Of a stretch of 64,000 nucleotides of DNA, positions 1 through 64,000 are shown one piece after another. The notes under the pieces were generated by a model. The model had not been told where the DNA came from and did no database searches. It saw nothing but the letters and a program-made list of their open reading frames with translations. A program made the position numbers and the translations under genes. The stretch comes from Proteiniphilum saccharofermentans (GTDB taxonomy: Bacteria; Bacteroidota; Bacteroidia; Bacteroidales; Dysgonomonadaceae), in the NCBI RefSeq assembly GCF_900095135.1, contig NZ_LT605205.1, positions 1,798,001 through 1,862,000 of the forward strand, read 5' to 3'. The first letter of the stretch is position 1. Each line of letters begins with the position of its first letter.

Positions 1-65
1 AATTTCATCTTTGTTGCGCATCATTTACAAAAATACAAATAAATCTCCGGATATGTCATGGCAAA

Positions 66-116
66 CTATAAAATCTTTTCTACCATGAAAGCATTTATCT
101 CTACTTCGGCGCAACC
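66..116 (-). pseudogene. Orphan 3' tail of a UpxY/NusG-like antiterminator gene (copy 1)
   Basis: Reading the minus strand gives GCAEVEINAFMVEKIL and a stop at 66-68. This closely matches the last residues of the intact UpxY-like gene at 497-1000, which ends GCAEVEMSVSMVEKI. The match begins within two bases of the stop codon of the ATPase remnant at 118-411, so it is a fragment with no start codon or ribosome binding site. It is one of three copies of this gene end in the first 2 kb. It is probably a recombination or integration scar. Confidence 0.75.
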
Positions 117-117
117 T

Positions 118-411
118 TCAATAATTTAACCCAAAAGCCCACAGGGGAATAACATTTTTATATCCGTACTCAATATTGTCTTTCACGATGAAAGCGTTTG
201 GCCTGTTTTTTATTTGTTCCTGCGTTTTACTTCTGCCTCCCACTTCAAATGTATATTGCGCTATTTTAAAATCGCCGACAACGGAAGAAACTACCATACG
301 GTCATTCCAGGGGATTTTACCGTACATGTATCGCTTGAACGACACGTTTGTACGGGCAAGCAGCTGTTGTTGTTTTTGATATAGCGAATCCATGTTTCTT
401 GAGAATTGCAC
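118..411 (-). pseudogene. AAA-type ATP-binding protein with most of its middle deleted
   Basis: The 97-residue frame joins two ends of a Bacteroidales ATP-binding protein family (ATPase plus DUF4143-like C-terminal region). Residues 1 to about 40 (MDSLYQKQQQLLARTNVSF, then RYMYGKIPWNDR) resemble the usual N-terminus that comes just before the Walker A loop. From about residue 45 onward (YTFEVGGRSKTQEQI, NIEYGYKNVIPLWAFGLNY) it resembles the usual C-terminus. The Walker motifs and about 300 residues that should lie between are missing, but the frame stays open across the junction. It cannot be an active ATPase. It sits between the intact upxY and an extra upxY tail. The family assignment is from remembered family sequence, not from a search. 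Confidence 0.7.
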
Positions 412-496
412 TACAAAGTTAATGATTTTTCTTAATATTGTTCAATGAGGAGTGCATTTTTTTTGCCTATAATTTGACATGTTCAAATTGAACGGG

Positions 497-1000
497 TTAT
501 ATCTTTTCTACCATGGAAACACTCATTTCCACTTCCGCACAACCAAGCTGATGGATGCGGATGGCAATTTTGGATTTTCCTTCCACAGTGATTAATTCAC
601 CTTCGAGGCCGGCAAGCGGCCCTTTGATCACTCGCACCTTCTCGCCCGGTTGCAGGTCGTCGGTGCTGAAACTGACGGCACTGTCGGAATGGTCGAGCAT
701 AAAGCGGAAGCGTTCCATCTGTTCCGCAGGTATCTCCGTAGGCGTATGTTCGCCGCGTAGTGTCAGATAGCGCAGTATTGAGGGGTGGGTAATGACGGCA
801 CGTTGTTCTTCAGTATTGACACGTACAAAGATCATCATTGGGATAAGTACCCGCTCCACCTTCTTCTTACGGTCGCTCCACTGCCGCACTTCTTCCTGCA
901 CCGGCAGGAAGTTCTCAATACCCATTGCCGTGAGGCGGTCACGTACCCGCTTTTCGTGGTGCATCTTCACATAAGATGCCAGCCATCTTTTTTCTGTCAT
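497..1000 (-). CDS. UpxY-family (NusG-like) transcription antiterminator
   Basis: The 167-residue protein has an N-terminal NusG-like domain (WLASYVKMHHEKRVRDRL at about 6-23, with the usual 'IENFLPVQEEVRQWSDR' segment at about 28-44) and a C-terminal KOW-type domain (PGEKVRVIKGPLAGLEGEL at about 118-136). UpxY proteins in Bacteroides load onto RNA polymerase early in capsule or exopolysaccharide operons and let it read through the leader. The length fits the family. The gene is transcribed leftwards into decayed DNA, so no polysaccharide operon follows it here; its real target operon may have been deleted or lie left of the window. Its 3' end is repeated at 66-116 and 1749-1838. It starts about 15 bp after the stop of the fragment at 1015-1338. 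The assignment is firm; the present target is unknown. Confidence 0.9.
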   Translation of the reverse strand: MTEKRWLASYVKMHHEKRVRDRLTAMGIENFLPVQEEVRQWSDRKKKVERVLIPMMIFVRVNTEEQRAVITHPSILRYLTLRGEHTPTEIPAEQMERFRFMLDHSDSAVSFSTDDLQPGEKVRVIKGPLAGLEGELITVEGKSKIAIRIHQLGCAEVEMSVSMVEKI

Positions 1001-1014
1001 ACTTAATGGTTATT

Positions 1015-1338
1015 TTATTCTTTACTATCTGTTTTAATTACCTCCCAGTAACCTCCTTTGGCAGGGCCTATACGCCTTATTAATCCTAACTCTTTCATTT
1101 TGTTGGTGTTATTTATGACTGCTCTTCGGGATATTCCTATTTGATTAGCTATTTGATCTATCGTGATTTTGGAATTATTCCTCATGAGATTGAAGATGTG
1201 TTTAGAGTTTTCGGTGAAGTTTTCGGTGAAGTTTTCGGTGAAGTTCCCCACAGTCTTACCCGGTGCATTTGGTGTCAGGGGAATTCTCACAGAAATCCCT
1301 TCTCCTCTGGCTAATAATTGTGGAATGTTGATGTTCAT
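1015..1338 (-). pseudogene. C-terminal fragment of an AlbA/Schlafen-type ATP-binding regulator (winged helix)
   Basis: The 107-residue frame has a short N-terminal stretch, three NFTE repeats (12-bp tandem units at 1207-1242) and a C-terminal winged helix (IDQIANQIGISRRAVINN, ending RIGPAKGGYWEVI). Repeated 'NFTEN' linkers followed by this helix-turn-helix are typical of the C-terminus of AlbA_2 (Schlafen AAA_4) regulators related to the RecG-like family, which are usually 400-500 residues long. The ATP-binding domain is absent, so this is probably a remnant, though the piece could still be expressed as a small DNA-binding protein. In-frame-like but broken coding continues upstream at about 1340-1460 with a WG-containing peptide I cannot assign. 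Confidence 0.6.
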
Positions 1339-1410
1339 TTGCTTCTCAGTTTTCTGTTACCTAATCGCCCCACGGATGAAAATACTCAACCTCATCACGG
1401 GTAACCTTAT

Positions 1411-1476
1411 TTTTAATCCATCACTTTCTATTCCCGAAATTAGTGCTTTTTCCATTCATGTACAAGGAATGGTATG
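1411..1476. repeat. Direct repeat R, copy 1 (about 65 bp)
   Basis: This stretch (beginning ttttaatccatcactttcta) recurs at 2577-2641 in the same orientation with only a few differences. The two copies bracket the third upxY tail and the HepT/MntA pair. On the minus strand it reads as a short peptide (EKALISGIESDGLK), which suggests it was once coding. Confidence 0.75.
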
Positions 1477-1593
1477 GAATTTAGTCGATTTCTTTGCCAT
1501 TTCTTGTAGTAATATTTGGGTATTTTTTGTAGTAAAATGGAGACATTTCTTGTAGTTTTTATTTAATTTTTTGTGTATTAAATTTTTATTGAA

Positions 1594-1735
1594 ATGGATG
1601 CAATAGGATACTATCCACGTGTTTATGAGCGCACATTGGATAGTTATTTGAATGTGTTACGGCGTATTTTGTAGTGGAAGATGTGCCTGCGTGGTCTCCT
1701 TCTTTACGGTCGAAAATTGCATGTGGTGCCCCTGG
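1594..1735 (+). pseudogene. Scrambled remnant of a second DUF4143-type AAA ATPase
   Basis: From the ATG at 1594 the frame reads MDAIGYYPRVYERTLDSYL, resembling the N-terminus of DUF4143 ATPases, and stops at TAG 1672-1674. In another frame from about 1661 it reads YFVVEDVPAWSPSLRSKIA. That matches an internal motif of the same family (usually VVEDMPAWNPNLRSKTA), which normally lies more than 200 residues downstream. So the gene has lost its middle and its 3' part. It is on the opposite strand to its neighbours. No function is expected. Confidence 0.6.
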
Positions 1736-1748
1736 CATACCTGAAAGA

Positions 1749-1838
1749 TTAGGATATTTTCTCTACCATGGAAGCACTCATTTCTACTTCAGCACAACCG
1801 AGCTGATGGATGCGGATGGCGATTATGGATTTGCCACC
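1749..1838 (-). pseudogene. Orphan 3' tail of a UpxY/NusG-like gene (copy 3)
   Basis: The minus strand reads GGKSIIAIRIHQLGC then AEVEMSASMVEKIS and a stop at 1749-1751. This corresponds to the last 29 or so residues of the intact upxY (GKSKIAIRIHQLGC, then AEVEMSVSMVEKI). The tail starts about 7 bp after the stop codon of the hepT-like gene. It has no start codon. Together with the copy at 66-116 it shows that one gene end has been duplicated at least twice here. Confidence 0.8.
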
Positions 1839-1844
1839 TATAGG

Positions 1845-2231
1845 TTATTCTTTATCATACTCTTGCAAATCGGCAATTATTTGTTGTATGGTTGCCAACA
1901 AAGGGTGGATGTTATTTTGTACGGTGTCGAAAACTACTGCGGCATCGATATAGAAATAGGCATGGGCTATAAAGTCTCGAAAACCCATGATATTCTTCCA
2001 TTCAATTTCCGAGTATTGGGAGAGTAGTTCTCCTTTGCTAAGTTTCTCAATCTTCTTGATCTCTTCGCCGACTGCCATAAGCCTTATTGCAGTAATGTCG
2101 AGTGCATCCACTCCCAATGGGGTTTTAAGGAAATCATCAACAGTTTCGATCCACGAAGTGCGGTCCAGTATATGCAGTAGGGATTTTTCAATGTTGCGCA
2201 ACCCATTCATTATCAGTTCCAGGTCATACAT
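1845..2231 (-). CDS. hepT: HepT-like HEPN-domain toxin
   Basis: This is a 128-residue, mostly helical protein of the DUF86/HepT family. The HEPN ribonuclease motif R-x4-H-x-Y is intact near residues 93-100 (RDFIAHAYF). HepT proteins cleave RNA (tRNA in characterised cases) and are neutralised when the partner nucleotidyltransferase MntA transfers AMP to the motif tyrosine. The start overlaps the end of the mntA-like gene by 8 bp, the standard arrangement for this pair. It is followed within 10 bp by an orphan upxY tail, so the module was joined to foreign DNA at its 3' end. Length and motif suggest it is functional. Confidence 0.88.
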   Translation of the reverse strand: MYDLELIMNGLRNIEKSLLHILDRTSWIETVDDFLKTPLGVDALDITAIRLMAVGEEIKKIEKLSKGELLSQYSEIEWKNIMGFRDFIAHAYFYIDAAVVFDTVQNNIHPLLATIQQIIADLQEYDKE

Positions 2232-2517
2232 AGATAACCTCCTTTTCTACCCGCATCCTGAACTGTGTGGGCATATATTCAGTTTTGCGTACTATATCAA
2301 CCGGTGAGCCTAACATCTCTTCCAACTGACGCTTTATGCCTATGAGTGATAACAAGTCGAGTACGGGAGCCTCTATCAGAACATCCACATCGCTATCTTC
2401 TGTCTGTTGACCACGTGCTACTGAACCGAAAATACCGATACGCGAAATTCCGTATTCAGTGCCATGCTCTGAAATGAATTTACGCAGTAGTCTTATATAT
2501 TCTTCACGTGTTGCCAT
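2224..2517 (-). CDS. mntA: MntA-like minimal nucleotidyltransferase antitoxin
   Basis: The 97-residue protein carries the nucleotidyltransferase signature GSVARGQQTEDSDVDVLIE, i.e. GS-x10-D-x-D, near the middle. MntA enzymes transfer AMP to the HEPN toxin partner and so block it. I start it at the ATG at 2517 (MATREEYIRLLRKF) rather than the upstream ATG at 2550, because a promoter -7 element lies at 2538-2545 and the upstream codon would be outside the transcript. It overlaps hepT by 8 bp, which suggests translational coupling. The pair is bracketed by the direct repeats at 1411-1476 and 2577-2641. Confidence 0.88.
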   Translation of the reverse strand: MATREEYIRLLRKFISEHGTEYGISRIGIFGSVARGQQTEDSDVDVLIEAPVLDLLSLIGIKRQLEEMLGSPVDIVRKTEYMPTQFRMRVEKEVIYV

Positions 2518-2537
2518 ATCAGGTGTTTTAATTATAA

Positions 2538-2545
2538 CAAAGATA
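2538..2545 (-). promoter_or_regulatory. Bacteroidota -7 promoter element for mntA-hepT
   Basis: The minus strand reads TATCTTTG, matching the Bacteroidota consensus TAnnTTTG. It lies 21 bp upstream of the mntA ATG at 2517. No good TTTG -33 box is obvious. Confidence 0.55.
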
Positions 2546-2576
2546 TACAAAATAAGGATATCGCCATAATTACCGG

Positions 2577-2641
2577 TTTTAATCCATCACTTTCTATTCC
2601 CGAAATTAGTGCTTTTCCTATTAATAAACAAGGAATGGAGT
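2577..2641. repeat. Direct repeat R, copy 2
   Basis: Second copy of the roughly 65-bp sequence at 1411-1476, same orientation, with a few substitutions. It lies just upstream of the mntA promoter. Confidence 0.75.
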
Positions 2642-2758
2642 GGAATGTTAAGCTGCTATCCTTGGACTAACTATTTTCATATTTGTTTTATATATAGAAA
2701 TTTTGTATTTTTGTATTGTTCTCATTAGAACATTTCATTAGCTAATATTAATTGCATT

Positions 2759-2927
2759 ATGGTTATAGAAATAGATAAACCAATTACCCCCCCAGAAAGT
2801 TCAGGATGCGTTGGGGAAAATACAAAGTCGCAAGGGTAAGAAATCCCTTCGTGATCATTTCGGAAAATTAAAACGGGGGTTGGATGCCGTTTCTTATCAA
2901 AAAGATATAAGAAATGATTGGGGCTAG
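2759..2927 (+). pseudogene. Antitoxin of a PIN-toxin (VapBC-like) pair, frameshifted in a C7 tract
   Basis: The ATG at 2759 opens MVIEIDKPITPP, resembling the start of small Bacteroidales antitoxins paired with PIN toxins. After the run of seven C at 2787-2793 the correct reading continues one frame over as VQDALGKIQSRKGKKSLRDH, then FGKLKRGLDAVSYQKDIRND and TAG at 2925-2927. One fewer or two more C would restore a protein of about 55 residues. As written, translation stops after about 26 codons. A -7-like TATTTTTG lies about 50 bp upstream. It could be a real pseudogene, a sequencing error in a homopolymer, or a slippery contingency tract. Confidence 0.65.
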
Positions 2928-3090
2928 TTTTGTAGAAATAAAAGATATTGCTATACGGTTAAGGCAAAAACATATTATTAAAACACCTGATTCAATCATT
3001 GCGGCAACAGCAAAAGCGTTACAATTACCATTGGTAACATCAGACAAAGATTTCAAAAAAATAACAGATATTTCTATTATCCTTATTTAA
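2914..3090 (+). pseudogene. C-terminal half of a PIN-domain (VapC-like) toxin
   Basis: The 58-residue frame (MIGASFVEIKDIAIRLRQ, IKTPDSIIAATAKALQLPL, VTSDKDFKKI) matches the second half of PIN ribonucleases, including the acidic residues of TPDSIIAATA and TSDKDF. The N-terminal half with its first catalytic aspartate (usually DTNI) is missing. Its first codon overlaps the antitoxin's last codons, where the toxin start would normally be, so a deletion has joined the antitoxin end directly to the toxin's middle. It should be inactive. Confidence 0.7.
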
Positions 3091-3249
3091 ATCGTTTCTC
3101 CTTTAAATAAAAGCCAAGACAGAGTCATTCTATTTAATCCAAAACTGTTAACATTCTAAAATTGACTTCTTCCGGCTTTCTATTTATACTAAATTTGCAT
3201 CCGCTCCGCGAAAGGAGAAAGGATAATAACGACGATTGCCAATTCTACT

Positions 3250-4701
3250 ATGTACAAAATATTTTCCCTGCTGATTTTGTTTTTGACCGGGACGACAGGG
3301 GTGTTTTCGTCCGGGCCGCCGGCGACGGAAGTGAGAGCGGTCTGGTTGACTACCAATTACGGGCTGGACTGGCCGCGTAACCGTACCAGTGTTGAAGTAC
3401 AAAAAAGAGAACTGACAGAGATACTGGATAACCTGAAGAAGTACAATTTCAATACGGTACTCTTTCAGGTGAGAGGCAGAGGGGAAGTACTCTACAACTC
3501 ACGTGTCGAACCAATGTCTACCCTCATTGCTCCTGCCGGGCCGGGACGTTCCGCGTTCGATCCTCTTGCCTTTGTTGTGGAGGAATGCCACAAGCGGGGA
3601 TTGGCATGCCATGCCTGGATAGTCACTTACCCCCTGGGAAATGACCGGCATGTGCGCAGCTTAGGAGCAAGGTCTGTAACGAAAAAAAATCCTTCCATCA
3701 CCAAACAATTTCAGAGGGAATGGTTTCTCGACCCGGGAAATCCGCGTACAGACGACTACTTGCTCTCGATCGTAAAAGAGATCGTCTCCGGTTATGATGT
3801 GGATGGGATCCATTTTGATTATATCCGCTATCCGGATAACAGGGGACGCTTCCCCGACGATGGAATGTACCGGCTGCATGGCAAAGGGAAAACGCGGGAT
3901 GAGTGGCGCAGGGATAATATTACCCGCTTTGTGACGAAAGCGTACGACCAGGTGAAGGCGTTGAAGCCGTGGGTGCAGGTGAGTAGCGCCCCGCTGGGAC
4001 GGTATCGTGCGTTGGGAAACAACGGGGTAGGGTGGACTGCATTGGAGACGGTATCGCAGGATGCCGGTAAGTGGATGATGATGGGAAAGCATGATGCGAT
4101 CTATCCGATGATGTATTATAAGGAAGGACTCTTTTACCCTTTTGTGGACGATTGGTTGAAGCATGGCAACGGCCGGATCGTGGTGCCGGGACTGGGAGCG
4201 TATCAGATGATAGAGCTGGGATGGTCACACCGTGATATACTGAACCAGGTGGATTATACCCGCCGGAGGGATACACATGGACAGGCCTATTTCCGTGCCG
4301 ATAACGTGCTCTCCAATACGAAAGGAATCTTGCGGGAGTTGCAGGAGTATTACAAATACCCGGCGAAATTGCCGCCCATGACCTGGCTGAGCGATTCCAT
4401 TCCCGACACTCCTTATGACCTGCGGGCGGAGAGAAATGAGGACGGGGTATTTGAACTTTCATGGGAAGGAAACGGGGAAGAGAGAGTAACTTATAACGTC
4501 TATCGGAGTGAAAGCGATACACTGAGTCTTGATAATGCGGAAAAACTGATGGCGGTGGGACTGCGGGAGCCACGGTTCCACTACGGGGCGGAAGACAATG
4601 ATAAGGCTTATTACTACTATATTACCACATCGGATGCGTACTATAATGAGAGCGGGCCATGCATTCCGGCTTTCTTCTACCACTCGGAAACGGTGAAGTG
4701 A
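3250..4701 (+). CDS. GHL10/DUF187-family glycoside hydrolase-like protein
   Basis: The 483-residue protein has a hydrophobic signal segment (residues 3-20, no lipobox). A GHL10-type TIM barrel follows, beginning EVRAVWLTTNYGLDWP (27-42). The characteristic strand-end motif DGIHFDYIRYPD at about 185-196 is present, with acidic residues that probably contribute to catalysis. A fibronectin-III-like C-terminal domain lies at about 395-475. Relatives include the YngK/YddW group; they are exported and thought to cut glycans, possibly peptidoglycan or cell-surface polysaccharide, but specificity is not settled. The gene stands alone after the decayed region and is followed by AT-rich repeats before fur. 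GC content is visibly higher than in the scrap-yard to its left. Confidence 0.82.
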   Translation: MYKIFSLLILFLTGTTGVFSSGPPATEVRAVWLTTNYGLDWPRNRTSVEVQKRELTEILDNLKKYNFNTVLFQVRGRGEVLYNSRVEPMSTLIAPAGPGRSAFDPLAFVVEECHKRGLACHAWIVTYPLGNDRHVRSLGARSVTKKNPSITKQFQREWFLDPGNPRTDDYLLSIVKEIVSGYDVDGIHFDYIRYPDNRGRFPDDGMYRLHGKGKTRDEWRRDNITRFVTKAYDQVKALKPWVQVSSAPLGRYRALGNNGVGWTALETVSQDAGKWMMMGKHDAIYPMMYYKEGLFYPFVDDWLKHGNGRIVVPGLGAYQMIELGWSHRDILNQVDYTRRRDTHGQAYFRADNVLSNTKGILRELQEYYKYPAKLPPMTWLSDSIPDTPYDLRAERNEDGVFELSWEGNGEERVTYNVYRSESDTLSLDNAEKLMAVGLREPRFHYGAEDNDKAYYYYITTSDAYYNESGPCIPAFFYHSETVK

Positions 4702-4702
4702 A

Positions 4703-4930
4703 GAATTAAAAATTAAAAATGAAAAATTAAGAGTTAAGAATGAAGAATTAAGAATTAAAAATTAAAAGTGAAGAATGAAGAATGAAGAGTGAAAATGGAT
4801 TTGTTGATTTAACGATTTTGAATCTTTGAATCTTGAATCTTTGAATTTTGAATTTTGAATCTTTGAATCTGAATTGAAAATCGACGGAGCCAAATTTTGA
4901 ATTGAAAAAGAGGTGGAAAATCGAAAAAAT
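4703..4930. repeat. AT-rich intergenic repeat (GAAGAATGAA / TTTGAATC type), copy 1
   Basis: The left part is built from variants of GAAGAATTAA and GAAGAATGAA. A conserved core follows (GGATTTGTTGATTTAACGAT at about 4797), then several TTTGAATC and TTGAATTT units. The same composite, in the same orientation relative to the next gene, lies upstream of ovoA (32830-32955) and engB (37975-38158). The left half alone appears at about 6925-6985 and 50330-50400. Confidence 0.75.
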
Positions 4931-4948
4931 AGAATAATTTTGTAACCT

Positions 4949-5473
4949 ATGGATGGCGCTCAAAAATTGAAGCAACAGGTAAGAAGTGAGTTTATGGAGT
5001 ATCTGACACTCCATAAGCACAGAAAAACACCCGAACGGTTTGCGATTCTCGATCATATCTATTCTACCCGGGGACATTTTGATATGGATTCTCTGTATAA
5101 CTCTATGATTGAAGTGAACTTCCGGGTGAGTCGTGCTACGCTTTATAATACCATTCAACTGTTACTGGATTGTGGGCTGGTAGTGAAACACCAGTTCGGG
5201 GCGAATATATCGAAATACGAACGTGCTTATGGTAACGAAAACCATGACCATCTTATCTGTACAACTTGTGGAGAGGTCCGTGAGATGACCGGTGATTTGC
5301 TGACGCCTGTCCAGCTCAAAAAGATCAGGAAGTTCAAAGTGAGTTACTATAGCACTTATATCTACGGCACATGCAGCAAGTGCATCCATGCCAAACGGAT
5401 GGAACTGAGGAAACTGGCACGTAAGACTGATACAAAACAGAATAAAAGCAACGGTAAACAAGATAAAAAATGA
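4949..5473 (+). CDS. Fur-family metal-responsive repressor
   Basis: This 174-residue Fur-superfamily protein has an N-terminal winged helix (RKTPERFAILDHIYS at about 27-41; VSRATLYNTIQLLLDCGLV at about 60-78) and a C-terminal dimerisation domain. It has the histidine-rich stretch NHDHLICTTCGE and the two CxxC pairs (CTTC, CSKC) that bind structural zinc. A lysine-rich tail extends past the usual end. Such proteins repress iron, zinc or peroxide genes depending on the metal bound; the subtype cannot be told from sequence alone. The last codons overlap the start of purA (ATGA), so the two are translationally coupled. The AT-rich repeat at 4703-4930 ends just upstream. Confidence 0.9.
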   Translation: MDGAQKLKQQVRSEFMEYLTLHKHRKTPERFAILDHIYSTRGHFDMDSLYNSMIEVNFRVSRATLYNTIQLLLDCGLVVKHQFGANISKYERAYGNENHDHLICTTCGEVREMTGDLLTPVQLKKIRKFKVSYYSTYIYGTCSKCIHAKRMELRKLARKTDTKQNKSNGKQDKK

Positions 5474-6729
5474 AAGTTGATGTACTCTTAGGGCTCCAAT
5501 GGGGCGACGAAGGTAAAGGAAAAGTAGTTGATGTACTTACACCTCAGTATGAGGTGGTGGCGCGGTTTCAGGGTGGACCCAATGCAGGACACACGCTGGA
5601 ATTCGAAGGGGAGAAATATATCCTGAAATCGATCCCGTCAGGAATTTTTCAGGATGGAAAAATAAATATCATAGGAAACGGAGTGGTGATTGATCCGGCA
5701 CTCTTTAAGCAGGAAGTGGAAGGGTTGGAATCTTCAGGACACACACTCACCGACAGACTTTTCATCTCTAAAAAGGCGCACCTGATCCTGCCGACGCACC
5801 GCCTGCTGGATGCAGCTTCGGAAAAGGCGATGGGCGATGCAAAAATCGGTACGACGGGACGGGGTATAGGCCCTGCTTATACCGATAAGGTCGGACGCCA
5901 CGGATTGAGGGTCGGAGACCTGTTTCACAACTTTGAGGAGAAATACCGCAACGCGGTGCTGCGACACAAGGAACTGCTCGACCATTACCAGTTGGAATAT
6001 GACCTGCCTGCCCTTGAAAAGCCGTGGTTCGAGGGAATTGAGAAGATGAAGGAGTTCACGATTATTGACAGCGAACATTTTATTAATAAACATCTGGCGG
6101 AAGGGGGTTCGGTGCTGGCCGAGGGTGCACAAGGATCGATGCTGGATATAGACTTCGGCTCATATCCTTTCGTAACTTCATCCAATACTATTTGTGCCGG
6201 TGCCTGCAGCGGAATGGGAGTAGCTCCCGGACGGATCGGCGAGGTGTACGGTATCTTCAAGGCTTATTGCACACGGGTAGGCAGCGGCCCTTTCCCTACG
6301 GAACTGTCAGATGAGGACGGGCAACGGTTGCGCGATAACGGTAACGAATATGGTTCTGTAACAGGACGGCCGCGCCGTTGTGGATGGATCGACCTGGTAG
6401 CGCTGCGGTATACTATTATGCTGAATGGGGTTACGAAATTGGTAATGATGAAGAGTGACGTGCTGGACAGCTTTGAGACAATCAAAGCCTGTGTAGCCTA
6501 TAGGGTGAACGGTGAAGAGACCGAAGACCTGCCTTATGACATCTCGGATGGAATTGAACCCGTTTATGTGGAACTTCCCGGGTGGCAGGCCGATATGACA
6601 AAGATGCAGTCGGAAGATGAATTCCCTGAAGAGTTCAACAATTACCTGACCTTTTTGGAAACGGAATTGGGAGTGCCCATCGCAATCGTATCACTGGGTC
6701 CCGACCGCGCACAGACAATTATAAGATGA
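5470..6729 (+). CDS. purA: Adenylosuccinate synthetase
   Basis: The 419-residue enzyme joins IMP and aspartate using GTP to make adenylosuccinate, the first committed step to AMP. Diagnostic motifs are the P-loop-like GLQWGDEGKGK (8-18), GGPNAGHT (about 35-42), GTTGRGIGPAYTDK (about 128-141) and TGRPRRCGW (about 296-304). The length is normal for the family. The start overlaps the fur stop in an ATGA. A hairpin terminator at 6756-6783 ends the fur-purA unit. Cytoplasmic. Confidence 0.97.
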   Translation: MKVDVLLGLQWGDEGKGKVVDVLTPQYEVVARFQGGPNAGHTLEFEGEKYILKSIPSGIFQDGKINIIGNGVVIDPALFKQEVEGLESSGHTLTDRLFISKKAHLILPTHRLLDAASEKAMGDAKIGTTGRGIGPAYTDKVGRHGLRVGDLFHNFEEKYRNAVLRHKELLDHYQLEYDLPALEKPWFEGIEKMKEFTIIDSEHFINKHLAEGGSVLAEGAQGSMLDIDFGSYPFVTSSNTICAGACSGMGVAPGRIGEVYGIFKAYCTRVGSGPFPTELSDEDGQRLRDNGNEYGSVTGRPRRCGWIDLVALRYTIMLNGVTKLVMMKSDVLDSFETIKACVAYRVNGEETEDLPYDISDGIEPVYVELPGWQADMTKMQSEDEFPEEFNNYLTFLETELGVPIAIVSLGPDRAQTIIR

Positions 6730-6755
6730 CTCCTGCTTTATATGGAATTTCATAA

Positions 6756-6783
6756 GGGCGTCCCTATCGGATGCTCTTTTTTT
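6756..6783 (+). terminator. Rho-independent terminator of fur-purA
   Basis: GGGCGTCC and GGATGCTC form an 8-bp stem with two G-U pairs around a five-base loop, followed by seven T. It lies 27 bp after the purA stop. Confidence 0.85.
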
Positions 6784-7018
6784 GAACTTACTTATAACTC
6801 ATCTTACCGCTCTTTTATTATTTTGGCTAATTTAGGCATGGTTTTTGTTTTATTATAGTAAGAATCCTGTTCGTGGATGAGGCGGAGGCTATGAACTTTT
6901 ACCGTCTCCGAGATGTTCTAGGAAGTGAAAAGTGAAGAATTAAGAATTAAAAATTAAAAGTGAAGAATTAAGAATTGGGAATTAAAGGTGAACCATATTT
7001 ATTAAATCAAATGAAATA
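6784..7018. other. Intergenic region with half of the AT-rich repeat
   Basis: No gene is seen. From about 6925 to 6985 it contains the GAAGAATTAAGAATTAAAAA half of the dispersed AT-rich repeat, without the TTTGAATC half. Confidence 0.5.
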
Positions 7019-7696
7019 ATGGCAACAATCTGGATTATATTTATTACAATTGCGGTGGCCGGATGGATCGTACAGGGTACGCTGCAGAGCCGATTCAAGA
7101 AGTATTCAAAAATTCCCTTACGCAACGGGATGACGGGGAAGGAGGTGGCGGAAAAGATGCTGCACGACAACGGGATCTACGATGTACAGGTGATCTCCGT
7201 GAGAGGGCGGCTGACAGACCACTATAACCCGTTGAATAAAACCATCAATTTGAGTGAACCGGTATATGGATCTTATAGCGTGGCGGCTGCCGCAGTGGCA
7301 GCCCATGAAACGGGACACGCCGTCCAGCACGCGAAAGGATATGCACCCTTGAAAATGCGTTCGGCACTGGTGCCGGTGATTTCGTCTACCTCCAAATGGG
7401 TCATGTGGGTGATCCTGGCCGGTATTATCCTGATCCAGACCTTCCCCATGCTTCTCTGGTTCGGAATTGCAATGTTTGCACTTTCCACACTCTTCAGTTT
7501 TATCACACTGCCGGTGGAAAAGAATGCTACCAACCGTGCTCTCCGTTGGCTCAGCAGCGCCGGTATTACCGATGCAAGTAACCACAATCAGGCGGTAGAT
7601 GCCCTTCGCTGGGCCGGATACACTTATGTGGTGGCAGCACTCAGTTCCCTTGCTACATTACTTTACTACATCATGATTGCTATGAGCAGAAGATGA
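7019..7696 (+). CDS. Membrane zinc metallopeptidase of the YugP family
   Basis: The 225-residue protein has an N-terminal membrane helix (residues 2-18), a HExxH zinc motif (AAHETGHAVQH at about 93-103) and two or three further membrane segments after it (about 125-165 and 200-220). This architecture and length are those of the Zn_peptidase_2 (YugP) family, membrane-bound neutral proteases whose substrates are mostly unknown. It stands alone and converges on the pirin gene, with 17 bp between the two stops. Confidence 0.88.
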   Translation: MATIWIIFITIAVAGWIVQGTLQSRFKKYSKIPLRNGMTGKEVAEKMLHDNGIYDVQVISVRGRLTDHYNPLNKTINLSEPVYGSYSVAAAAVAAHETGHAVQHAKGYAPLKMRSALVPVISSTSKWVMWVILAGIILIQTFPMLLWFGIAMFALSTLFSFITLPVEKNATNRALRWLSSAGITDASNHNQAVDALRWAGYTYVVAALSSLATLLYYIMIAMSRR

Positions 7697-7713
7697 TCCA
7701 TAGTTAAATAATT

Positions 7714-8433
7714 TTATTTTGGTAGTTCTATAGGAACTTCCATCAAAAGGATTTCTGAATCCTCCAATGCTTCAAGAGGGAAGTGGTTGGTATCCCAAAT
7801 ACCATAACCATCCCTCTTGTCCAGTATTTGATCGCCCACTTTGGCTTTTCCCCGGATGACGAAAATATAGACGCCGTTCCCCGGTTTTTTGAGATTGTAT
7901 CCTTTTGACACACCACTGTCGAAATGAGCCAGGTGAAACCATGCGTCCTGATGGATCCACAATCCTTCATCTTCTTTGTAGGGAGAGATGATCTGTTGGA
8001 AATCATTGGGTTTTGCAGAATCGGCGATATGCATTTGCTCGTACCTTGGCGTGATGCCTTTCTCACGAGGGAAGACCCATATCTGTAACAGTTCCACAGG
8101 CCGGTCGCTGTTCGCATTGAACTCGCTGTGGGTTACTCCTGTACCGGCAGACATCACCTGTATATCCCCATTGCGGATCACACCGCCGTTACCCATGCTG
8201 TCCCTATGTTCCAAATCGCCTTCCAGCGGTATGGTAATAATTTCCATGTCGTTGTGGGGATGGGTGCCGAAACCTCCTCCCCCTTCTATATAGTCGTCAT
8301 TGATTACCCGAAGCACACCGAAATGCATCCTCGCACGATTGTAATAATTGGCAAAACTAAATGTATGTGCAGATCTTAGCCAGCCGTGATTGGCGTATCC
8401 CCGGGAGGAAGCCGAATGATAAATAGTTTTCAT
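7714..8433 (-). CDS. Pirin-family protein (bicupin)
   Basis: The 239-residue protein begins with the typical pirin start (YHSASSRGYANHGWLRSAHTF) and carries the metal-binding cupin signature FGTHPHNDMEIITIPLEG at about 56-73, followed by EHRDSMGNGG. Pirins bind iron; bacterial members of the YhhW/YhaK type act as quercetin dioxygenases or redox-linked regulators, and the true role is usually unknown. Length is normal. It is transcribed away from the epimerase gene at 8610. Confidence 0.9.
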   Translation of the reverse strand: MKTIYHSASSRGYANHGWLRSAHTFSFANYYNRARMHFGVLRVINDDYIEGGGGFGTHPHNDMEIITIPLEGDLEHRDSMGNGGVIRNGDIQVMSAGTGVTHSEFNANSDRPVELLQIWVFPREKGITPRYEQMHIADSAKPNDFQQIISPYKEDEGLWIHQDAWFHLAHFDSGVSKGYNLKKPGNGVYIFVIRGKAKVGDQILDKRDGYGIWDTNHFPLEALEDSEILLMEVPIELPK

Positions 8434-8525
8434 AATTAATTCTGGTTGATTGATATTATTTATGGAATAACAGCTGTTCTGTATGAATTGTTTAATGTGC
8501 CGTGAAATATGATATTATATATAGT

Positions 8526-8553
8526 GAAGAGGGCAACAATTGCGCTCTTTTTT
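8526..8553 (+). terminator. Possible small hairpin terminator in a divergent intergenic region
   Basis: AGAG-GCAA and TTGC-CTCT can pair with one internal G-G mismatch, and seven T follow. It lies between the divergent pirin and epimerase genes, so no annotated gene on the plus strand runs into it; it may end a short untranslated transcript. Confidence 0.35.
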
Positions 8554-8573
8554 TGTTTATCTGATGGAGCGTC

Positions 8574-8590
8574 TAAGAAACTGTTTCTAA
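8574..8590. mobile_element. Footprint-like solo end of the GAAACTG MITE family
   Basis: TAA-GAAACTGTTTC-TAA: the two terminal repeats of the MITE-like family (GAAACTGTTT and AAACAGTTTC) are collapsed onto each other and flanked on both sides by TAA, the same 3-bp flank as three of the four full copies. It could be a deletion derivative, an excision scar or an empty-site palindrome. Confidence 0.45.
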
Positions 8591-8609
8591 CTTTATTAAA
8601 GGATTACAA

Positions 8610-9554
8610 ATGAAGACGATTTTGATTACAGGCGGATCGGGAATGGTGGGCAAAAGGCTATCGGAACTGCTCATCGGGAAAGGATACAAGGTGATCTGGT
8701 TAAGTCGTGAACGGTATGTGAAGGCGCAGATTCCGCGCTATCGCTGGGATTACCGGAAAGGAGAGATCGACAGGGAGGCTGTGGAACAGGCCGACATGAT
8801 CGTTCATCTGGCCGGATCAAATTTAGGTGATGGCTCCTGGACGCGGTTGAAGAAACAGAAGATTGTAGAGAGCCGTGTGCAGACGGCAAAGTTGTTGCTG
8901 GAGACAGTGAAAAAGATGGATAAAAAGCCAGAGGCATTTATATCTGCTTCGGCGGTCGGTTTTTACGGACAGGAGACGGGAGAGAAGATATTCACTGAGG
9001 AGGATAATCCCGCAGATAGTGATTTTCTGAGTCGTACCTGCCGGAAATGGGAAGCCGAGGCTTTCAGGTTCAGGGATGAACTGGATGTACGTACGGCGGC
9101 GCTGCGAACGGCCTTTGTGATATCTAAAGATAGTGAAGCTTTCGGAAAGATGGTGCTGCCGACACGGTTCGGATTAGGAGCACCACTGGGTTCGGGCAGA
9201 CAATATCTGAGTTGGATCCATATTGAGGATATTTGCCGCCTCTATTTGAAAGCGGTAGAAGATAGTGCGATGCAGGGTGTTTATAATGCGGTCGCACCGG
9301 AATTTATCACCAATGCCGGGTTTATGAAGACGCTGGCCAAAGAAATGAAGCGTCCTTTTCTTATGCCGCCGATACCGGCTTTTCTGTTGCGGCTCTTTAT
9401 GGGACAGGCAGCCGATATGGTACTGTATGGCAGTCGCATCTCATCACAAAAGGTGATCGATGCAGGATATGAATTTACTTATCCTTCGGTAAAAGAAGCC
9501 ATAGAGGTTACTCTCTTGAGAATGAAAGAAAAGGATGAGAATCCGAAAAAGTGA
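8610..9554 (+). CDS. TIGR01777-type NAD(P)-dependent epimerase/reductase (YfcH-like)
   Basis: This 314-residue extended SDR protein has the N-terminal nucleotide-binding GGSGMVGKRL at 8-17, the segment VHLAGSNLGDGSWT, a YGQETG-containing active-site region near residue 117 and a C-terminal DUF1731-like domain (FLLRLFMGQAADMVL at about 258-272). This set identifies the TIGR01777 family, including E. coli YfcH; its substrate is unknown. The stop overlaps the GTG of the following Crp/Fnr gene, so the two are probably co-expressed. Confidence 0.88.
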   Translation: MKTILITGGSGMVGKRLSELLIGKGYKVIWLSRERYVKAQIPRYRWDYRKGEIDREAVEQADMIVHLAGSNLGDGSWTRLKKQKIVESRVQTAKLLLETVKKMDKKPEAFISASAVGFYGQETGEKIFTEEDNPADSDFLSRTCRKWEAEAFRFRDELDVRTAALRTAFVISKDSEAFGKMVLPTRFGLGAPLGSGRQYLSWIHIEDICRLYLKAVEDSAMQGVYNAVAPEFITNAGFMKTLAKEMKRPFLMPPIPAFLLRLFMGQAADMVLYGSRISSQKVIDAGYEFTYPSVKEAIEVTLLRMKEKDENPKK

Positions 9555-10174
9555 AAGATAACTCTGTTACTGAAAAAGCATCGATGACCCAAATGGATAA
9601 GGAGAAAACTTTGAGAGAGGTATACCGGCATCCGTTACTGACGGAAGAGGATCTTACGGTGATTAGGGATGTACATACCGAAGTGATGTTCAATAAAGGA
9701 GATTTCTTCCTGAAACGAGGTGAGAGATCAGACAGTTACCTGATCCTTGAAAACGGGCTGATGCGGTCTTTTGTCTATGATTACGACGGGAATGAGATTA
9801 CGACCGACTTTTTCTCCAACCATGAGGTTGTTATTGAAGTATTGTCACTGTTTCAACAAACCCTTTCGGATGAATATATTCAGGCGCTGACCGACTGCAT
9901 TTGCTGGAAGATCGATCTGGATCGGTTTGAGATGTTATACCACTCCATCCAGGGATTGAATGAATGGGGACGGGCATGGATGTCGGAGCAGCTTTTCCAG
10001 TCAAAACAACGTTCGGTAGAGATGATCACCCAAACAGCGACAGAACGGTATCTGAAGTTGATTAAAGAAAAGCCCCAGGTAATCAGGCAAGCCCCACTAA
10101 AGCAGATTGCGACTTATCTGGGAATCACGGACACGTCTTTGAGCCGGATCCGAAAAGAATTAACCATAGGATAA
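9551..10174 (+). CDS. Crp/Fnr-family transcriptional regulator
   Basis: The 207-residue protein (from GTG 9551; ATG alternatives at 9584 and 9593) has a cyclic-nucleotide-binding-like beta-barrel (MFNKGDFFLKRGERSDSYLI at about 43-62) and a C-terminal helix-turn-helix (LKQIATYLGITDTSLSRIRK). It lacks the cysteines of a Fnr iron-sulfur cluster, so it probably senses a small molecule or nothing known; many Bacteroidota have several such regulators. The GTGA overlap with the preceding epimerase gene favours the GTG start through translational coupling. Its targets are not evident. Confidence 0.85.
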   Translation: MKDNSVTEKASMTQMDKEKTLREVYRHPLLTEEDLTVIRDVHTEVMFNKGDFFLKRGERSDSYLILENGLMRSFVYDYDGNEITTDFFSNHEVVIEVLSLFQQTLSDEYIQALTDCICWKIDLDRFEMLYHSIQGLNEWGRAWMSEQLFQSKQRSVEMITQTATERYLKLIKEKPQVIRQAPLKQIATYLGITDTSLSRIRKELTIG

Positions 10175-10276
10175 GTCCGCTTACTTTTTCCGTTAGCCAT
10201 TTTGTGGTATAACCTGAATTTGTGCACTTGTAAGGTTTTCTTGTCATAGGATAAGTGTTTTAAAAAACCGGCATCC

Positions 10277-10284
10277 TATTTTTG
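10277..10284 (+). promoter_or_regulatory. -7 promoter element, now separated from the VOC gene by a MITE
   Basis: TATTTTTG fits TAnnTTTG and points at the VOC gene at 10536. The MITE at 10320-10513 lies between them, so a transcript from here would have a leader of about 245 nt containing the whole element. Confidence 0.4.
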
Positions 10285-10319
10285 TAATTATGGAATCGTT
10301 CAATTAGATTAGAACATCA

Positions 10320-10513
10320 GAAACTGTTTAAATTTTACCGAAATATTTTTTATAATTGGACTGTCTATTTTTCTTTGCTACTATTTTGGTCTCTTTTGCG
10401 CATCTTTTTCACTTTTTCCTTTTGATTTAGCCCGCTAAATCCGCAAGAAAAAAATAAAAAATCTATCCCAAAATAGATTCAAAATAGTATAGCAATAAAA
10501 TTTAAACAGTTTC
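10320..10513 (+). mobile_element. MITE-like element, subfamily 1 (copy A)
   Basis: A 194-bp non-coding element with terminal inverted repeats GAAACTGTTTAAATTTTA / TTTAAACAGTTTC and a central palindrome ATTTAGCCCGCTAAAT. It is flanked by TCA at 10317-10319 and 10514-10516, read as a 3-bp target duplication. Compared base by base, it differs from the reverse complement of the copy at 35099-35292 at one position only. It carries no transposase, so it must have been moved in trans. It ends about 20 bp before the VOC gene's start. Confidence 0.85.
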
Positions 10514-10535
10514 TCAATCTAAAACAATAAAAATC

Positions 10536-11399
10536 ATGGCACAGCAAAATCATCAACCCATTTACCCTTGCATTTGGTGTAAGAATAATAATGCCCGCGA
10601 GATAGCGGATTTTTACGTATCCGTTTTTCCCGACACAAAAATAACGGATGAAAATCAGTATGTGAATATTATTGCAATAGGCGGTCAAAGGATTATGCTG
10701 CTGAACGGTAATGCGGAGACCACTCCCAATCCTTCTATTTCGCTGATGTATATGACTACGTCGGAAAAGGAGGTAGAGGACCTGTACGCAAAACTGACAG
10801 AAGGCGGAAGCACTTTGATGGCACTCGACAGTTACCCGTTCAGTCCGAAATATGCCTGGGTGGAGGACCGCTACGGTGTATCGTGGCAACTGATTGCCGG
10901 TGAAGCAAAGGATATCATTCAGAAAGTAGTGCCTACGATGATGTTTACTGGAGATAACAATGGCAAAGCAGAGGAGGCTATGCGCCTTTACACTTCGCTT
11001 TTTCCCGAATCGGAAATAAGAGGTATACTGAGATACACCGGAGAGGAAGGTGAGATCAGGGGAAACATCCAGCATGCCGAATTTGTAGTGAATGGTTACC
11101 TGATGATGGCTATGGATAGCTCTTATCCACATGCATTTAATTTCAATGAAGGGGTTTCACTGGTAGTAGAATGTGATACCCAGGAAGAGATAGATCACTA
11201 CTGGGACGGACTTACTACTGATGGCGGCAAGGAAGTTATGTGCGGCTGGCTGACGGATAAATATGGTGTCAGTTGGCAGGTCACGCCGAGTGAGTTCGAA
11301 GAACTGATACTCAAATCACCCAAAGTATTCGAGGCGATGTTGAAAATGAAGAAGATGGATATCGGCAAACTGAAGGAAGCAGCGGAATCGCCCGAATAA
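10536..11399 (+). CDS. Two-domain VOC (PhnB-like glyoxalase-fold) protein
   Basis: The 287-residue protein has two PhnB-like VOC domains: about 8-125 (PCIWCKNNNAREIADFYVS ... DRYGVSWQLIAGE) and about 132-262 (MMFTGDNNGKAEEAMRLYT ... DKYGVSWQVTPSE). Each has the RYGVSWQ/KYGVSWQ signature of the family sometimes labelled 3-demethylubiquinone 3-methyltransferase; the name is historical and these proteins are not shown to be methyltransferases. A metal-dependent glyoxalase-like role is possible. The C-terminal 25 residues are a charged helix. A single-domain relative follows at 11514. Confidence 0.85.
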   Translation: MAQQNHQPIYPCIWCKNNNAREIADFYVSVFPDTKITDENQYVNIIAIGGQRIMLLNGNAETTPNPSISLMYMTTSEKEVEDLYAKLTEGGSTLMALDSYPFSPKYAWVEDRYGVSWQLIAGEAKDIIQKVVPTMMFTGDNNGKAEEAMRLYTSLFPESEIRGILRYTGEEGEIRGNIQHAEFVVNGYLMMAMDSSYPHAFNFNEGVSLVVECDTQEEIDHYWDGLTTDGGKEVMCGWLTDKYGVSWQVTPSEFEELILKSPKVFEAMLKMKKMDIGKLKEAAESPE

Positions 11400-11513
11400 T
11401 TTCAATTACATTAGACTATTTTTCGCTATGGCATAGCTCAAGCAAGCTTGGCTCTGCTCATTTAGCTTAACGAAATAGTTCATTATATATAATCACTTAA
11501 ACATTTAAAAATC
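11400..11513. other. Inverted repeat between the two VOC genes
   Basis: ACTATTTTTCG near 11414 and CGAAATAGT near 11473 are imperfect inverted repeats enclosing a smaller hairpin (CTATGGCATAG). It could act as a processing site or weak attenuator between the two related genes; no T-tract follows. Confidence 0.35.
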
Positions 11514-11945
11514 ATGCTTAAATTAGATCCGTACCTCAATTTTGACGGTACATGCGAAGAGGCTTTCAATTTCTACAGATCCGTGTTTGGCGGAGAGTTT
11601 AAAGGTGGAATCATGAGAATGAAAGATGTGGAGGGAATGGACGTGCCCCAGGCTTTTAAAGACCGTGTAATGCATGTCTCATTGCCTGTCGGTAACGATC
11701 TGCTGATGGGGTCGGATACGATACCCGGTATGGGCAATCCTTTTCAAGCGGGGAATAATAACTATATCAGCATCACAGCCGACAGTCGTGAGGAAGCTGA
11801 CAGGCTGTTCAACGGACTATCGGCCGGAGGTGAGATTGAGATGCCGATGGAGGATATGTTCTGGGGCGATTACTTCGGCAGTCTTAAAGACCGGTTCGGG
11901 GTAATGTGGATGATCTCCAGCCCATCAGGACAACAGATGATGTAA
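11514..11945 (+). CDS. Single-domain VOC (PhnB-like) protein
   Basis: The 143-residue protein has one PhnB-type VOC domain (LNFDGTCEEAFNFYRSVFGG at about 9-28; YFGSLKDRFGVMWMIS near the end). It is the standard length for stand-alone members, which form homodimers with a glyoxalase fold. Function unknown. It probably shares a transcript with the two-domain paralogue upstream. It converges on the sugar dehydrogenase gene, with 11 bp between the stops. Confidence 0.85.
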   Translation: MLKLDPYLNFDGTCEEAFNFYRSVFGGEFKGGIMRMKDVEGMDVPQAFKDRVMHVSLPVGNDLLMGSDTIPGMGNPFQAGNNNYISITADSREEADRLFNGLSAGGEIEMPMEDMFWGDYFGSLKDRFGVMWMISSPSGQQMM

Positions 11946-11956
11946 TTCCCCCAACT

Positions 11957-13192
11957 TTACTTTTTACTTATCTTATATAATCGTCCTTCATCCGTTACGG
12001 CATAGAGTGCACCGTCGTTACCGTCGGCCACATCACGGAAGCGTTGCCCTTCATTGGCGAGCAGGCGTTCTTCGCCTGTTACTTTGTTATCTTTGATTAC
12101 AAGCCGGACAATATGTTTAGTATTGAGCCCGCCAATGAAGAGGTTATTTTCCCATTCGGGAATGGCGTTGGAACTATAGAAAGCCATGCCACTGGGTGAA
12201 AAGACAGGATCCCAGTAGTAAACAGGTTGCTCCATACCTTCTTTTTGTGTAATTCCTTCACCGATGATATTGCCGCTGTACTCGATGCCATAGGTGATGG
12301 TAGGCCATCCGTAGTTTTTACCCGGTTTAATAAGGTTGACTTCATCACCGCCGCGCGGCCCCATCTCACTGAGCCAGAGTTCACCTGTAACAGGATGGAT
12401 ATCCAGGCCCTGCGGATTACGGTGTCCGTAGCTGTATATTTCCGGCAGTGCTCCCTCGGTACCGATAAACGGGTTGCCCGGAACAGGTTCACCTTCTGTG
12501 GTGATGTATATTACTTTACCGTGACCGGTATTGAGCTTTTGGGCGTTGGGACGGGTGGCGAGATCAGACCGTTCACCGGTAGTGGCGAAGATATGTCCGT
12601 TCTTATCAAACAATAGACGGCTGCCGAAGTGCATGCTATTGTCGAAATAGGGGATGGCGCGGTAGATGATGCGGAAATCCTCTATGTTTGTTTCATCGTC
12701 GGAGAGTTTTCCTTTGCCCACTGCTGTGAGGGAGCCTTGCGCAGTCCGCTCAGCAAAAGTAAAATAGAGCATCCTGCTGCTACTGAAATCGGGTGCCGGT
12801 GCCACATCCAGCAATCCCCCCTGACTCCGGTCGTCTACTTCAGGAAATCCTGTAATGGGAGCACTTACATTGCCGTCGGTGGTGGCGATACGCATAGTAC
12901 CGGCCTTTTCTGTGATGGCCAGCCGGCCGTCAGGCAGTGGTGTGACCGCCCATGGCTTCACTAATCCGTCGGCGATAACAGTCGCTTCGTAAGGAGTTGT
13001 CGTTTTCACGCCTGCAACGCGGGTTTGTCCCTCGAAAGCGGGTTTAAAATCGGGGTTGTTGGGCTTTTCGGTCTCTACCGGGGGCAGAGTCTCTTCGTTC
13101 GGTTCTTGTTCGCTTGTTTTCGGTGCTTCACATGAAGCCGAAAGCAACACAAAAGCCGATAAAAAAAGTGCTGTAATCTTTAAATAGTTCAT
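11957..13192 (-). CDS. PQQ-dependent sugar (glucose/sorbosone) dehydrogenase-like lipoprotein
   Basis: The 411-residue protein has a lipoprotein signal (lipobox LSASC, cysteine near 21) and an acidic low-complexity linker. A GSDH beta-propeller follows, with GLVKPWAVTPLPDGRLAITE (about 74-93), GGLLDVAPAPDF, NSMHFGSRLLFDKNGHIFA, YSYGHRNPQGLDIHP and ELWLSEMGPRGGDEVN. These are the PQQ- and calcium-binding segments of the soluble aldose sugar dehydrogenase (YliI) family. It oxidises sugars at the cell surface if PQQ is available; the cofactor source is not evident here. It stands alone and reads leftwards. Confidence 0.88.
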   Translation of the reverse strand: MNYLKITALFLSAFVLLSASCEAPKTSEQEPNEETLPPVETEKPNNPDFKPAFEGQTRVAGVKTTTPYEATVIADGLVKPWAVTPLPDGRLAITEKAGTMRIATTDGNVSAPITGFPEVDDRSQGGLLDVAPAPDFSSSRMLYFTFAERTAQGSLTAVGKGKLSDDETNIEDFRIIYRAIPYFDNSMHFGSRLLFDKNGHIFATTGERSDLATRPNAQKLNTGHGKVIYITTEGEPVPGNPFIGTEGALPEIYSYGHRNPQGLDIHPVTGELWLSEMGPRGGDEVNLIKPGKNYGWPTITYGIEYSGNIIGEGITQKEGMEQPVYYWDPVFSPSGMAFYSSNAIPEWENNLFIGGLNTKHIVRLVIKDNKVTGEERLLANEGQRFRDVADGNDGALYAVTDEGRLYKISKK

Positions 13193-13365
13193 AGGACTGT
13201 GATTTATTGTAATCTGATTGTTTTGAATAGAAAGCCAAACCGGATCCGGTAGTTACCGTATGCTGTTGTTGATTGTGATCCGGCCGGCTCATTTCCTTTA
13301 ACAACGCGTAAATCGCAATTGTTCAATATCATGAGATACATAATTGGCTGTAAACTATTTTAATG

Positions 13366-13373
13366 TATCTTTG
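13366..13373 (+). promoter_or_regulatory. Promoter of hicBA
   Basis: TATCTTTG at 13366-13373 with TTGG at 13344-13347, spaced 18 bp, fits the Bacteroidota TTTG-N19-TAnnTTTG promoter. It places the start of transcription near 13380, so hicB begins at the ATG at 13413 and not at the in-frame ATG at 13344. Confidence 0.6.
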
Positions 13374-13412
13374 TTCTTATCATATCATAGTATTTCTGTA
13401 ACTTTAAAATTT

Positions 13413-13637
13413 ATGCTTACGTACAACGTTCAACTAAGAAAAGAAGAGGAAGGCGGATATACAGCGATTGTTCCGGCTCTTCCCGGCTGTATTACCTATG
13501 GTGAGACGGTGGATGAGGCCATTGCGATGGTAAAGGAAGCCGTGGAATTATATATTGATGAACTTACAGATCGCGGTGAACCAATACCGGACGATACTCA
13601 TACTCTTGAACTTTCTATACATGTTGAAGCTGTATGA
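13413..13637 (+). CDS. hicB: HicB-family antitoxin
   Basis: The 74-residue protein has the compact HicB fold, a partial RNase H-like sheet (GGYTAIVPALPGCITYGET at about 14-32, then DEAIAMVKEAVELYIDEL). It has no separate DNA-binding domain, as in many short Bacteroidota members. It neutralises the HicA mRNA interferase encoded next to it. The start is set by the promoter at 13366-13373. The stop overlaps the hicA start (ATGA). A fragment matching its end (NELTARGEPIPYDR) recurs at about 24121-24163. Confidence 0.92.
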   Translation: MLTYNVQLRKEEEGGYTAIVPALPGCITYGETVDEAIAMVKEAVELYIDELTDRGEPIPDDTHTLELSIHVEAV

Positions 13638-13831
13638 ATTTAAGCCCCAAATATCTTATTGATCTCTTGGAACAAAATGGATTTATTTTCAAAAGGTCAA
13701 AAGGCTCGCATAGATTGTACTATAATTCCCAAACAAATAAAACAGTCATTGTTCCAATGCACGGAAATAAGGACTTAAAAAAAGGAACATTCTTTGCAAT
13801 TTTAAAGCAAGCCGGGATTACGTATAGATAA
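13634..13831 (+). CDS. hicA: HicA-family mRNA interferase toxin
   Basis: The 65-residue protein has a double-stranded-RNA-binding-like fold with the catalytic histidine in KGSHRLYY (about 23-30) and the conserved VPMHGNKDLKKGTFFAILKQ that follows. HicA cuts translated mRNAs when HicB is lost. The antitoxin-first gene order is common in this phylum. A strong hairpin at 13846-13888 follows, and serves also the gene converging from the right. Confidence 0.93.
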   Translation: MNLSPKYLIDLLEQNGFIFKRSKGSHRLYYNSQTNKTVIVPMHGNKDLKKGTFFAILKQAGITYR

Positions 13832-13845
13832 TTCAATTAAACATA

Positions 13846-13888
13846 AAAAACCGGGGAATAAAGAAGACCACTTTATTCCCCGGTTTTT
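13846..13888. terminator. Bidirectional hairpin terminator after hicBA
   Basis: AAAAACCGGGGAATAAAG pairs perfectly with CTTTATTCCCCGGTTTTT; A-tract and T-tract on either side let it work in both directions. The hairpin at 24175-24217 is its diverged homologue with paired base changes. Confidence 0.9.
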
Positions 13889-13913
13889 ACTTTTTATATT
13901 TAGTCTCCAATAC

Positions 13914-13962
13914 TTACTTGACTTCCACTTCAATCCACTGCGAACGATCGGGTGGTGCGGGT
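13914..13962 (-). pseudogene. Fragment of the 3' end of a Tricorn-like protease gene
   Basis: The minus strand reads PAPPDRSQWIEVEVK and stop, nearly the same as the last residues of the intact Tricorn-like protein at 24243-27530 (PAPPNRSQWIEVEIE). The rest of the gene is absent: about 10 bp to the right the wbsX gene ends. Together with the hicBA terminator to its left it reproduces the junction found again at 24121-24300. Confidence 0.85.
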
Positions 13963-13972
13963 CAGAATAGAA

Positions 13973-15184
13973 TTAATATCGATCGTATTTTTTGTCAATA
14001 AAAACATCTTTCACTGCCTCCAAGTAATCGAAGCCATGTAACATATCCGGTAGCAGGTAGCTACCTTCTACCCATTCGTTCCAGGCATTAATTGTTATCA
14101 GTTTTGTTTGTCCCGGGTGTTGGTCAGCATATTCTTTTGCTTTTGAAAGCAGCGTGGCAAAACTTTTGGGTGTATTATGATAATGCACTATATCCTTTAT
14201 CCCTTTTTTGGGAAATCTAGGTGTATCATCCCACCCGATTGAGACGCACGGGAAAACGGGAACATCTAATATTTCGTTCATTTGTTCCCTTATTTTGACT
14301 GAATTGGCTCCATAGACAAGATAATCTTCTGCCATTCCTCCCATGTTATACATAGCCACACTGTTAAACCCCATGGAATCTACATTTTTTTTAAACTCCC
14401 GGGCTTTTTCTTCCGACATAAGCGATCCCCCGCCTTGATTCCATTGGATATGAAGTCCCGGGAATCCGGCCTTTTGTACTTCATCCCTGAAATAATCCAG
14501 GGCCTTTCGGGTTTCTTCTATGCTACCGCCGAAACTTTCCTTCAACTTGTCGATGCTAAAAATGGAGAAAACAGGTTCACCATTAATCTTAAAGTAGTTG
14601 GGTTGTTTAAAATATTGGTTAATAACCCTGTCGACAATAATTTTGTAATTTTCCCAATCAACTTTAGCATCCCATAAAATGGAAGCATCATCTCCATAAC
14701 GGTGATAATTCCAATAGTTATGTTTTACATCATGGTTGGCCCACATAATATAGAACTGCATTTTATGACTGTTGTTGGCTTTCAGAAACCCGTCATTCAA
14801 AGCACTTTCCAGGTATGGACCCTCTTCATACCAATACCAGTCATAAACAAATACATTCACACCATGGTCAATGGCTACATCTATCCAGCGTTCAACTACC
14901 TTTGGGTTGTTATCCATCTCGTATCCCCACAGTGGTTGACGTGGTTGATAATGGCCTTCATATCTGGGATTCCCTTTTTTTATCACTTCCCATTCACCTA
15001 TACCCTCTGTCCATAATTTTTCCCTTGCCAATGGGTCATCGTGACATGATGGCCAGATGTAAGCCGCAACATAATATTCATTTTTAATTTCCTGATCTAC
15101 TGGTTGTGATTGAGTTTCGAAGATATTTCCCCAAATAAATCCGACCAATATAAGTAAACCAATACAAATTTCATTCTTTTTCAT
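13973..15184 (-). CDS. WbsX-like / GH99-like glycan-active protein
   Basis: The 403-residue protein has an N-terminal signal segment (residues 6-22). A single domain follows with the features of the WbsX (GH99-like) family: AAYIWPSCHDD at the start, HGVNVFVYDWYWYEEGPYLE at about 112-131, WNQGGGSLMS, and the closing signature INAWNEWVEGSYLLPD near 370. GH99 enzymes are endo-acting mannosidases, but WbsX-type proteins have often been called glycosyltransferases. Export and the position downstream of susC-susD favour a hydrolase working on the imported glycan. Unlike many polysaccharide loci there is no other glycosidase here. Lower GC content than genes to the left. Confidence 0.8.
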   Translation of the reverse strand: MKKNEICIGLLILVGFIWGNIFETQSQPVDQEIKNEYYVAAYIWPSCHDDPLAREKLWTEGIGEWEVIKKGNPRYEGHYQPRQPLWGYEMDNNPKVVERWIDVAIDHGVNVFVYDWYWYEEGPYLESALNDGFLKANNSHKMQFYIMWANHDVKHNYWNYHRYGDDASILWDAKVDWENYKIIVDRVINQYFKQPNYFKINGEPVFSIFSIDKLKESFGGSIEETRKALDYFRDEVQKAGFPGLHIQWNQGGGSLMSEEKAREFKKNVDSMGFNSVAMYNMGGMAEDYLVYGANSVKIREQMNEILDVPVFPCVSIGWDDTPRFPKKGIKDIVHYHNTPKSFATLLSKAKEYADQHPGQTKLITINAWNEWVEGSYLLPDMLHGFDYLEAVKDVFIDKKYDRY

Positions 15185-15280
15185 AATTGCTTTTATTAAT
15201 CGAGTAATGTTATATAATTATCTATCTTACTTTTCAGAGGCATCCAATCCCAAAAATAATACAAAATGCACATATGATAA

Positions 15281-15471
15281 GAAACTGTTTTGAATTTTTT
15301 CATCAATTGTTTTTTAGTAATTTTTTGATGGATTTGGATTTTCATTTATTGAAATGTAGCGGGCTACTAGAAAGAAATGAAAATTCGAAGGCGCAAAAAA
15401 GGGCAAAAAACAAGATGAAAGAGTGAAAAAATAAGTGTAAAATAATTACTCGTAAAATTCAAAACAGTTTC
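15281..15471 (+). mobile_element. MITE-like element, subfamily 2 (copy B)
   Basis: A 191-bp non-coding element with ends GAAACTGTTTTGAATTTT and AAAATTCAAAACAGTTTC, flanked by TAA at 15278-15280 and 15472-15474. It contains the core TAGCGGGCTA also found inside subfamily 1. It differs from the reverse complement of the copy at 61904-62094 at one position. It lies between susD and wbsX, about 20 bp after the susD stop. Confidence 0.85.
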
Positions 15472-15489
15472 TAAGCAAATCGTTCTAAA

Positions 15490-17220
15490 TTACCAACCCG
15501 GATTTTGGGTCAAATTTGGGTTAAGTGTCAATTCATCTTGTGGAATAGAGTACAAATAATCTCTGTTTTCTTTAAATTGATATCCGTTGGGCAGTTGTTG
15601 CCTGTAGTGGTCAATTAAGCCATTATCGTCTACATTCCCGTTATAATCAGGAAATTCAGCAACATTTAACGGATAACCTTTAGGCCTTTTATTTTTAAAT
15701 AGTGAATGTGCAGCCCATCTATTTAAATCTTCATCACGCATTCCTTCCAGTGCTAATTCCACTCTTCTTTCCCTCCGTATTTCATAGAGTTCATCTGGAA
15801 TTGGATATCCGTAATCAATTAAGTTTGGGTCTTCTGTTTGTTTGTTGACAGTGAAATTGGGCATACCTACCCTTGCTCTCAGAAGATTTAATTGTTCATA
15901 AACAATTGAGTTGTCAAGTTCATATTTTGCTTCAGCATAATTTAAAAGAACTTCTCCAAAACGAAATATAATTAAACCAGTTTGACTTCCTGCTTCCCAT
16001 GATTGTGCTGCGCCACTTGAGTAGGGATTTGTAGTTTTTTTTATTTGAAATCCTGTAGGACATAATTGGAGTACGCCTGCATCAATTGTCGGTTTATCAA
16101 AGATTAAATTTCTTTCAACACTTCTATAATCTCCAGGTATATATATAGTTGACTTTAGCCTTACGTCGCAATTTTGTGCTATTTGTATTAAAAAGTCATT
16201 ACCTTTTGAAGTTCCGGATAAATTCAGATAATCGAAAGGTTTTCCATTTTTACCAAGATATGAGGAAATCAAGTCCCATGTAGCACCCTTTTGTTCTGCA
16301 TTATAGCTAAGGTATCCTTCCACAGTGTTACCAAAACCTTCGGCTAAATTAAAAGATTTATATAATAATACTTCATTAATGTCACCCATATTTTCTAAAC
16401 CAAACATTGTGTAGTAATCACTGTCTGGTTTTCCCGTTTCATATATACCCACTAAATAATTACCTCCAATTAGTTCTTCTGCAGCTTCAACACATTTGAG
16501 AAAGTATTTATCCGGGTCAATGCCAGGTGTTGAGAATTGTGTTCCTGAGTGATACTTTTGCCAGCTTCCTTCAAATAATGCAACCCTTGTCTGGAAAGCC
16601 AATGCTACTTCTTTATTAATGACACAATTTCCCACATCTTTTCTATAATCCAAGAAAAGAACAGCTTTGTCTAAATCGTCCAATATGTTGTCAATGATTT
16701 CAGTTCGAGGATCTCTGGGCTGCATAAGTTTTTCATCATTATCAAGTTCTAAAACTTCATCATACCATGGAATGTCACCATACATTTTAAGAAGTTCGAA
16801 ATAGAACCAAGCTCTAAAAAAATGTGCTTCTCCAACATAATGTTTATAGGAATAGAAATCATCTTCACATTTTTCATAGTTTTTAAAGAATATGTTAATA
16901 TCCCGGATTTGCCTCCATTCACCCGTCCATCTACCTGTTCTTATGGTTCTTTGTCCGTTCAAAATCACACTAGGGGAACCTCCATGGATCATTTCGTCAG
17001 AGTTGGTGGCTAAATCTACAATCATTGCAGAGTTTGGGAATGCCCTTGGATAAAATTGATACATATAGTTTCTTAAATCTGAACTGCTTTTCCAATAATT
17101 TTCTTCTGTGATTTGATCTAATGGTTTTAAATCTATAAAATCTTCACATGAAAGCAAAAATGAGATTGAAAGAGCTACAACAATCATCGACTTGTTTCTT
17201 ATGTTATTCATTTTAATCAT
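15490..17220 (-). CDS. SusD/RagB-family surface glycan-binding lipoprotein
   Basis: The 576-residue protein has a lipoprotein signal with lipobox LLSCED (cysteine at about 25), then the conserved DFIDLKPLDQITEENYW. The helical TPR-like SusD core is marked by ALAFQTRVALFEGSWQKY and the C-terminal RRERRVELALEGMRDEDLNRW at about 495-515. SusD proteins cap the SusC transporter from outside and bind the glycan. It lies 12 bp downstream of susC, the standard arrangement. The nearby WbsX-like gene hints at a mannose-containing substrate, but this is inference. Confidence 0.95.
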   Translation of the reverse strand: MIKMNNIRNKSMIVVALSISFLLSCEDFIDLKPLDQITEENYWKSSSDLRNYMYQFYPRAFPNSAMIVDLATNSDEMIHGGSPSVILNGQRTIRTGRWTGEWRQIRDINIFFKNYEKCEDDFYSYKHYVGEAHFFRAWFYFELLKMYGDIPWYDEVLELDNDEKLMQPRDPRTEIIDNILDDLDKAVLFLDYRKDVGNCVINKEVALAFQTRVALFEGSWQKYHSGTQFSTPGIDPDKYFLKCVEAAEELIGGNYLVGIYETGKPDSDYYTMFGLENMGDINEVLLYKSFNLAEGFGNTVEGYLSYNAEQKGATWDLISSYLGKNGKPFDYLNLSGTSKGNDFLIQIAQNCDVRLKSTIYIPGDYRSVERNLIFDKPTIDAGVLQLCPTGFQIKKTTNPYSSGAAQSWEAGSQTGLIIFRFGEVLLNYAEAKYELDNSIVYEQLNLLRARVGMPNFTVNKQTEDPNLIDYGYPIPDELYEIRRERRVELALEGMRDEDLNRWAAHSLFKNKRPKGYPLNVAEFPDYNGNVDDNGLIDHYRQQLPNGYQFKENRDYLYSIPQDELTLNPNLTQNPGW

Positions 17221-17232
17221 AATTGTAATGTT

Positions 17233-20200
17233 TTAATAGGTAATTGAAAATCCAAACGAATAAATTCTGTCTGCCCCATAGGTTGCAGCACCTGCTATTT
17301 CGTTAAAACCGACTATAGCTGCGGGATCAATCAATTTGGGAAGATTATCAATTGTAAGTAGATTTTCCCCGGAGAAAAATAATCGCACATCACGTAGATG
17401 TAATTTTGAAGTAATTCTGGCGGGAAGAGTATATCCTAATTGTATATTTTGTAACCTCAGATATGCTGCATTTACAAGATACCTGGTATTTGCATGTCCT
17501 CTATTTTTAATATCATTCGTACTATCCAGATATGTACGTGGAAAGAAAGCATCAGTGTTAATATTTGCATCGCCTTCATATAGTCCATAATATTTTGTAC
17601 CAGGTTCATCCCTAAAATAGTCCAAATGTTTACCTTTCGCGTCAATATTTGAATCCCACCATGATCGCATAATACCCCAATAAAATACTGCATTCTGATT
17701 GAAATAATAATCTCTTTTACCTACACCTTTCCATAGCATCGAGAAATCAAAGTTTTTATATGAGACTCCTAAATTTACGCCAAATTGTAATCGGGGTTCA
17801 GAATTTCCAATAATCGATAAATCACCATGGTCATCTAATGTGTTTTTCCCATTGTCAATAATATCATCACCGTTGATATCTTCATATCTTATATCACCAG
17901 GTCTCCAGTTTACAGCGATAAATGAAGGGTCAATTTTTGATAAATATGAATCAACTTCATCCTGGGATCGAAATAAATCATTTACTGTGTATCCCCAAAT
18001 TTCACCAACAACCCTTCCTTCATACCAGGTAGAAAGTGTATTGTTGGGGTTATAATATTGTGTGACGACAGATTTATAGTCTGACAAGTTTGCATTGACA
18101 AAATAAGATAGGTCTTTTCCTATACTCTGTCTCCAATTTATATTTAATTCCCACCCTCTGGTCCTTAATGTTGCATTATTTGACTGGGGTACATTGGCTC
18201 CTAAAACGCCTGGTTTAGGCTCCGACGGCCCGACCATATCCGTAGTAAGTCTTTCAAATAAATCAAAGTCAACCTGAAGTTTATTGTTAAATAACCCTAC
18301 ATTTAGTCCCATGTTTGTAGTAGTAGAAGTTTCCCAAGTCAGATTTCTATTAATTATCCCCGGCGCGCTTGTATAACCAATTTGCCGGGTTCCTCCCGGT
18401 TGAAAAATCCAATTCAATTTTCCTGTATTTATAGGCATTAAAGCCAGATCACTGTATGGAGATATGTTTTGATTCCCTAATTGTCCCCAAGATCCTCTTA
18501 TTTTTAAAGTAGTGATATATTCTTGAGGAACATTCCAAAATGTCTCATTATGCATATTCCATCCTATTGATAAGGAAGGGAAAAATCCCCAGCGATTTCC
18601 TTTCGTAAATACGTAGGACCCATCATATCTGAAATTTGCTTCAAGCATATAGCGATCCGAGAAATTATATCCCAATCGGGAGAAATATCCCTGTGTTGCG
18701 TTGTTTGATAAATACTGATTGACGATTGCTTCTCCTGTGGCAGTTTGTAGAGAAGGTACATCCTGAAATATCATGTCAGTTTTAAAACCATTCAAAGTAA
18801 TGTTATTGCCTTTTTCAAATTGAGATCCTACTAAAAATAAAAAATTGTGTTGCTGATTAATATTCAAATTATACGTAGCATAGATATTTGAAGTCCAAAA
18901 ATTGTTCCTGTAATGCGTCTGTTCATATTGGTTTGGCGTGGTATTACCAAAGGGATAATATGTTTTATCCACGTTCTGAAGGTAAACTGTCTTATGCACT
19001 CGGGTATATACTCGTGAGTAATCGTTATAAGTAAAGTCGGCATTCAGCTTGAGGCCTTCCATGAAATTTATTTCGGTTTTTAAAGTATTCCAATAATCTC
19101 TTATATCTGATTTATCCGTACCCGACAGTATTGTCGGGATATGAGATTCCATAATATAACCCCCTCCTTCTTCCGGCGATCCCCATCCATTATACATGGG
19201 TGTCCATGGGTACGATCTCAATAGATGTCTAAACATGTGATCATAATCACCAGTTTCCGCTTGTGTCATATTCGGCCTTTCCCTGACACTATTGCTATAC
19301 CGGGGTTCGTAGCTAACGCTCCACCAGTCGGTTATATCGAATTCAAATTTACCCATGAGATTAAACCTGTTATAATAGTCTGTTCCATATTGGATAACGC
19401 TATTTTGATTCAAATAACCAAGGGAAAGATAATAAGATGAACGTTCGGCACCTCCTGAAATACTTAAGTTGTGTTTATGATTAATTGCGCTACCAAAATA
19501 AATATCCCACCAGTTCGTATTTGCATAGTTTAAATTTGCATTGTTCCAAACATTCCCTTCAGGGTACGCCCCAAAGTTCGTTGCTCCTTCAGGCCAATTT
19601 GGCATTGACTCCCGTAAATAATCCCAATCCTTATTTTGGAATGCGATCATCCGATCGATTGTTTCATTTCCAATAGGACTCCCGCCGCCATTTCTTCCCG
19701 CTTCATTTAAGACACGTGCATGTGTCCATGAATCTAACATTGTTGGTAGCGGCATGGGATTCTCAATCATTAAGTTCGAGGATAAATTAATAGTGACTTT
19801 CTCTTTACGGTTACCTTTCTTTGTAGTTATAAGAATTACACCGTAAGGGGCCCGTGCTCCATAGATCGCAGATGAAGACGCATCTTTTAAGATTGATATT
19901 GTTTCTATATCTTCCGGGTTTAGTAAATTCATATCACCCGGTGATCCATCAATTAAAATTAACGGGCTTCCCCCATTCAAAGATCCCATTCCCCGAATTG
20001 TGACATCCATAGTCGCACCAGGCTGAAACCCATAATTGTTCCCAATGGATAAATTTAAACCAGGTGCGGCACCTTGTAATAGTTGCGAGACATTAGGGGA
20101 CTGTCGATTCTTAAGTTTCTCATCAGAGATGACGTCCACAGCCCCCGTGACATTCACTTTCTTTTGCACACCGTAACCGACTACTACCACCTCTTCCAAA

Positions 20201-20517
20201 GTTTCCACATCCTCTTGCAGCACTATTTCGAGTGTTGTCCTTCCGTCGAGGGCTACAATTTGGGAAACCATCCCTACATAAGAGATCTCCAATATCGCGT
20301 CCGAAGGCACATTCGTTAAAATGAAGTTTCCTTCGGAATCGGTCACTGTGCCGGTTGATGTTCCCTGTATCATTACAGATACCCCGATCAATGATTCACC
20401 CTCTGCGTCGGTAATCATTCCTTTCACCGTTACGGTTTGTGCAGATAAACAGACAGAAGATGTCCACATTAAGAGAAACATCATCCCTTTCACTAAACTT
20501 AAAATTACATGTTTCAT
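17233..20517 (-). CDS. SusC/RagA-family TonB-dependent outer-membrane transporter
   Basis: The 1094-residue protein has a signal peptide ending near SAQ (27), a carboxypeptidase-regulatory-like domain (VKGMITDAEGESLIGVSV at about 32-49) and the SusC signature VVVVGYGVQKKVNVTGAV at about 111-128. The TonB plug (LLQGAAPGLNLS; IRGMGSLNGGSPLILIDG) and a long beta-barrel ending in an aromatic residue (FGFSITY) follow. With SusD it imports oligosaccharides using TonB energy. No anti-sigma-interacting N-terminal extension is present and no hybrid regulator or sigma factor is adjacent, so control may lie in the long structured leader upstream (20640-21060). Confidence 0.97.
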   Translation of the reverse strand: MKHVILSLVKGMMFLLMWTSSVCLSAQTVTVKGMITDAEGESLIGVSVMIQGTSTGTVTDSEGNFILTNVPSDAILEISYVGMVSQIVALDGRTTLEIVLQEDVETLEEVVVVGYGVQKKVNVTGAVDVISDEKLKNRQSPNVSQLLQGAAPGLNLSIGNNYGFQPGATMDVTIRGMGSLNGGSPLILIDGSPGDMNLLNPEDIETISILKDASSSAIYGARAPYGVILITTKKGNRKEKVTINLSSNLMIENPMPLPTMLDSWTHARVLNEAGRNGGGSPIGNETIDRMIAFQNKDWDYLRESMPNWPEGATNFGAYPEGNVWNNANLNYANTNWWDIYFGSAINHKHNLSISGGAERSSYYLSLGYLNQNSVIQYGTDYYNRFNLMGKFEFDITDWWSVSYEPRYSNSVRERPNMTQAETGDYDHMFRHLLRSYPWTPMYNGWGSPEEGGGYIMESHIPTILSGTDKSDIRDYWNTLKTEINFMEGLKLNADFTYNDYSRVYTRVHKTVYLQNVDKTYYPFGNTTPNQYEQTHYRNNFWTSNIYATYNLNINQQHNFLFLVGSQFEKGNNITLNGFKTDMIFQDVPSLQTATGEAIVNQYLSNNATQGYFSRLGYNFSDRYMLEANFRYDGSYVFTKGNRWGFFPSLSIGWNMHNETFWNVPQEYITTLKIRGSWGQLGNQNISPYSDLALMPINTGKLNWIFQPGGTRQIGYTSAPGIINRNLTWETSTTTNMGLNVGLFNNKLQVDFDLFERLTTDMVGPSEPKPGVLGANVPQSNNATLRTRGWELNINWRQSIGKDLSYFVNANLSDYKSVVTQYYNPNNTLSTWYEGRVVGEIWGYTVNDLFRSQDEVDSYLSKIDPSFIAVNWRPGDIRYEDINGDDIIDNGKNTLDDHGDLSIIGNSEPRLQFGVNLGVSYKNFDFSMLWKGVGKRDYYFNQNAVFYWGIMRSWWDSNIDAKGKHLDYFRDEPGTKYYGLYEGDANINTDAFFPRTYLDSTNDIKNRGHANTRYLVNAAYLRLQNIQLGYTLPARITSKLHLRDVRLFFSGENLLTIDNLPKLIDPAAIVGFNEIAGAATYGADRIYSFGFSITY

Positions 20518-20660
20518 TCCTGGATTTTGTTTTAGATTGATTAATAAATGATTAGGTGTTAGTAAATGTTATTACGAACCGATTAATTATATATTTCAAT
20601 GATATTCAGCATATTATAGCCCGTAATCATCATTACGTCTGTATAAGCTATGTATTTACC

Positions 20661-20709
20661 CGCCGACGGTGGATTTGATCCGTTACAAACGGCAAATGCC
20701 TTGTCGGCG
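20661..20709. other. Long hairpin in the susC leader
   Basis: CGCCGAC at 20661-20667 pairs with GTCGGCG at 20703-20709, enclosing further pairing including CCGTTACAAACGG. A smaller hairpin (CCGGCTAAAGCCGG) lies at about 20738-20752. No T-tract follows on the minus strand. Part of a non-coding, strongly structured stretch of about 400 bp upstream of susC. Confidence 0.55.
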
Positions 20710-20907
20710 TTTATTGAAAAATTAAACGGTTATTTCCGGCTAAAGCCGGCTGAGAGAGGAGAGAGTTTGCAGAGAACTGAAACCCGGTGCGGTAACGGGC
20801 AATCGTGCGGGCGAAGTATAGATTTTTGATTACAGAGTAAGACAGCCGATAGCCGGATTTCTGAAATCTTATCCCTTATACACTCTGATGTATATATGCG
20901 GGGATAT

Positions 20908-21060
20908 AAAAAGAGGCGCGGACGATTGTCGTTATTCCAATCACTAGGCTCCGCAAGGGCCTCATCTCGAGAATAAGACAATGTCCACGCCCTTATTGCT
21001 AAGGGCGCTTCCATTCTTTGGCCTCGAGATTTGAATTTTGCGGATTCGTTATGAAGACCA
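20908..21060 (-). ncRNA. Structured RNA with mutually exclusive stems and a terminator (candidate attenuator or small RNA upstream of susC)
   Basis: On the minus strand TCCGCAA (21044-21038) can pair with TTGCGGA (20956-20950), enclosing nested stems TCTCGAG/CTCGAGA and GCGCCCTT/AAGGGCGT, a rod with internal bubbles. The same TTGCGGA can instead pair through GCGGA with TCCGC (20922-20918), which with the hairpin GATTG/CAATC is followed by GCCTC and TTTTT (20912-20908), a terminator. Two alternative states of this kind are the hallmark of attenuators and riboswitches. TATCTTTG -7 elements on the same strand lie upstream near 21101 and 21170. It could equally be a free small RNA (for instance 6S-like), since susC starts about 390 nt further on. 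I do not recognise the family. Confidence 0.5.
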
Positions 21061-21212
21061 AAAAAGCGCTATATTATTTCGTACCGTAGTTTTACGACAC
21101 AAAGATAATAATTCGATTTAAATGCTGTTATGTTTTCATATCCTTTTTTTTAGAGAATTTTAATTATTCGACAAAGATATGGATATGCAAGTCGTATGAA
21201 GAATATAGGGCG

Positions 21213-21246
21213 TTCGTATTTATTAATTTGGGATTCGTATTTATTA
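21213..21246. promoter_or_regulatory. Pair of 13-bp direct repeats, 21 bp apart (candidate operator)
   Basis: TTCGTATTTATTA occurs at 21213-21225 and again at 21234-21246, exactly two helical turns apart. It lies between the leftward leader RNA and the XRE gene, about 60 bp before that gene, so it may be the XRE protein's own operator. Confidence 0.45.
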
Positions 21247-21307
21247 CAAAGAAAAATTTTGACTATCTTTGAAGATATTATATAAAACCCTATAAAAATG
21301 TACTGGC

Positions 21308-21751
21308 ATGGAAACAGTTGAACAAAGATCAAGGAATAAAAATACGCATCATGGGCACGCCGTCAAACGTTTCCGGACTACGTTGGGGAAAAAACAGGAA
21401 GCGCTGGCCGCCGATATGGGAATCAGTCAGACGCTTGTCTCTTTTTACGAGAAAAAACAGGTAATTGAGGATGAGATGATTGATAAATTTGCCAAAGCGT
21501 TGAACGTAGCCCCTGAACTGATCAAGGAACTCGAAGAAGATCCGGTAACTTATATCATTGAAAACAATACATTTGAAGAGGGAAGCGTAAGCAATATAGC
21601 ATCCACAAGTGAAAATTGTACTTACACGTATAATGCAATTGAACAATTTCTCGAACTGACCAAGGAAAAAACCGCTCTGTATGAACGGATGCTCGAACTG
21701 GAGAAAGAAAAAAGTGCCCTTTTGGAACAGTTGTTAAAAGACCGGAAATAG
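21308..21751 (+). CDS. XRE-family helix-turn-helix regulator with C-terminal coiled coil
   Basis: The 147-residue protein has a Cro/CI-type helix-turn-helix at about 20-75 (VKRFRTTLGKKQEALAADMG, ISQTLVSFYEKK, IDKFAKALNVAPELIKEL). It ends in a coiled coil at about 110-145 (LTKEKTALYERMLELEKEKS) that probably drives oligomerisation. This architecture is common in Bacteroidota as a stand-alone regulator. A TATCTTTG element about 30 bp upstream is a likely promoter. A fragment of a similar protein (EGLKEIAAALGVTIEGLKK) lies at 24036-24120. Target genes are unknown; the divergent leader RNA/susC and the downstream AbiE pair are candidates. Confidence 0.88.
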   Translation: METVEQRSRNKNTHHGHAVKRFRTTLGKKQEALAADMGISQTLVSFYEKKQVIEDEMIDKFAKALNVAPELIKELEEDPVTYIIENNTFEEGSVSNIASTSENCTYTYNAIEQFLELTKEKTALYERMLELEKEKSALLEQLLKDRK

Positions 21752-22195
21752 TCAACAAAAAGATTATATCTCACTTACCGACATAGTTATAAGCCAAGTG
21801 GCCCGGGAAATAACCTCCATGGGATAACCCGAATACAACTAAAGACCTATATAACTATTCAAAAGACAAATAACCATGGCATACGAAATGAACAAAATAC
21901 AATCACATTTAGAGATACTATCAGGATGTAAAGGCATTGAAGAAAGAGTCCTCTACATTCTTCTTGCATACAAATTTACTCTTTTTCCATAGAGGGTTCC
22001 AATGTATGGTAGCGGTCGAAATCTTATGTTGTGCACAACATAACAATTCATATGTTGCGTAGCCATTTATGTTGGTATCCAATCCTAACCTATTGTCTGT
22101 AAGTATTCTATTCATTTTCAACACAACATAAATTTTGACTGCAAAAAATAATATATTCGTTATAGACTATCTAAGAGGGAAAGTATAGAGAGATG
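21752..22195. other. Intergenic region with a perfect 20-bp palindrome
   Basis: I see no convincing gene. A perfect palindrome TTATGTTGTGCACAACATAA lies at 22024-22043, and half of it (CACAACATAA) recurs at about 22121-22130. The leftward 67-codon frame across it has no recognisable motif. Confidence 0.4.
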
Positions 22196-22242
22196 GTTTT
22201 ACTTTGCCACAAATTTGTTATATATTTGTGGCAAAGTAAAAC
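22196..22242. promoter_or_regulatory. Perfect 19-bp inverted repeat upstream of the AbiE pair (operator)
   Basis: GTTTTACTTTGCCACAAAT at 22196-22214 and ATTTGTGGCAAAGTAAAAC at 22224-22242 are exact inverted repeats with a 9-bp spacer, ending 10 bp before the first gene's ATG. AbiEi antitoxins are known to repress their own operon by binding inverted repeats at this position. Confidence 0.8.
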
Positions 22243-22252
22243 TTAGCTAATT

Positions 22253-22855
22253 ATGCAAAGTACTTATAATGAAATAAAACAAAAAATAGAATCTGCTGAA
22301 CGTGGCACTCTTTTCTTTCCGGATGATTTTGCGGCAATAGGCACGTCTGATGCCATCAGATCCGCACTGGTCCGTTTATGCCGTTCTGATATTCTTGTTC
22401 GTGTGGCGCACGGCATTTATTATTATCCGAAGATTGATACTAAATGGGGAAGCGGGATCATACCCCCCGGCATTGAGGAGATAGCCAATGGGATAGCCAA
22501 ACGGGACAAAGTGAGAATAGCTCCGACGGGGGCGTATGTTCTTAATTTGTTGGGACTATCTACTCAAGTACCGGCCAATGCGGTATTCATCACGGACGGT
22601 TCACCCCGTCGGGTTACTATCGGTAAAGGAAAAGGTATTTTGTTCAAACATACCTCCGAAATGCGTAATTTCGCTTATCAATCACGTTTGATGATGCTGA
22701 TCGTTACCGCCATGCGTGAAATCGGAGAAGGAAATGTAACAGATATTCAAATGGGAATTATCAAATCCCACCTAAGGAACGTGCCTACCGATGAAATAAA
22801 AAAGGATATTCAGTTAGCTCCTGCCTGGGTGCGTAAAAAATTATTGGAAGAATGA
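22253..22855 (+). CDS. AbiEi/DUF6088-family antitoxin-repressor
   Basis: The 200-residue protein has an N-terminal winged helix (GTLFFPDDFAAIGTSDAIRS; ALVRLCRSDILVRVAHGIYYYP at about 38-59), followed by the DUF6088 C-terminal domain. AbiEi proteins repress the operon and counteract the AbiEii nucleotidyltransferase in a type IV toxin-antitoxin and phage-abortive system. It starts 10 bp after a perfect inverted repeat, its probable operator. The stop overlaps the start of the AbiEii gene (ATGA). Confidence 0.85.
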   Translation: MQSTYNEIKQKIESAERGTLFFPDDFAAIGTSDAIRSALVRLCRSDILVRVAHGIYYYPKIDTKWGSGIIPPGIEEIANGIAKRDKVRIAPTGAYVLNLLGLSTQVPANAVFITDGSPRRVTIGKGKGILFKHTSEMRNFAYQSRLMMLIVTAMREIGEGNVTDIQMGIIKSHLRNVPTDEIKKDIQLAPAWVRKKLLEE

Positions 22856-23859
22856 AATACATAGACTTATCAAAAAAAGACCAACAGGATATTATACAAA
22901 GGGTGCAAGCTGAAAACGGACTAAACGGGCAAATCATTGAAAAGGATTGGTGGGTGACAACCGTTTTGCGTGCTTTGTTTTCATTACCTTACAGGGAACA
23001 TTGCTCTTTCAAGGGAGGTACTTCGCTTAGTAAATGCTGGGGGCTGATCCGTAGATTCTCGGAAGATGCGGATATAGCTATCGACCGTGAATATTTAGGG
23101 TTCAGTGGCAAATTGTCTAAAACACAAATCAGTGACAAGCTCCGGCGTGCTTCCTGCACTTTTGTCAGGGAGAAATTGCAATATGATTTAGGTGAAAGGT
23201 TAGTAGAAATCGGTGTCGATAAAAGTAAGTTTACTATTCACGTGAATATCACTCCGGTTACGACGACAGATCCGGAGATTATCGAAGTGGAATATTCCTC
23301 AGTCTTTGAAGATAAAATGCCTTATATCCGTCATAAAGTACTTGTTGAAGTTAGCGGGAGATCAATGAGTGAGCCCGTTGTTCCTGTCCTTCTCAATTCA
23401 TTCATAGATAAAGTGTTCACTGACGCGCCATTTAGTGAAGCGGAGTTTGAAGTAAGGGCGGTTGTTCCTCAACGTACATTCTTGGAAAAAGTGTTCCTAC
23501 TGCATGAAGAGTTTTCCAAATCCTACGATTTGATGCGGACGGAACGTATGTCACGTCATTTATACGATATTGTACAAATAATGAATACTCAGATAGCGGA
23601 AGAGGCTTTGACAGATGAAAGACTGTATCGCTCAGTTATTGAACATCGCCGGATATTTATCGGGTTGAAAGATTTTGATTATTCAACATTACTCCCCAAA
23701 AGTATTCGAATTGTTCCTCCTGCCCATATTATAGAAGCATGGCGAAAAGATTACGCCACAATGCAGGAAACAATGATTTATGGCGAATCTCTGCCTTTTG
23801 AGGATATGATAGAAAAAATACGGATTTTAAATGAAAGAATCTGCGAATTATCTTACTAA
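22852..23859 (+). CDS. AbiEii/AbiGii-family nucleotidyltransferase toxin
   Basis: The 335-residue protein carries the nucleotidyltransferase signature KGGTSLSKCWGLIRRFSEDA followed by DIAID (about 54-78), with the acidic pair D77-x-D79 region required for catalysis. AbiEii-type enzymes (MenT/AbiEii) modify tRNA 3' ends in studied cases and stop growth. The conserved EKVFLLHEE helix appears at about 207-215. Length is within the family range. Coupled to the antitoxin by a 4-bp overlap. Probably functional phage defence or a stabilisation module. Confidence 0.87.
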   Translation: MKYIDLSKKDQQDIIQRVQAENGLNGQIIEKDWWVTTVLRALFSLPYREHCSFKGGTSLSKCWGLIRRFSEDADIAIDREYLGFSGKLSKTQISDKLRRASCTFVREKLQYDLGERLVEIGVDKSKFTIHVNITPVTTTDPEIIEVEYSSVFEDKMPYIRHKVLVEVSGRSMSEPVVPVLLNSFIDKVFTDAPFSEAEFEVRAVVPQRTFLEKVFLLHEEFSKSYDLMRTERMSRHLYDIVQIMNTQIAEEALTDERLYRSVIEHRRIFIGLKDFDYSTLLPKSIRIVPPAHIIEAWRKDYATMQETMIYGESLPFEDMIEKIRILNERICELSY

Positions 23860-24007
23860 AAAGATTATATTCACTTACTTTTACGTAGTTTAGTTATGTT
23901 GTGTAAGGAATGAGGTGTACTGATAAATAGGAAGTTGATAAAACAAGCTAACATAAATGGTTGTATTGGTATATTACTATGTAAAAGTGCTGATAGTGCC
24001 GTGGTAG

Positions 24008-24163
24008 AATACGTTTTTCTCACTTTCCAACCATTGGGAAGGATTAAAAGAAATCGCCGCAGCTTTAGGAGTAACCATAGAAGGATTAAAGAAATACAGT
24101 GAGGAAACGGTTCTGTATAATGAGTTGACAGCCCGTGGCGAACCAATACCGTACGATAGATAA
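24008..24163 (+). pseudogene. Chimeric remnant: XRE helix-turn-helix joined to a HicB tail
   Basis: Between a TAG at 24005 and TAA at 24161 the frame reads WEGLKEIAAALGVTIEGLKK then YSEETVLYN, a piece of an XRE helix-turn-helix protein. It runs straight into ELTARGEPIPYDR, the end of a HicB antitoxin (compare ELTDRGEPIPDD at the end of the gene at 13413-13637). No start codon or full domain remains. The fusion point marks a recombination joint at the right edge of the accessory block. Confidence 0.75.
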
Positions 24164-24174
24164 CAGATAAGTAT

Positions 24175-24217
24175 AAAACCAGGGAACAAAGGAACTATCG
24201 CTTTGTTCCCTGGTTTT
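24175..24217. terminator. Bidirectional hairpin terminator of the Tricorn-like gene
   Basis: AAAACCAGGGAACAAAG pairs with CTTTGTTCCCTGGTTTT. It is homologous to 13846-13888; stem positions that differ (G to A, T to C) are compensated on the other arm. Confidence 0.9.
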
Positions 24218-24242
24218 ATCTTTTATATTTAACATGCAAAAC

Positions 24243-27200
24243 CTATTCGATCTCCACCTCAATCCATTGGGAACGGTTAGGTGGTGCGGGTACAGTGACC
24301 TGAGGACGGGGATTGGTTTTGAGTTCTTCAAGCAGTACCTCTACCGCTTTCTCAATAGAGGGATCGTTTCCTTTGGCCAGTTCTTCGGGGCGGTCAATCA
24401 CCTCTATATCGGGATAGACGCCAATACCTTCGATAATCCATTCACCGGTTTGATCGTAGATACCGAAGCGGGGAACGGAGATATAGCCGCCGTCCACTAA
24501 GCGGGCGTTACCGGAGATACCAACCAGTCCGCCCCAGGTGCGGGTACCGATCAACTTGCCTTCTCCGGTTTTACGGAAGAAGTAAGGGAAAGCGTCACCG
24601 CCGGAAGAGGAATAGCCATTGATAAGCATTGCCTTGGGTCCGTCATGTGCGATACCGGGCGTTTTCATCGGTTGTGGCAATCCGTTACGGTGCCAGTAAA
24701 CTAAGGTGCGACGGTTAAGCAGGTCGATCATCCTGTCGGGGATAAAGCCACCGCCATTGTACCGGTCATCGATGATAAGCGCCTCTTTATGATGGTAGGC
24801 ATACATCCCCCTGAAAAGTTCGCGATTGCCTTCGACAGCCGTATTGGGTACATGAATGTAGCCGATCTTGCCGCCGGAGAGACGGTCGACCATTTCCCTG
24901 CGTTGATTCACCCAGTCCATATATCTTAGCTCCTGTTCGCTTGTGATAGTTTTAACGTTATAGCTTTTTGCTCCCGAAGCCGAGGGGCTGTTGTTGACTG
25001 TCAGTTCGATATGCCGGTCGCCCATATTCTCGAGCAGTTCATAAGGATTTTGCGCAGTGGTCAGCTCCTGCCCGTTGATGCGGATGATATAGTCACCTTC
25101 TTTTACGTTAATGCCACTTTCCGTAAGAGGAGATCGACGGCTTTCGTTCCAGTTTTCGCCGGGATATATTTTCCGTATCTTGTATCGGCCGGTGGAAAGG
25201 TCAGCTTCTAATTCTGCACCCAATAGTCCTCCATTGATATGGTCTACCCGTGCGATATCACCCCAGTCGACATATGCATGGCCTGTATTGGTCTCGCTCA
25301 CTATTTCGTTGAGGATATAGTCGAGATCGAATCGGCTGGGTACGTAAGGAAGCAATGCTCCGTAACTTTTCCGAATACCTTTCCAGTCCACGCCATGCAG
25401 ATTATTCACGTAAAAGTAGTCACGAAAAATACGGAATGCATCGGCATAGATCTGATTCCATTCGGCACGGGGATCGATTTTCATATTGAGGTTGTCAAGA
25501 TTGATCGTACCTGTGCCGGCAGCTTGTCCTGTCTGATTTTTTGCTACACCGTAGTTATTACCCCGGCGATAAATAAACGATTTTCCATCTGCCGCAAGGA
25601 TGCCGTAACCAGTCTCGTCAAGGATATCTTCAGCTTTTTCTTCGTTGATATTGTAACGCATGATCTTATTTCCGGTGGCATACAGGAGCCCCTCTTCTAC
25701 AGCACCAATGATGCGATAGTTGCCGGGTTGCAGGGGTAACGCCTGTATCCGGTTTCGTGCGTTATCTATATCTATCTTTACTTTTATCTCTTCCGACAAT
25801 TTACTATCACTATCTCTATCTTTTTCTTTTGCAGTACTTTTTATCCCGTTTTTTTTCGCATTATCGTCTTTCTCCCCACCATAGGGTTCCTTGTCTTCTT
25901 TGTAGGGAGTGAGGGTTGTGCCGTCATCACGTAGTGGAAGGGAATAGATACGGGTAGCGTTGTTATAAAGATAATCGAACTCGAAACTGCTGAAAGCGAG
26001 GTTGAAGTCGCGATTGGAGAGGAAAAAGAGGAATTTTCCATCGCGGCTGAATACCGGGTTACTGTCGGAAAAAGTGGCATCGGTAAGTTGATACTTACGG
26101 CCACTGGAAAGCTGATATACCCAGAGTGCAGATTGGTAGTTGGGAGATGATTTGCTATAGGCTATCCAGTCACCATCGGGAGAGAAGGAGTAATCTCTGA
26201 TCTCTTCTGCAGTCGCTTCGTCGATAGCGGTCTGCCTGCCAGTGGCGACATCCACCAGCCATAGCTTCATAGTGCGGTCGCTGTAGAGGAGGTGTGTGCT
26301 GCGTGGCGACCATTCGGCCGTATGCTTCCAGGCTGCGGAGCCGTGGGTGACTTGTCGTGGGGTTGCTCCTTCCTTATTTTCGAGTATGTAGAGTTCGTAC
26401 TCTCCGGTCGCGTCGGAGTAGTAGGCAATCTGTTTACCGTCGGGCGACCATACGGGAGAGATTTCACGGATACCTTGAGTATTGGTAAGATTTCGTATTT
26501 CTCCTTTTTCTACGGGTACGCTGTAGATATCGCCGCGAGCCTCGAAAAGTGCCCGTTTGCCGGAGGGTGAGAGACTATAACTGCCAATAAATTCCTTTAC
26601 ATTTTTGAAATAGGGTTGCAGATTGGGATTGTCGTAATGGATGGCTACGGTTATCTTACGGCTGCTGCCGGATGCAAGATCGAGCACATAGAGATAACCT
26701 CCGTTTTCATAGACCAACTTGCCATTACGGCCGGAGGGCCACATCACATCAAAGTCGCTATGGCGTGTAATTTGCTCATTTTCGCCGGTAGTTACGTTAT
26801 GGCGCCAGATATTAAGGCGCGTATCGCGGTCGGAAGCATAAAAGATATTATTGCCGTGCCATACGGGCCACTGGTCGGAACCGGTCCATTGAGTGATCTG
26901 TTGTGAATGGTCGTTTGACAGGTCGTATGTCCACAGGTCTGTGGCGCGTCCTCCCTTATAACGTTTCCAGGTGCGGAACTCGCGGTCGACCGGGGTGAAG
27001 CAGAGTTGTGATCCGTCGGGTGAAAAGGTGGCGAACCCACCGTTGACGATGGGAAGCGGTTCCTCAAATCCGCCGTCGATACTGACGGTGAAGTAACGTC
27101 CGTTACGGTCGCCGAAACTCGTGCGATTGGCCCGGAAGAGGATATGTTTGCTATCGGGTGTCCAGTCGAGCACAACGTTATCGAATCCACCCCTCGGCGG

Positions 27201-27530
27201 CATTTCTCCTACCGGGTTGTAGAAGGTGAGTTGCCGCGCGGTACCTCCCCCGGATGGCATTACCCATATCTGTCGACTTCCTGAATATTCGGCTGAGAAA
27301 GCGATCCATTTGCCATCGGGTGAGATCTTGGGGAACAACTCGATACCGCGGTGTGAGGTAATTCTTTTTGCGGAACCACCATTGGCATTTACTGTCCAGA
27401 TATCACCTGCATAAACAAATGCGACCAGGTTTCCGTTGATGTCGGGATAGCGCATCATCCGTGCGTCATCCATTGCCGAAGCCTGTAAGAAAAACAGGCT
27501 TGACAGGATCAGAGTAGTGAGTTTTCTCAT
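24243..27530 (-). CDS. Tricorn protease homologue (S41 family peptidase with beta-propeller and PDZ)
   Basis: The 1095-residue protein has a signal peptide (about 1-19), WD40/PD40-type propeller repeats through about 1-560 (for example ISPDGKWIAFSAEYSGSRQI; WSPDGKQIAYYSDATGEYEL) and a charged low-complexity linker at about 558-585. A C1 region, a PDZ domain (VKEGDYIIRINGQEL at about 835-849) and the S41 catalytic core follow. Tail-specific protease residues are visible: the histidine in NTGHAYVDWG, IIDDRYNGGGF, and the nucleophilic serine in GYSSSGGDAFPYFF. It trims peptides, probably in the periplasm. The 3' end is duplicated as a fragment at 13914-13962. Confidence 0.93.
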   Translation of the reverse strand: MRKLTTLILSSLFFLQASAMDDARMMRYPDINGNLVAFVYAGDIWTVNANGGSAKRITSHRGIELFPKISPDGKWIAFSAEYSGSRQIWVMPSGGGTARQLTFYNPVGEMPPRGGFDNVVLDWTPDSKHILFRANRTSFGDRNGRYFTVSIDGGFEEPLPIVNGGFATFSPDGSQLCFTPVDREFRTWKRYKGGRATDLWTYDLSNDHSQQITQWTGSDQWPVWHGNNIFYASDRDTRLNIWRHNVTTGENEQITRHSDFDVMWPSGRNGKLVYENGGYLYVLDLASGSSRKITVAIHYDNPNLQPYFKNVKEFIGSYSLSPSGKRALFEARGDIYSVPVEKGEIRNLTNTQGIREISPVWSPDGKQIAYYSDATGEYELYILENKEGATPRQVTHGSAAWKHTAEWSPRSTHLLYSDRTMKLWLVDVATGRQTAIDEATAEEIRDYSFSPDGDWIAYSKSSPNYQSALWVYQLSSGRKYQLTDATFSDSNPVFSRDGKFLFFLSNRDFNLAFSSFEFDYLYNNATRIYSLPLRDDGTTLTPYKEDKEPYGGEKDDNAKKNGIKSTAKEKDRDSDSKLSEEIKVKIDIDNARNRIQALPLQPGNYRIIGAVEEGLLYATGNKIMRYNINEEKAEDILDETGYGILAADGKSFIYRRGNNYGVAKNQTGQAAGTGTINLDNLNMKIDPRAEWNQIYADAFRIFRDYFYVNNLHGVDWKGIRKSYGALLPYVPSRFDLDYILNEIVSETNTGHAYVDWGDIARVDHINGGLLGAELEADLSTGRYKIRKIYPGENWNESRRSPLTESGINVKEGDYIIRINGQELTTAQNPYELLENMGDRHIELTVNNSPSASGAKSYNVKTITSEQELRYMDWVNQRREMVDRLSGGKIGYIHVPNTAVEGNRELFRGMYAYHHKEALIIDDRYNGGGFIPDRMIDLLNRRTLVYWHRNGLPQPMKTPGIAHDGPKAMLINGYSSSGGDAFPYFFRKTGEGKLIGTRTWGGLVGISGNARLVDGGYISVPRFGIYDQTGEWIIEGIGVYPDIEVIDRPEELAKGNDPSIEKAVEVLLEELKTNPRPQVTVPAPPNRSQWIEVEIE

Positions 27531-27555
27531 AAATATAAATTTGTTATTTTGAGGT

Positions 27556-27563
27556 CAAATTTA
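27556..27563 (-). promoter_or_regulatory. -7 promoter element of the Tricorn-like gene
   Basis: The minus strand reads TAAATTTG (TAnnTTTG) 26 bp upstream of the start codon at 27530. Confidence 0.45.
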
Positions 27564-27606
27564 CAGCTTTTTTTCGAGAAATTCTTTGTTTTCAGTTATT
27601 CGGTCA

Positions 27607-27630
27607 AATTATGGAAATTTTTCCATAATT
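27607..27630. promoter_or_regulatory. Perfect 11-bp inverted repeat between the Tricorn-like gene and oadA
   Basis: AATTATGGAAA and TTTCCATAATT are perfect inverted repeats with a 2-bp spacer, between the two divergent promoters (-7 elements at 27556-27563 and 27658-27665). It is well placed to be an operator for both genes. Confidence 0.55.
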
Positions 27631-27657
27631 AAAGTAGGAAGTGAGTTATTATTGTTA

Positions 27658-27665
27658 TACTTTTG
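27658..27665 (+). promoter_or_regulatory. -7 promoter element of oadA
   Basis: TACTTTTG fits TAnnTTTG. Transcription would start near 27672, which rules out the in-frame TTG at 27663 as the start codon and supports the ATG at 27702. Confidence 0.55.
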
Positions 27666-27701
27666 CAGTGTATAACCTATTTAATAGAAAAAACCACTAG
27701 T

Positions 27702-29645
27702 ATGACACAAAAACTTTTAATCAGAGATCTCACGTTACGTGACGGTCAGCAATCGGCTTTTGCCACGCGGATGAACCAATTGCAAGTCGACAGAGTATTA
27801 CCTTACTACAAGGATGCCAATTTTTATGCCATGGAAGTATGGGGAGGTGCTGTGCCTGACTCGGTAATGCGTTTCTTGAATGAAAACCCCTGGGACAGGT
27901 TGGAGAAGATCCATCAGGTTGTTGGGGGAGTCTCTAAATTGACCGCTCTTTCGCGCGGACGGAACTTGTACGGCTATGTCCCTTATCCCGATGAAATTAT
28001 CGACGGATTTTTTAAAAATGCTGTAGCTTCGGGGTTGGATATCATGCGTATTTTTGATGCTTTGAACGATGTGGACAATATAGAATCGAGTGTAGCGTCG
28101 ATCAGGAAATATGGAGGTATGGCTGATTGTGCCGTATGTTACACCATAGATCCGAAATATGATGAGGCTCCTTCTCCCGAAAAGAAGAAAAGAGGATTAT
28201 TTGGTTTTCTTTCCCGGAAGCAAGAAACCGGACATTCCTCCCATACACCCATTTTTACGGATGAATACTTTTTGAATAAAGCAAAAGAGATGCTTGCCCT
28301 GGGTGCCGATATGATTACCATAAAAGACATGAGCGGTTTGATCCCACCTTCACGGGTAGCCACACTAATACCTTTGTTTAAGGAACAACTGAAGGTGCCT
28401 GTTGATTTCCATACCCATTGTACGCCGGGATTTGGACTGGGAGCCGTACTCACTGCCATCATCCATGGGGCGGATATCGTAGATACCGTTATCTGGAATT
28501 TCGCAGGCGGGCCGGCAGCCCCGGCTATTGAATTGATTTATATTTTCTGTAAGAGACTGGGGATTGAGCTGGATGTGGATATGGAGGCTGTGGCGAAGAT
28601 CAATGAAAAATTGTTTGATATCCGGAAGGAATTGGAAGCATATGATGCCGTAAAACAGTTCCCCAAGCCATTCAATCCATTGACCGATACCCTTCCGGTT
28701 GAAATCGACAAGAAGTTTGATCTGGCTATTGAAGCGGTCAAACGTAATGATGAAATGGCATTGCTGGATGCCTGCCATGCTATTGAAGCCTATTTCAATT
28801 TTCCAAAACCTGACGAACGTGTCAAAGAGGCGGAAATTCCCGGAGGGATGTACACTAACATGGTCGCACAGTTGAAACAGGTCAATTCGCTCGATATCCT
28901 TCCTGAGGCGATGAAACTGATCCCCAGTGTCCGTCTTGACGCAGGACTGCCACCACTGGTAACGCCCACCAGCCAGATTGTGGGAGTACAGGCTGTGAGC
29001 TCGGCGTTGAACCTGAAGAACGGCCGCCCCAAATATGCCAATCCTTCCAATCAGTTTGTAGCACTTGTAAAGGGAGAATACGGAAAAACACCTGTTCCGG
29101 TAGATCCGGAATTCCGGTTACAAGTTGCCGGTACACGGGAAGAAGTCCCTTATGATACTTCTACTTATAAACGTCAGGAAAACCCCGTTCTGGAAGGATA
29201 TGGAGGCGTCTCTCTTGCAAAAGATGAGAAAGAAGAACTTCTGCTGGAATTATTTCCCGCTGTTGCCGCAAATTACCTGAAAGGACAACGGCAAAAAGAG
29301 TGGGAGAATGCACAGGTTGAAAATCACATGCCGGAACAAGAGGGGGGAGCACTTCTTGGCCAGGTTATCCCGCATACGCCCGAAAATGAGGGTGTGCAGG
29401 TACAGAGAGCCGATGACACTCAATCTCCCAAAGGATATTGCGTAATGTGTCCGATGCCGGGTAATATTCTTCAGATTATGGTGAAAGAGGGTGACAGGGT
29501 GGAAAAAGGTGATGATCTTCTTGTGCTCGAAGCCATGAAAATGGAGAACGATATTGCATCGGAAACCTCAGGAACCGTACATCATATTTTCGTTCACCAG
29601 GGGGATACAGTAATGGAAGGGATGCCACTGGTAGAGATCATCTGA
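27702..29645 (+). CDS. oadA: Oxaloacetate decarboxylase alpha subunit / pyruvate carboxylase subunit B-like
   Basis: The 647-residue biotin-dependent carboxyltransferase begins LLIRDLTLRDGQQSAFATRM (HMGL-like domain). It has DIMRIFDALND, the metal-binding FHTHCTPGFG at about 225-234, and a PYC_OADA domain in the middle. The C-terminal biotinyl domain has the biotinylated lysine in LEAMKMEND at about 613. It moves carboxyl groups between oxaloacetate and biotin. Beta and gamma pump subunits are not adjacent, as is often the case in Bacteroidales. An unusual charged stretch (EAPSPEKKKRGLFGFLSRK, about residues 154-172) is inserted where relatives have a shorter loop. Confidence 0.93.
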   Translation: MTQKLLIRDLTLRDGQQSAFATRMNQLQVDRVLPYYKDANFYAMEVWGGAVPDSVMRFLNENPWDRLEKIHQVVGGVSKLTALSRGRNLYGYVPYPDEIIDGFFKNAVASGLDIMRIFDALNDVDNIESSVASIRKYGGMADCAVCYTIDPKYDEAPSPEKKKRGLFGFLSRKQETGHSSHTPIFTDEYFLNKAKEMLALGADMITIKDMSGLIPPSRVATLIPLFKEQLKVPVDFHTHCTPGFGLGAVLTAIIHGADIVDTVIWNFAGGPAAPAIELIYIFCKRLGIELDVDMEAVAKINEKLFDIRKELEAYDAVKQFPKPFNPLTDTLPVEIDKKFDLAIEAVKRNDEMALLDACHAIEAYFNFPKPDERVKEAEIPGGMYTNMVAQLKQVNSLDILPEAMKLIPSVRLDAGLPPLVTPTSQIVGVQAVSSALNLKNGRPKYANPSNQFVALVKGEYGKTPVPVDPEFRLQVAGTREEVPYDTSTYKRQENPVLEGYGGVSLAKDEKEELLLELFPAVAANYLKGQRQKEWENAQVENHMPEQEGGALLGQVIPHTPENEGVQVQRADDTQSPKGYCVMCPMPGNILQIMVKEGDRVEKGDDLLVLEAMKMENDIASETSGTVHHIFVHQGDTVMEGMPLVEII

Positions 29646-29674
29646 TCAGGGGTAATCAAACCTGTTATGCTGAA

Positions 29675-29713
29675 AATATATTTGCTGTTCATTTTGAGAG
29701 CAGCAAATATATT
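29675..29713. terminator. 13-bp inverted repeat between oadA and lemA
   Basis: AATATATTTGCTG at 29675-29687 pairs exactly with CAGCAAATATATT at 29701-29713, loop 13 bases. It lies 30 bp after the oadA stop; there is no clean T-tract, so it may be a terminator-like stem or an operator for lemA. Confidence 0.5.
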
Positions 29714-29754
29714 GTATCTTTATGCCGTTTTCAATTCAAATAAAAGGTACAGAT

Positions 29755-30309
29755 ATGGGAATTTTATTGGTTATTCTTGCACTGGTTGTCATAGCGCTGC
29801 TTTGGGGCGTATCAATCTATAACAAACTGGTGAAATTACGTACAATGGTGGAAGAGGCGTGGAGTGGTATCAACGTGCAGTTGAAGAAACGGCATGACCT
29901 GATCCCCAACCTGGTGGAAACAGTAAAAGGGTATGCCACCCATGAGAAAGACACCTTCGAACGGGTTACTCAGGCGCGGGCAAACGCTATGCAGGCTGGT
30001 GATATAAAATCGCAGGAAGCCGCAGAAAATAACCTGAATGCTGCGTTGATCCGGCTGTTGGCTGTCGCAGAGCAGTATCCCGAACTGAAAGCCAATCAGA
30101 ACTTCCTGCAGTTACAGGATCAGCTGAGTGTGATTGAGTCGGATATCGAAAAATCGAGACGATATTATAACGGGACGGTGCGGGAGAAGAATATCGTGAT
30201 CGATTCATTCCCGAGCAATATCATAGCCGGTATGTTTAACTTCACCAAATCACTCTTTTTCGAACTTGATAACGAGGCAGAAAAAGAGGTTCCCCGGATA
30301 CAATTCTGA
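29755..30309 (+). CDS. lemA: LemA-family membrane protein
   Basis: The protein is 184 residues from the ATG at 29755 (MGILLVILALVVIALLWGVS). I prefer that start to the ATG at 29722 because a promoter-like TATCTTTA lies at about 29716-29723 and family members begin at the membrane helix. After the single N-terminal membrane segment comes the LemA helical bundle with the conserved VEEAWSGINVQLKKRHDLIP and NLVETVKGYATHEKDTFE. LemA proteins are of unknown function and usually sit next to a membrane protein gene, as here. The stop overlaps the ATG of the DUF2207 gene. Confidence 0.92.
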   Translation: MGILLVILALVVIALLWGVSIYNKLVKLRTMVEEAWSGINVQLKKRHDLIPNLVETVKGYATHEKDTFERVTQARANAMQAGDIKSQEAAENNLNAALIRLLAVAEQYPELKANQNFLQLQDQLSVIESDIEKSRRYYNGTVREKNIVIDSFPSNIIAGMFNFTKSLFFELDNEAEKEVPRIQF

Positions 30310-32072
30310 TGCGGTCACTTATCTCCTCTCTTTTGCTGCTCTTTTCCTTCACTGTACTGGTAGCACAGGAGGAAAAGGTGTACACGTTCCATTCCGATAT
30401 CAACGTGGATAGTTCGGGTGTCATCACTGTGCGTGAACATATCCGTATCTACGCCCGGGGAGATCTCTTTAAACGGGGCATCACCCGTTCGCTGCCGCTG
30501 ACAAGGCGGGATAGGGAAGGAAACCGGATAAAGATGGAGTATGAGATCACCGAAGTGCGGCAGGATGGCAATCCCGTCGGGTTTTTTACCGAGACCGGAG
30601 GTGGAGACATGACCATTTATGTGGGTGAAAGAGATGTATTGCTGCAGCCCGGATTTTACTCCTATGAAATTGTATATGAAACAGTGGGACAGGTCGGCTT
30701 CTTTGACGAGTACGATGAACTGAGCTGGAACGTGAACGGTGAATCTGATCGCACCATCGATTCAGTGAGTGCTGTAGTGCATTTGCCGGAAAAGGCGGAG
30801 ATACTGAGCTACCGGTGTTATGCCGGTGCTTACGGGTCTACTGAAAGTAATTGTGTGGCGGAAAACAGGGCGGATGGTTCGCTCTTTATCGGCACCGTCG
30901 ATTTGCCGCCACAGGAAATGCTGACCCTCTCGGTCGGATTCACTAAAGGAGCGGTGCGGCAACCTCCGTCCGTCCAACCGCGGAAACTGACCTTCTTCGA
31001 TAAAAATGGACTGGCAGTAGTGAGTATCATTACTGTCATATTGCTTTTCTTCTACTATATCCATACCTGGCGCCGATTTGGCATCGATCCGCCCAAGCCG
31101 GTCGTTATCCCTCAATTCACACCTCCGGACGGGCTCTCGCCCGCAAGTGTGGGGATGCTGTACAAAGGGTGGTACCTGGACGACCTTGTTACTACTTCCA
31201 TCGTAAATCTTTCTGTGAAGGGCTATATCTTTATAGAAGAAGTGATCAGGAAAAAGGGGTTATTCGGCATACGGCAGGATAGATGCTATTCGCTTACCAT
31301 GAAGAAAAAGGACGATGCAACCCTTCCACCTGAAGAGCGGGTGGTAATGCAGTACCTGTTCTCATCAGGCGATAATTTTTATCTGGATGGGAAGTATAAT
31401 AGAAGTATTGAAAATATGATGCAGGCTTATCGGAAAAGTCTGAATCATCAATATGGGGCGGTCCTGAGAGAAGGACGCAATCTGAAATTCCATATTATTC
31501 CCTGGCTTGTGATGATCGCCTATCTGTTTATCCTTATCTATTTCGCAAATGAAAATCTGATTGGTTTCCGGGTGAATAAAATGGCGCTTTATATAACACT
31601 CCCACTGATGGTGGTCGCGTATCCGGTGTATGCCTGGCTGATCGTGCGCCCCGGGGAGCGAAAATTACATTATCGCTCTTCTATAGAGGGATTGAAGATG
31701 TACCTTGATTTTGCCGAAGAAAAACAATTGCAGTTTTTTAATCCTCCGTCAGTGACACCGGCCGTTTTTGAGCAATTGCTCCCTTATGCGATTGCCCTGG
31801 ATATGGAGAAAGTGTGGGGTGAGAAGTTTGAGAAAACCTTCCTTTCGGCCTCCATGCAACCTGACTCTTACCGTCCCGCATGGTATGGCGGTACATACAT
31901 TAACCCTGCGGCTTTTGGCCATGCACTCAACAGTACGCTTTCCAATACGGTGAATCATGCGGCTATACCACCGAAATCCTCTTCATCAGGAGGTGGAAAC
32001 TGGAGCAGCGGTTCATTTGGTGGTGGCTTCTCCGGTATGGGTGGCGGCGGTGGCCGTGTTGGCGGCTGGTAA
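30309..32072 (+). CDS. DUF2207 membrane protein
   Basis: The 587-residue protein has a signal peptide (about 1-19) and an extracytoplasmic DUF2207 N-terminal domain to about 235 (INVDSSGVITVREHIRIYA; FKRGITRSLPL). A membrane segment near 240-256, a cytoplasmic part with YKGWYLDDLVTTSIVNLSVK, two more membrane helices (about 395-450) and a glycine/serine-rich tail (SSSGGGNWSSGSFGGGFSG) follow. DUF2207 proteins are widely paired with LemA and their role is unknown; an envelope function is likely. It overlaps the lemA stop by one base. Confidence 0.9.
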   Translation: MRSLISSLLLLFSFTVLVAQEEKVYTFHSDINVDSSGVITVREHIRIYARGDLFKRGITRSLPLTRRDREGNRIKMEYEITEVRQDGNPVGFFTETGGGDMTIYVGERDVLLQPGFYSYEIVYETVGQVGFFDEYDELSWNVNGESDRTIDSVSAVVHLPEKAEILSYRCYAGAYGSTESNCVAENRADGSLFIGTVDLPPQEMLTLSVGFTKGAVRQPPSVQPRKLTFFDKNGLAVVSIITVILLFFYYIHTWRRFGIDPPKPVVIPQFTPPDGLSPASVGMLYKGWYLDDLVTTSIVNLSVKGYIFIEEVIRKKGLFGIRQDRCYSLTMKKKDDATLPPEERVVMQYLFSSGDNFYLDGKYNRSIENMMQAYRKSLNHQYGAVLREGRNLKFHIIPWLVMIAYLFILIYFANENLIGFRVNKMALYITLPLMVVAYPVYAWLIVRPGERKLHYRSSIEGLKMYLDFAEEKQLQFFNPPSVTPAVFEQLLPYAIALDMEKVWGEKFEKTFLSASMQPDSYRPAWYGGTYINPAAFGHALNSTLSNTVNHAAIPPKSSSSGGGNWSSGSFGGGFSGMGGGGGRVGGW

Positions 32073-32263
32073 AGGAAGGGAGTGCCCGGGTGGTTAAGTG
32101 ATTAAGTGCCCGGTACCTGAATATCTAAGTGGTTAAGTTAAGTGTCGCCAATTTTTGAACATCCCTCATTTTAATTTGTTGAATAATAAAGTTCATTACG
32201 AAGGGAAAACCGATGTATCTTGTGTCGGGAAGTTCTCTCTTTTACGGCTGGTTTAAAAAGAAT

Positions 32264-32821
32264 ATGGACAGTATTAAAGGGACAGTTGAGATCTATGATC
32301 TGGATGAATACAATTATCCTAAGTTCAGAGGCCAACTGATAGGGCTTTATCTGCATGCCTTTACAACCGGGGATTATAGCCAGCATATTGACCGTGAAAC
32401 GGTGGAAGTTACATTGGATGATATACTGCAAGACGGATCCGGTTGTATGGCATTCGTCGGTAATCGGCTTGTGGGATTGCTTGCCGCTTTCCCTTTAAAA
32501 AGAGATCCCGATTTTCCTGCTGATACGTGTCGTGATATCCCGGTAGGAGAAGCAATCTATATAGCGGAGGTAATGGTGCATGCTGATTATCGGGGGCGGA
32601 GGATCGCTTCGAAGATGCTGAATACCTACTTACAAGAAAAGTCGGAGAATTATTCCTATGCCGTGATTCGGGTATGGGAGAAAAACATGCCGGCACTGGA
32701 ACTTTATAAAAAGTTGGGATTCCTCCCTGTTGCCACAATTTCACAGCAGAAATTGAGTGCCAACAAAGAGGAATTTGTAATGAATAAATTATATCTGGCG
32801 GTTAAGATAATTGACAATTGA
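32264..32821 (+). CDS. GNAT-family N-acetyltransferase
   Basis: This is a GNAT acetyltransferase of about 185 residues. I start it at the ATG at 32264 (MDSIKGTVEIYDLDEYNYP); an ATG at 32213 would add 17 residues. The acetyl-CoA-binding motif A reads IAEVMVHADYRGRRIASKML and motif B ends RVWEKNMPALELYKKLGFLP, both near the C-terminus. Substrate unknown. It stands upstream of the AT-rich repeat and ovoA. Confidence 0.82.
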   Translation: MDSIKGTVEIYDLDEYNYPKFRGQLIGLYLHAFTTGDYSQHIDRETVEVTLDDILQDGSGCMAFVGNRLVGLLAAFPLKRDPDFPADTCRDIPVGEAIYIAEVMVHADYRGRRIASKMLNTYLQEKSENYSYAVIRVWEKNMPALELYKKLGFLPVATISQQKLSANKEEFVMNKLYLAVKIIDN

Positions 32822-32824
32822 CAA

Positions 32825-32955
32825 TTGAAAATGGATAATGAAGAATGAAAAATGAAGAATGAAAAATGAAAAGGGATTTGTTGATTTAATGATTTTTGAT
32901 TTTTGAATCTTTAAATCTTTAAATCTTTGAATCTTTGAATCTTTGAATCTTGAAA
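32825..32955. repeat. AT-rich intergenic repeat, copy 2 (upstream of ovoA)
   Basis: GAAGAATGAAAAATGAA units, the core GGATTTGTTGATTTAATGAT at about 32874, then TTTGAATC and TTTAAATC units. Same composite and orientation as at 4703-4930 and 37975-38158. It ends about 10 bp before the ATG. Confidence 0.75.
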
Positions 32956-32964
32956 TAAAAAAAT

Positions 32965-35070
32965 ATGAAAGAATTAATTACCAAAACAATTGATCTTAGA
33001 ACCGGTTCGCCGGAAGAGAAACGGCAGGAGATCCGGGATTATTTCCTGAAAACTTGGGCAATTGACGAGTTACTATATACACAGTTGAAGTCGGATGATG
33101 TGTTTTATATGCGTGGTGATCCGTTACGCCATATCATCCTCTTTTATCTGGGGCATACTGCTGTCTTTTTTATCAATAAACTTTATCTGGCAAAGATCAT
33201 CGACCGGCGCATAAATCCTAAGTTTGAGTCGACCTTTGCGATAGGGGTGGATGAGATGAGTTGGGATGATCTGGATAATAACCATTACGACTGGCCGCCG
33301 GTATCGGAGGTACGGGTTTATCGTGATCAGGCAAAAGAGTTGATCCTGAACGTGATTGACAATACCCCGCTTGAGTTGCCGATCGATTGGGAGAGTCCTT
33401 TCTGGATTGTGATGATGGGGATCGAGCATGAACGGATCCACCTGGAGACCTCTTCAGTGTTGATCCGTCAGCTGCCCTTGGACCAGGTGGTTGAAGGCCG
33501 GTTCGGCGAACGGTGCGATGCCGGTGGTGAGGCGCCGGTTAACGAATTGATACCGGTTGCAGGTGCCACAATGAAATTAGGAAAACCCATAGATCATCCG
33601 CTTTATGGATGGGATAATGAATATGGCGCTTATGAGGAAAAGGTAGCCGATTTCTCTGCATCGAAATATCTGGTTTCCAACAAGGAGTTCCTTCAATTCA
33701 TAGACGATAAAGGATATGAAACGGAGGATTATTGGACTGAGGAGGGATGGAACTGGCGTAATTTTAAGCAGGCACAGATGCCGCTATTCTGGAGGAAGGA
33801 TGGGAACGGCTACCGGTTGAGGCTTGTGGCTGAAGAGATTCCTATGCCGTGGAACTGGCCGGTGGAAGTGAACTATCTGGAAGCAAAAGCCTTTTGTAAC
33901 TGGAAAAGTGCGAAGACAGGCCATAACTTCAGGTTACCCACCGAAGCAGAATGGTACCGCCTGCATACAGTGGCCGGATTGACAGAGGTGACGGAATGGA
34001 AGCAAGCACCGGCCAATATCAATCTGGAATATTTTACATCGCCATGCCCTGTGGATACATTCGAACAGGGAGATTTCTTTGATGTGGTCGGTAATGTGTG
34101 GCAATGGACCGAGACTCCTATCACCGGTTTTCCCGGCTTTAAGGTACATCCGATGTATGACGATTTCTCCACGCCGACTTTCGATGGGAAGCATAATCTG
34201 ATCAAGGGAGGTTCATGGATATCGACCGGTAACGAAGCTACCATTCACTCGAGATACGCTTTCCGACGGCATTTCTATCAACATGCCGGATTCAGGTATG
34301 TAGAATCGGATGTGCCACTGGTGATACAGCAGGCGGATTATGAAACGGATGAGGAGGTGACGCTATCCTGTGAGAACAACTGGGGTGATACCTGGAATAA
34401 TAAACCCGTTTTCACTATCCGGCTGGCAGAACTGGCGGATGACTTGCTCAAGGAGAATGCCACGGCACGTATTCTGGATCTGAATGCCGATACGGGACGG
34501 CTTGCCTTTGAACTGGCAAGAAAATACAAAGATGTGACCGCCCTCGACTTTACTGCACGTATGATAAGAATTCCCATCCAATTGCAGGAACAGGGTTATG
34601 TGCGGTATACGACGAAAGATGAAGGTGAACTGGTGTTCTACCGCGATATTGTACTGGCTGATTTCGGTTTGTCGGAAGTAAAGGGGAATATCCTATTCAT
34701 GCAGGCAGATGCGATGAACCTGAAACCCAACTATTCGGGATATGACCTGATCATTATTCCTGCATTATTGGAAGAGTTAAGCGACCCGCTGCTGTTCCTG
34801 TCACACATCCACGAACGGTTGAACGACAATGGTTATCTGATACTGGCGTCGGACTATGAATGGGACAGGGCCAGGACGCCAAGGGATAAATGGCCGGGAG
34901 GTTTTAAAAGGGATGGGGAACCGGTGACATCGCTCGACGGCATAAAAGCAACATTGGCTCCACAGTTTGATCTTTTGTCCGATCCCCAGGAGATCAACCG
35001 GGCAATAAAAAGATCGTCGCGATTGACGGAGAACCGCTTAATGCAGATTACCATCTGGAAGAAGAGATAA
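32965..35070 (+). CDS. ovoA: OvoA: 5-histidylcysteine sulfoxide synthase / 4-mercaptohistidine N-methyltransferase
   Basis: The 701-residue three-domain protein has a DinB-like N-terminus (about 15-165) holding the iron ligands H64 (in LGHTAVF) and H155/H159 in HERIHLE. A formylglycine-generating-enzyme-like domain (about 185-450; FRLPTEAEWYRLHTV, DVVGNVWQWTETPITG, IKGGSWISTGNEA, HAGFRYV) follows, then a SAM methyltransferase domain (about 490-700; ARILDLNADTGRLAFELA). This is the full OvoA layout, which joins cysteine and histidine with oxygen and methylates the product towards ovothiol A. The C-S lyase step is not evident nearby. Ovothiol is an antioxidant thiol; an oxygen-using route in an organism otherwise of fermentative type is notable. 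Confidence 0.88.
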   Translation: MKELITKTIDLRTGSPEEKRQEIRDYFLKTWAIDELLYTQLKSDDVFYMRGDPLRHIILFYLGHTAVFFINKLYLAKIIDRRINPKFESTFAIGVDEMSWDDLDNNHYDWPPVSEVRVYRDQAKELILNVIDNTPLELPIDWESPFWIVMMGIEHERIHLETSSVLIRQLPLDQVVEGRFGERCDAGGEAPVNELIPVAGATMKLGKPIDHPLYGWDNEYGAYEEKVADFSASKYLVSNKEFLQFIDDKGYETEDYWTEEGWNWRNFKQAQMPLFWRKDGNGYRLRLVAEEIPMPWNWPVEVNYLEAKAFCNWKSAKTGHNFRLPTEAEWYRLHTVAGLTEVTEWKQAPANINLEYFTSPCPVDTFEQGDFFDVVGNVWQWTETPITGFPGFKVHPMYDDFSTPTFDGKHNLIKGGSWISTGNEATIHSRYAFRRHFYQHAGFRYVESDVPLVIQQADYETDEEVTLSCENNWGDTWNNKPVFTIRLAELADDLLKENATARILDLNADTGRLAFELARKYKDVTALDFTARMIRIPIQLQEQGYVRYTTKDEGELVFYRDIVLADFGLSEVKGNILFMQADAMNLKPNYSGYDLIIIPALLEELSDPLLFLSHIHERLNDNGYLILASDYEWDRARTPRDKWPGGFKRDGEPVTSLDGIKATLAPQFDLLSDPQEINRAIKRSSRLTENRLMQITIWKKR

Positions 35071-35098
35071 TTGTGTGATTGCAATAGTACTACTCTAA

Positions 35099-35292
35099 GA
35101 AACTGTTTAAATTTTATTGCTATACTATTTTGACTCTATTTTGGGATAGATTTTTTATTTTTTTCTTGCGGATTTAGCGGGCTAAATCAAAAGGAAAAAG
35201 TGAAAAAGATGCGCAAAAGAGACCAAAATAGTAGCAAAGAAAAATAGACAGTCCAATTATAAAAAATATTTCGGTAAAATTTAAACAGTTTC
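35099..35292 (-). mobile_element. MITE-like element, subfamily 1 (copy C)
   Basis: 194 bp, inverted relative to copy A (10320-10513) and differing from it at one base. Terminal repeats GAAACTGTTTAAATTTTA and TAAAATTTAAACAGTTTC, flanks TAA at 35096-35098 and 35293-35295. It separates the convergent ovoA and lipid-kinase genes, ending 8 bp from the kinase gene's stop. Confidence 0.85.
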
Positions 35293-35299
35293 TAAAAGT

Positions 35300-36250
35300 C
35301 TAATTAAACCAGCGGGTGAGGGAGTTGAAGATATTTTCACTCTCTCTCCGCTTTTTTCCACGGAGACCATTGTCAGGAGCAAGTACTTTTAACCCTTTAT
35401 GGATAGTTTCTACCTTGATTTCATTGCCGGTACTCACCGGCTCACCATCCACATGCATCATCCCGGCACGGGAGCGTTTAATAAGAAGGTTGCGGGTGAT
35501 TAAAGAGGTCATCTTACTGTTCTTGTCGATATTGTTCGTAAAGAGCTGGATGGTCGTTTGAGGTACTTCGATGGCATTGAGAGGTTTCAATATGGATACA
35601 TTCATCATGCCGTCATCCATACTGGCTCCCGGTGCGATATGCGCGTCGTTGCCATACTGCGATGCATTGGCACATGTCAGTATGAAAGCGCGCTCGGTTA
35701 TAGTTCCATTGTCGGTGGTAATCTCGTACTCTTCCGAACGGAAATCGACCACACTCTCAAGGATATTACGCACGTAACCCAGTGGGCCCCGCTTTTTGCC
35801 TTCTGCAAACCGGTCGCTGATAAAAGCATCGAAGCCGAAACCGCAGGTGCAGAAAAAGATATGGCCGTTAGCCATGCCGTAATCGATAGTACGCGTATGT
35901 TCCCGGAGGATGATCTTGATGGCCTTCTCGGTATCCAGTGGAATACCCAGTTCCCTGGCCAGCCCGTTACCCGATCCGGATGGAATAATTCCCAGCGTGG
36001 TATTGGTATGCACCAGCGATTTGGCTACTTCATTGACCGTACCGTCGCCGCCGGCCACAAGTACGTATTTGTAATTCTTCTTTGCTGCTTTGCGGGCTAT
36101 CTCGGTGGCATGATCGGGATAACCGGTGATACGGATAAAGAGGTCATACTTCCGTTGATCAAATGCTGCCGCTACTTCCTCAGGGATGTTTTTCTTGGAG
36201 TCCGTACCTGAAATAGGGTTAATAATGAGACATATCTTTTCTTTTGCCAT
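35300..36250 (-). CDS. Diacylglycerol kinase-family lipid kinase (YegS/DgkB-like)
   Basis: The protein is about 316 residues from the ATG at 36250 (MAKEKICLIINPISGTDSKK); the longer frame from 36304 adds a stretch without family similarity. The kinase motifs are VAGGDGTVNEVAKSL (about 61-75), LGIIPSGSGNGLARELGIP (about 84-102) and the later FGFDAFIS and DDGMMNVSIL. These are the DAGK catalytic domain and its C-terminal sandwich. It phosphorylates diacylglycerol or a related lipid at the membrane. The MITE at 35099-35292 lies at its 3' end. Confidence 0.9.
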   Translation of the reverse strand: MAKEKICLIINPISGTDSKKNIPEEVAAAFDQRKYDLFIRITGYPDHATEIARKAAKKNYKYVLVAGGDGTVNEVAKSLVHTNTTLGIIPSGSGNGLARELGIPLDTEKAIKIILREHTRTIDYGMANGHIFFCTCGFGFDAFISDRFAEGKKRGPLGYVRNILESVVDFRSEEYEITTDNGTITERAFILTCANASQYGNDAHIAPGASMDDGMMNVSILKPLNAIEVPQTTIQLFTNNIDKNSKMTSLITRNLLIKRSRAGMMHVDGEPVSTGNEIKVETIHKGLKVLAPDNGLRGKKRRESENIFNSLTRWFN

Positions 36251-36468
36251 CTGTATTATGATTTGACTTTGTACCATCCTTCCATATATCTCCAAGCGAC
36301 TCATACAGGACCTACCTGCCGTCTCTTGCGTGATACCGCTGAGGATATTATTTTATAAACAACCGGCGCTTCATTTTGTTTTAACCCTTTTTATTTGCCC
36401 TTTAGCACTTTGTTTTTTACATTTGTACTCCTATTCACGATTTTATCTCGGAACAACACCTTTTTTGT

Positions 36469-37965
36469 ATGCAATCCACTTTTATCCTGATTGTAATCTT
36501 CGTTTATTTCGCCGTGTTGATGCTCATTTCCTGGCTCACCAGCCGGAAAGGATCGGGCAATGATACTTTCTTCCGTGCCAATAAATCGTCCAAATGGTAT
36601 GTGGTGGCTATCGCGATGGTTGGCACATCGATTTCGGGAGTGACTTTTGTTTCAGTGCCGGGGATGGTGCGAAATCTGGATATGTCGTATATGCAGATGG
36701 TGTTCGGGTTTTTCTTCGGCTATCTGGTGATTGCCTATGTGTTGCTGCCACTTTATTACCGGTTGAACCTGACCACGATTTATGGTTATCTGGATCAACG
36801 GTACGGATCGAAATCCTATAAGACGGGCGCATGGTTTTTCCTGATCTCGAAAATCGTGGGTGCGGCGGCACGACTCTATCTGGTGGCTTTTATCCTGCAG
36901 ACGCTGGTGTTTGACGCCTGGGGAATTCCTTTCGTGGTGACGGTGATAGGGATTATTCTGGTGATCTGGCTTTACAGCCACAAGAGCGGCATCAAGACGA
37001 TTATATGGACAGACTGGCTGCAGACAATACTTTTTATTACAGCATTGATATTGATTGTTTGGCAGATAGCTGTGCGATTGAATCTGGATCTGAGTGGTGT
37101 AGTGACGACGATCTCGAATAGTCCGCATTCACGCATTTTTATCTTTGACGACTGGGCAAGCACTCAGAATTTCTTCAAACAGTTCTTTAGCGGGATGTTT
37201 ATCACTATCGTGATGACGGGACTGGATCAGGACCAGATGCAGAAGAACCTGACGATCCGCACGTTGAAGGATGCACAGAAGAATGTGGTGTCGTACGGGT
37301 TGGCGTTTGCACCCATTAATTTCCTTTTTCTTTGTTTAGGAGTGTTGTTGATTACCTATGCAGGACAGAATGGTATTGTGTTGCCGGAAGTATCCGATAA
37401 TATTTTACCGGTAATTGCCAGTGAATACCTGGGTCAGACGGTGTTGGGGATTTTTGTTGTAGGGATTGTTGCCGCAGCCTTTTCAAGTGCCGACTCGGCA
37501 CTGACGGCGCTTACCACGTCATTCTGTGTGGATATCCTGAATATGAAGGCGGTTTCTCAGACAAAAGCACAGGAACAGAAGGATATCCGTACCAGAAGGA
37601 TGGTGCATGTGGGGGTTAGTGCGTCATTTGTGCTTATCATACTGTTGATCGAAGCAATTGGGTCGGACAGTATCATCACTGCCATCTATAAATTGGCCTC
37701 TTACACATACGGGCCATTGCTGGGTCTCTATGTCTTCGGGTTATACAGTAAAGTGAAGCCGGTGGACAGATGGGTACCCTATGTGGCTATTGCCGCACCC
37801 GTACTCTGTTTTATCATTGAAATGGTGATGCAACAGCTATTCAGTTACCAGGTAGGTTATGAACTGCTGCTGATGAACGGTCTATTCACCGGACTGGGGC
37901 TTTGGATGGTTTCACATGTGAAAAAAGGTGGGAAGGGGGAATGGACAATTGACAATGGAAAGTGA
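36469..37965 (+). CDS. Sodium:solute symporter (SSS/SLC5 family)
   Basis: The 498-residue protein has about 13 membrane helices beginning FILIVIFVYFAVLMLISWL. Family features include NDTFFRANKSSKWYVVAIAM, VGTSISGVTFVSVPGM and the later VAAAFSSADSALTALTT that forms part of the second sodium site. Substrate cannot be told; Bacteroidota members move sugars, sialic acid, nucleosides or vitamins. The last residues read into the AT-rich repeat (GKGEWTIDNGK), so the C-terminus may have been extended by it. Confidence 0.9.
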   Translation: MQSTFILIVIFVYFAVLMLISWLTSRKGSGNDTFFRANKSSKWYVVAIAMVGTSISGVTFVSVPGMVRNLDMSYMQMVFGFFFGYLVIAYVLLPLYYRLNLTTIYGYLDQRYGSKSYKTGAWFFLISKIVGAAARLYLVAFILQTLVFDAWGIPFVVTVIGIILVIWLYSHKSGIKTIIWTDWLQTILFITALILIVWQIAVRLNLDLSGVVTTISNSPHSRIFIFDDWASTQNFFKQFFSGMFITIVMTGLDQDQMQKNLTIRTLKDAQKNVVSYGLAFAPINFLFLCLGVLLITYAGQNGIVLPEVSDNILPVIASEYLGQTVLGIFVVGIVAAAFSSADSALTALTTSFCVDILNMKAVSQTKAQEQKDIRTRRMVHVGVSASFVLIILLIEAIGSDSIITAIYKLASYTYGPLLGLYVFGLYSKVKPVDRWVPYVAIAAPVLCFIIEMVMQQLFSYQVGYELLLMNGLFTGLGLWMVSHVKKGGKGEWTIDNGK

Positions 37966-37974
37966 GTGGAACGT

Positions 37975-38158
37975 AGGGAATGAAGAGTGAAGAATGAAGA
38001 GTGAAGAATGAAGAATGAAAAATGAAGAGTGAAGAATGAAGAGTGAAGAATGAAGAGTGAAGAATGAAAAATGAAAAGGGATTTGTTGATTTAACGATTT
38101 TGAATTTTTGAATCTTGAATCTTGAATTTTGAATTTTGAATTTTTGAATCTTTGAATA
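37975..38158. repeat. AT-rich intergenic repeat, copy 3 (upstream of engB)
   Basis: Fourteen or so GAAGAGTGAAGAATGAA-type units, the core GGATTTGTTGATTTAACGAT at about 38079, then TTTGAATC / TTGAATTT units. It ends 9 bp before the engB ATG. Same order and orientation as copies 1 and 2. Confidence 0.78.
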
Positions 38159-38167
38159 AAAAATAAT

Positions 38168-38767
38168 ATGATTATAAAAAGTGCAGAATTCGTGATAAGT
38201 AACAGCGACTACCGGAAATGTCCACAGGACGGGAAGCCGGAGTATGCGTTTATCGGCCGGTCGAATGTGGGGAAGTCGTCATTGATCAATATGTTGACTA
38301 ACCGGAAAGGGCTGGCGATGACGTCTTCTACTCCGGGGAAGACGATGCTTATTAACCATTTTCTGATTAATGATGAATGGTATCTGGTGGATTTACCCGG
38401 GTACGGTTATGCACGCCGCGGAAAAGAGGGACGGGATAAACTCCGTAAGATCATCGAGGATTATGTCCTGGAGCGGGAAGCGATGACCAACCTTTTTGTA
38501 CTGATAGACTCACGCCACGAACCGCAGAAGATAGATCTGGAGTTTATGGAGTGGCTGGGAGAGAACGGCGTACCGTTTGCCATCGTCTTTACCAAAGCCG
38601 ATAAACTTGGTTCGGGGCGTCTGCAACTGAATATCGACGCCTATAAGGAAAAGCTGCTGGAAACCTGGGAGGAGTTGCCGCCTGTCTTTGTCACTTCATC
38701 CGAAAAAGGACAGGGCAGGGAAGAGTTGCTCAGCTATATCGAGCAGATCAATAGCGCATGCCAATAG
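38168..38767 (+). CDS. engB: Ribosome biogenesis GTPase YsxC/EngB
   Basis: The 199-residue TRAFAC GTPase carries G1 GRSNVGKSS (about 31-39), G3 [10 protein letters not shown] and G4 TKAD (about 138-141). These are diagnostic of EngB, an essential factor in assembly of the large ribosomal subunit. Length is normal. It stands alone behind an AT-rich repeat and converges on the DUF2442 gene. Confidence 0.96.
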
Positions 38768-38793
38768 CTTTAAGCCTGTTACAAAGTTCTTTT

Positions 38794-39213
38794 TTACACG
38801 GCTGTAAGTTCTCTACCCAGAAGATGCAGCGCGGCTTTTATCTGCCTGGTGCGTTCTGCTGATGGTTTTTTTATGCCGTAAATATATTTTGCCAACAGGC
38901 TTTTATTTATCCCCATGCTGCGTGCCACTTCCGACACGTTAAGCTGTGGAAAACGGTTGAATATGTGTGCTATTTCGTTGTCAGTATCCGGCTCTGCCGT
39001 ATCAAAAAAACTGCTGATGTGAATATCCTCGTCCAGTTCCTCCCACCGCACATCATCCAGAAATTTTCCTATACGGAAATTGCTACGTTGGCTATCGGTG
39101 GCATCTTTCAATTGTGGAAACGCTTCTAACGGACGACTGTAGGTATCCCCCGCAGAAGTCTGCACATAAATACGCCCATCGGCAAACCATATATTTTTTA
39201 TTGTTTCCATCAT
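38794..39213 (-). CDS. DUF2442 protein with C-terminal helix-turn-helix (probable antitoxin)
   Basis: The 139-residue protein has an N-terminal DUF2442 domain (IKNIWFADGRIYVQTSAGDT; FRIGKFLDDVRWEELDEDIH) and a C-terminal helix-turn-helix (LNVSEVARSMGINKSLLAKY, IYGIKKPSAERTRQIKAAL). DUF2442 and DUF4160 genes are commonly adjacent and are suspected to form toxin-antitoxin pairs; the added DNA-binding domain fits an autorepressing antitoxin. It lies 18 bp downstream of the DUF4160 gene. Function is inferred from context only. Confidence 0.8.
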   Translation of the reverse strand: MMETIKNIWFADGRIYVQTSAGDTYSRPLEAFPQLKDATDSQRSNFRIGKFLDDVRWEELDEDIHISSFFDTAEPDTDNEIAHIFNRFPQLNVSEVARSMGINKSLLAKYIYGIKKPSAERTRQIKAALHLLGRELTAV

Positions 39214-39231
39214 TATTATATTTCTTAGTGA

Positions 39232-39465
39232 TCATTCCCCGTGAAATTCATTCCACTTTTCAATAATTTCATCTTGATAGGTTTCAATAATCCTTATTGC
39301 TTTTTTTATATCTTGAGGTTTTATTCCTTTGTTATACACCGTTTTAATGGGATCAATATTTATTTTTGCCCTGCCATCCCCATTTTCAATATGAATATGT
39401 ATTGGCAGGTGTTCGTCTGCGTAAAAGTAAAACCGTAACCCGAAAATAATAAATAATGTCGGCAT
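39232..39465 (-). CDS. DUF4160 protein (possible toxin partner)
   Basis: The 77-residue protein has the DUF4160 signature (FGLRFYFYADEHLPIHIHIE at about 8-27, with its HxHxH-like cluster). It is first in a two-gene operon with the DUF2442-helix-turn-helix gene. The biochemical role of the family is unproven. Upstream, the -7-like TATATTTGC (at about 39488) is a plausible promoter; it abuts the 3' end of the truncated TPR sensor. Confidence 0.8.
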   Translation of the reverse strand: MPTLFIIFGLRFYFYADEHLPIHIHIENGDGRAKINIDPIKTVYNKGIKPQDIKKAIRIIETYQDEIIEKWNEFHGE

Positions 39466-39504
39466 TATTATTGATTTTAATACTGCAAATATAGGGCTAA
39501 AAAT

Positions 39505-40779
39505 TTATCCCTCCAATTGTTTGACCGATTTTATTTTGTTAAGTTGTCTTTTACATTTCACCTTTTGCTGATACTCGTTCACCTCTGTCAACTGGCGGAT
39601 ACTCTCTTCTTTTTTCTCCACTTCATGCTTGGTCTCCAACTCCTTGATGATATTGTATCTTTCCGTATCGTTGATTTGAGTTATCAACCTATTTTCTTTC
39701 TGTTTGTACTCATAAGCTGCCCCATATTGCTTTTTTGCGGCATAAAGATTAGCTAACCCGGCATATATAATGCTTAGTTCCCGGCCAGGGGCACTTAATT
39801 CACCACTTTCATGATATGCTTCCGCTTGTTTCAATGAAACTTCCGCCTCATCCAGTTCCCCCCGTTTCGTCTGTAACATTCCTTTTGCCACAAGATATTT
39901 GGACTCTGTCGAGGGATCGTTTACCAACAATTGTTCGCCTTTTTTTAAATTCTCCCAGGCTCCATCGATATCTCCCCGTTCCTGTAGGGTTTTAGCTATT
40001 CTGTAATAGTTCTGGCATACGAGCCTGCGGGCTCCACCTGGATTTGGGGCAATGTCAATATGACTGTGGTATATATCGACAGCCTTTCTTAAGTAATATA
40101 ATGATGAGTCGAGATATGCTTCTATATTCAGCGGATCTTTTTCGGCTTTCAAATGAAAATAGGAAGCTGCAAACGAATTGATATTGTCATAATATATCTT
40201 GAAAGGTTCATCCAATTCAATCGCGAGCATTTTAGGCACTATTCTGCCGGCGCTAAGCGTATCCTCCCTTTCAATATATTCACTCCCGACCCTGTAATAT
40301 ATCATGGAAAGGAGTACCTGCTTGGTTTCCGATTGCTCATAGTATTCAATCGCTTTGTAGTAGTGTGTATGGGCAGTGGTAATATCTGAAACAGTATAAT
40401 AGTAATTTCCCAGTTGGTAGTATAAAGCTCCTAGGGCATCTACATTGTTGGTCTTATCTACGTACAACATGGCACTGTCCAGATATATCTTCCCGATCTC
40501 ATGCTCTTTGGAATTGTGATAAAGATTGTTCAGCATACTGTATAGCGTAATCAATTTTGCTTTGTCATTTTCTTTTTTCGCCCATTCCAACAGGGCTTTT
40601 TTCATGGTTATTTGCTCTGTGAGCGCCAGATGACCAGTGGACTGGATTAACGCGTATTTCTCATCCATTGTCAATTTGTTATCTGCAATTTGCTCCAGGA
40701 AAATATCTAAAGTGGGTTTCTCCTGCGGGAATACGAACATGGCAAGGAATAGAAACAGTAAAGTTGACAAGATTTTCAT
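39505..40779 (-). CDS. TPR-repeat sensor-like protein, apparently missing its membrane helix and kinase
   Basis: The protein is 424 residues from the ATG at 40779 (MKILSTLLFLFLAMFVFPQE, a signal peptide); the longer frame from 40851 lacks family features. Tetratricopeptide-type helical repeats run through the body. The end, KELETKHEVEKKEESIRQL, is the linker that in Bacteroidota TPR-type sensors leads into a membrane helix and a histidine kinase or LuxR output. Here the frame instead ends KCKRQLNKIKSVKQLEG and stops. So it is probably truncated; the DUF4160/DUF2442 pair starts about 40 bp after it. An orphan NarL-type regulator lies upstream in the same orientation and may be its former partner. 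Confidence 0.7.
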   Translation of the reverse strand: MKILSTLLFLFLAMFVFPQEKPTLDIFLEQIADNKLTMDEKYALIQSTGHLALTEQITMKKALLEWAKKENDKAKLITLYSMLNNLYHNSKEHEIGKIYLDSAMLYVDKTNNVDALGALYYQLGNYYYTVSDITTAHTHYYKAIEYYEQSETKQVLLSMIYYRVGSEYIEREDTLSAGRIVPKMLAIELDEPFKIYYDNINSFAASYFHLKAEKDPLNIEAYLDSSLYYLRKAVDIYHSHIDIAPNPGGARRLVCQNYYRIAKTLQERGDIDGAWENLKKGEQLLVNDPSTESKYLVAKGMLQTKRGELDEAEVSLKQAEAYHESGELSAPGRELSIIYAGLANLYAAKKQYGAAYEYKQKENRLITQINDTERYNIIKELETKHEVEKKEESIRQLTEVNEYQQKVKCKRQLNKIKSVKQLEG

Positions 40780-41080
40780 ATGACTAAAATTATTTATTTT
40801 CAATGGTGTCATATGGAACTCGCTTTTAGTCATGTTCTTGTGTGAGAACAATTCTCATGCTCGTTTCATATGATTATTTTATTTTTTCTTGTTGGTATAT
40901 GGAACCTTTGATGACTAAAATAATCATTCCCTTTGGGTGTTTAATGATTATTTTAATCATGTCGGTTTCATATGATTAAAATTATTTATTTTCAATGGTG
41001 TCGTATGGAACTCGCATTTAATCATGCACTCGGGTGAGAACAGTTATCGTGCTCGTTTGATATGATGATTTTATTTGTTT
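40777..41080. repeat. Three related inverted-repeat modules upstream of the TPR sensor
   Basis: A segment of about 112 bp at 40777-40888 recurs at 40969-41080 (offset 192 bp). Each contains an inverted repeat: ATGACTAAAA/TTTTAGTCAT at 40780-40833 and ATGATTAAAA/ATTTAATCAT at 40972-41025, with the C-to-T and G-to-A changes compensating. Between them a third inverted repeat (ATGACTAAAATAATCATT, 40911-40928, with its partner at 40943-40960) is built on the same motif. Confidence 0.75.
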
Positions 41081-41748
41081 CAAATTGGAAATTTATCATT
41101 CACAATCCCGGTTGATAAAGCCACGGACACCAATTGCGCCGCGTTGCGGACATCGAGCTTGACGAACAGGTTCTTTCGATGCGTTTCTATTGTGTTCTCG
41201 CTCAACGAAAGCGTTTCGGCCATTTCGCGGGAAGTTTGTCCGTCCACAATATATTTGAGGATAAGTTTCTCTTGTGCGGTGAGCGGTGTCTTTTTCTTTG
41301 TCCGGGACATATATTTCGAAACATACTGGTTCTTTAAATGCGAAAAACGGGGACAAAGATACCTGTCGCCCGACAATACTGTATTTACCGCCTGTACGAT
41401 ATGTCCGGATGCCGAACTCTTCAGGACGATACCGTCCACGTTCATTTCCGCCAGCCGGTTGATGGTCCACACCTCTTCGTGCATAGTGGCGACGATAATA
41501 CGCGCATTGGGTTGTGTCGTACGGATGGCGGTGATCAGTTCGAAGCCGGACATCTCTTTCAATTGTAAGTCGATAATATAGAGGTCGTATGTCCCTCTTT
41601 TTATCTCATCAAACACTTGCAAGGCGTTTGAAAATCCGATAATTTCCCCCCGGGCAAAAGCTTTTTTTAATATCTGGCTAAGCCCATCAAGAATCAACTC
41701 ATGATCATCTACCAATAAGATCCTGCACTCCTTCTGATCCGTATTCAT
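41080..41748 (-). CDS. NarL/FixJ-type response regulator
   Basis: The 222-residue protein has an N-terminal receiver (ILLVDDHELILDGL, phospho-acceptor D60 in YIIDLQLKEMSG, and LKSSASG near 110). It ends in a LuxR helix-turn-helix (LTAQEKLILKYIVDGQTSRE, then LSLSENTIETHRKNLFVKL). It probably answered to a TPR-type sensor kinase; the downstream TPR protein at 39505-40779 lacks the kinase, so the regulator may be an orphan or be driven by the LytS-like gene to the right. Confidence 0.92.
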   Translation of the reverse strand: MNTDQKECRILLVDDHELILDGLSQILKKAFARGEIIGFSNALQVFDEIKRGTYDLYIIDLQLKEMSGFELITAIRTTQPNARIIVATMHEEVWTINRLAEMNVDGIVLKSSASGHIVQAVNTVLSGDRYLCPRFSHLKNQYVSKYMSRTKKKTPLTAQEKLILKYIVDGQTSREMAETLSLSENTIETHRKNLFVKLDVRNAAQLVSVALSTGIVNDKFPI

Positions 41749-41880
41749 TTTAATCCAAATACTTTTGTGAAAAATAGTTTACGGCTTGTTGCGGCCGCTA
41801 TTCACCCCCTATTTCCAGGCTGTAAAGATAGGGAAAGAAACGTAAGCTTTTTGTAATTTCTATTGCGAAAATAAAATAAA

Positions 41881-41912
41881 AGGCTAAAAATCACGCAAAA
41901 CCGTGAGAAAAA
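41881..41912. promoter_or_regulatory. CACG palindrome element, site 1
   Basis: AAAAATCACG-CAAAAC-CGTGAGAAAAA, very close to the element at 44985-45017 including the A-rich flanks. It lies between the LytTR regulator's 3' end and the NarL-type gene. It may be a terminator for the former on the minus strand or a regulator binding site. Confidence 0.55.
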
Positions 41913-41938
41913 GTAACGAGGGACAATTGATGCTCGTT

Positions 41939-42706
41939 TCAGATTTGATAAAACTTTTCCTGTAAAGTCTTCATATAGTTTCGTGATACGCAAAGGTTTT
42001 CCTCCCCGTCGAACGGAGGGACCAGGTGGCAGTTCGTTCCCCTGATCGTGCAAAGATAATTCAGGTTGATGATTTGGCGTTGGTTGATCTGAACGAACGA
42101 AGAAGAAGCCTCCAATATATCGCCCGCCTTTGTGTTTCTTCTTAACGAAACCTGTTTACCGTCGGTCAAAGCAGCATTCCATTGACGTTGCGAATTGATA
42201 TAAGTGAAATAGCCGATCTGGTTTATGCGGAGCAATTGGTATCCTGTAACATCAGGCACCATAAAGATCTGGTTTGCCGGCAGCAATTCGGAAAATTTCC
42301 GGTCGAAAAACTGTAGATTCTTTTGTCTGGTTGCGTGTTCAAAAAAACGACGGATGATCAATGAGAATTCTTCATGCCCATAGGGCTTAAGCAGGTAATC
42401 GAAAGCGGATTCCCGTAAGGCGTCGAGCCAATATTTCTGGTAGGATGTATAAAACACCACCTGCATAGGCCATGTAATGCGGTATTGCAAGTTATGTAAC
42501 AGTTCCACTCCGCTCATTTCAGGCAGTTCCACGTCGAGGAAAAGCAGGTCGGGGGTTTTTTCCAGTACCAGCTTGATCCCCTCTTCCGCTTTCCGGGATT
42601 CCCCCACGAGGGTTAATTCGGGAAAGCCTGCCAACGATTGGCGCAGGTTCCGGATGCAGACCGGTTCATCATCGACCACCGCCACGGTGTACATTTTGTG
42701 TATCAT
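41939..42706 (-). CDS. LytTR-family response regulator
   Basis: The 255-residue protein has a receiver domain (VAVVDDEPVCIRNL, acceptor D58 in LLFLDVELPEMSG, lysine in YLLKPYG) and a C-terminal LytTR DNA-binding domain (about 145-255; IGYFTYINSQRQWNAAL; FVQINQRQIINLNYL). It follows the LytS-type kinase gene by 18 bp, so the two form a two-component operon. The kinase gene has an in-frame stop near its 5' end, which may weaken the pathway. Confidence 0.93.
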   Translation of the reverse strand: MIHKMYTVAVVDDEPVCIRNLRQSLAGFPELTLVGESRKAEEGIKLVLEKTPDLLFLDVELPEMSGVELLHNLQYRITWPMQVVFYTSYQKYWLDALRESAFDYLLKPYGHEEFSLIIRRFFEHATRQKNLQFFDRKFSELLPANQIFMVPDVTGYQLLRINQIGYFTYINSQRQWNAALTDGKQVSLRRNTKAGDILEASSSFVQINQRQIINLNYLCTIRGTNCHLVPPFDGEENLCVSRNYMKTLQEKFYQI

Positions 42707-42724
42707 GTCATCTGACTGTTTTAT

Positions 42725-44767
42725 TCAAACGTTTTCGAACTTATAATTATTCGGTATGTAAACCGAGACCTTTGTTCCACCCAACCCCTCTTCGTCCGAA
42801 CGAAGGATGCGGAAGAGTATCTTTTCCTTGTTTTTGTGGTTGAACAGGTCTATACTCTGGTATAATACTTTTAGTCCGGTACCGGTGCCCGCCGATGGGT
42901 CCCTTTTCCCCGGCGAATAACCGGGACCGTTATCCTGGATGAGGATGCGGAAGCCATTCCCTTCGTTTTCCACACGGACGGATAGTCTTTTTTCTCCCTC
43001 TTTTTGGCGTAAAGCATGTTTGATGGCGTTTTCCACCGGTATCTGGATGATCATCGGAGGTACGAAAACGGCTGTTGTGTCGATATGCGGATCGATGTGC
43101 CATTCGAGCCGGAAGCCATCGCCGAGGCTTTCCTGCTCCAGACTGATATATGCCCGGGCGAACTCCAGTTCCTGTGCAAGCGTCACATAAGTCTGTGCGG
43201 TCAGTTCAAGGCTTCTTCGCAGCAACATCACCAGGCCCTTCAGGTGGGAGTGTCCGGCGTCTTCCGCGGAACTTATTTCCCTGTTGAGCACGTTGAATAC
43301 GAAATGGGGGGATATACGGTTGCGGATATTGGATAATTTGAGTTTGGTCATCTGGTCATGAAAGATCATCGATTGCAGGTCTTTCTGCTTTTTCATGACC
43401 AGAGACACAATTACCGCCATAGCCACGATCAACAGGCTGACCGTTACCCATACGAAGCTCCTCATCCGGAGCGACCTTATATTGGATGCCTGGGTTTGGA
43501 TAAGCATTTCTTTTTTCATAAGGGTGGTATCCTGGCCATAGCGCATATCTATTTCGGCGATGCGCATCATGGTCCGTTCCGAACGGATTGAATCGTCCAT
43601 CGCCCTGTTTTTCAACAGATAGGAGTATGCTTGTTTGAAGTCGCCCGTACGGGCAAAATAATCTTGTATATACTTGTTTCGAATGCCCGTAAGGCTTGGT
43701 TCTATCCCTGTGGCGGCGCTGTTTTGCAGGTAACGCCGCGCCAGTCGCGGGTCATTGTCTTTCAAGGCCATGCCTGCCCTGATCGTCCCGATATGGTAAA
43801 GGAATGTCTGTTCATTGATGGCTGAGAAATAGGCATGCGCCTTGTCCAGGTAATAGCGTACCGAATCGGGCTTGTCCAGGTGGAAATAAATTTCCCCGAG
43901 GTTCACATTGACCAGGTTTTCGGAAAACCGGTATCCGCCGGGGACGACCAATGCTTTCCCTTTTTCGAACCAAGGGAGGGCGTTCCCGTATTCTTCCTTA
44001 AAGAAGTAATAATTTCCTCGGGTATTGCAGTAAAAGAATTGCTCATTCAGCGTCTGCCTTTTATATTGATTTTCCGCAAGCCGGAAATAATGGTCGGAGA
44101 GGTCGAAGTCCCGTAATTCCATATATAGTTGTCCCAATCCTGTATAGACAGGGAACCCGGTTTGATCCGTCATGCCCAGTGAATCGCTGATGGACAGTGC
44201 TTTCCGGTAATAGAACGCGCTGTTGGCGAAATCTCCTTTTCGCATGTGCATATCGGCGATATTGATACAGACATCGGGGGCTTTTTCACGCTCGCTCGTC
44301 AGTTCGTAGTAGTGTAAGGCCAGCATGAAACAATAGAGCGCCGAATCTTGTTGCCTGGTGAGGCCGTAGCAGTTCCCCATGGAGTTATAGGACATTGCCG
44401 TAAGGAGATGGATGCGGTCAGACGGTTCTTGTTGTGCCGCAAATGTCAGTACCCGGCCGGCAGCCATCCGCGCCGAGTCGGGTTGATCCGCCACGAACCA
44501 GGCCAAACCGTAAGTGTTAAGTGCCTCGTAGAAACCGATGCTGTCGGGCGCTTCTTCCATGGCTTTTTGCAGCAGGCGGCGCGCATGGGGTAGGTTGCTC
44601 TAAAGTGAGTCCACGGCTTCCGATAGGATCGCATCCGTCTTTGCATCCTCTTTTCCGATAACCGGCGCATCCCTTTCCTTGCACGAAAGAACGGCAATGA
44701 CGATAAGGAAAAGAATAATTTTCCCTGTAAACGGGGGCTCCGTTTTGTTCTTACGCGCTCGATCCAT
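42725..44767 (-). pseudogene. LytS-type TPR histidine kinase with a premature amber codon
   Basis: One frame of 681 codons runs from ATG 44767 to 42725, broken only by TAG at 44600-44602 (codon 56), where CAG would give DSLQSNLPHARRLLQ. Before the stop it encodes a lipoprotein-like signal (LFLIVIAVLSCKERD). After it come TPR repeats, a membrane helix (VWVTVSLLIVAMAVIVSLVM) and a His_kinase domain (RNRISPHFVFNVLN; VENAIKHALR; DNGPGYSPG). Translation could restart at ATG 44560 but the product would lack the export signal and first repeat. It could be a true nonsense mutation, a sequencing error, or a read-through codon. The LytTR regulator gene follows. Confidence 0.85.
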
Positions 44768-44958
44768 TCAGAAATATTTGTTTTTGAAGATAAAGTAATG
44801 TGAAATCCTGTAATTGCAAATTTACGCCATTTTTTTGAAAAACAACACATACGGAAAAAATATACCGGTTAATCATCTATTTTGCAGGATATGTATATCA
44901 AATTGCAGGATATTCATTTCCAGTATTTTCGCCTCTTGTGCTGTAATTTGTTTCTCTC

Positions 44959-44966
44959 TACTTTTG
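44959..44966 (+). promoter_or_regulatory. -7 promoter element for the coiled-coil lipoprotein gene
   Basis: TACTTTTG (TAnnTTTG) gives a start near 44973 and a leader of about 250 nt that includes the CACG palindrome at 44985-45017. Confidence 0.4.
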
Positions 44967-44984
44967 CATTATTAAAAACAAAAA

Positions 44985-45017
44985 AGGTGAAAAATCACGG
45001 GAACCCGTGAGAAAAAA
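44985..45017. promoter_or_regulatory. CACG palindrome element, site 2
   Basis: AAAAATCACGGGAACCCGTG followed by AGAAAAA: a 7-bp perfect inverted repeat (TCACGGG/CCCGTGA, 2-bp spacer) with the same A-rich flanks as site 1 at 41881-41912. It lies in the divergent gap between the LytS-type kinase and the lipoprotein gene. Confidence 0.6.
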
Positions 45018-45221
45018 TAGGGGTGAACAGCCGACTTTTGCAAAAGAAAAAACAACTTTTGCTCCCGTATATCATCGCAAGGATGCGGGGAAGGAAAGCA
45101 AAATTGGATAAAAAATCAACAATCCGGTATGATAGGTTGGAAATATATAGGGGAAAATCAATGCATTATTTATCAATAATAGAAATTATTGTATTACAAA
45201 TTTATTAAAATTGTTTGATTT
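45018..45221. other. Leader region of the lipoprotein gene, no gene seen
   Basis: A 61-codon frame (from 45023) has no recognisable motif and no ribosome binding site. Nothing else is apparent. Confidence 0.4.
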
Positions 45222-46916
45222 ATGAAAAGAAAAGTTTTATTAGGAGCATTCCTGCTCGGAGTATTTATTTTCACATCGTGTGTGGAAAATGAAGAATCAC
45301 TTTCGGTGGAAGAACTGCGAAAATCCAAATCGGAGCTCTTGAAATCGGAAGCAGCGATGAAGGCGGCTGAGGCCGAAGCGACAAAGATTTTAGCTGCCGC
45401 TGACGTTGCCTTAAAAAACGCGCAGGCGGAAGCCGAAAAGGCCAACGCATTGAAAATCGCGGCTGAAACTGAAATTATCAAATTGCAGGCCAAACTGCAG
45501 GAAACCGAAAACGAACAAGCGAAAGTTGCACTGCAAAGCCAGCTCGATGCTCAGGTTTTACAACAGAAAGAGAATGAACTTGAGTTAAAACGAATAGCCA
45601 ATGATTTGCAACTTGCAGAAACCCAGTTGCAGGTTGACCTGGCCAAAGCCGAAAAGCTTTTGTTGGAAGCTCAGCAAGCATTAACCGGACTTAAGGATGA
45701 CATTGCCGAAGCGGAAAAACAAAAGTTGCAGATTTTGGCCGGCAAATATGCTCAAAAGGTGAGTGAGTTAAATACTGCTAAACAAATTCTTTCTGGAATG
45801 AAAAGTTACTTAGTATTAGCGGAAAATGACCTGGTCAGCCTGGAAGAATCAAAAGCGAAAAACATCGAACAGAATAACAGGGATATAGCTTTTTCCAAAG
45901 CGCAAATTGAGACGTATAAACAGTACGCCGATTATAACGACAATCCTCAGGAACTATATGAAATTGCAAATGCCAAATACAATGAATATCTTGTAGCCTG
46001 GAATGACGGAAATATTACTTCATTGCGTGAAGAATACTATGATTTAGATAATAAAACCGGTGATAAACTTCAGCCTGTTTTCAATACCGATTTTTATAAT
46101 GTCATCAATGATTGGACTTTTAGTCAATACATCTCTTTCCCTTCAGCTGATTATACTCCGAATTCCCTCGGATATAAATGGGTCGAAATAGAAAACGCGG
46201 ACTTGAACCAGACGTATTATTATTATAAGATCATTTATCCGGAAGTGGGAGATCTGCGCCAGTTGGAAATACAAATTCGCGAAAGAGAGTCATGGAAGGA
46301 CGATGCTCAAAGTACGCTTGAATTCTGGGAAGGAGAATACGAAACGGCAATAGAAAATTCGGCAATAGCCAAAGAAGCGTGGGAAGACGCCAAAGGCACT
46401 CCTGACGAATGGAGTAAACAGAATGACTATCAGATAGCCATCCAGAATGAAAATAATGTGAAGAATTCTTTGGAAAATGCCGGTTCTTATTTACAATATT
46501 GCCAAGATCAATTGGATCGCTATCAAAATGCTTATGATGTATTGAGCGATGCCGATAAGCTGGCTGAAATAAAAACGGCTATTGACACATACAACGCACA
46601 ATTTGCCGATGTGGTGGAAGCCTATTTCGCATGGCAGAAAGCACAGACCGATGTGAATAAATTATTTGCAGAATATAGTGCATTATGGGATATTTACGAC
46701 AGGGCAAGTGATATTGATTCTTTAATAGCGGATCGGGAACAAAGGATTAAAGACCGTGAAAATGCGAACGCGGATATTTCCGGTATCACTTCTCAGGAAG
46801 AATTGATCGAAGCGCTTACATCAGAAATAGACGCTCAGGAGAAAGTGGTCGACGCCGCCAAGAAAGCAGCCGACGCCGCCAAGAAAGCATATGAAGATGC
46901 GTTGGCCGAGCTATGA
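45222..46916 (+). CDS. Long coiled-coil lipoprotein
   Basis: The 564-residue protein has a lipoprotein signal (LLGAFLLGVFIFTSCVENEE, cysteine at 20). It continues into a nearly unbroken alanine- and glutamate-rich coiled coil to about 220 (KSEAAMKAAEAEATKILAAA). A central part is less repetitive and rich in tyrosine and tryptophan (NDWTFSQYISFPSADY; LEFWEGEYETAIENS), and a second coiled coil ends AAKKAADAAKKAYEDALAEL. No enzyme motif is present. It probably spans or spaces something in the envelope. The stop overlaps the longer reading frame of the barrel gene that follows, suggesting they are made together. I do not recognise a named family. Confidence 0.85.
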   Translation: MKRKVLLGAFLLGVFIFTSCVENEESLSVEELRKSKSELLKSEAAMKAAEAEATKILAAADVALKNAQAEAEKANALKIAAETEIIKLQAKLQETENEQAKVALQSQLDAQVLQQKENELELKRIANDLQLAETQLQVDLAKAEKLLLEAQQALTGLKDDIAEAEKQKLQILAGKYAQKVSELNTAKQILSGMKSYLVLAENDLVSLEESKAKNIEQNNRDIAFSKAQIETYKQYADYNDNPQELYEIANAKYNEYLVAWNDGNITSLREEYYDLDNKTGDKLQPVFNTDFYNVINDWTFSQYISFPSADYTPNSLGYKWVEIENADLNQTYYYYKIIYPEVGDLRQLEIQIRERESWKDDAQSTLEFWEGEYETAIENSAIAKEAWEDAKGTPDEWSKQNDYQIAIQNENNVKNSLENAGSYLQYCQDQLDRYQNAYDVLSDADKLAEIKTAIDTYNAQFADVVEAYFAWQKAQTDVNKLFAEYSALWDIYDRASDIDSLIADREQRIKDRENANADISGITSQEELIEALTSEIDAQEKVVDAAKKAADAAKKAYEDALAEL

Positions 46917-46960
46917 CACAATCCGTTGATGGCAATAATTACGAAGTTAAAACTAAGAAT

Positions 46961-47695
46961 ATGAATAGTATAAAATTTTTACTGACAGCCATCATGCCCC
47001 TGTTTTGTTTCACGGTGCTCGCCCAGACAGGCAACGGGCCTGCCAAAGGCAATGTCACGCTCTCGGCGACCGTGAGTTACAACAGCTATGCAAGCATCGA
47101 GGCGCCGGAAGGCGCCCTCGATAGCTATGAAACGGCTGCATTTTCCACGAATTGGAGCGATAAAAAACTGCAGGTCGGTTTCGAAGCCGGCTGGTTTGTA
47201 AGCGACACGTGGAAACTGAATCTGGGCGGAGGGCTTCATTTCGCATATACCCCCGGTTATACCGGCGTTCCGGGTACCGGCGACGTGGCAAACGGTGGAA
47301 TACCGGATTACCGTGCGGTGCCCAACACGCGGACATTCGTCTATAATGTTTCTGCGGGAGCCGACAGGTATTTCCCAACCCGAATCGATAACCTGTATTG
47401 GTACAGCGGGTTGCGCGTGGGGTTTGCTTACGGGCTGAATGAGAAGAAGTATGATGAGGCGGAATCCATGGGGAAGTCCATCGGTGAGACCTGGAACCTG
47501 CGAGCGGCGTTTACGTCGGGCATCGATTATTTTGTTCTGCCCGCATTGTATATCGGCGTTCAGATAGACCCGCTGGCTTATACCTACGGAATGTCGGGTA
47601 TCCAGCCGCAACCGGGACTGAAACAATTACAGGCGGACAGCCATGGCATCGGCTTTTTAGCGGCGCCGACCATAAAGATAGGATTTGTCCTGTAA
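46961..47695 (+). CDS. Outer-membrane beta-barrel-like protein
   Basis: The 244-residue protein has a signal peptide (MNSIKFLLTAIMPLFCFTVL, cleaved near AQT). Alternating aromatic strands follow (WKLNLGGGLHFAYTPGYTG; NLYWYSGLRVGFAYGLNEKK; IKIGFVL at the end) typical of small outer-membrane barrels of the PorT/OmpW-like size class. The in-frame ATG at 46913 overlaps the previous gene, but the one at 46961 starts directly at the signal peptide. Followed by a terminator at 47740-47776. It likely works with the lipoprotein upstream; function unknown. Confidence 0.8.
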   Translation: MNSIKFLLTAIMPLFCFTVLAQTGNGPAKGNVTLSATVSYNSYASIEAPEGALDSYETAAFSTNWSDKKLQVGFEAGWFVSDTWKLNLGGGLHFAYTPGYTGVPGTGDVANGGIPDYRAVPNTRTFVYNVSAGADRYFPTRIDNLYWYSGLRVGFAYGLNEKKYDEAESMGKSIGETWNLRAAFTSGIDYFVLPALYIGVQIDPLAYTYGMSGIQPQPGLKQLQADSHGIGFLAAPTIKIGFVL

Positions 47696-47739
47696 TCTTT
47701 GAATCTAAACCTAACCTAAGGCACAAAGTGTCAAAATCA

Positions 47740-47776
47740 AGAAAGCCGTCCTTTATCGGGGGATGGCTTTCTTTTT
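47740..47776 (+). terminator. Rho-independent terminator
   Basis: AGAAAGCCGTCC pairs with GGATGGCTTTCT (one G-U) and is followed by TTTT. Ends the lipoprotein-barrel unit; on the other strand it faces the end of the atp operon and may serve both. Confidence 0.8.
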
Positions 47777-47850
47777 CTGCCTTTTTCAAATCTTTCGTCC
47801 ATACTCGAAACTTTTCCGCAAAGAAATAATACAATATAGCTGTTATTCCT

Positions 47851-48720
47851 TTAGGCGTTACCGAACGAGCCGCCGACAATGTCGAGCAATTCGTTGGTGA
47901 TGGATTGCTGTCGCAATTTGTTGTATTCCAGCGTAAGTTCTTCACTGAGATCATCCGCATTGTCGGTAGCTATCCGCATGGCCGTCATACGTGCGGCGTG
48001 CTCCGAGGTGACCGAGTCGAGATGTGCGGTATAGAATTTTACTTTCAGGATCTTAGGAATGAGTTGCGTGAGAATGGTTCTCCTGTCGGGCTCCACTATA
48101 TAGTTTGGAGCAGATTTTTCTCCATCGGGTATTTTCGGTTCGATAGGGAGGAACGGCTCGTTGATTATCACCTGCGAACCTTTAGTGAGGAAGTGGTGGT
48201 AGATTAACTCCACATGGTCTATTTCTCCTTTCTGATACATCTCCATCAGTTTTCCGGCAATCTGTTGCGCGTTATGATAAAAGGGACTTTCACTAATCGC
48301 ACTGTAATCTCCTTGCGGTTTGAATCCCATACTCCGTACCGCTTTTGCCACTTTCTCCCCAATAGGATAAAGAAGAATATTTTCTTTTCCCAGCGGCATA
48401 TAGTTGGCCACTACTTTTTTTAGTTTTTCAGCAATATCGTCGTTGAACCTGCCGGCCAATCCGGTATTGGAGGAAAATGCCACGATGGCGACCCGTTTGA
48501 CGGCACGTGTTTGCAGGAAAGGGGAATCGATACTCTCTTCCCGGCCTGCGGCAAGCAACTGTAACATCCGGTACAGACTCTGCTCATAGGGGTAGAGGCT
48601 CTGGATGAGGCGTTGAGTCTTCACCAACCGGGCAGAAGATATCATCATCATGGCCGATGTGATTTTTTGTGTGGATCGCACTGACTGTATCCTGTTTTTT
48701 ATTTCTTTCAGTTGTGCCAT
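47851..48720 (-). CDS. atpG: ATP synthase gamma subunit
   Basis: The 289-residue central-stalk subunit rotates inside the F1 hexamer. Recognised by the N-terminal KEIKNRIQSVRSTQKITSAM and the C-terminal EELTLEYNKLRQQSITNELL, followed by DIVGGSFGNA. Last gene of the atp operon, 4 bp downstream of atpA. Length normal. Confidence 0.96.
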   Translation of the reverse strand: MAQLKEIKNRIQSVRSTQKITSAMMMISSARLVKTQRLIQSLYPYEQSLYRMLQLLAAGREESIDSPFLQTRAVKRVAIVAFSSNTGLAGRFNDDIAEKLKKVVANYMPLGKENILLYPIGEKVAKAVRSMGFKPQGDYSAISESPFYHNAQQIAGKLMEMYQKGEIDHVELIYHHFLTKGSQVIINEPFLPIEPKIPDGEKSAPNYIVEPDRRTILTQLIPKILKVKFYTAHLDSVTSEHAARMTAMRIATDNADDLSEELTLEYNKLRQQSITNELLDIVGGSFGNA

Positions 48721-48724
48721 CGTT

Positions 48725-50314
48725 TCAGGAATTTATTATTTTTATGGTATCTGCCGCCACCTCTTCAATAATTTTACAGATCCCATCATCTATTTTTCCT
48801 TCTTTCAACGGGTCAAGCACATCGTGTCGATGACTTGCCTCCAGCGTAGCAAGAAACTCTTTTTCGAATTTCGCCACTTTCTCGAGAGCGATCTCTTTGA
48901 GAAGGCCGTGGGTGCCACAGTAGAGGATGGCAATCTGTTGCTCTACGGTCATGGGACTGTGTACAGGCTGGACAAGTAACCGCTCATTCTTTTGTCCCTT
49001 ATCAATGGTCATGGCTGTTACGGCATCCATATCACCACCGAATTTGGAAAAAGCTGCCAGCTCCTGGTATTGTGCCTGGTCGATCTTCAGCGTACCGGCC
49101 ACTTTTTTCATCGACTTAATCTGGGCATTACCTCCAACGCGGGAGACGGAAATACCTACGTTGATGGCGGGACGGATCCCCTTATTATAAAGGTCGGCTT
49201 CCAGAAATATCTGTCCGTCGGTAATGGAGATGACGTTAGTGGGAATATAAGCAGATACGTCTCCTGCCTGTGTTTCAATAATAGGCAGGGCAGTGAGGGA
49301 ACCGCCACCCCTGACTTTCCCTTCCAAACTGGGGGGAAGATCGTTCATCAGGACTGCTACATCTTGCTGGGAAATGATATTGGCCGCTCTTTCCAGTAAT
49401 CGGGAATGAAGGTAGAAGATATCTCCGGGATAGGCTTCACGACCTGACGGGCGACGCAGGATCAACGACACCTCCCGGTAGGCTACCGCCTGTTTGGAGA
49501 GGTCGTCATAGACCACTAAGGCATGTCTGCCCGTATCGCGGAAGTATTCTCCGATGGCTGCGCCTGCAAAGGGTGCGATATACCGCATGGAGGCGGGATC
49601 TGAACCGCTGGAGGAGACCACCACGGTATAATCCATGGCGCCCCCGTCGGTAAGCGTTTTGACGATAGAGGCTACTGAAGAGCCTTTTTGTCCCACCGCC
49701 ACATAGATGCAATAGACCGGGTCACCGTTCTCGAAATTTTTCCGCTGGTTGAGGATGGTGTCGATGGCGATACTGGTTTTTCCGGTCTGCCGGTCGCCGA
49801 TGATCAATTCACGCTGGCCCCTGCCGATAGGGATCATGGCATCTACGGCTTTCAAGCCGGTCTGTAAAGGAGTATTGACAGGCTGACGGAAAACCACACC
49901 GGGCGCTTTCCGTTCCATAGGCATCTCTGTCAGTTCTCCTGCCAATGGCCCCTTGCCATCGACCGGTTCACCGGTAGGAGAGATTACACGGCCGAGCATC
50001 CCTTCTCCTGCAAAAATAGAGGCTACACGTCCGGTACGCTTCACGGTGAACCCTTCTTTGATCTCACTGGAGCTACCCAACAGAATGGCTCCCACGTTGT
50101 CTTCCTCGAGGTTCATCACGATAGCCCGCATGCCGTTGTCGAATTCCAACAACTCGTTCGCTTCCGCGTTACGTAGGCCGAAAATCCGTACAACACCATC
50201 ACTCACCGTGATGACCGTGCCTGTCTCATCGAATTGAATGCCGGTATCGATCCCTTCGAGTTGCATCCGAAGCACCTCGGAGACTTCGCTTACCCTGATA
50301 TTATTATTGGACAT
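48725..50314 (-). CDS. atpA: ATP synthase alpha subunit
   Basis: The 529-residue non-catalytic nucleotide-binding subunit of F1 has P-loop GDRQTGKT (about 172-179), the family motif [30 protein letters not shown] and the signature [14 protein letters not shown]. Immediately upstream (50315-50529) lies an AT-rich segment and a tandem array of 10-bp repeats that separates it from atpH, an unusual gap in an otherwise tight operon. Confidence 0.97.
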
Positions 50315-50329
50315 GTATATTAAAGTGAA

Positions 50330-50529
50330 AAATTAAAAAATTAAAAGTGAAAAATTAAGAAGTTGAAAATTAGAACTACGAAGTTAAGAAGTTAAGAATA
50401 TAAAACCCTAGGTCTTTATCAATCTCGTTCAATCTCATTCAATCTCATTCAATCTCGTTCAATCTCATTCAATCTCATTCAATCTCGTTCAATCTCATTC
50501 AATCTCGTTCAATCTTCTTCAATCTTTCT
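50330..50529. repeat. AT-rich half-repeat plus 11 tandem 10-bp units between atpH and atpA
   Basis: 50330-50400 contains GAAAAATTAA-type units of the dispersed repeat. From 50420 to 50529 there are 11 units of exactly 10 bp; on the coding strand they read GATTGAAYGA. The first unit on that strand is the end of atpH itself (GAT TGA, the last codon and stop), so the array appears to have grown from the gene's 3' end. Confidence 0.88.
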
Positions 50530-51058
50530 GAAATTTATTCCTTATACGGGCCAGTTCACCCGATATACTTGCATCCCATCTGAAATCCCCCAAAGTGAGT
50601 ACGAAACCACCAATGATTCCGGGATCGACCACAGATTCCATTTCTACATTCGCCTTTACCATTTTTTTGATCCGGGCAATAAGCCTCTGTTCCGTTTCTC
50701 CGTCGATAGCTACTGCGGTAACTAACTTTCCACGCTGAATATTGAATCTTTCTCTATAGAGATCGATAAGACGGAGGGTAATATATTGCAAAACTTCTTC
50801 CCTTTCATTCCTGAGGATAAGGTCGATCATTCTGGAGAGTGACGATGGCATACTGCCACCACAAGCTGTCACGAGAATTTTCTTCTTATCCCCGATCAAT
50901 ACCGACGGGTTCATCATTACATGGCGTAATGCGGGCATTTTCATAAATATCTCCGAAAGCAGTTTCATCTTGTCATATACCTCTTCCTGTTGTCCCAGGC
51001 TGACGGCGTATTGCAGCAGGGATTCCGCATAACGTGAAGAAATGAGTCCGGTGTTCAT
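50519..51058 (-). CDS. atpH: ATP synthase delta subunit
   Basis: The 179-residue peripheral-stalk subunit has the typical N-terminus (SSRYAESLLQYAVSLGQQEE) and C-terminal DPGIIGGFVLTLGDFRWDAS, ending ARIRNKF. Its stop codon lies inside the first unit of the 10-bp tandem array. Seven bases separate it from atpF. Confidence 0.93.
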   Translation of the reverse strand: MNTGLISSRYAESLLQYAVSLGQQEEVYDKMKLLSEIFMKMPALRHVMMNPSVLIGDKKKILVTACGGSMPSSLSRMIDLILRNEREEVLQYITLRLIDLYRERFNIQRGKLVTAVAIDGETEQRLIARIKKMVKANVEMESVVDPGIIGGFVLTLGDFRWDASISGELARIRNKFQKD

Positions 51059-51065
51059 ACACTGT

Positions 51066-51566
51066 TTACGATTTTGAGATATCCATTTCGTTGAACAGGC
51101 GGTCGATCATCTTCTTCTGTTCCTGTTCAGTTCCCAGTTTTTCCCGTAATATCCTTTCGGCGAGGGTCAACGATAGTGTGGCAGCCTCATTCCGGATTGA
51201 ACGGAGGGCTTCCTCTTTCTCTGCGCCGATTTGCTGTCGTGCCGAAGCGATCAGTTTCTCCGATTCCATACGAGCTTCTTCACGGGCTTTTTCTATCATC
51301 GTTTCCCGTCGCAGGGCGGCTTCCTTCAGGATGTCCGCTTGTTCTTTGCGGGCTTGTGCCAATATGGCTTCGCCGGTCTCCTTTATGCCGGCCAGCTCCT
51401 CGTGGGCTTTACGCGCAGCAAGGAGCGATTCTTCGATATAATTTTTCCGCTTTTCAACCGATTTGAGTATGGCGGGAAATCCGAATTTTGCCAGCACAAA
51501 CACAGTGATGCCGAAAGAGATCAGCATCCAGAACAGAAGACCGGGTTCGGGTGTAAGTAATGACAT
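51066..51566 (-). CDS. atpF: ATP synthase b subunit
   Basis: The 166-residue protein has one N-terminal membrane helix (PGLLFWMLISFGITVFVLAK) followed by a long charged coiled coil (ESLLAARKAHEELAGIKET and onward). It is the F-type b subunit that links Fo to the delta subunit. Length normal. Fifteen bases separate its start from the stop of atpE. Confidence 0.94.
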   Translation of the reverse strand: MSLLTPEPGLLFWMLISFGITVFVLAKFGFPAILKSVEKRKNYIEESLLAARKAHEELAGIKETGEAILAQARKEQADILKEAALRRETMIEKAREEARMESEKLIASARQQIGAEKEEALRSIRNEAATLSLTLAERILREKLGTEQEQKKMIDRLFNEMDISKS

Positions 51567-51581
51567 ACCTTATTGGATTGG

Positions 51582-51851
51582 TTAGAGAATAAAACCACAG
51601 ACAACCACTGCAAACAATGCTACTCCTTCGATAAGTGCCGCTGCAATGATCATGTTCATCCTGATATCTGAAGTCGATTCGGGTTGGCGGGAAATCCCTT
51701 CCATGGCAGATGCGCCGATCTTACCGATTCCGTATCCTGCACCAATGGCAGCAAGACCGATACCTATGGCTGCTCCCAAAGATCCTAAACCATCAGCACT
51801 TACCTGTAGCAGCGTGCCGACTGTCTGTAATAAAACTGTAAGTAGTACCAT
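51582..51851 (-). CDS. atpE: ATP synthase c subunit
   Basis: The 89-residue hairpin of two membrane helices forms the rotor ring. I start it at ATG 51851 (MVLLTVLLQTVGTLLQ); the longer frame to 51947 adds a poorly hydrophobic stretch. Helix 1 has the glycine-rich GAAIGIGLAAIGAGYGIGK, the loop has RQPE, and helix 2 holds the ion-carrying glutamate in AALIEGVALFAVV. Residues after the glutamate (G, V) are unlike the ESTGIY pattern of sodium-type rings, so a proton ring is likely. Confidence 0.93.
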   Translation of the reverse strand: MVLLTVLLQTVGTLLQVSADGLGSLGAAIGIGLAAIGAGYGIGKIGASAMEGISRQPESTSDIRMNMIIAAALIEGVALFAVVVCGFIL

Positions 51852-52136
51852 ATTATACTGTTTTTTAATTAAATGATAATCAAATTTTGAAGAATATAAC
51901 TGCATCTGTGTAAAGAAGCGGCCAGTGCAGCATACCGCCAACCTCATACATGGCGGAAAACTATTTCTATATTACTTACGTAACCCTTCTCCATTCTCCA
52001 CATAGTTATATACGTTTTATAGCAGAGCGATAGTAAGTAAAGAAAGAAAAGTCTTTATATGAAAAAATAATGAACTAAGAACCGGCTGTGATCTTATTAG
52101 TAACAACGTCCATTCTTAAAATGTTTTCCGGTGATT
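51852..52136. other. Gap between the unknown gene and atpE
   Basis: 285 bp with no gene visible. It has no strong hairpin or TAnnTTTG element that I can see on the minus strand. Confidence 0.4.
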
Positions 52137-52607
52137 TTAGTAGAAGTTGTGGAAAGGATATATGATCTTTGCAATGGGAAGTCCTATTTGGATATTTCTA
52201 AAAAAAGATGCATAAAAGTGTACAAAATTGCTGATCCTTTCTTCAATAACAATTAGATCGATGTTATTCTTTATATAAAGAAAAGAGAAAGTTGTGAAAA
52301 TATGGGTTGTTTCATTCGGACAATTGGAAGGAGAAAACAGATGCTCCATAACCGAATCACGTACAAATTTCAAATTGCCTGTATTATCATCTTTCTGAGC
52401 TTGATTTTCATGAGTATCGTGTAGATCCCTTTCCGACACCTTCATTACATGGCCCTGAGCGGTTTCGGTTCTATCTGAGAAAAGGGAGATACCCGAAGAC
52501 AACAGGCCAAAAGAACCTGTCGTATGATCCAACAACAGGAACTGTCCTAGCATCGACTGCAAAGTAATGGAAAGACAAAATAGATATATAATGATTCGCT
52601 TCACCAT
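52137..52607 (-). CDS. Unrecognised small protein inside the atp operon
   Basis: The 156-residue frame has an N-terminal hydrophobic segment (RIIIYLFCLSITLQSMLGQF, probable signal peptide). A polar middle region follows (HVMKVSERDLHDTHENQAQK), with a second moderately hydrophobic stretch near the end. I recognise no family. It lies between atpB and atpE in the same orientation, with 181 bp and 285 bp on either side, much looser than the other atp genes. Base composition is more AT-rich than atpB or atpA. It may be an insertion, a lineage-specific accessory to ATP synthase, or a non-coding frame; real coding is likely but not certain. Confidence 0.55.
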   Translation of the reverse strand: MVKRIIIYLFCLSITLQSMLGQFLLLDHTTGSFGLLSSGISLFSDRTETAQGHVMKVSERDLHDTHENQAQKDDNTGNLKFVRDSVMEHLFSPSNCPNETTHIFTTFSFLYIKNNIDLIVIEERISNFVHFYASFFRNIQIGLPIAKIIYPFHNFY

Positions 52608-52788
52608 GAATAACTTATTTATCTGAAAAATAACCTTATTTCCATTGAATAATTTCCTGCCCGGTTCACAAAGCAGAAATCAATCCTGGCAAAGTTAATG
52701 AAACTATTTGTGGAAGATCGTTGTATTTCGGATTATTTAACATCACTTCGTTTCTAAATAACAAACATTTCACCGCTGATGCCGAAAC

Positions 52789-53889
52789 TTATGCAGCCTT
52801 CTCTGTTTCAACCGCTTTCTTCTTTTCGAAATGGGATTCTATTCGTGCGAGGCCAATAAAGACAGCTGAAAGCAGCGTGAAGACATATGCCTGAATATAA
52901 GCGATAAATAACTCCACTAGATCGATAAAAACGGTGAAGATAACCGACAGGACAGTCATGGAAGTGTTGATGGCCATCCCCATGCTCGCCGTGATGAAAA
53001 TAAGCATTGTCAGTCCTAATACGATGGAGTGTCCGGCCATCATATTTGCAAAAAGACGGATCATTAATGCAAAAGGCTTGGTGAACGTCCCCACAATCTC
53101 CACTATCGGCATCAAAGGGATAGGCACCTTAAGCCAGGTAGGGACATCAGGCCATAAGATCTCCTTGTAATACTCTTTTGTTCCCGTCAGGTTGACTATC
53201 AGGAATGTAGCAACAGCAAGCACGAGTGTTACGGCTATGTTTCCCGTCACATTAGCTCCTCCCGGAAAGAGAGGAATTAATCCCAACAGGTTATTCGTGA
53301 AGATAAAGAAGAAGACGGTAAGCAGATAAGGGGCATATCTTTGATAATCTTTGCCGATGGAAGGTTTTATCACTTCATCATTGATAGAGAGGACGAGCAT
53401 CTCGATCAATCCAGTGAACCCTTTCCGGGGTTTCATCGGATCTCGCTTCAGTGAGTGGGCTACCCCCATAATGATTAGTATAACCAGTAAGGAGGCAAAC
53501 AGCAGTGAGGCTGCATTTTTGGTGAGTGAGAGATCAAGTGGGCGAGAGGCACTTCCGTCTGCATCCGTTTCCATGATCTTTCCCTTGTATTTCCCTTCAG
53601 CTGCGATCTCAAATCCTTTATAAGAGTTTGCCCCGTGGTGAAAATGTGAAGAGGGGAACAGGTGCCATCCCGTGGTTTTACTGTGCAATATTACCGGAAG
53701 GGGAATAGCGATATACTTAGTGCCGTTACTCACAATCTGCCATTCATAAGAATCTGCCAAATGTTCCGTGATGAACTCTTTTGCATTTAGTTCCTCCTTT
53801 GCTTCATCCTGGTTTGATGCCCATACCGGAGAAGCTGTGAGAAAAAGAATCAGTGACAGACCTGATATATATAATGCTCGTTTCATCAT
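52789..53889 (-). CDS. atpB: ATP synthase a subunit
   Basis: The 366-residue protein has a signal-like start (ALYISGLSLILFLTASPVWA) and an N-terminal extracytoplasmic extension of about 130 residues, common in Bacteroidota. The Fo a subunit follows, with FTNNLLGLIPLFPGGANVTG and the essential arginine in IRLFANMMAGHSIVLG (about 283-298), then AYIQAYVFTLLSAVFIG near the end. It forms the ion half-channels. The first bases overlap the end of the AtpI-like gene by 4 bp. Confidence 0.95.
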   Translation of the reverse strand: MMKRALYISGLSLILFLTASPVWASNQDEAKEELNAKEFITEHLADSYEWQIVSNGTKYIAIPLPVILHSKTTGWHLFPSSHFHHGANSYKGFEIAAEGKYKGKIMETDADGSASRPLDLSLTKNAASLLFASLLVILIIMGVAHSLKRDPMKPRKGFTGLIEMLVLSINDEVIKPSIGKDYQRYAPYLLTVFFFIFTNNLLGLIPLFPGGANVTGNIAVTLVLAVATFLIVNLTGTKEYYKEILWPDVPTWLKVPIPLMPIVEIVGTFTKPFALMIRLFANMMAGHSIVLGLTMLIFITASMGMAINTSMTVLSVIFTVFIDLVELFIAYIQAYVFTLLSAVFIGLARIESHFEKKKAVETEKAA

Positions 53890-54326
53890 AACTCAATATC
53901 CTTTCGGGAGTTTTTTTGCTGTTTATCCTTATATTTAAAATAGAGTTCCATTCTGATGTAGATATATGTTTCCCAAATCAGGTTGACAAGATAGAAAATG
54001 ATAAAGATAATCGCGAAATTACGAATATGAGGCTTGTCTAAAAACCAATATATGAGTATGAGTATAACCGACATGAATATCTTAATCATGCGCATAAGCA
54101 TATAGAGGTTGACCATCTTTTTGGGTTCGTCGACGGGAGTGCGCCTGAACTGAAAAATGAAAATGAGCCCCATCAGATAGAAAAAGAGAGGAATAATGAA
54201 GTAGTAGTCAACCATCGTTTCCGGAAAGAACTTATTCAGGATAAACCAAATGCCGGATCCCGTAATGAGTAGCATGATTGTATGAACGATAAGAAAATAT
54301 ATTGTGAGCTTCTTCATTATTTTCAA
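53886..54326 (-). CDS. Four-helix membrane protein at the AtpI position
   Basis: The 146-residue protein has four predicted membrane helices (IYFLIVHTIMLLITGSGIWF; YFIIPLFFYLMGLIFIFQF; IKIFMSVILILIYWFL; FAIIFIIFYLVNLIWETYI). Sequence similarity to AtpI is not obvious. The position between atpC and atpB, overlapping both by 4 bp, suggests a role in ring or Fo assembly like AtpI's. Function inferred from position only. Confidence 0.75.
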   Translation of the reverse strand: MKIMKKLTIYFLIVHTIMLLITGSGIWFILNKFFPETMVDYYFIIPLFFYLMGLIFIFQFRRTPVDEPKKMVNLYMLMRMIKIFMSVILILIYWFLDKPHIRNFAIIFIIFYLVNLIWETYIYIRMELYFKYKDKQQKNSRKDIEL

Positions 54327-54565
54327 TGGATTTTATCAATACAAACCGTTACTTTATTGTCGTGCATTTCCATTAATCCGTCTGAAACTTCGATCTGCCG
54401 GATTTTACCCTTCACTATGAAAGAAAGTACTCCTTTTGTCAGCGATGAAATAATGGGAGCATGGTTGTTCAGTATCTGGAATGATCCCAACATACCTGGT
54501 AGGGTAATGGAGTCTGCCTCACCTCTATAAAAAACAGATTCGGGTGTAAGAATTTCCAGCGTCAT
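54323..54565 (-). CDS. atpC: ATP synthase epsilon subunit, short form
   Basis: The 80-residue protein is the beta-sandwich domain only (LEILTPESVFYRGEADSITL; PGMLGSFQILNNHAPIISSL). The C-terminal helical domain that brakes ATP hydrolysis in other bacteria is absent; short forms are usual in Bacteroidota. It overlaps the next gene by 4 bp. Upstream is a second array of 10-bp repeats separating it from atpD. Confidence 0.92.
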   Translation of the reverse strand: MTLEILTPESVFYRGEADSITLPGMLGSFQILNNHAPIISSLTKGVLSFIVKGKIRQIEVSDGLMEMHDNKVTVCIDKIH

Positions 54566-54569
54566 ATAT

Positions 54570-54735
54570 CTAAATTACCAATTACTAATTACCAATTACC
54601 AATTAATTGAAAATAGAACTAAGAACCAAGGATCAAGACACAAGATTTGGAATTCAATCTTATTCAATCTTATTCAATCTTACTCAATCTTACTCAATCT
54701 TAGTCAATCTCAGTCAATCTTAAATCAATAAATCA
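54570..54735. repeat. Repeat-rich gap between atpD and atpC, with seven 10-bp units
   Basis: Near 54575 there are AATTACCAATTACT-like units. From 54655 to about 54722 there are seven units of 10 bp; on the coding strand they read AGATTGANTA. They share the GATTGA core with the array after atpH. Confidence 0.85.
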
Positions 54736-54745
54736 TCACATCAGG

Positions 54746-56281
<1,536 letters not shown>

Positions 56282-56364
56282 TCAGTGATGGCTACAGGGC
56301 AAAGATACAAAATAAAACGACTGTGCGAATAATTTTAATTTTATTTGCACAATCGTCGAAAAAG

Positions 56365-56437
56365 AGCCACAAGCGAGACTTGAACTCGCGACCGACGCGT
56401 TACGAATGCGTTACTCTACCAACTGAGCTATTGTGGC
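56365..56437 (-). tRNA. tRNA-Thr (anticodon CGT)
   Basis: On the minus strand acceptor GCCACAA pairs with TTGTGGC, the D arm has AGCTCAGTTGGTAGAG, the anticodon loop is TTCGTAA (CGT), and the T arm is GCGAGTTCAAGTCTCGC. CCA is not encoded. The anticodon stem closes with an A-C mismatch next to the loop (ACGCA/CGCGT), where most tRNA-Thr have A-U. It lies between secDF and atpD, all three on the minus strand. Confidence 0.95.
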
Positions 56438-56506
56438 TTGTAAAGAGAGTGCAAAAGTAAAAAAAATAATGATATTTGCCAATCACTTCCGATTTTTTAA
56501 GGGTAA

Positions 56507-56537
56507 CAAAAAACGGGCAACCAAATGGCTGCCCGTT
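56507..56537 (-). terminator. Rho-independent terminator of secDF
   Basis: On the minus strand AACGGGCAGCC pairs with GGTTGCCCGTT around ATTT, followed by TTTT. It lies 22 bp after the secDF stop and 70 bp before the tRNA. Confidence 0.88.
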
Positions 56538-56558
56538 CCCTTGTTAATCAGAAAACTG

Positions 56559-59507
56559 TTACTTGTCCAATTTCTTTTTATCTTGCTGATTCAACATAAG
56601 CTTGTAGGCGACAGGTGAAGCGACGAATAAACTGGTAATTGTCCCCACTACCACACCGATAAGCATGGCGAACACAAAACTTCTCACGGCGTCACCACCG
56701 AAAATAAGAATACAAATGATCACAAGGATAGTACTCAAACCGGTGTTGATGGTACGAGCCAAGGTTGCGTTCATTGAGTCGTTGAAGAGCTCCCTCAATC
56801 CCCGCTTCGGATAGAGTTGCCTGTATTCACGCACACGATCGAACACCACCACCTTGTCGTTAATGGAATATCCCACGATGGTGAGGATAGCCGCCACGAA
56901 CGTCTGGTCCATTTCCATGGAGAAAGGCATGACTTTCCAAAGCAATGAATACAATCCCACTACAGCGAAAGTGTCGATAGAAAGCGCAGCCACCGTTCCC
57001 ACGGAGAATCCCCAGTTGCGGAAACGCGAAAGGATATAGATACCCATACAAACGAGAGCTATGAAGAGTGCCAGGAATGCATTCCGGATCATATCTTCAG
57101 CAATACTCGGTCCTACTTTCTGAGAACTCTGTATATGGTCGTCGATTGTTTTTCCGGGTGTTATGAATTCTTTTAATCCTTGTCCCAGCAGATCACGTAA
57201 TTGATCTTCCACGCCGGCACCTTCCTCTTCAATCATATAGTTGGTGGAGATACGCACCTGATTACTGGACCCGATAGTGATAGCGCGAACCGATTCGTTG
57301 AGATAGGGGTTAAGGGCATTTTCCACATCACTCACACGGACTGGTTGATCGAAACGGACAATATAGTTACGACCTCCTGTGAAGTCGATACCTGAATTCA
57401 ATCCAAGCGTAAAGAGTGAGATAACGCTGACTACTACAAAAACTCCGATCGCTATGAGTACCTTCTTGCTGTTGTGAATAAAATCGAAACTATACTCTTT
57501 GAAGATGGCTTTTGAGAATCCCGTATTGAAAGTGAGGTGTAACCATTTATCTTTGGATAACCGGCTTTCGTATACCAGACGGGTAATAAATACGGCTGTA
57601 AGGAACGAAACGGCAATACCGATGATCAGGGTAATAGCAAATCCCCTGATAGCTCCTACACCGAAAATGGCAAGGATGATACCGGTGATAATGGTCGTGA
57701 GGTTGGAGTCGAAGATGGCCGAGAAAGCGTTCTTGTAACCGTCTTCCAATGCCCGTCGGAGTGTCTTACCTGCCGCAAGTTCCTCCTTGATACGCTCATT
57801 GATAAGTACGTTGGCATCCACCGCCATCGCGAGTGAGAGTATCATACCCGCAATACCCGGAAGGGTGAGTACGGCCTGGAATGCCGCGAGCGCTCCCAGA
57901 GTGAAGAAGAAGTTGAGTAGCAAGGCTCCATTAATCACCATACCCGGAATAAAACCGTAGAGCATACAGGTGAAGATAAAGAGCACTGCCAGGGCAATTA
58001 CAAAGGAGATAAATCCGTCGCGGATGGCTTCCTGTCCCAATGAAGGGCCTACCACGTCTTCCTGTACGATACGGACACCGGCTTGCATCTTACCCGATTT
58101 AAGCACGTTCTCCAGGTCCTGTGCTTCCTGCGGTGTGAAATTGCCGGTGATGTTGGAGCGACCTCCGTCGATACGCTGATTGACATTTGGTGCTGAATAG
58201 ACATATCCGTCGAGTACGATGGCGATAGCCTTCCCGATCTCGGCGCCTGTGATAGTCGCCCAGCGGCTGGCACCACTCGAATTCATCGTCATGTTTACTT
58301 CCCAGGCCGATCCCTGTTGTCCCTGATCGGCACGGGCATTGGTTACCACGTCTCCATCCAATGCAGGGCCGCGTTTGCTTCCATCACCTTTGAGGGCGAA
58401 TAACTGGAAGTAAGTCTCACGCTGGTCGATGGGTTTGAATCCCCATTTAAACCGTACGTCGGCGGGGAATATATCTTTGTATCTGTTCAGGAGGAAATTC
58501 ACCTCAGCGGTATCGAGCTTCGACACGGTTCCTACTACCGGCCCCGCAGCCCCTCCCATTGCGAAGTAGGGTTCATTGAAATACTCCACAAAGCTTTTGT
58601 TGATGACGATCTTTTCCCCTTCCTCTTCGAACAGAGGTAATGAAAGTGAATCACCCTGCAGAAGTGAATCACCGGCTATAGCGTCCTCTTCGGCTTCTGT
58701 CTCAGCAGTAGTGGTATCAGTGGTAGCCTGGGCCGATCTTTGCGCCATGGCATATTCGCTTGACCGCGCATTCATTTCGTTGAAGTAGGCTGCCAGTTCA
58801 CTCACATTGTATGTTTTCCAGAATTCGAGGTTGGCACTTCCCTGCAAAAGGTTACGTACACGTTCCGGTTCTGTAATTCCGGGGAGCTCCACCAAAATGC
58901 GTTCTGCGCGATCCAGTTTCTGGATGTTGGGAGCAACTACCCCGAAACGGTCGATACGCGTAGCCAATACATTGAAAGAATTATTGGCTACACTGGTCAA
59001 CTCATTACGCAATATAGCGATTACCTCATCGTTGGTAGCGGTGGGACGTACCCTGTCACCCATCGTAATGCTGTAGATATTGGCCAGCCTGCCTTCGGGC
59101 GCTATCCGTTCATAGTTCTGCCGGAATAGCGTGATGAAGTCAGATGAACTACCACGGCGGTTTTGAACGATAGTCTCTCTCAATGCCTGATTGAATTGAG
59201 GGTCATCGGTATTGGCCAGTGATGCGAGTACCTGTGCCGCATCAATTTCGAGGATAACGTTCATCCCCCCTTTCAGGTCGAGTCCTAGTCCGATTTCCTT
59301 AGCACGAACCTGCTTAAGCGTATAATTCAGATACACTTTCTCAGTAGAGAGGGAATCAAGATACTGATTCTTCAGAGCTAAGTCTCCATTGGCGTATTGA
59401 TCCGCTTTCTTGTTGTATTGTCTCCCCACTATAGTAAAAGAGAGATAAAACAAACTGATAAGAGTCAGGATAATACTGAAAACTTTAATGAATCCTTTGT
59501 TTTGCAT
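56559..59507 (-). CDS. secDF: Protein translocase subunit SecDF (fused)
   Basis: The 982-residue fusion of SecD and SecF is normal for Bacteroidota. SecD part: membrane helix 1 (FSIILTLISLFYLSFTIV), LGLDLKGGMNVILEID at about 51-66, a long periplasmic domain, helices about 505-650 (MILSLAMAVDANVLINERIK). SecF part: from about 680, GLNSGIDFTGGRNYIVRFDQ at about 691-710 and the last five helices, with GYSINDKVVVFDRVRE at about 885-900. It uses the proton gradient to help pull proteins through SecYEG. A low-complexity TTAETEAEEDAIAGDS stretch occurs near 265. Confidence 0.96.
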   Translation of the reverse strand: MQNKGFIKVFSIILTLISLFYLSFTIVGRQYNKKADQYANGDLALKNQYLDSLSTEKVYLNYTLKQVRAKEIGLGLDLKGGMNVILEIDAAQVLASLANTDDPQFNQALRETIVQNRRGSSSDFITLFRQNYERIAPEGRLANIYSITMGDRVRPTATNDEVIAILRNELTSVANNSFNVLATRIDRFGVVAPNIQKLDRAERILVELPGITEPERVRNLLQGSANLEFWKTYNVSELAAYFNEMNARSSEYAMAQRSAQATTDTTTAETEAEEDAIAGDSLLQGDSLSLPLFEEEGEKIVINKSFVEYFNEPYFAMGGAAGPVVGTVSKLDTAEVNFLLNRYKDIFPADVRFKWGFKPIDQRETYFQLFALKGDGSKRGPALDGDVVTNARADQGQQGSAWEVNMTMNSSGASRWATITGAEIGKAIAIVLDGYVYSAPNVNQRIDGGRSNITGNFTPQEAQDLENVLKSGKMQAGVRIVQEDVVGPSLGQEAIRDGFISFVIALAVLFIFTCMLYGFIPGMVINGALLLNFFFTLGALAAFQAVLTLPGIAGMILSLAMAVDANVLINERIKEELAAGKTLRRALEDGYKNAFSAIFDSNLTTIITGIILAIFGVGAIRGFAITLIIGIAVSFLTAVFITRLVYESRLSKDKWLHLTFNTGFSKAIFKEYSFDFIHNSKKVLIAIGVFVVVSVISLFTLGLNSGIDFTGGRNYIVRFDQPVRVSDVENALNPYLNESVRAITIGSSNQVRISTNYMIEEEGAGVEDQLRDLLGQGLKEFITPGKTIDDHIQSSQKVGPSIAEDMIRNAFLALFIALVCMGIYILSRFRNWGFSVGTVAALSIDTFAVVGLYSLLWKVMPFSMEMDQTFVAAILTIVGYSINDKVVVFDRVREYRQLYPKRGLRELFNDSMNATLARTINTGLSTILVIICILIFGGDAVRSFVFAMLIGVVVGTITSLFVASPVAYKLMLNQQDKKKLDK

Positions 59508-59638
59508 TTCAATATTACTTTTTGTTTTACTATTTATTTTCAGGTTATGAACTCCGTATACGTAAAAACAAAGGCATGTTGGATGCCTTTTTATTTAGAG
59601 CGTGCAAATATACGTTTTTTTTATCTTTTTAAGAACAA

Positions 59639-59677
59639 TATCACCGGATAATTTTTCTCGAAAATTATCCGGTGATA
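59639..59677. terminator. Long perfect hairpin between the M3 peptidase gene and secDF
   Basis: TATCACCGGATAATTTT pairs with AAAATTATCCGGTGATA (17 bp) around a 5-base loop. It lies 38 bp after the peptidase stop on the minus strand; T-richness follows only after a gap, so it is a probable terminator. Confidence 0.7.
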
Positions 59678-59714
59678 AAGCAAGGTGGAAGATATATGGG
59701 ATGCAGTCAATAAT

Positions 59715-61835
59715 TTATTCGATAAATCCTCTGTTTTTTAGCAGATATACCGGATTGGGTTCTGCACCGCGGAATCTTTTATAGAGTTCCATCGGATCGT
59801 CGGAATTACCTTTCGACAAAACGTTATCCCTGAATTTCGCAGCTGTGGTTTTATCGAAAATCCCATTCTCTACAAATGCCTGGAAGGCATCGGCATCGAG
59901 CACTTCTGCCCAGAGGTATGCGTAATATCCGGCAGAGTACCCACCACTGAAGATATGTGAGAAATAGGTACTGCGGTAACGGGGAATAATTTCATCGATC
60001 AGCCCGATCTTTTCCATAGATTTTTTCTCGAATTCACGTACATCGAAAGACTTTACTGTGCCCTGGGTATGATAATCCATATCGAGTAACGCTGCCGCGA
60101 CAAATTCGGTAGTGATAAATCCCATATTGAATTTGGATGCTGCATCGATTTTCGCAATCAGCTCATCGGGAATCACTTCGCCTGTTTGATAATGTCTGGC
60201 GTAAAGTTTCAGTACTTCGGGATGAAATGCCCAATGTTCCATGATCTGTGACGGAAGTTCCACGAAATCCCGTGAAACGCTTGTGCCGGCTACACTGCTA
60301 TAGGTGACGTTCGACATCATGCCATGCAAGGCGTGTCCGAATTCATGAAAGAGTGTTTCTACTTCATCGAGAGTGAGTAGCGACGGAGTTGTCCCGGTGG
60401 GACGGGTAAAGTTGCCTACGTTGTAAATAAGGGGACGGATATTTTCACCTTCTATTACCTGCTGTCCGCGGAAGCTGCTCATCCATGCACCGGCGTTCTT
60501 ACCTGTACGAGGGAAGTAGTCAGTATAAAATACCGCTAAATGGGAACCATCGGCATCAAGTACCTCGTAGGCTTCTACCTCGGGGTGATATACCGGAACG
60601 TTTTCTAATTTCCTGAAATTTAGTCCGAATAACCGGTTGGCTACTTCGAACACCCCTTCGCGTACATTCTCCATCTTGAAGTAAGGCTTGATCTCTTCTT
60701 CGTTGAGTGAATATTTCTGCTGGCGGAGTTTTTCGGTATAATACCACCAGTCCCAGGATGCCAGCTTAAAGTTGCCTCCTTCGGCATCGATCAGTTTTTG
60801 GAGTTCTGCTGCTTCTTTTTTTGCCTGAGGCAGCGCATATGCCCAAACATCATTGAGCAGTTTGTAAACGTTCTCCGGTGTTTTTGCCATACTTTCTTCA
60901 AGCACAAAATCGGCATGTGCCTTATAACCTAGCATTTGTGCTTTTTCAATACGCAGGTTCACTATATCGTTGATGATCTGTTTATTGTCATTCTTGTTAT
61001 CGTTATCACCACGCATATACATGGCTTTGTATAGTTTTTCACGGAGGTCACGTTTTTCTGAATATTGCAGGAAGGGGAGCCAGCTTGGCTTTTGCAGGCC
61101 GAATACCCATTTCCCTTCTTCACCGGCAGCGTTGGCAGCCTCTGCTGCAGCGGCAATAACACCTTCGGGAAGTCCTGCGAGATCTTCCTCATTATCTATC
61201 ACTAATTTGAAATCGTTGGTCTCATTCAACAGGTTATTTCCGAACGCAAGGGTAAGTGAGGATAATTCCTTGTTGATCTCACGCAATCTCGACTTTTCTG
61301 CTTCACTTAACAGTATCCCTGAGCGTACAAAATTCTTGTAATAATTATCCAACACCCGGTATTGTTCGGTATTAAGATTCATGCCCGTGGTGTCGTCGTG
61401 CAGCGTTTTGATGCGGTTGAATAATTTTTCGTTCAAATTGATATTGTCACGATGTTCCGACAAAAGAGGAGAGAGTTCCACGGCCAACGCCTGAATGGAG
61501 TCGTTGGTTTCAGCGCTTCTCAAACCGTAAAATACGCGGGAGACACGGGTCAGTATCCTTCCACTGTTTTCCATTGCCACAATGGTGTTTTCGAAAGTGG
61601 GCGCTTCGGAATTATTCGCAATGGCTTCAATCTCCTTAGCTTCTTCTTCCATTCCTTTCAGGAAGGCCGGTTTGTAATCTTCAAAAGAGATCCGGTCGAA
61701 AGGAGGCATACCGAACGGGGTATCGTATTCGGTGTAAAAAATGGCGCCGGGCTCACCACCGGTTTTACCGGTATTGGCGTTGTTGCAGGCAAGTAATGTC
61801 ATAACTGCTAATAAAATAAAAAGAAATTTTCTCAT
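59715..61835 (-). CDS. M3-family oligopeptidase lipoprotein (Dcp-like)
   Basis: The protein is 706 residues from ATG 61835 (MRKFLFILLAVMTLLACNN, lipobox LLAC). The M3 thermolysin-like domain has the zinc motif HEFGHALHGM (about 494-503) with the third ligand glutamate further on, and typical Dcp features (MAKTPENVYKLLNDVWAYAL; GGYSAGYYAYLWAEVLDADA near the end). It removes dipeptides from short peptides; the lipid anchor places it in the envelope. The MITE at 61904-62094 lies about 70 bp upstream of its start. Confidence 0.92.
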   Translation of the reverse strand: MRKFLFILLAVMTLLACNNANTGKTGGEPGAIFYTEYDTPFGMPPFDRISFEDYKPAFLKGMEEEAKEIEAIANNSEAPTFENTIVAMENSGRILTRVSRVFYGLRSAETNDSIQALAVELSPLLSEHRDNINLNEKLFNRIKTLHDDTTGMNLNTEQYRVLDNYYKNFVRSGILLSEAEKSRLREINKELSSLTLAFGNNLLNETNDFKLVIDNEEDLAGLPEGVIAAAAEAANAAGEEGKWVFGLQKPSWLPFLQYSEKRDLREKLYKAMYMRGDNDNKNDNKQIINDIVNLRIEKAQMLGYKAHADFVLEESMAKTPENVYKLLNDVWAYALPQAKKEAAELQKLIDAEGGNFKLASWDWWYYTEKLRQQKYSLNEEEIKPYFKMENVREGVFEVANRLFGLNFRKLENVPVYHPEVEAYEVLDADGSHLAVFYTDYFPRTGKNAGAWMSSFRGQQVIEGENIRPLIYNVGNFTRPTGTTPSLLTLDEVETLFHEFGHALHGMMSNVTYSSVAGTSVSRDFVELPSQIMEHWAFHPEVLKLYARHYQTGEVIPDELIAKIDAASKFNMGFITTEFVAAALLDMDYHTQGTVKSFDVREFEKKSMEKIGLIDEIIPRYRSTYFSHIFSGGYSAGYYAYLWAEVLDADAFQAFVENGIFDKTTAAKFRDNVLSKGNSDDPMELYKRFRGAEPNPVYLLKNRGFIE

Positions 61836-61903
61836 TCGACTTCTAATTAAATATGATTTAAACAATTGAAAAAAACCTGGGTAATCGGTTTCATATAAAA
61901 TAA

Positions 61904-62094
61904 GAAACTGTTTTGAATTTTACGAGTAATTATTTTACACTTATTTTTTCACTCTTTCATCTTGTTTTTTGCCCTTTTTTGCGCCTTCGAATTTTCATTT
62001 CTTTCAAGTAGCCCGCTACATTTCAATAAATGAAAATCCAAATCCATCAAAAAATTACTAAAAAACAATTGATGAAAAAATTCAAAACAGTTTC
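61904..62094 (-). mobile_element. MITE-like element, subfamily 2 (copy D)
   Basis: 191 bp, inverted relative to copy B (15281-15471) and differing from it at one base. Flanks TAA at 61901-61903 and 62095-62097. It lies in the promoter region of the M3 peptidase gene and could affect its expression. Confidence 0.85.
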
Positions 62095-62203
62095 TAAGTG
62101 CAAAGTTACAATTTTTACTTAAATATCGAAAAGTATCCATTGATTGTTTGCCCTTTACCCTGTTTTTTTACATTATTGAAGGTCAATATTTTTCTGTCAG
62201 ATA

Positions 62204-64000
62204 CTAAAGTGGAAACAGTAGTGGTAAAACGAAGATCATAATAATGCCCACGATAAGCTGCAATGGCAATCCCACTCTTATGTAATCTATAAATTTATAT
62301 CGTCCGGCAGACATTACCAATGCATTGGGCGGTGTTGCGAAGGGGCTGGCAAAGCACATGCTGGCAGCCACCGTCACGGCAAACAAAAACGGGTAGGGAC
62401 TGACGCCTATGGTTACGGCAGATTGTAGGGCAATGGGTGCAAACAACACGGCAGTCGCCGTATTACTGATGAACATTGTCAATATGGATGTGGCAAGATA
62501 GATGCCGGCCAATACCGATACGGGGCCGAATTGGCTCAACCCGTTCACGATCGCATCGGCAATCAAGCCGGAGGCACCGGTTTTCTCCATGGCAATCGCC
62601 AAAGGAAACATACCCGCAAACAGAAAAGTACTTTCCCAGTTAATGCTTTTATAGGCCGATTCCACGTTGCGGAAACATCCCAGTATGATCATCAATAGTG
62701 CTGCTATCATTGTGGCAATCACAGTAGGTACTATATTGAATACCATGGCCACGATCATCAACACCATAATGACTGCAGCGACCGGTGCTTTGTGGTCACG
62801 TGGAATTTTCAACGCATTTTCCATAGGTTGCCCGACCACTACCCATTCCGATGTCTCCTGATTCAGCTTTTCTATATCCGACCATTTTCCCTGTACCAGC
62901 AATACGTCGCCCGAAAGCATCCTCTCATCCTTTACATCCTGAAGGATATATCCGTCTTTACGTTGTATCCCCAGTATATTTACATTGTAGAGTTGACGGA
63001 AATTGGATTCCTTTACATGCTTATTGATCAGTTTCGACGTAGACATCAAAACCACTTCCGCAATACCGATTTCACTGAATTCCAATCCTCCTGACTGAGA
63101 AACCGATAGTGTACTGCCGGTTCCTTCTGTTTTATGGGTGTCGATCAATTTCAGGCCATTTCCACTGACGAGCGACGTAACATCATTGAAATTCCCGAAC
63201 ACATATAATATATCGTTTTCTTTGAAAGTACTCGACGGCCCGGCCATCTTCATATCGACCGTTTTATGAAAGCGGTTTCGTGAGTGGATCCTTCGGATCT
63301 CAAGTATGCTTACATTGTAAGTTTGGGCTATATTCAGCTCCTGAAGGGATTTATTGATGAAGGGGGAGTTCTTTTCTATCAATACCCTGTAGAGATTGTC
63401 GGCCAATTGGTATTCCGATGCCAATTGATTCAGTGACTTATTTTTCTTTACAGTAGATTTTTCTTTATCCCTGCCCGCAACCAATAGTTTGCTGAGCGGC
63501 CATAGCAATAGGATACCAAGCGTCAGGGTAATCAAACCGACAGGCAAAAATGAGAAGAAGGACAACCCTTCGAATCCCCCGCTGACTAGTGCGTCGTTGA
63601 TAATCAGGTTGGGAGGGGTGCTGATCAGCGTGAGCAGCCCCAGGCTGCTGGCAAAAGCCATCGGCATCAGAAACCGCCGTGAATCGGTATTGGCTTCAGA
63701 AGCCAGACTCATCACGATAGGCAGCATCAGTGCTACTGTACCGGTATTACTCACAAATCCGCCGATACCACCGGTCACTAACATTACCAGTATGAAAAGC
63801 TTGAATTGATTTCCCCCGGCCAGGGCAAGGATTTTTGTACTGATCATTTTGGCAAGTCCTGTCTGGAAGATTCCTCCTCCGACAATGAATAGGCTCACGA
63901 TCATGACAACCACGGAATTGGAAAATCCCGATAATCCTTCTTCGGGTGATAATATGCCGGTTAATACCAATAAAACGAGTGAAGACAAAGCGACGATGTC
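62204..64000 (-). CDS. SLC13/DASS-type transporter with two TrkA-C domains (5' end beyond the window)
   Basis: The frame is open to the window edge (at least 598 codons), so the true start is off-window. Two homologous membrane halves each carry the SNT motif of the DASS/ArsB superfamily (FVSNTGTVALMLPIVM; MFISNTATAVLFAPIAL). Between them lie two RCK_C/TrkA-C regulatory domains (SFKENDILYVFGNFNDVTSL; MLSGDVLLVQGKWSDIEKL). Such proteins are usually sodium-coupled carriers of dicarboxylates or sulfate. The stop is about 110 bp from MITE copy D. Confidence 0.9.
   Translation of the reverse strand, partial: DIVALSSLVLLVLTGILSPEEGLSGFSNSVVVMIVSLFIVGGGIFQTGLAKMISTKILALAGGNQFKLFILVMLVTGGIGGFVSNTGTVALMLPIVMSLASEANTDSRRFLMPMAFASSLGLLTLISTPPNLIINDALVSGGFEGLSFFSFLPVGLITLTLGILLLWPLSKLLVAGRDKEKSTVKKNKSLNQLASEYQLADNLYRVLIEKNSPFINKSLQELNIAQTYNVSILEIRRIHSRNRFHKTVDMKMAGPSSTFKENDILYVFGNFNDVTSLVSGNGLKLIDTHKTEGTGSTLSVSQSGGLEFSEIGIAEVVLMSTSKLINKHVKESNFRQLYNVNILGIQRKDGYILQDVKDERMLSGDVLLVQGKWSDIEKLNQETSEWVVVGQPMENALKIPRDHKAPVAAVIMVLMIVAMVFNIVPTVIATMIAALLMIILGCFRNVESAYKSINWESTFLFAGMFPLAIAMEKTGASGLIADAIVNGLSQFGPVSVLAGIYLATSILTMFISNTATAVLFAPIALQSAVTIGVSPYPFLFAVTVAASMCFASPFATPPNALVMSAGRYKFIDYIRVGLPLQLIVGIIMIFVLPLLFPL

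Follow-up and report, generated by a model that had tools for sequence, protein, structure and literature searches.

In Proteiniphilum saccharofermentans, some 10 kb of DNA lies between two similar gene boundaries, each of which carries hicB sequence, a terminator and the 3′ end of a tricorn-type protease gene, and the question is how these two junctions arose and whether the DNA between them is a unit that entered, or can leave, by recombination between them. The window, meaning the whole stretch of DNA that was analysed, is 64,000 nucleotides long, and all coordinates are window positions. In the part of the literature that was covered, no paper on this locus was found. The left side comprises the following features:

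11957–13192, minus strand: gene of the glucose/sorbosone dehydrogenase family (GSDH), native left neighbour (PF07995)
13292–13839, plus strand: probably imported, G025-like tract with hicBA and its upstream region (98.4% identical to relative G025 over 548 bp)
13413–13637, plus strand: hicB antitoxin gene (PF15919, E = 5e-14, 52.9 bits, above cutoff)
13634–13831, plus strand: hicA toxin gene, overlapping the hicB stop (PF07927 at 13637–13831, E = 3e-20, 72.7 bits, above cutoff)
13846–13888, no strand: left terminator-like hairpin (fold of -26.6 kcal/mol over 13838–13900)
13914–13961, minus strand: stub of the tricorn 3′ end, 15 codons and a stop, G025-like allele (translation PAPPDRSQWIEVEVK, then stop)

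Here hicB and hicA are intact and adjacent, and each matches its own Pfam family, which assigns the pair to HicAB with predicted antitoxin and toxin roles; neither gene had a match in PADLOC or NCBIfam. On the right side the order is similar, with far less of hicBA:

24038–24121, plus strand: xre scrap of 28 codons, derived from the second member of a conserved pair of xre genes (tblastn E = 5e-12, 82%)
24120–24163, plus strand: hicB tail (24120–24158, 79% over 39 bp), then an 8-mer resembling the hicA stop
24173–24219, no strand: right terminator-like hairpin (fold of -29.5 kcal/mol over 24171–24235)
24243–27530, minus strand: intact tricorn-type protease gene, native right neighbour (PF14685, PF03572, PF14684)

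The terminator and tricorn end of the left side (13844–13962) matched 24172–24291 at 75% identity in the same orientation (E = 9.1e-15), and 52 of the 66 aligned bases of terminator and spacer are common to both copies. A sequence-only reading of this DNA had described two junctions in the same orientation, with intact hicBA, terminator and a 15-residue tricorn end on the left and a hicB tail, terminator and intact tricorn gene on the right, and this description held. Across the whole genome (4.41 Mb), 24172–24291 was the sole other significant place for the left sequence; the one further match with E < 0.01 was to the left terminator's own palindrome. That the resemblance is due to chance or to generic terminators would suit the hicB tail taken alone, whose genome-wide match is weak (E = 0.05), but for the terminator and tricorn end it is refuted by an E value of 9e-15 and by the lack of any third significant match in the genome. 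Locally, the tail scored 38 against the right scrap region, above all of 2000 shuffles (maximum 34). We therefore discount chance almost entirely. The hicA stop region shares 8 bases with the right side (13824 and 24156), in the correct order; this 8-mer is one of several shared ones and is not significant alone. Judging from the 39-bp tail, 24120–24163 is probably the remnant of a native hicBA, and in none of the relatives is the native-side hicBA intact.

We examined the same place in 28 members of the genus with a tricorn 3′ end, one genome per species; 10 further relatives lay outside this count, and no strain shows an intermediate. In a single relative, G025, hicBA stands directly against tricorn with nothing between, an arrangement that the sequence-only reading had proposed looking for. 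In 21 of the 28 there is no hicBA and GSDH is found no more than 1.2 kb from tricorn; the remaining six have other neighbours. The block itself was present at the tricorn place in 0 of 28.

The affinities of the two sides differ. The tract at 13292–13839 departs from G025 at 2 of 121 positions in its non-coding part, 4 of 225 in hicB and 3 of 198 in hicA, and the tricorn stub, although only ~50 bp long, agrees with G025 at 47 of 49 positions (second best in BLAST, G010, 41 of 48). In contrast, the flanking genes are closest to G021 (P. acetatigenes): GSDH is 95.9% identical to G021 over 1278 bp and 86–91% identical to G025 over two pieces, G025 being a metagenome bin with a broken GSDH gene, and the last 1 kb of the intact tricorn gene is 95.7% identical to G021 and 82.8% to G025. 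By nucleotide comparison, then, the left tract is G025-like and its neighbours, GSDH and intact tricorn, are G021-like. At the tricorn end, left and right agree at 39 of 50 bases and G025 and right at 40 of 47, so that the divergence of the two copies would be about that between the G025 and G021 lineages.

Duplicates made within this lineage should be nearer to each other than to their orthologues; the stub is nearer to G025 (47/49) than to the right copy (39/50). We thus rule out a recent duplication of the junction, and the earlier description of direct copies of one junction, taken as a duplication, is not supported: the left allele resembles G025 and the tricorn end on the right resembles G021, the two tricorn ends having 39 of 50 bases in common. 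If hicBA, terminator and tricorn end had been duplicated in tandem at an earlier time, DNA had later been inserted between the two copies and gene conversion from a G025-like donor had then overwritten the left one, both the tandem orientation and the resemblance of the left copy to G025 would be accounted for. The duplication would have to predate the split from G021, in which this place has no hicBA and no second end of tricorn, and an extra conversion is required; we consider this history very improbable.

We favour, with good confidence, the reading that recombination between species and a series of deletions made the locus a mosaic; its two junctions would be diverged alleles that go back to one ancestral arrangement and not duplicates made in this genome. 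The ancestral order would have been GSDH, hicBA, terminator, tricorn. The right junction would be the native one, mostly eroded by deletions, and the left an intact piece of hicBA, terminator and tricorn end from a G025-like relative, which may have entered by recombination through conserved intergenic DNA on the GSDH side. We infer in which direction the transfer went and that a crossover lay near 13235–13292. By-eye reading of the alignment places 13235–13291 close to neither G021 nor G025, and for this reason the donor would not be G025 itself. Selection on HicBA alone is insufficient to explain the similarity, because the non-coding part of the tract is equally conserved (2/121 mismatches). 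The imported piece breaks off after 15 tricorn codons, ~10 bp from the end of wbsX, and this end may be an illegitimate join. Between the junctions lies a lower-G+C cargo, wbsX-susD-susC, with an xre/leader control region, and then AbiE in the ruins of a yhcG gene.

The right side bears on a further alternative. Little is left of hicB in its copy and almost nothing of hicA, and scraps of other genes precede the hicB tail, the row in one sense being yhcG, AbiE, yhcG, xre, hicB tail and terminator; xre pairs of the kind from which the scrap derives occur in G010, G021, G003 and G024. In Campbell-type insertion-duplication, the alternative nearest to the sequence-only reading, target copies end up in the same orientation, as do the two junctions here. 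A circular or single-crossover molecule carrying donor hicBA, terminator and a partial tricorn together with the block could have integrated through junction homology, with later erosion of the right copy; the left copy is foreign from ~13292, as a crossover in the GSDH-hicBA intergenic region predicts, and G025 represents the empty-site type. But such an insertion should have left GSDH-side sequence of the donor in front of the hicB remnant on the right, where xre and yhcG scraps stand instead; the copies are 75–79% identical, with a longest shared run of 12 bp, and the 10 proteins scanned include no recombinase. We regard this route as unlikely, although less so than the tandem duplication.

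Because the longest run of identity between the copies is 12 bp, excision by RecA through the junctions is unlikely today. Of the proposal that the block had entered or could be removed by recombination, entry fits the lower G+C of the block and its absence from this place in 28 relatives; ready removal is unlikely. Since different alleles of one boundary persist at the two block ends, the block can be interpreted as the work of interspecies recombination and attrition, and the view that flanking repeats mean a removable unit becomes unlikely for it.

The cargo next to the left junction consists of the following:

13973–15184, minus strand: WbsX-type protein gene (PF14307)
15281–15471, no strand: MITE-like inverted-repeat element of 191 bp, flanked on both sides by TAA (ends read from the alignment)
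15490–17220, minus strand: susD (PF07980, 136.6 bits)
17233–20517, minus strand: susC (TIGR04056, 837.6 bits, above cutoff)

Adjacent susC and susD mark a polysaccharide utilisation locus (PUL), and the WbsX-type protein, which matched PF14307 and no NCBIfam model, is a putative PUL-associated carbohydrate-active enzyme. The same order, susC-susD-wbsX, occurs in G031; wbsX is also 84% identical in nucleotides to contig 362 of G025, which in the part read carries none of the other block genes. The enclosed genes have a G+C of 0.345–0.434 versus 0.50 for GSDH and tricorn, which agrees with acquisition. A Pfam scan of the 10 main proteins found no integrase, recombinase or transposase, and the sole tRNA that an Rfam scan found in the window is at 56365–56437; in these scans, neither mark of an integrase-borne island, ICE or IME, an integrase or recombinase gene or a tRNA insertion site, was found. 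The MITE-like element, with four more copies in this genome (94–99%) and six in G010, lies inside the block and not at its ends; on this and on the lack of an integrase or transposase among those 10 proteins, a mobile-element boundary was rejected. Genomic islands and PUL blocks are known to be swapped by homologous recombination in core flanks, and this locus resembles them in having accessory genes of lower G+C enclosed by two conserved core genes, in the simple neighbours of its relatives and in the lack of an integrase among the proteins scanned. Unlike them, it keeps on one flank a foreign boundary allele alongside the native one, which makes the history of the join readable.

The rest of the block lies between the susC control region and the right junction:

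21870–22023, plus strand: scraps of a yhcG/DUF1016 nuclease gene (residues 1–17, 140–167 and 263–279; tblastn E = 1e-3, 2e-7 and 2e-5)
22253–22855, plus strand: abiEi (PADLOC AbiEi, 8e-64; PF19570)
22852–23859, plus strand: abiEii (PADLOC AbiEii, 7e-100; PF08843)
23938–24012, plus strand: yhcG scrap beyond AbiE on the other side (residues 303–327; tblastn E = 3e-7, 72%)

The E values of the yhcG scraps come from the 2.5-kb stretch searched, and the reference protein is a YhcG by PF06250 and PF17761. An abiEi gene followed by an overlapping abiEii nucleotidyltransferase gene constitutes AbiE, a type IV toxin-antitoxin or phage-defence system with predicted anti-phage or toxin activity; neither gene matched NCBIfam. 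As the scraps on both sides indicate, AbiE is lodged inside the ruins of a yhcG gene, and its nearest relatives within the family are in other genera. The suggestion that two toxin-antitoxin systems stabilise the block is therefore weak for AbiE, and also for hicBA, which is part of the tricorn junction and is found in G025 although the block is missing there. As in known hotspots of toxin-antitoxin and defence-gene turnover, a single intergenic site here is densely packed, with HicBA, AbiE and remnants of yhcG, xre and hicB; unlike in these, of the 29 genomes of the genus examined at this site (this one included) no other is so packed and just one other contains hicBA, which does not establish a recurrent hotspot. 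We do not claim an inverted yhcG-related pair around AbiE (22045–22133 and ~23890–24017), since 140 of 2000 shuffles reached its mutual similarity; 22045–22133 matches contig 194 of G007 strongly (E = 5e-17) and ~23890–24017 only weakly (E = 0.01). Nor do we claim that yhcG follows xre as a rule: 13 of 15 further xre loci gave no match (two of these are in this genome, and two have <130 bp of flank), the positives being a yhcG-like gene in contig 7 of G010 and a 21-residue piece in G013.

Upstream of susC are two control features:

20690–21160, minus strand: conserved susC leader, with a structured RNA core at 20915–21106 (covariation)
21308–21751, plus strand: xre regulator gene, divergent from susC (PF01381, HTH_3)

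In the core (~190 nt), 16 of 58 pairs had changes on both sides, a level that 0 of 500 shuffles reached; for the whole leader it was 18 of 87, with a small RNAalifold covariation term (-1.22 of -77.14 kcal/mol). No Rfam 15 family was found: matches at a relaxed threshold were all below the families' gathering scores, and over the leader-like hits of other families the relaxed threshold gave no match. A coding role (94-aa ORF, 20730–21014) was set aside, the frame being shifted in at least 2 of 11 loci aligned, by eye. The leader recurs next to an xre gene in the genus, with weak relatives elsewhere in the order, and the arrangement xre-leader-susC recurs at other loci in the genus.

Standard PUL regulators are hybrid two-component sensors, ECF sigma/anti-sigma pairs or of the SusR type, and no such domain was present in the eight block proteins scanned in Pfam. 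Like other SusC/SusD operons, the locus has susC next to susD and a gene associated with them; it differs in having a divergent xre and a structured leader RNA in the position where one might look for a standard sensor or sigma factor. We suggest, tentatively and short of an even chance, that a divergent xre gene and a long structured leader RNA together form a portable control cassette for operons of glycan uptake, of which this block is one example, and that the cassette stays conserved while the SusC/SusD pair below it changes. If the leader is confirmed, it would represent an unclassified family of RNAs and provide a further regulatory design for operons of the SusC/SusD type. Control part and cargo appear separable, because the operon closest by sequence, that of G031, carries neither leader nor xre.

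The block is bounded by two copies of one junction in the same orientation, as a sequence-only reading had proposed. At the left, hicB and hicA are followed by a terminator-like hairpin and a tricorn stub of 15 residues plus a stop (13914-13961); at the right, a hicB-like tail is followed by a hairpin and the intact tricorn gene (24243-27530). The window comes from a complete, single-contig chromosome of 4,414,963 bp. In this genome, the terminator-tricorn segment had a single significant second place (75% identity, E 9.1e-15), with nothing further below E 0.01 except the hairpin's own palindrome. The hicB tail alone was weak genome-wide (E 0.05); against the right scrap region it scored above 2000 of 2000 shuffles. 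An 8-mer resembling the hicA stop comes after the right hicB tail, in the correct order, and is one among several shared 8-mers.

Judged by sequence comparison, the two copies are different alleles. The window's glucose/sorbosone dehydrogenase (GSDH) and tricorn genes are 95.9% and 95.7% identical to those of P. acetatigenes (G021), and 86-91% and 83% identical to those of a metagenome bin (G025). The 548-bp tract between them at 13292-13839 is 98.4% identical to G025, and the left tricorn stub matches G025 at 47/49 positions and G021 at 82% over 39. Mismatches to G025 in the hicBA tract number 2/121 in non-coding sequence, 4/225 in hicB and 3/198 in hicA; because the non-coding part is as close as the genes, the closeness is not due to protein constraint. 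At the tricorn ends, the right copy agrees with the left at 39/50 positions, with G021 at 46/50 and with G025 at 40/47. Positions 13235-13291 are close to neither relative; the donor would thus be related to G025, yet not G025 itself.

We obtained the tricorn 3' end with flank from 28 of 38 relatives in the genus; a tricorn protein search had its closest relatives in Proteiniphilum and Bacteroidales. GSDH lies within 1.2 kb of tricorn, with no hicBA between, in 21 of the 28, including three (G001, G011 and G035) with no more than 1.2-1.4 kb of flank and GSDH as direct neighbour. The neighbours differ in six (G010, G013, G028, G009, G014 and G015). The predicted empty arrangement, hicBA directly beside tricorn, was found once: in G025, 12 bp separate hicBA from the tricorn end, and GSDH lies on the far side of hicBA. 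Both window copies share the terminator, which G025 lacks. On G025 contig 131 (L042), GSDH, the gene adjoining hicBA, is broken. Between hicA and tricorn, about 75-80 bp are absent there, among them the terminator. None of the 28 has wbsX, xre or AbiE at the tricorn 3' end, among up to five listed neighbours within 4 kb, excluding SusC/SusD. When 101 family genomes were searched with the hicBA tract, all matches outside the junction were short: relatives G016 and G020 each matched 111 bp of hicB at 74-76%, and two genomes from another genus matched about 50-60 bp.

The observed identity switches, scraps and arrangements in relatives are consistent with an ancestral order GSDH-hicBA-terminator-tricorn, from which the native lineage would have lost hicBA or let it decay. 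An intact G025-like hicBA-terminator-tricorn-end piece was then probably imported through GSDH-side homology, if direction and order are read correctly, and joined illegitimately to wbsX; the cargo may have arrived with the left junction or separately. The interpretation originally proposed is partly supported. The two copies share no identical stretch longer than 12 bp, so present-day excision by homologous recombination is not expected. HicBA is a member of the junction, not cargo; the two toxin-antitoxin systems might stabilise the block, a role for which we found no support. As an island the locus is of an ordinary type; its history is unusually easy to read.

The right side carries scraps of yhcG, a DUF1016 nuclease gene. 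The xre-to-tricorn interval starts with yhcG residues 1-17, 140-167 and 263-279, followed by the abiEi-abiEii pair, yhcG residues 303-327, 28 codons from the second gene of an xre pair, and the hicB tail. With yhcG scraps on both sides, AbiE is lodged in the remains of a shattered yhcG. Among 101 family genomes, the five closest AbiEii relatives belong to other genera (56-60%), and the best match within the genus is 45%. This xre pair was read in G010, G021, G003 and G024. A piece at 22045-22133, oriented opposite to the yhcG scraps, shares 82% identity with plus-strand sequence from a truncated yhcG region in relative G007 (contig 194, E 5e-17).

Two further features were located:
15281-15471 and about 61903-62095: 191-bp inverted-repeat element, end GAAACTGTTTTGAATTTT
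20690-21160, minus strand: susC leader, core 20915-21106, between the divergent xre gene and susC

The 191-bp element has five copies in its own genome including the window one, flanked by TAA or TTA; four are 94-99% identical to the window copy. Alignment showed six in G010 and one in G003.

The susC-susD-wbsX order recurs in relative G031 at 78-79% nucleotide identity, with neither leader nor xre match at that locus. The leader RNA is the locus's more unusual part. We aligned the window leader with 10 further loci; the 192-nt core rests on 10 loci, 9 distinct. In the core, both sides had changed in 16 of 58 pairs, with 96.7% of cells paired, values favoured by deriving the structure from the same alignment; none of 500 shuffles reached either, and slid controls dropped to 39-47%. 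No Rfam 15 family matched the leader at its gathering score. The leader model found 12 places in 8 of 39 genus genomes (E 0.001), missing two divergent leaders recovered by sequence search (G004 contig 22 and G012 contig 27). These two have xre beside the leader and no susC match; every other checkable genus leader is flanked by both, G012 contig 5 stopping short of the possible xre position. SusC proteins under the leader are about 23 to 39% identical to the window SusC. Across 393 genomes of the order, the model found matches at E 1e-4 in 6, including its own; the other five were weak (39.7-57.1 bits). Near these five, neither xre nor susC of the window type turned up at E 0.01, which argues against a fixed association across the wider family. 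An xre-leader-susC locus occurs both elsewhere in the window's own genome (G000:C1:3427005-3427195) and in relative G010 (G010:C14:51482-51672), each leader scoring 217.2 bits. The two leaders look identical when aligned, while the tricorn proteins differ by 5%, a sequence pattern that suggests recent exchange of this locus.
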